Positions 1 to 16,639 of a stretch of DNA of 16,639 nt are shown here, piece after piece. Both the position numbers and the translations under genes were made by a program. Origin of the DNA: an uncultured Clostridia bacterium (GTDB lineage: Bacteria > Bacillota_A > Clostridia > Christensenellales > Aristaeellaceae); contig CAMJTZ010000027.1 in the NCBI GenBank assembly GCA_946408865.1, positions 1-16,639 of the forward strand, read 5' to 3'. Position 1 is the first letter of the stretch; the number at the start of each line of letters is the position of its first letter. The notes beneath the pieces are model-generated. The model ran no database searches. It was not told the DNA's origin and saw nothing but the letters and a program-made list of their open reading frames with translations.

Positions 1-2
1 CG

Positions 3-146
3 GCGGAGGAACCGGACACGGAAGCGCCGGAAACCCCGGCGGAGGAACCGGCCGCGGAAGCGCCGGAAACCCCGGCGGAGGAACCGGACATGGAAGCGCC
101 GGAAACCCCGGCGGAGGAACCGGATGCGGAAACGCCGCAGATCCCG
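3..146 (+). repeat. 36-bp in-frame tandem repeat, four copies, continuing off the left edge
   Basis: Copies start at 3, 39, 75 and 111. The first three differ at only a few bases and the fourth is more diverged. Each encodes a 12-residue unit of the type AEEPDTEAPETP. Because 36 is a multiple of three, gain or loss of a copy changes protein length without shifting the frame. The array continues leftwards out of the window, so total copy number is unknown. Confidence 0.92.
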
Positions 147-3100
147 GCGGAGGAACCGGCGGAAGCGCCCGGGGAGGAGCCGGAGGCACCGGAACCGGAG
201 AACGCGGAGGAACCGGCTGCGGCAGCGCCGGAGACTCCGGAGGAAGAACCCGCGGAAACGCTGCAGACTCCGGCAGAGAAACCGGCGGAAACGCCCGGGG
301 AGGAAGCAGAAACACCCGAACAGGAAAACCTGGAAGAAGAACGGCAGACCCCGGCGGAAGAACCCACGGAAACGCCGCAGGATCCGGCAGAGGAATCAGC
401 GGAAGAACCCGGGGAGGAGCCGGAGACAACGGAACCGGAAAAACCGGAGGAGCCGGCTGCGGAAGAGCCGGAGACCCCGGCGGAAGAACCGGCGGAAGAA
501 TCCGGGAATGAGCCGGAAGAGGAAATGACGGAAGAGACGGCTTCGGATGAGGATCAGGAGCCCCACATCTTTGAAACAGAGGTCACCGGCGAAGACGGGC
601 AGGTTTACCGGATCACGGTAAAAACCGGTCCCTGTTCCGGCATTCCCGCGAAGGCGGTACTTTCTGTGCGCCTGATCCGGAAAGGAAGTCCGGAATATGA
701 GGCAATCCTCGGAAAAGCAGGGGAAACCCTGCAGGACGGGCAGAAAATGGAGGAATTATTTGCCTTCGATATCTGCCTGGTGGATCCCGGGGATCCGGAG
801 AAACACTATCAGCCGGTGGACGAGTCTGCCGTTTCCGTATCCATTACCGTTCCGGATCTGAAACCGGCGGAACAGGATTCGGAGATGCAGGTTCTGCACT
901 TTACGGATAATCGTCCCGGCGAACCTGAAATCCTGCATACGGAAAGTATTCAGGAGGGGGAGGAACCCCAGGAGTTTTCTTTCAGAACCGGGAGTTTTTC
1001 CACCTTTGTGCTGATGAAAACCACCGCTGCGGAGGGGACCATTACTGTGGCCTGTGAAGGCGTCAGCGGGGACGTGGAATGTACTTTGCTGACTGCCGAC
1101 ATGGAAACCATCGGAACCGCCGGGCAGGAAACCTGGTTTTCCTTTGAGGATGCTCTTTCATTCAGCAAAAGGCCGGAGATTCAGGGAACGGTGAACCTGG
1201 TGCTCCGAAACGGGAAAACGCTGACCGCTCCGAAAGGAATCAATCTGCTGGATGGCAGCAAACTGGTGATCCGGCAGGAACAGGGAAAAAGCGGCAGTGC
1301 GTTACTGAATGCAGTCGTCACGGACACGACGGTGAAAGACTCCGCCGGAATCGGCGGGGACGGGGTCCACCAGAAGGCCGGAAGCCTGGAAATATACGGC
1401 GGAACCATCACGGCCCAGGGCGCAAGCTTTGCTGCCGGCATCGGCGGAGGAAACGGGGGATACAGCGGGGCGATTACCATCCACGGCGGGACGGTCAATG
1501 CCACCGGCGGTCACAGCGCAGCCGGCATCGGCGGCGGTGAAGCCGGAAGCATGTCCGGAACGCTGACGATCCTTGGCGGCACAGTAAATGCTGCCGGCGG
1601 AGATTACGGGGCCGGTATCGGCGGCGGACAGTATTTTTCTGATGACGTTCAGTGTGAGAAAATGGTGGGCGGAAACGGCGGAAATGTCGTTATATCCGGC
1701 GGAAACGTTACTGCAAAGGGAGGGCTCGGAGCTTCCGGTATCGGCGGCGGAGATGCCGGTTCAGGAGGAACCCTGAGCATAAACGGCGCCGCTGTCGTGG
1801 CGGCTTCATGCGGAAACGCGGAAGGAGACGCCGCTGCCGGGCCCGAAGCCATCGGACGGGGAGACTCCACCATCCGGAATTCAGGCAGCGAGATTTCCTC
1901 CGGAAAAATCGTTTTTTCCGGCAGCACCAAAGTTTATACGTCCTGTTCAGCCGATCCGGAAAAGGATGAACCGGTTGCGCAGGAACAGCGTACGGAAGCC
2001 TGCAGAGCCAGAGAAGTAAAGATCGTGTCTTCCGCGGACGCGGAGGAATACAATATCATTGCACAACTGATTCACAGCGCAGCCGGTACAGAGGAAGATG
2101 AAAAGATATCTGTATTCAATGATGCGGGCGAAGCCATCTCAGCGGCAGCGGCCGGAACCGTATTTACGGTTCAGGTTACCTGCAGAAAGCAGACGCCGGC
2201 AATCTCCTGTCAGACAGCTGCTGTTTATACAGAAAAGGACCGGGAGAAGAATCTGACGCTTTCCGGACCGGAAGAGACCGAAAAGGACGAAATCCGGACT
2301 CTGACTTATACAGGCACCATGCCGGAAGCGGAATTGACGATTTCCGCCACGCTGACCCGTAACCAGAAGAGTATTACCATTGACAGCTATGATCATACCG
2401 TCGGAACCGTCACAGTGAACCCGGAAAAGACAGCGCCCGGAGAACGGCCGATTCTTACCTTTGCGGCCAACGAAGGCTATGAGGAGTACTGGCTGAAAAC
2501 GCTGAAGGTGACAGGCGTATCCAGCCAGACGGTTTACGCGGAAATCAGGGAAACCGGCATGCCCGAGAATATCACAAACACGGACAGCGACGGGCATAAC
2601 TGGCAGTTTGTGATGCCGGACGAAGATGTGATTCTTACGGGAATCACCTTTGGAAGAGGCACGCATTATATTGATCGCAGCGGTGTGCGCACGCCCCGGA
2701 GACAATGCTTTGAGGTGACCGGGGACATGACGGAATGGAATGACAGCGGAGCAGAAGACGGCTGGTATGTGGTCCGGGGCGAGGTGACCATGAACGGCAC
2801 GGTTCACATCTGCCGGGAAGTGAATCTTGTTCTGTGCGACGGCGCGAAGATGATTGCGCCGAAAGGAATTGTTGTGGACGCGGGCATGGGCGGAGCCCTG
2901 TACCTCTGGGCACAGGAAAAGGGAACCGGATGCCTGGAAGCCACCGGTGATGAAAAAGCAGCAGGAATCGGCGCCACGAAGAAAATTGAGAGCGGGCCGA
3001 TTCGTATCTTCGGAGGTCAGATCTCCGCATGGGGACAAACGGATGCTGCGGGAATCGGCGGAGCTTATCAGAGCTATGTGAAAGGTGACGGCATTACGAT

Positions 3101-6100
3101 CGGCGTTCCGGCGGGCTATCCGGATACTTTCACAACTGTGAATGCCTGGGGCGGAGAGAACGGCTCCGGCATTGGCGAGGGCAACGCGCATAACGGCGGA
3201 GGCGTAACCATTACCGGCGGAACCGTCAATGCCTGGGGCGGAGAGGACGGTGCCGGTATCGGCGCGGGCCAGGATAACGATCTGTTCAGGCCGATTGTGA
3301 TTTCCGGCGGTAACATCCATGCCTACGGCGGAAAGAACGCTGCCGGAATCGGACTGGGGCCCCGGTATGCCGATCATGGCGGAAACATGCGGAACACCAT
3401 TGAGATCAGCGGAAAGAACACCTATGTGTATGCGGAAGGCGGATCGGAAGACGGTGCCGGCATCGGTACCGGTGAAAGAGGTGACATGGAGGGTACCATC
3501 ACGATCCGGGAAGCGACGGTGGAGGCAATTGCCCATGAGGGTGCAGCCGGAATCGGCGGCGGTTACAAAGGCAGCACTGAAAAAGGGACCATTACCATTG
3601 AAAGCGGAAACATCACCGTCCGGGTGACGGATGGAAACGGTGCGGGTATCGGCAGCGGTGAAAAGGACGACTGCGGAACCATCAACATTCAGGGCGGAGT
3701 TATTCAGATCTATACCAACGGAAAAGGCGGCAGTCTTGGCGGATCCAAGGGAGAAGGCAACGGCACCCTGACTCTGAATCCCCATACGCTGGTATCTGCC
3801 GGATCCGACGGAAACTATGTACCTGCAGGGGACCGGACAGGAACCTGCTGGAGCGGGGATGTCAATTACCTGAAAATTGAACCCTGCACGCACCCGGGCG
3901 GAACGATCGCTCCGGTAGATCATGTCAATCATGTTGTTACCTGCCAGTGGTGCGGGTTTAACAATGAGCCGGAAGAGCATTCCTACGGGACCGACCGGAG
4001 CCAGGAAAGCTTTTATCGGTGCGCCTGCGGATACAGCCGCAAACGGCTGGTGACGGGAACGGCGGACCGGGAAGGTTTCGGCAGCGTTACGATGGGTCTT
4101 TCCCCCGACAGCATGAAGGAAGAAAAACTGGAAACCATTCCCGGAGAAACGGTATATGTCCATCTGGAACCTTCTGCGGGGGTCCGGATTGCCGGGTTCA
4201 GCGGAAGCTACTTTGCAGAAGGGGATACGGAACCCCGGGCTTTCGGTGAATTCTCGGCATTTCCGGCGGACACCGGGAAAAACTATCAGTTTGCGATGCC
4301 GGATCCGGATGACGACAGACCGGAACTGACGCTGACGATGGAAACCCAGGGCGGTGAAAGCGCCCCGATTCCGGATCTGGATGAATACGGGGTTACCTAT
4401 CTGTCGGTAAAAACCACCGCGGGAGAGGAATACCTGATTGCACAGACGGAAGAGGAAGCGGCACAAAAAGAAAAAGAACCCGGCAACTGGGTTTCTGCCG
4501 ATGAAAAAGTTCTCGACTTTGAAGGCCTTGAACCTGGGAAGACCTATTTGATTTACGGCCGGAACAAAGCTGTCGGGGAGGTTACCGCAGGACCGAAATC
4601 CAAGCCTCTCCGGGCTGCAACCGATCAGGAACTGGACAGCCTGCAGCTGTTCCGGAGGGACGATCTGCGCGTCGGAGAAGTGATTACAGCTCTTCCGATT
4701 CCATTCCCGGCCGGAAAGCTGACCTTCCAGTGGTACCGGGATGACGAGGCGATCAGCAAATACACGAGCGCGTCCTATGTGCTGACAAATGCGGATATCA
4801 ATCATACTCTGAAGATTCAGGTGACACAGATCATCGACAAAAAAGGAAACGTGAAAACCGCGGAGCAGACCGTGAAGTTCAGCCCGTCCGGTTCCGTCTG
4901 GCTGGTGTACCAGAGGGCAGACGGCAGCTGGGAAAAAGCGGATACGATTCCGGCGGATCAGAAGGCGGAAGGCAAATACACCCTTGACGAAGCAGGGCTG
5001 AAGAATCATGTGCCGGAAGGAACCACAGGAGAAGGGTTCCGGCCGGTGGCCTACAGTTTCGGATACCAGGAAAAGGAAAGCCAGAGAACCGCCATTCCGC
5101 AAAACAAGGAAATCCTGATCCCCGAAAGCAACGCACAGCTGTATGTATACTTTGAACGGAAAGTGTACGCACTGAACTTTTACAGCAGCATGGAGGGGAA
5201 GGGAATACCGGAAACCTTCAGCGTCCGGTATGGAGCTCCGCTGAATGAATTCAGCGGGAAAGCGGTTCTGCAATTCGGCAGCAGCTTTGCAGGGTGGAGC
5301 CAGAGCCCCAAACCGAAAGACACGGAATACGGCTACGTGACAGTTTCTTCGGGCGACGGGGGAAAACCGAATTTTGTGCTGTTTGATCTGAACAGTGCCA
5401 CCATGCCTGCCGCCGGAATGAATCTGTATCCCGTACTGATCAAACCCCGGGTGGAGGTGCGGCTGGATCCCGGCGCTGTGGATGCCAACGGAACCCGGCA
5501 GAACATGAACGGGTGGCAGAATCCGGTCGTTTATACGGATCAGACGACGAAAGCCTATCTGGACGGCGGTCAGTATCGCTGCTTCACCATCGTCAGCGGG
5601 GATTCCCTGCCGGCGGATACAATGAAACGGATGGCTGAAGTGACGCGGGACGGTTATGAACCGGATGGATGGTATTCCGCCGGCGGCATCCGGTGGAATG
5701 AAGATCTGCACGCGCTTCCGGTATTCTGTGATACAACGGTGCCGGAAAAGAGGGAAGGAACTTCCAGTCTTTATTTTACGCTGACGCTGAAGGCGCGCTG
5801 GAAACTCCGGAATGCAACACTGCATTACGATGTGCAGGGACAGAGCTGGGACGGAGAAGACCGGAAAGACATTCAGCCCGGCACAGCGGTGGAAATTTCC
5901 GCTGAAACGGTAACGCCTCCGGAAGGGAAAGTTTTCCTTGGATGGAAGGATCAGAAAGGGAATTTCCATCCGGCCGGTTCCACCATCCTCTATGAGGATC
6001 TGGAACTGGTCAGCACCATCGGTGACGGAGAGAATCCCAACGTCATTACCCTGGAGGCTGTGTTCTTTGAACATCAGCATATGGTTGCTTTTGACAGCCG

Positions 6101-8948
6101 GGGAGGCAGCTTTACCGAGCCCGTTCTCCTGAGCGAGGAGGATTATGAGGCCGGGAAGAGAACCGTCAGCCTGGAAGGAAAGACCTCAGAACGAAAAGGC
6201 GGAATCTTCAGGGGCTGGGCGCTGTCCCCCGATGCGGATGAAACGGAAACCGTCACGGAGGTTTCCTTCGCAGACGGATCCGCCGTAATATGGGTTTATG
6301 CTCTTTGGGAGAACAGAAACTATTCCGTCTACTTCAGCGGAAACGGCGGAACCGTGGACGGAAAGGCCATTCTCCGGCGGCAGTATACCTACGGTGAACA
6401 GATCAAAAAAGACGAAACGCCGGTTCCGGTCCGCAAGCACTACACGTTTGCCGGCTGGCAGCCTGAACTTCCGGTCGTCATGCAGGCAAGGACGCTTTTC
6501 GTCAGTGCGGCCTGGGAACCTGCGAATCATACCTGGACCTTTGATCCGGCAGACGGATCGGCCGTTCAATCCATTACCGCCCGCTATGGGGAACCGGTAC
6601 AGCATCCTGCGGATCCGGTTCGGGAAGGCTATGTGTTTATCGGCTGGAAGAGTGAAGGAAAATATGCAGCGGTACCGGACTACATGGATGAGGACCGGAG
6701 CTGGACGGCCGGGTGGAATGCGCTGCGCTCCGCACCGGAAGCGCCGGAGATTGTTTATGTGACGGCGACGACCGTGGAGGTGCAGGCCCGCCCCGGCGAA
6801 GAATATGCCCTGGTTTACGCAGAGGATGATGCCCTGCCGGAGGAGAAAGACTGGAGATTGCCGGCAGCGGACGGAACCATGGTTTTCTATCCCTGCAAAC
6901 CTGCCACATCGTATCTCGTTTACGCCCGGTATTCGCAGACGGAAGGCTTCGAGGCTTCCGGTCCCTCCGAAGCGGTGCAGACAACAACAAAGAGGCTTTT
7001 TCCGATGCCTCCTCTGGTTATCGCGGGATTCCACACCATCTGGATTGTTCCGTTCGAGGAAGCATATGAACAGATTGTTGAATACAGCATCGACAAAGGA
7101 GAAACCTGGTGGAGCGGGCAGGTGATAGCGAACCTGCAGGCGTATACCGTTTACCGGCTGACGGCCCGGTGGAAAGAACTCCCGGACCAGAAGCAATATC
7201 CGGAATCTGCGGAAACAGAGGTTGTAATGGACACGGCTGTAACCGCAACAAACATCACCGGCATACTCCGGATCGGGGAAACCCTGAGGGCTTCCGTCGT
7301 ACCGATGGTCGCTGAAAGGGTAACCTGGCAATGGTACAGGGAGGGGGATACCCCGGGAGAGAAGATTCCCATTGAAAATGCCACCGAATCCTCCTATACC
7401 ATTACGGAAGAGGATGCGGGAAAGAGGCTGTGGGTTGTGGCTGTCCAGCAGTCCCGGCTTCCGGAACTGGAAGAACCTGTTGAGGTGAGTGCCGGAACAG
7501 AGCCGGTTCCCGGACCGGGAACGGTAAGCTTCCGGATCAGCAGCCCCGGCGGAGAGTCGGTACCCGGTATCCAGCTGACCGGGATCACGGAAGAAATGAT
7601 TCTGACGGCAGCGGGCGAAGAGGCGAAAACCAGACGGATGAAGGGGGAGGATCTTCTCCTGACCGTTACGGTGAACGATCTCAGCGGCAGGATCTCTGCC
7701 GAAGAGAAGAATCAGATGATCCGGGCACTGAAAAAAGAGGCCTCGGATGCAGCGGTTCTGCAGTACTTTGAACTGTCTGCCGAGCTGAAGATCGGGGAAG
7801 ATGATCCGATCCCGTTGACGAATCTGCCCGCAAACCGGATTCAGGTGACGCTGGCGGTACCCCGGAAGCATTACGCTTCAGGGAATACCAGCAGAACCTT
7901 CTTCATCGCCGGGCTGCGCAGCGGCACAGCAGAGATCCTGGCAAAGGGAAAGTACGTGGTGCAGCGGTTTACGACGGATGCTCTGCTTTCCCGTTATGCG
8001 CTGGGATACCATGATGCTGCTGAACCGCCGCAGAAGCCGGAAGGCGGCGGAAGCAGCTCCGGCGGAAGCAACCCCGCAGAAACAAAACCGGAAGAACTGT
8101 ATCGCTGGCAGGCGGACTTCCGCTTTGAGCTGTTCCCGGAAGCAGTTCCGGAAACGGAACGGGAACACGCGGCAGGATACAGGGATCTGATCAATGGTCT
8201 TGAACTGCAGGCGGACATCCTTTGGAACGATTCAAATAAAGGGCTGGATATTGCAGCGGCCCTCCTGCCGGCCGGCAAACCGGATGAGGCGGTTTCATTC
8301 CGGATTTTCGGAACCCCGGAGCGGCTTTTTATCGAAAGCCTTCTGCTGGGACCCCATCCTTACGCGCTGAGCAGCATGCAGGAGCTGTCCTCTCCGGAAA
8401 CGATGGAGAAAGGCCTTCCGTACTTCCTGTATGAAGGAAAGGACGGCGAGGGAAGAATCCTTGCCCGGTGGATCCGGGACAGCATAACGCTGCTGGATCT
8501 GGAACTGGAGATCAGCGGGATTCCTGCCCGGTTCCCGGGCAAAACCCAGATGGAAGCGGTTCTTCGCAGCGGCGGAGGAATTCTGCCCCGGACGGAAGGA
8601 TCGATCCGGCTGACAATGGATACCCAGGGAAAAACAGAGCTGATTGTTTCCGTACCGGATGAAGAAGGGAATCCGACGCCTTTGTTCCGGGCTTTCGGCA
8701 CTGTGACTGCCATCCGGGCGGACGGGGAGCCGGACGGTGTTCCGGATTTCAGCGGCCTGGAAAAGCAAAAAGTCCCCGCTCTGCTGAACACAGAAGGTCA
8801 GACGCTCCGCGAGGTGCTGGGTTTTATGACCCCGGAGGTGACCGAAGGTGTGAGAAGCCTGCTGGAGGCCGTGTCTGAACCGGGAACAATGATTCTGGCG
8901 GAGGATCTGGATAAGCTTGGCATTGCCATCCTGCCGGAAACACACTGA
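3..8948 (+). CDS. Giant modular extracellular/surface protein, 5'-partial
   Basis: The frame is open to the left edge; the first in-frame ATG, at 90, lies inside a tandem repeat and is not the real start, so the N terminus and any signal peptide are missing. Counting from that Met: acidic Pro/Glu repeats 1-150; beta-sandwich-like region about 155-310 ending FSTFVL; beta-helix modules about 368-600 and 911-1230 with AGIGG repeats every 29-30 residues, resembling carbohydrate-binding Cthe_2159-type proteins; divergent InlB-like domain about 780-870; Cys/His cluster 1266-1313; Ig-like domains with QWYR around 1548 and 2415; InlB-like repeats 1692-2210; fibronectin-like region 2214-2302; ZU5-like region 2482-2640; Gly/Ser linker about 2648-2670; unrecognised C-terminal domain 2671-2952. 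It ends with tandem TGA TGA. I see no SLH domain, choline-binding repeat or complete LPXTG signal, so attachment to the cell is unexplained. The likely role is adhesion or polysaccharide binding at the cell surface, which is inference. No catalytic motif is visible. Confidence 0.93.
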   Translation, partial: AEEPDTEAPETPAEEPAAEAPETPAEEPDMEAPETPAEEPDAETPQIPAEEPAEAPGEEPEAPEPENAEEPAAAAPETPEEEPAETLQTPAEKPAETPGEEAETPEQENLEEERQTPAEEPTETPQDPAEESAEEPGEEPETTEPEKPEEPAAEEPETPAEEPAEESGNEPEEEMTEETASDEDQEPHIFETEVTGEDGQVYRITVKTGPCSGIPAKAVLSVRLIRKGSPEYEAILGKAGETLQDGQKMEELFAFDICLVDPGDPEKHYQPVDESAVSVSITVPDLKPAEQDSEMQVLHFTDNRPGEPEILHTESIQEGEEPQEFSFRTGSFSTFVLMKTTAAEGTITVACEGVSGDVECTLLTADMETIGTAGQETWFSFEDALSFSKRPEIQGTVNLVLRNGKTLTAPKGINLLDGSKLVIRQEQGKSGSALLNAVVTDTTVKDSAGIGGDGVHQKAGSLEIYGGTITAQGASFAAGIGGGNGGYSGAITIHGGTVNATGGHSAAGIGGGEAGSMSGTLTILGGTVNAAGGDYGAGIGGGQYFSDDVQCEKMVGGNGGNVVISGGNVTAKGGLGASGIGGGDAGSGGTLSINGAAVVAASCGNAEGDAAAGPEAIGRGDSTIRNSGSEISSGKIVFSGSTKVYTSCSADPEKDEPVAQEQRTEACRAREVKIVSSADAEEYNIIAQLIHSAAGTEEDEKISVFNDAGEAISAAAAGTVFTVQVTCRKQTPAISCQTAAVYTEKDREKNLTLSGPEETEKDEIRTLTYTGTMPEAELTISATLTRNQKSITIDSYDHTVGTVTVNPEKTAPGERPILTFAANEGYEEYWLKTLKVTGVSSQTVYAEIRETGMPENITNTDSDGHNWQFVMPDEDVILTGITFGRGTHYIDRSGVRTPRRQCFEVTGDMTEWNDSGAEDGWYVVRGEVTMNGTVHICREVNLVLCDGAKMIAPKGIVVDAGMGGALYLWAQEKGTGCLEATGDEKAAGIGATKKIESGPIRIFGGQISAWGQTDAAGIGGAYQSYVKGDGITIGVPAGYPDTFTTVNAWGGENGSGIGEGNAHNGGGVTITGGTVNAWGGEDGAGIGAGQDNDLFRPIVISGGNIHAYGGKNAAGIGLGPRYADHGGNMRNTIEISGKNTYVYAEGGSEDGAGIGTGERGDMEGTITIREATVEAIAHEGAAGIGGGYKGSTEKGTITIESGNITVRVTDGNGAGIGSGEKDDCGTINIQGGVIQIYTNGKGGSLGGSKGEGNGTLTLNPHTLVSAGSDGNYVPAGDRTGTCWSGDVNYLKIEPCTHPGGTIAPVDHVNHVVTCQWCGFNNEPEEHSYGTDRSQESFYRCACGYSRKRLVTGTADREGFGSVTMGLSPDSMKEEKLETIPGETVYVHLEPSAGVRIAGFSGSYFAEGDTEPRAFGEFSAFPADTGKNYQFAMPDPDDDRPELTLTMETQGGESAPIPDLDEYGVTYLSVKTTAGEEYLIAQTEEEAAQKEKEPGNWVSADEKVLDFEGLEPGKTYLIYGRNKAVGEVTAGPKSKPLRAATDQELDSLQLFRRDDLRVGEVITALPIPFPAGKLTFQWYRDDEAISKYTSASYVLTNADINHTLKIQVTQIIDKKGNVKTAEQTVKFSPSGSVWLVYQRADGSWEKADTIPADQKAEGKYTLDEAGLKNHVPEGTTGEGFRPVAYSFGYQEKESQRTAIPQNKEILIPESNAQLYVYFERKVYALNFYSSMEGKGIPETFSVRYGAPLNEFSGKAVLQFGSSFAGWSQSPKPKDTEYGYVTVSSGDGGKPNFVLFDLNSATMPAAGMNLYPVLIKPRVEVRLDPGAVDANGTRQNMNGWQNPVVYTDQTTKAYLDGGQYRCFTIVSGDSLPADTMKRMAEVTRDGYEPDGWYSAGGIRWNEDLHALPVFCDTTVPEKREGTSSLYFTLTLKARWKLRNATLHYDVQGQSWDGEDRKDIQPGTAVEISAETVTPPEGKVFLGWKDQKGNFHPAGSTILYEDLELVSTIGDGENPNVITLEAVFFEHQHMVAFDSRGGSFTEPVLLSEEDYEAGKRTVSLEGKTSERKGGIFRGWALSPDADETETVTEVSFADGSAVIWVYALWENRNYSVYFSGNGGTVDGKAILRRQYTYGEQIKKDETPVPVRKHYTFAGWQPELPVVMQARTLFVSAAWEPANHTWTFDPADGSAVQSITARYGEPVQHPADPVREGYVFIGWKSEGKYAAVPDYMDEDRSWTAGWNALRSAPEAPEIVYVTATTVEVQARPGEEYALVYAEDDALPEEKDWRLPAADGTMVFYPCKPATSYLVYARYSQTEGFEASGPSEAVQTTTKRLFPMPPLVIAGFHTIWIVPFEEAYEQIVEYSIDKGETWWSGQVIANLQAYTVYRLTARWKELPDQKQYPESAETEVVMDTAVTATNITGILRIGETLRASVVPMVAERVTWQWYREGDTPGEKIPIENATESSYTITEEDAGKRLWVVAVQQSRLPELEEPVEVSAGTEPVPGPGTVSFRISSPGGESVPGIQLTGITEEMILTAAGEEAKTRRMKGEDLLLTVTVNDLSGRISAEEKNQMIRALKKEASDAAVLQYFELSAELKIGEDDPIPLTNLPANRIQVTLAVPRKHYASGNTSRTFFIAGLRSGTAEILAKGKYVVQRFTTDALLSRYALGYHDAAEPPQKPEGGGSSSGGSNPAETKPEELYRWQADFRFELFPEAVPETEREHAAGYRDLINGLELQADILWNDSNKGLDIAAALLPAGKPDEAVSFRIFGTPERLFIESLLLGPHPYALSSMQELSSPETMEKGLPYFLYEGKDGEGRILARWIRDSITLLDLELEISGIPARFPGKTQMEAVLRSGGGILPRTEGSIRLTMDTQGKTELIVSVPDEEGNPTPLFRAFGTVTAIRADGEPDGVPDFSGLEKQKVPALLNTEGQTLREVLGFMTPEVTEGVRSLLEAVSEPGTMILAEDLDKLGIAILPETH
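147..539 (+). repeat. Degenerate Pro/Glu-rich low-complexity region
   Basis: This continues the 12-residue array in degraded form. Variants such as PAEEPAE, PETPEEEPAET and PGEEPE recur, almost entirely Ala, Glu, Pro and Thr. The segment is strongly acidic and probably disordered, acting as a stalk or spacer. The GGA/GAA/CCG codon pattern also leaves a spurious Arg-rich frame open at 124-528 in frame +1. Confidence 0.8.
1191..1850 (+). repeat. Beta-helix module 1 of the giant protein (AGIGG repeats)
   Basis: The module opens with a VNLVL...APKGI segment at residue 368 (numbering from the Met codon at 90). AGIGG-type motifs follow at about residues 418, 448, 477, 507 and 548. Between them lie G-x-I/L-T-I-x-GGTVNA-x-GG strands, giving a period of 29-30 residues, with one longer interval carrying a Cys-containing loop (YFSDDVQCEK). 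Such Gly-rich periodic repeats are typical of right-handed parallel beta-helices, including Cthe_2159-like carbohydrate-binding proteins. The family assignment is by resemblance only. Confidence 0.75.
2820..3740 (+). repeat. Beta-helix module 2 of the giant protein, paralogous to module 1
   Basis: This module repeats the layout of module 1. VNLVL...APKGI starts at residue 911. GIG motifs follow at about 957, 986, 1025, 1054, 1084, 1122, 1152 and 1184. Most intervals are 29-32 residues and two are 38-39. Two rungs are still close at DNA level: the stretches from 3141 and 3228 share nearly the same 'aatgcctggggcggagag' sequence 87 bp apart, which suggests recent rung duplication. Confidence 0.75.
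3885..4028 (+). other. Cys/His cluster, possible metal-binding finger in the giant protein
   Basis: Residues 1266-1313 (numbering from the Met codon at 90) carry C-T-H, then CQWC at 1285-1288, EEH at 1297 and C-A-C-G at 1311-1314. Paired His...CxxC...His...CxCG arrangements recur in clostridial surface proteins and look like a small zinc ribbon. The last pair is CxC rather than CxxC. Metal binding is inference; a disulfide-bonded knuckle is the alternative for an exported protein. Confidence 0.5.
5163..6720 (+). repeat. Run of InlB B-repeat-like (Flg_new) modules
   Basis: About six units begin near residues 1692, 1788, 1908, 1997, 2077 and 2147 (numbering from the Met codon at 90). Several have the hallmark of this family: a hydrophobic strand followed by a Gly-rich turn (for example VYFSGNGGTVDG), then a GY/HY-x-F-x-GW motif (FAGWSQ, FLGWKD, FRGWAL, FAGWQP, FIGWKS). 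These beta-grasp-like repeats occur in Listeria internalin B and in many Bacillota surface proteins, where they act as stalks or bind glycans and proteins. The units at 1788 and 1908 are the most divergent. Confidence 0.7.
8100..8945 (+). other. C-terminal domain of the giant protein, not recognised
   Basis: About 280 residues follow the Gly/Ser linker. The segment starts YRWQADFRFEL and alternates amphipathic strands (LELQADILWN, SFRIFGTPERLFIESLLLG, LLDLELEISG, SIRLTMDTQG, TELIVSV) with a few helices. This could be a lipoprotein-carrier-like beta fold, but I cannot assign a family. It is not a wall-sorting signal: there is no hydrophobic membrane segment and no basic tail. The last residues are ILPETH followed by tandem stops. 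A role in surface retention or in binding a partner is possible, but nothing in the sequence shows it. Confidence 0.5.
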
Positions 8949-8970
8949 TGACCGGTCCGCGAAGAACCAT

Positions 8971-8999
8971 TTTACATTATTCATATTATATACTAATAT
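8971..8999 (+). promoter_or_regulatory. Predicted promoter of the TPR gene
   Basis: A -35 box TTTACA at 8971-8976 and a -10 box TAATAT at 8994-8999 are separated by 17 bp, in an AT-rich patch that stands out from its surroundings. Transcription would start near 9006, leaving a leader of about 75 nt. It lies 22 bp after the stop of the giant gene, so the TPR gene need not depend on read-through. Confidence 0.65.
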
Positions 9000-9006
9000 A
9001 AGTCTG

Positions 9007-9039
9007 TGGCTTTACAGCATGGTTTCGCAGAAAAAGCCA
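9007..9039 (+). promoter_or_regulatory. Stem-loop in the 5' leader of the TPR gene
   Basis: TGGCTTT at 9007-9013 is complementary to AAAGCCA at 9033-9039, with a 19-nt loop. It would sit at the very 5' end of the predicted transcript, where such stems often stabilise mRNA. No run of T follows, so it is not a terminator. Its function is unknown. Confidence 0.35.
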
Positions 9040-9081
9040 TCTGCTTTCCAAAGAATTCAATAAATAACGGAGGAAAAGGAA

Positions 9082-10254
9082 ATGAAGAAGCAAATGAAAA
9101 GAAGACTCCTGGCGTTGACTCTGGCAGCCGGTATGCTGCTGGCCGCGGCTCCGGTGACGGCGGAAGAGACGGCAGCTCCCGCAATTGCGGATGCCCAGAC
9201 GCTGGACAGCAGCTATACGCTGGCACTGGCTGCCATCAACAGCGAAGATTACGAAACCGCGAAGGAGTATCTGGATATTTGCTTTGTATACTGCAGCCCC
9301 CAGAACAATCCCCAGCTGTACGCCGATCTGCTGCTCAAGCGGGCGTGCATCAACGTGATTGAGGAAAAGAACACCATGGCGCTGCTGAATCTGGAAGCCG
9401 CATTGCGGCTGCAGCCGGAACTGGCGGAAGCTTTCCTGGTACGCACCCAGATTTACACAGCTTCCGGGGAGTTTGACAAAGCTGTTACGGACCTGGAAAA
9501 GTATATTGAACTGACCAGGAACGAAACCATGTATGAAACCGTTGCCCAGTTGTATGAGGCGGCAGGAAACCTGCCTGCCGCACAGGAAGCTTACGACAAG
9601 TACGCCACCGGGGCCGGAAAGGAAAATCCTGAAGCGGGCTTCCAGGCGGGGCTGTACCGGATGGACAGCGGCAAGTGGGAAGAAGCCGTGGAAGCTTTCC
9701 AGGCATATAAGGATGACGAAACCTACGGCGCCGGCGCCCAGTACAACATCGGCGTGAGCAAAATGAATCTGCAGGATCTGGCAGGAGCCATTGAAGCTTT
9801 CAATGCCTGCGAGGAAAAGGGCGGCACCTTCAGCGGCCTGTCCCTGAACCGCGGCATCTGCTATCTGCTTTCCTCCGACTGGGAGAAAGCCGCAGAAGAC
9901 TTTAACCGTTCCATTGAACTGGAACAGTTCAAGGAGGATGCCTGGTACGACCTGGGAATCTGCTACCTGCAGATGGAAAAGTACGCGGAATCCGTTGCCG
10001 CCTTTGATGCGCTGATCAAAGCAGTGGAAGGCAAGGAAGACATAACATTGAACGACGGAGTGTATTATTACCGTGCGATGAGCAACGCGGCACTGGGCAA
10101 CCTGGAAGAAGCGGTCAAGGACCTGACCACGTGCATTGATCACGGTTATGAGCTGGCTCAGACCTATTATCAGCGCGCCAAGGTATACGCAGCCATGGGC
10201 GACGCAGAGAAACAGAAAAGCGATCTGGAGAACTCCCTGAAGAATACCAAGTAA
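9082..10254 (+). CDS. Secreted tetratricopeptide-repeat (TPR) protein
   Basis: The 390-residue product has a typical Sec signal peptide: MKKQMKRR, a hydrophobic core LLALTLAAGMLLAAA and a PVTA cleavage site, giving a mature start near residue 28. There is no lipobox Cys, so it should be released or held by other contacts. The rest is nearly all TPR units of about 34 residues, beginning near 44, 82, 114, 151, 184, 218, 252, 286, 326 and 359. They show the usual pattern, for example AWYDLGICYLQMEKYAESVAAFDALIK. TPR solenoids bind proteins; the partner is unknown. The start at 9082 is chosen because GGAGG at 9069-9073 lies 8 nt upstream and the signal peptide begins there. It has its own promoter and terminator, so co-function with the giant surface protein upstream is only a guess from adjacency and shared export. 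Confidence 0.93.
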   Translation: MKKQMKRRLLALTLAAGMLLAAAPVTAEETAAPAIADAQTLDSSYTLALAAINSEDYETAKEYLDICFVYCSPQNNPQLYADLLLKRACINVIEEKNTMALLNLEAALRLQPELAEAFLVRTQIYTASGEFDKAVTDLEKYIELTRNETMYETVAQLYEAAGNLPAAQEAYDKYATGAGKENPEAGFQAGLYRMDSGKWEEAVEAFQAYKDDETYGAGAQYNIGVSKMNLQDLAGAIEAFNACEEKGGTFSGLSLNRGICYLLSSDWEKAAEDFNRSIELEQFKEDAWYDLGICYLQMEKYAESVAAFDALIKAVEGKEDITLNDGVYYYRAMSNAALGNLEEAVKDLTTCIDHGYELAQTYYQRAKVYAAMGDAEKQKSDLENSLKNTK

Positions 10255-10383
10255 GCATCCGGAAGACGGACGCAAACTGACCGGCTGTCCGGGATTACAG
10301 GCACTTTCTGAAGAAGGAAGATGCTTTCAGGCAGACGGCATCAGTGAATGCAGGAACTCTCCGGAGAAATGCAGGAAAAGAAG

Positions 10384-10409
10384 ATGCAGCCTGAAAGGGC
10401 TGCATTTTT
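10384..10409 (+). terminator. Rho-independent terminator after the TPR gene
   Basis: ATGCAGCC at 10384-10391 pairs perfectly with GGCTGCAT at 10398-10405 around a 6-nt loop, followed by TTTTT ending at 10409. It lies 130 bp after the TPR stop and between two convergent genes. On the other strand the stem is followed only by a weak pyrimidine run, so stopping sstT transcription as well is possible but less certain. Confidence 0.88.
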
Positions 10410-10480
10410 CGCAGGAATGGGGAATCATTCTTTTATGCCCGGTTTCCGTCTCACAGGACCCGGAAAGGCTTATGTGTTTT

Positions 10481-11761
10481 TCAGATGTCCACCTTTGTGT
10501 TTCCGCCCAGGAAGGTCGGCAGGCTTTTTCCCTTTTTCTTCCAGTCCCGATACTCCGCCGTGGCGGTAAAGATTACGTCCCCGGAGGAATTCAGAGCGGT
10601 TTCCATGGAGTCCTGGACCACACTGATGATGAATCCGACGGAGACCACCTGCATGGAGATTTCCAAAGGAATACCGAAGAGAGAGCAGGCCATCGGAATC
10701 ATGAGCAGGGAACCGCCTGCCACCCCGGAAGCGCCGCAGGCAGCAAAGGTGCTGAGCAGGGACAGAAGAATCGCGGACGGGATATCAACTGCGATGCCAA
10801 GGGTTCTCGCAGCAGTCAGCGTCATGATTGTGATCACCACTGCTGCGCCGTCCATGTTGATGGTGGAACCCAGGGGAATGGAAATGGAATACACGTCTTT
10901 TTCCAGACCCAGCCGTTCACAAAGCCGCATATTGACCGGAATGTTCGCTGCGGAGGAACGTGTGAAGAATGCGGTAAGTCCGCTTTCCCGGATGCACCGG
11001 AAAACCAGCGGATACGGATTTCTGCGCAGAATCAGAAAAACAATCAGCGGATTTATCACCAGCGCAACCGTTGCCATGGTTCCAACCAGCAAAAGGACCA
11101 GTTTCCCGTAATCCGCATAGGCAGACAAACCACCTGTGGTAATACTGTTGTACACCAGTCCCAGAATGCCGAACGGCGCCAGGTTGATGATCCCGCTGAT
11201 GATCCTGGACAGAATCCCGGAAAAATCCGTGAACAGCTGTTTTGTTCCGTCGGAAGCCATCCGGTTCATCAGAATGCCGATCACGACCGCCCAGAACAGG
11301 ATTGAAACATAATTGCCAACGGAAAGCGCTGATACCGGATTGGTAAAAACCGTCAGAAGCAGCGTTTCCAGAACTTCGCCGAGGCCGGAGGGGGGCGTTA
11401 CTGTTTCCCCGGCCGCCTTCGGCAGCTGCATCGTTATCGGGAAAAGATAGCAGAAAAGAACGGCCACGGCAGCGGCAATGAATGTGGATACCAGGTATTC
11501 CACGATAACAAAACCAAATCGCCTGTCAAAACCTTTGTTTCCGTTGGCCAGGGATGAAATGACCAGTACAAAAACAAGCAACGGCGCAATCGCCTTCAGG
11601 GCGCTGACAAACAGTGCCCCGGGAATATTCAGCCATTCTGCTCCGGGAAAAAGAAAACCAAGACCCGCGCCAATGACGATGGCAATGACAATCCGCAGGA
11701 CCAGATTTGTTTTTGAATAACCCCGAACGACCTTCAACAAAATACCGGTGACCGATTTCAT
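10481..11761 (-). CDS. sstT: Serine/threonine:sodium symporter SstT (DAACS family)
   Basis: The 426-residue integral membrane protein, close to the 414 of E. coli SstT, imports L-serine and L-threonine with sodium. Family signatures, numbered from Met at 11761, are TRSSAANIPVN at 267-277 (serine-rich re-entrant loop), NMDGAAV at 302-308, CGASGVAGGS at 342-351 and QDSMETALNSS at 383-393. Hydrophobic helices fill the rest. An ATG at 11812 would add 17 residues, but it lies inside the predicted -10 box and has no ribosome binding site. The ATG at 11761 has a GGCGGG sequence 6 nt upstream and gives the usual N terminus, so I place the start there. The gene appears monocistronic, with its own promoter, and converges on the TPR gene. 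In a fermenting gut bacterium it would supply amino acids for biosynthesis or fermentation. Confidence 0.93.
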   Translation of the reverse strand: MKSVTGILLKVVRGYSKTNLVLRIVIAIVIGAGLGFLFPGAEWLNIPGALFVSALKAIAPLLVFVLVISSLANGNKGFDRRFGFVIVEYLVSTFIAAAVAVLFCYLFPITMQLPKAAGETVTPPSGLGEVLETLLLTVFTNPVSALSVGNYVSILFWAVVIGILMNRMASDGTKQLFTDFSGILSRIISGIINLAPFGILGLVYNSITTGGLSAYADYGKLVLLLVGTMATVALVINPLIVFLILRRNPYPLVFRCIRESGLTAFFTRSSAANIPVNMRLCERLGLEKDVYSISIPLGSTINMDGAAVVITIMTLTAARTLGIAVDIPSAILLSLLSTFAACGASGVAGGSLLMIPMACSLFGIPLEISMQVVSVGFIISVVQDSMETALNSSGDVIFTATAEYRDWKKKGKSLPTFLGGNTKVDI

Positions 11762-11807
11762 GCAGATCCCGCCTTTGTTTTCTGATTCGCTGACTCCCAG
11801 TATGGTA

Positions 11808-11836
11808 ATCATAACATGAATTTAACACACTGGCAA
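11808..11836 (-). promoter_or_regulatory. Predicted promoter of sstT
   Basis: On the minus strand, -35 TTGCCA (11836-11831) and -10 TATGAT (11813-11808) are separated by exactly 17 bp. The start point would be near 11801, about 40 nt before the sstT ATG at 11761. The -10 box contains the upstream ATG at 11812, so that ATG would not be transcribed from this promoter. This supports the shorter sstT reading. Confidence 0.7.
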
Positions 11837-11885
11837 ATACTGGAATGCTAAAGTTCTGCGGCGGGGGCGGATGAATAAAACCGGG

Positions 11886-12398
11886 TTAATGCCCTGAATC
11901 TGACGCCTTAAGCAAATTCTTGTTTTCGTACATCATCCGGTCTGCCCGTTCAAACACCGGAGCAACGGAGTCATCGTCAGCGAAGCGGGACATGCCGCAG
12001 GCGACCACCACGCCGCCGCTGCGGAGTGCTTCTTTGTTATGGTCTGCGATCAGGGCGGTCAGTTCCCCGATGCGTGCGTAATCCTCTCCCTGTGAGATCA
12101 CCACAAACTCATCTCCGCCGACGCGGAAGACAGGACTGTGTTTAAAGGTATTGCAGATGAGTCTGCTGGCCTGCCGCAGGTAGTCGTCACCGGCCTGGTG
12201 TCCGGCAGTATCGTTTACCTTCTTCAGGTCGTTTACATCCAGGATTGAAACGGCGAAAGGCGGCTGGCGCTTTCCCGCGATCAGGCGGTTTATCTTTTCC
12301 TCCGCCTCCAGGTAGGAATGCTTGTTTCTGACTCCGGTGAGCGCGTCCACCGCCGCACGGGCCTGAGCCTGTGAGAGACGTTTCCGGTATTCCGCTTC
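11886..12398 (-). pseudogene. GGDEF catalytic part of the diguanylate cyclase, downstream of an in-frame TAG
   Basis: This stretch continues the frame of the 12399-13892 gene immediately after its TAG: EAEYRKRLSQAQARAA, then VDALTGVRNK and a full GGDEF domain of about 155 residues. Diguanylate cyclases make cyclic di-GMP from two GTP. Key elements are intact: DALTGVRNKHS, metal-binding DVNDLKKVN, HQAGDDYL and active-site RVGGDEF. The RxxD inhibitory site five residues before GGDEF is absent (FKHS instead), so product feedback at that site is unlikely. There is no ATG. The only early start-like codon is GTG at 12350, inside the DALTG motif and without a ribosome binding site, so independent translation is doubtful. 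The stretch may be a dead remnant, a read-through product, or the result of a sequencing error. It ends with TAA at 11886. Confidence 0.8.
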
Positions 12399-12401
12399 CT
12401 A
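12399..12401 (-). other. In-frame amber codon between sensor and GGDEF parts
   Basis: The minus strand reads CAG GTG CGC TAG GAA GCG GAA, giving TQVR-stop-EAE, at the joint between the second PAS region and the GGDEF linker. Frame, domain order and linker style are otherwise continuous. One base change from CAG, AAG or GAG would create this TAG. The other terminal stops visible in the window are TGA (three) and TAA (three); none is TAG. Confidence 0.95.
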
Positions 12402-13892
12402 GCGCACCTGGGTATCGATATCGCTGATACCGGCGATCAGGCGGCGTCCCTCTTTTTCCTCTACCACGGCTGCCCGGAACTGGACATAACGGGGCTGCCC
12501 GTCGGCGGAAACGCGGTGCGTCAGGGAAAAGACGCCCCTCTCGCGGATTCCGTTCAGGATGTTTTCCTCGGTAACTGCGTGCAGATAGTGGTCCAGATCA
12601 TCCGGACAGACAAGCTCTGAGGCCAGATCCCGGAGATCACTGAAGAAATCCGCGCCTTCCCGCATTGGCACGCTGCGTTCATTCCGCAGGGAAGCACTGT
12701 ATTCCCGGTACCGTCTGCTTTCAGGATCCACAATAAAGATGGCAATAAAATTGCCGGCCAGGGCGCTGATCCGGGTATAGGCGGTGCGTTCCTCCTGTAT
12801 CCGTTCCTCCGCCCGGCGGATTTTCTCCTTGTCTGTAACATCCTGGCTCATTCCCAGCAGACACACCCGTCCGGAAGGATCAACGAACTTGAGCTTTGTG
12901 GTCTGGAACTGCCGGGGGATCCCGGCAGCATCCGGCACATCCTCGAAGAAAACATACGGCCGGTTCATGGACAACGCTCTTTTATCGTCCTCCATAAAGT
13001 GAAGCGCAGTCGCCTCATCAAAGATATCCGCATCGGTCAGTCCGATTACATTCTGCGGGCTTTCTTTATGGGCATACTCCGCGAAGGCCTGGTTGCAGGC
13101 AATATAGGCGCCGGTTTCCGCGTCTTTGTAAAAGCTCAGCGCAGGCATGTTGTCCAGAAGCGTGGAAACGGACTCCTGCAGCTGGCGGACCTTTTCCGCT
13201 TCTGCCAGCCGGCTGCGGGTGTCGTTTTCCTCGTCGCTGATGACGAAGGCATAGAGCAGGCTGATACCCAGCATATACGCGATTGTATAGAGCGGCAGAA
13301 GAGGATACCAGAGCTGGATAATCAGAAAAATACTTTTGATCAGCCCGAAAAGCCCCAATGTCCGGTGCCGGTTTCTTTTTTTCATCGCGCCGCGCTGCCG
13401 GAAGATCACTGTGAACGCATATGCCGATACCAGCAGGAGCAGGAGGATCTGGGTAATCAGGACCACATACCGGAGGTTCAGCGCGCTGTAAACGCCTGAC
13501 TGATCCACGGTGAACAGAAGCGGCGTGAAGCAGTTGGCGACAGAGATGACCGTCACCGCTACGGCGAAGATCCGTCCGGCATACAGAACGAAACGGCTGA
13601 AGCGGCCCCTCTCCCCGAGATAAATGACGGCGGAATGCGTCCAGCACAGCACGCCGGCCGCCATTGCGATAAAGTATATCGTTGTATCCGCAAAGAGCAG
13701 GGACACCCATTTTTCCGACTCGAACCAGCCCCACATAATATCCGTAAGGTAATAGACGAGAACGGCGAACAAAAACTTCCTGTACGCCTTACCGGCAGGG
13801 GTCCGGCTGATCCGGTTCCGTTTCAGAAGAAAATCCTTGTGCTCAATCAGCAGAATGAGGGCGGCAAGGATTCCGATCGCAGAATAATACAT
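12399..13892 (-). CDS. Membrane sensor part (7TM-PAS-PAS) of an amber-interrupted diguanylate cyclase
   Basis: The 497 residues begin at an ATG with GGAGGAG 7 nt upstream (13906-13900). About seven hydrophobic helices lie near residues 3-17, 40-57, 64-84, 101-122, 141-164, 179-200 and 202-219, resembling the 7TM sensor of bacterial kinases and cyclases. A short coiled coil at about 221-243 leads to a PAS domain, about 246-354, opening LDNMPALSFYKD and closing GMSQDVTD. A second PAS-like region follows at about 372-491, ending GISDID. Such proteins sense a signal at the membrane and pass it to a C-terminal GGDEF domain. Here that domain is encoded directly downstream in the same frame, after a single TAG. 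If the stop is real, the product is a sensor without output. If read through, it is a 668-residue cyclase. Ligand unknown. Confidence 0.85.
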   Translation of the reverse strand: MYYSAIGILAALILLIEHKDFLLKRNRISRTPAGKAYRKFLFAVLVYYLTDIMWGWFESEKWVSLLFADTTIYFIAMAAGVLCWTHSAVIYLGERGRFSRFVLYAGRIFAVAVTVISVANCFTPLLFTVDQSGVYSALNLRYVVLITQILLLLLVSAYAFTVIFRQRGAMKKRNRHRTLGLFGLIKSIFLIIQLWYPLLPLYTIAYMLGISLLYAFVISDEENDTRSRLAEAEKVRQLQESVSTLLDNMPALSFYKDAETGAYIACNQAFAEYAHKESPQNVIGLTDADIFDEATALHFMEDDKRALSMNRPYVFFEDVPDAAGIPRQFQTTKLKFVDPSGRVCLLGMSQDVTDKEKIRRAEERIQEERTAYTRISALAGNFIAIFIVDPESRRYREYSASLRNERSVPMREGADFFSDLRDLASELVCPDDLDHYLHAVTEENILNGIRERGVFSLTHRVSADGQPRYVQFRAAVVEEKEGRRLIAGISDIDTQVR

Positions 13893-13939
13893 TCGTATGG
13901 CTCCTCCGGGGTTGCGCTTTCATGCTTTTCGTATACGAT

Positions 13940-13962
13940 CCCGGACCTGTCCATGATCCGGG
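13940..13962 (-). promoter_or_regulatory. Stem-loop in the leader of the cyclase gene
   Basis: CCCGGA and TCCGGG at 13940-13945 and 13957-13962 form a 6-bp stem with an 11-nt loop. It lies about 50 nt before the cyclase ATG and 34 nt upstream of its ribosome binding site. It does not match a riboswitch I know. A structural role in the leader is possible. Confidence 0.3.
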
Positions 13963-14050
13963 GGAAATATTTCGCCTGAAAACGAAATGAACAGAAGGAT
14001 ACACCTTATGATCCGATCCCATTTTTCCACTTTTAAGGCAATAAATCAAC

Positions 14051-14075
14051 GGGGTTTTCCAGAATGTCAAACCCC
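14051..14075 (-). terminator. Possible second terminator or leader hairpin between guaA and the cyclase gene
   Basis: GGGGTTT at 14051-14057 pairs with AAACCCC at 14069-14075. On the minus strand the stem is followed by GTTGATTTATT, only moderately T-rich. A TTGACA overlaps the stem and loop, so it could instead belong to the cyclase promoter region. Confidence 0.35.
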
Positions 14076-14097
14076 GATATGAATAGTTTTTAAGATG

Positions 14098-14146
14098 AAA
14101 AACAGCCATTTTCCCACTTTTCCACCAAGGAAAGGAAAAAGGCTGT
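14098..14146 (-). terminator. Rho-independent terminator downstream of guaA
   Basis: ACAGCC (14102-14107) pairs with GGCTGT (14141-14146). Inside, TTTTCC/GGAAAA and TTTCC/GGAAA extend the stem to an ACCAA loop. Read on the minus strand the hairpin ends in GGCTGT followed by TTTTT, as expected for a terminator of guaA, whose stop is about 135 bp upstream. On the plus strand CATTTTT follows, so it could act both ways, though no plus-strand gene enters here. Confidence 0.72.
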
Positions 14147-14236
14147 CATTTTTCCGGAAAACCGGAATTTCGATCTGATTCTATATTTGTATGTTGTCGG
14201 GAAATAACAGGTAAAATTACAGGTTTTGTGTCCGCC

Positions 14237-14263
14237 ACAGGTCCGTCGCCTTGTCAGACCTGT
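14237..14263 (-). terminator. Inverted repeat just past the guaA stop
   Basis: ACAGGTC (14237-14243) and GACCTGT (14257-14263) form a perfect 7-bp stem with a 13-nt loop, 17 bp after the guaA stop. No T-run follows on either strand, so it is more likely a 3' mRNA-protecting stem than a terminator on its own. Confidence 0.3.
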
Positions 14264-14279
14264 TGCAGAGCTTTAGCGT

Positions 14280-15266
14280 TTATTCGAACTCGATCGTGGC
14301 GACAGGTTTTTCACTGACATCCCAGAGGACGCGGTTGACGCCGTCGACGGTGGAAATGATCCGGTCGCGGATCCGGCAGATTACGCTGAAGGGAATCTCC
14401 GGAACGGTGGCAGTGACGGCATCCACCGTGTTGACGGCGCGAATGATTACGGCCCAGCCCATGTAGCGGACACCTTTGCCGTCCACATACCGGATGCCGG
14501 TGGATTTGAAGTCCGGCACGACGCAGAAGTACTGCCACGGAACATCAGGCAGAGCGCCGATTTCCTCGCGGACGATGGCGTCCGCCTCACGGAGGGCTTC
14601 CAGCCGGTCGCGGGTGATGGCGCCGACGCAGCGGACGCCCAGGCCGGGGCCGGGGAAGGGCTGGCGGTAAACCATACCGTCCGGCAGGCCAAGGGCCTTG
14701 CCGACGACGCGTACTTCATCCTTATACAGCAGTCTGACGGGCTCGACGAGTTCGAACTGCAGATCGTCCGGCAGGCCGCCGACGTTGTGATGCGCCTTGA
14801 CGCCGACGCTCTCGGTAATATCGGGGTAAATGGTGCCCTGCGCCAGGAAGGCGATACCGTCCTGTTTGCGGGCTTCTTCTTCAAAAACACGGATGAACTC
14901 AGCGCCGATGATTTTGCGTTTCTGCTCCGGATCGCTGACGCCGGCCAGCTTGTCCAGGAAACGATCCACGGCATCCACATAAACCAGATTGGCTTTCATC
15001 TGGTTGCGGAAGACTTCGATCACCTGTTCCGGTTCGCCCTTGCGGAGCAGGCCGTGGTTCACATGCACCGCGACCAGCTGCTGCCCGATGGCTTTGATCA
15101 GCAGGGCGGCCACAACAGAACTGTCCACACCGCCGGAAAGGGCGAGAAGAACCTTTTTGTCTCCCACCTGTTCCCTGATGGCGGTAACCTGCTCGCTGAT
15201 GAATGCCTCAGCCAGTTCAGGGGTAGTAATCCGCTGCATGTTTTCCGGGCGCTTATTGTTATCCAT
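14280..15266 (-). CDS. guaA: GMP synthase, stand-alone ATP-pyrophosphatase (synthetase) subunit
   Basis: The 328-residue enzyme catalyses the last step of GMP synthesis: it adenylates XMP with ATP and then aminates it. The ATP-PPase P-loop SGGVDSS is at 44-50. GTIYPDI at 144-150, HHNVGGLPDDL at 159-169 and the lid-region motif PFPGPGLGVR at 203-212 are present, and the C-terminal dimerisation region ends KPVATIEFE. Fused bacterial GuaA is about 510-525 residues with an N-terminal glutamine amidotransferase. That half is absent here and is not encoded upstream, because the gene has its own promoter only about 50 nt before the start. The layout is like the split archaeal enzyme and, as I recall, some clostridial ones. 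Ammonia must come from a separately encoded amidotransferase or directly from the medium. The start is supported by GGAGG at 15278-15274, 7 nt before ATG. The stop is TAA. Confidence 0.95.
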   Translation of the reverse strand: MDNNKRPENMQRITTPELAEAFISEQVTAIREQVGDKKVLLALSGGVDSSVVAALLIKAIGQQLVAVHVNHGLLRKGEPEQVIEVFRNQMKANLVYVDAVDRFLDKLAGVSDPEQKRKIIGAEFIRVFEEEARKQDGIAFLAQGTIYPDITESVGVKAHHNVGGLPDDLQFELVEPVRLLYKDEVRVVGKALGLPDGMVYRQPFPGPGLGVRCVGAITRDRLEALREADAIVREEIGALPDVPWQYFCVVPDFKSTGIRYVDGKGVRYMGWAVIIRAVNTVDAVTATVPEIPFSVICRIRDRIISTVDGVNRVLWDVSEKPVATIEFE

Positions 15267-15316
15267 CTTTTTTCCTCCAATCCATCCTCACTCATACAAA
15301 ATGGGATTCACGACAA

Positions 15317-15345
15317 ATAATAGGAAAAGATCAGAAACATGTCAA
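15317..15345 (-). promoter_or_regulatory. Predicted promoter of guaA
   Basis: On the minus strand a consensus -35 TTGACA (15345-15340) and -10 TATTAT (15322-15317) are spaced by 17 bp. Transcription would start near 15310, leaving a leader of roughly 45 nt. That is too short for a purine riboswitch, and I see none. Confidence 0.8.
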
Positions 15346-15360
15346 TTGAAAAACATGACA
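15335..15360. repeat. Direct repeat overlapping the guaA -35 box, operator candidate
   Basis: AAACATGTCA at 15335-15344 and AAACATGACA at 15351-15360 match at 9 of 10 positions and are offset by 16 bp, about one and a half helical turns. The first copy covers the -35 box of guaA. This could be a binding site for a regulator of purine synthesis, but it does not match a site I can name. Confidence 0.35.
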
Positions 15361-15427
15361 GAATTATGAACGCTTTTTTTCGGAAGCTCTAATTTTATCC
15401 GGACCGGAAGCGGAAGAAGGAAAGAGA

Positions 15428-15456
15428 TTGACAGACAGCTGTCCGCCGCATAAAAT
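15428..15456 (+). promoter_or_regulatory. Predicted promoter of manA
   Basis: Consensus TTGACA at 15428-15433 and TAAAAT at 15451-15456 have a 17-bp spacer. The start point would be near 15463, with a leader of about 80 nt. The spacer begins with the perfect 10-bp palindrome GACAGCTGTC (15434-15443). This promoter and the guaA promoter point away from each other in the 276-bp intergenic region. Confidence 0.8.
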
Positions 15457-15473
15457 AGGTCACGAAAGTTAAC

Positions 15474-15497
15474 TGTAAGCTTAACAAAAGGCTTACA
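15474..15497 (+). promoter_or_regulatory. Inverted repeat in the manA leader
   Basis: TGTAAGC (15474-15480) and GCTTACA (15491-15497) are perfect inverted copies around a 10-nt A-rich loop, about 10 nt after the predicted transcription start. It could be an operator or a small mRNA stem. No T-run follows, so it is not a terminator. GTTAA/TTAAC half-sites also lie here (15468-15485). Confidence 0.4.
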
Positions 15498-15542
15498 AAA
15501 TCCCAAAACGGTTGTTATTTTGGAAAAGGCAGGGAGATTGCG

Positions 15543-16493
15543 ATGACAGATATGTATCCTTTGGTGATGAGTCCTTATTTCCGGTCCGGGGAGAGCACAC
15601 CCTGGGGCGGAACCGCACTGAAAGAGAAATACGGCAAGAATACGCCGGATGAAATTACCGGTGAAAGCCTGGAGATTTCCGTGCTTCCGGGCCATGAAAG
15701 CCGTGTGATGAACGGCGCATACAAAGGGGAAACGCTGCAGGAAGTCTTCACACTGCAGGGGGAGCAGCTGACGGGAAAGCAGGGAAAGGATTTTCCGCTG
15801 ATGCTCAAGCTGCTTGACGCGCGCAGGGACCTGTCCGTGCAGGTGCATCCGGATGACGCCTACGCACTGACGCATGAAGGAAAATTCGGAAAAAGCGAGG
15901 CGTGGTATATCCTGGACGCGGAGCCCGGCGCCAGGCTGGTATACGGCGTCGACGCAGAAGGCGAAAAACTGCGGGCGATTGTGGAAGCCGGCCGGCTGGA
16001 AGAGCATCTGCATTGGGTGGAAGCCCGTCCGGGCGATGTGTTTTACATTCCGAGCGGAACGGTTCACGCACTTGGCTCCGGGATTCAGTGTTATGAGATC
16101 CAGCAGTCCAGCGACGTGACCTACCGCTTCTGGGACTGGAACAGGACGGGGAAGGACGGAAAGCCGCGGGAGCTGCATCTCCGTAAAGCCCTGGATGTTT
16201 CGAGGACGGGAAGGCTGCCGGAGCAGCGTGCAGAGCAGGTGATCCGCGCGGAAGGAGGGAAGATGACGCTGCTGGTCAGCGATCCGCATTTCCGGCTGTA
16301 CGCGGCGGATCTGGACGGAACCTTTTCCCTGCCCGCAGGGGAGATGCTGTTTGTGACGCCGACGGCGGGTTGCACCCTGCAGTGGGAGGATAACGGTCTG
16401 GAACTCGCAGCGTGGCAGAGCGCGCTGATTCCGGCGTGCATGAGCGAAACAAAAATATCCGGCAGCGGCAGGGTACTGGTGTCCTGTGCCTGA
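15543..16493 (+). CDS. manA: Mannose-6-phosphate isomerase, class I
   Basis: The 316-residue cytoplasmic enzyme interconverts mannose 6-phosphate and fructose 6-phosphate. It links mannose use to glycolysis and supplies precursors for mannosylated polymers. The length matches the short Bacillus-type ManA (about 315 residues). Visible cupin metal ligands are Q100 and H102 in QVHPDD, E119 in KSEAWY and H175 in PSGTVHAL. YRFWDWNR follows at about 195-202, with the active-site Arg region. PWGG near the N terminus is also typical. The start at 15543 has AGGGAG 6 nt upstream; the next ATG at 15552 is too far from that site. The gene has its own promoter and a promoter lies directly after its stop, so it may be transcribed alone. 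No terminator is obvious after it. Confidence 0.95.
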   Translation: MTDMYPLVMSPYFRSGESTPWGGTALKEKYGKNTPDEITGESLEISVLPGHESRVMNGAYKGETLQEVFTLQGEQLTGKQGKDFPLMLKLLDARRDLSVQVHPDDAYALTHEGKFGKSEAWYILDAEPGARLVYGVDAEGEKLRAIVEAGRLEEHLHWVEARPGDVFYIPSGTVHALGSGIQCYEIQQSSDVTYRFWDWNRTGKDGKPRELHLRKALDVSRTGRLPEQRAEQVIRAEGGKMTLLVSDPHFRLYAADLDGTFSLPAGEMLFVTPTAGCTLQWEDNGLELAAWQSALIPACMSETKISGSGRVLVSCA

Positions 16494-16529
16494 CGGAAAA
16501 GTTGTTCGGAAAAAAACATACAAAAGGGA

Positions 16530-16558
16530 TTGACAAAGCCTCCGGCATAGATTAAACT
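16530..16558 (+). promoter_or_regulatory. Predicted promoter of the gene at the right edge
   Basis: TTGACA at 16530-16535 and TAAACT at 16553-16558 are 17 bp apart. Transcription would start near 16565, directly before the palindrome at 16570-16587. The promoter lies 37 bp after the manA stop. Confidence 0.7.
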
Positions 16559-16569
16559 GTAAACAACAA

Positions 16570-16587
16570 AGGTTAACATGTTAACCT
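16570..16587. promoter_or_regulatory. Perfect 18-bp palindrome, probable repressor operator
   Basis: AGGTTAACATGTTAACCT is its own reverse complement. It sits about +5 to +22 relative to the predicted start, where a bound dimeric repressor would block transcription. The gap between the two halves is too short for an RNA hairpin, so a DNA operator is the better reading. I cannot name the regulator family; the centre is ATG-CAT-like (ACATGT), not the central CG usual for LacI-family operators. Confidence 0.7.
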
Positions 16588-16610
16588 AAAATGCAAGAGG
16601 AGGATAAACC

Positions 16611-16639
16611 ATAAAGAAACTGTTTTCCCTGATCCTGGC
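16611..16639 (+). CDS. Start of a probable exported protein, 3'-partial, apparent ATA start codon
   Basis: AGGAGG at 16598-16603 is followed after 7 nt by ATA AAG AAA CTG TTT TCC CTG ATC CTG, reading (I/M)KKLFSLIL. This is a classic signal-peptide beginning: two Lys, then a hydrophobic run. The codon in the start position is ATA, which is rarely used for initiation. No ATG, GTG or TTG in this frame lies at a suitable distance before the window ends; the CTG at 16620 is a poor alternative. With an operator-like palindrome upstream and manA before it, a sugar-binding lipoprotein of an ABC transporter is one plausible identity, but only nine codons are visible. The product is therefore not assigned. 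Confidence 0.55.

Follow-up and report, generated by a model that had tools for sequence, protein, structure and literature searches.

Does an in-frame amber codon in a bacterial sensor gene mark a broken gene, or a signal that the cell reads through? The question is raised by a minus-strand gene in a 16,639-nucleotide stretch of DNA from an uncultured Clostridia bacterium (herein the window). An earlier reading based on the letters alone (herein the sequence-only reading) described a diguanylate cyclase split by a single TAG, and offered a recent nonsense mutation, a sequencing or consensus error, a suppressor tRNA or programmed read-through as explanations. We used homologue searches, structure prediction and surveys of related genomes to choose between these.

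Architecture of the Interrupted Gene

The frame runs from an ATG at 13892 to a terminal TAA ending at 11886 and comprises 669 codons, of which codon 498 (12401-12399) is the internal TAG. The features of the gene are as follows, where P0002 is the top match in our protein search, an intact relative that represents 27 sequences.

13901..13907, minus strand: Shine-Dalgarno sequence (GGAGGAG) of the cyclase gene
12399..13892, minus strand: first reading frame, 497 residues up to the TAG, encoding a membrane sensor with two PAS-type domains
13188..13892, minus strand: seven hydrophobic helices, residues 1-235 (P0002 model and hydropathy)
12840..13139, minus strand: PAS domain 1, residues 252-351 (Pfam and model)
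12420..12749, minus strand: PAS-like domain 2, residues 382-491 (structure model only)
12354..12419, minus strand: helix joining PAS 2 to GGDEF, residues 492-513, containing the TAG (model, low confidence)
12399..12401, minus strand: in-frame TAG, codon 498; the DNA of the sheep-rumen relative G012 has a sense codon here, and the 12 closest proteins listed agree on a single residue
12348..12350, minus strand: GTG, codon 515, the sole in-frame ATG, GTG or TTG between the TAG and the DxLTG motif; weak Shine-Dalgarno sequence
11886..12398, minus strand: rest of the frame past the stop, a GGDEF domain with intact motifs, ending in TAA

Pfam identifies a PAS_4 domain in the part before the stop (E = 1.4e-13) and a GGDEF domain in the part after it (E = 2e-21); the second PAS domain is not called by Pfam and is seen in the structure model only. 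The cyclase motifs DALTG and GGDEF are intact in the window sequence when aligned to its homologues, and both the window frame and P0002 contain a GGDEF domain (PF00990) with the DxLTG and GG[DE]EF motifs that define a diguanylate cyclase. By domain and motif content the gene is thus a predicted diguanylate cyclase, and its intact product would be expected to synthesize c-di-GMP.

An AlphaFold2 model was made of P0002, which is 99% identical to the window protein (mean pLDDT 81.9; pTM 0.40, so that the placement of the domains is uncertain). In the model, seven long helices at the N-terminus precede two PAS-like domains (about residues 252-351 and 382-491), a helix spanning residues 492-513 that is of low confidence (block pLDDT 60 and 52) and the GGDEF domain. 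The seven corresponding N-terminal segments of the window protein are hydrophobic, with best 19-residue hydropathy means of 1.26-2.32. Frame reading, Pfam and the model agree with the sequence-only reading that sensor and GGDEF domain lie in one frame interrupted by this TAG only and, as modeled, the stop falls in the stretch linking PAS to GGDEF. Foldseek returns matches at the level of domains only: multi-PAS and GGDEF proteins, DosP among them, match with a whole-chain TM score below 0.2; for GGDEF domains, with 4urg as an example, the TM score is 0.76 on the target's length.

The downstream part had been described as lacking a usable start of its own, which proves nearly right. A GTG does exist at 12350, 48 bases past the TAG and abutting the DALTG motif; its Shine-Dalgarno score is -3.7 kcal/mol, compared with -9.5 kcal/mol for the gene's own ATG, and is at background level, 48% of the codon positions of the gene scoring equally well or better. 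As the GTG thus resembles an average internal codon, the GGDEF part could be translated on its own, but at a low level only. Within the window, Rfam at gathering thresholds gives no match and ARAGORN finds no tRNA.

Intact Relatives at the Stop Site

A DNA search found some match to the multidomain cyclase in 47 of 61 related genomes. Among the matches listed, full-length coverage is confined to G012, a sheep-rumen Clostridia metagenome-assembled genome whose orthologue (contig JAFXRG010000004.1) is 88% identical and forms a 668-residue open frame without an internal stop. Its codon at the TAG site is a sense codon that differs by one base; this is one close orthologue compared as DNA. When the DNA matches are read through stops, an internal TAG appears in none of those listed; nine contain a single TAA or TGA, and codon 498 is spanned by at least 11 that are free of stops.

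The protein search was limited to the 7,995 candidates with the most words in common and gave 1,211 matches, of which the best 120 were used. The 12 closest proteins listed (P0002-P0013; 74-99% identical) all cross the site and have the same single residue there. This residue is shared by 110 of the best 120 of the 1,211 matches, and the other 10 show three other states and no gaps. No product ending at the stop (∼497 residues) occurs among these 120, the shortest of which has 593 residues, although 497 residues lay within the length limits; clustering at 90% could hide truncated forms, also within the 27-member P0002 cluster. Since database proteins that span the site have a sense codon there by construction, more weight falls on the G012 DNA and on the lack of shorter products among the matches listed.

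The window gene has the same domains and motifs as these Clostridia membrane PAS-GGDEF cyclases (the G012 orthologue and P0002-P0013), and the length of its frame is close to that of 11 of the 12 proteins (666-669 residues; P0013 has 593). Its relatives run through the site, whereas the window copy stops between PAS 2 and GGDEF. An ordinary nonsense allele should have intact orthologues with a sense codon, and the homologue alignment proposed in the sequence-only reading yields just these, in the G012 DNA and in 12 of the 12 closest proteins listed. That reading had named sense codons in the orthologues and a TAG in this copy alone as the mark of an ordinary pseudogene; as far as examined, in G012 and the 12 proteins, this is the pattern observed.

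Decoding of TAG in Related Genomes

The sequence-only reading had noted that no other gene ending in the window uses TAG. The count itself holds (TGA three times and TAA three times among the other genes whose ends were read), but in relatives TAG is an ordinary stop: it ends 12 of 90 open reading frames of at least 200 residues in 32 loci, counted by greedy picking of frames and with one locus (L001) left out as it lies within another (L039). Release factor RF1 (TIGR00019) scores above the cut-off in six of eight relatives, including the nearest genome compared (G001); the two misses are G012 (63% complete) and G007 (85% complete). ARAGORN finds no CUA anticodon in stretches that together include every one of the 77 tRNA matches in G001 and G012 (50 distinct sequences; genomes 88% and 63% complete, and relatives of the window's genome rather than that genome itself). 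The TAG count and the search for a CUA tRNA, both suggested by the sequence-only reading and run here in relatives, thus show TAG in normal use and no such tRNA in G001 or G012. The 121 nucleotides around the stop fold no better than shuffled sequences (z = 0.48).

Age of the Stop

Before the stop, 8 of 497 residues differ between the window protein and P0002; after it, none of 170 does. This bears out the earlier claim that the GGDEF half is undamaged, with all catalytic motifs intact. We weighed this upstream surplus of differences as a possible signal and dropped it, as it is not significant (about 0.1 by hand). Relative to G012, dN/dS is 0.234 before the stop and 0.239 after it. From sequence comparison, this lack of decay past the stop leaves three options: a recent change, a consensus error, or continued use of the downstream part. 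Upstream of the stop, the window protein has two residues (281 and 429) that are shared by none of the 12 closest proteins listed. Residue 429 (12606-12608) is a cysteine in the window cyclase, compared with Trp, Tyr or His in these 12 proteins, and may mark either a second weakened position or one more error in the consensus.

A Recent Nonsense Substitution Is the Best Explanation

With a probability of roughly 0.9, the locus is a normal PAS-sensor diguanylate cyclase gene with one recent nonsense substitution, be it a true allele, a variant within the sampled population or an error of the consensus. For one stop codon that is absent from the closest known relatives, the likeliest origin is a recent mutation causing loss of function, or else an error in the sequence. 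If the TAG is real, ribosomes would halt at codon 498, the product of ordinary termination would be a membrane sensor that lacks the GGDEF output, and cyclase activity would then be lost or much reduced. Relatives carry several other GGDEF genes, so the loss of one may be tolerated.

Within this explanation, a consensus or assembly error only, with the gene intact in the living bacterium, is a tentative branch that takes a minor share. It fits a single substitution in an otherwise undamaged frame and the identity to intact P0002 of all 170 residues past the stop; nothing speaks directly against it, but a clean single substitution is equally expected of a real mutation. The unchanged downstream part would also fit continued use via low-level read-through or re-initiation. 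An allele that is tolerated or even advantageous by uncoupling sensor from enzyme, yielding the sensor alone plus a little free GGDEF domain or full-length protein by re-initiation or leaky read-through, is conceivable by analogy with published cases and we regard it as unlikely. Similarly improbable, in our estimate, is a locus that makes two separate proteins, the sensor up to the TAG and a soluble GGDEF protein re-initiated at the GTG at 12350, the latter an unregulated cyclase. The position of the GTG right before DxLTG would suit such a product, as would solved GGDEF-only structures (4urg), which align from residue 516 onward, and a study of degenerate cyclases in Shigella flexneri (PMC11327459) describes dgcE, dgcN and dgcQ as still raising c-di-GMP despite nonsense codons before the GGDEF domain. 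However, the Shine-Dalgarno sequence of this GTG is at background level, a fragment starting there would be without the helix that precedes the GGDEF domain, and the same study reports no raised c-di-GMP signal for dgcM and pdeR, which also have a nonsense codon before GGDEF. Moreover, no 154-residue product occurs among the best 120 of 235 matches to the downstream part, where clustering at 90% could hide one; the best of these 120 are a 156-residue protein from a 1,776-bp contig, which matches 91% of the query at 96% identity, and a 193-residue protein that matches 99% of it at 84% identity.

Readings in which the TAG is decoded as sense are much less probable still. Programmed read-through, giving both a sensor-only and a full-length product, would accord with a frame that is open and unchanged past the stop, and conserved in-frame stops under purifying selection have been reported in bacterial genes (PMC7918605). 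We nevertheless consider it very improbable: read-through of this kind would be expected to leave a stop conserved in orthologues and a stimulatory RNA structure, but the stop is missing from the G012 DNA and the 12 closest proteins listed, and the 121 nucleotides around it show no structure beyond chance. The scarcely credible reading is genome-wide recoding or suppression of TAG in the lineage. The absence of TAG from the other gene ends read in the window would agree with this, but recoding would call for RF1 to be missing or TAG to be unused as a terminator, whereas RF1 is above the cut-off in six of eight relatives, frames in relatives end with TAG and ARAGORN calls no CUA anticodon in the incomplete genomes G001 and G012. 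Of the four explanations offered by the sequence-only reading, the recent nonsense mutation and the sequence error therefore fit, and the suppressor tRNA and programmed read-through are unsupported: the stop is found in no examined relative, RF1 and termination at TAG look normal in relatives, the search of two genomes gave no CUA tRNA and there is no RNA structure signal.

Comparison with Published Cases

Like the window gene, Shigella flexneri dgcE, dgcM, dgcN and dgcQ are described as having a nonsense codon before an intact GGDEF domain and intact counterparts in relatives (PMC11327459). As described there, the Shigella genes have an ATG near the stop and their products were measured, whereas the window gene has a weak GTG only and is known from its sequence alone. 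Given the mixed outcomes reported for these genes, it would be premature to regard the window gene as wholly inactive; weak residual expression of the GGDEF domain, as in some of the Shigella genes, may occur here by analogy.

In-frame stops in prokaryotic genes were surveyed by Belinky et al. 2021 (PMC7918605), whose cases resemble the window gene in having a single in-frame stop, a conserved frame and no decay. The survey kept stops shared by at least two species, whereas the window stop is seen in one sequence.

The window gene is one more candidate cyclase cut just ahead of its GGDEF domain. Its importance is small, as relatives have many GGDEF genes and one broken copy is unremarkable. 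It does illustrate a caution, namely that a frame open past a stop is by itself no evidence of recoding: most likely, this is an ordinary nonsense allele or a sequence error in a normal cyclase gene, with no new decoding trick.

Genomic Neighborhood

The genes around the cyclase differ in their divergence from relatives. In G001, the gene for a giant protein (window 163-8962; 95% identical) lies ∼455 bases before the guaA region (window 14280-16501; 85%), without the intervening block at 8963-14279 that comprises a TPR gene, an SstT-type transporter gene and the cyclase gene, which indicates a gain or a loss. Relative to G001, dS is 0.09 for the giant gene, 0.39 for guaA and 0.68 for manA. The comparison with G012 gives a dS of 0.26-0.29 in the two parts of the cyclase and of 0.29 in the TPR gene, which lies ∼25 kb from the cyclase gene on the same G012 contig, against 0.75 in guaA and 1.06 in manA. 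This mosaic divergence around 9082-13892 suggests horizontal exchange, as judged from the sequence comparisons.

The GMP synthase frame at 14280-15266 encodes a 328-residue C-terminal part (ATP-pyrophosphatase plus dimerisation), with the glutaminase half not in the same frame. At the other end of the window, positions 1-8948 form a 2,981-residue frame, open at the window start, in which degenerate PAEEP-type repeats come first and repeated glycine-rich segments also occur.
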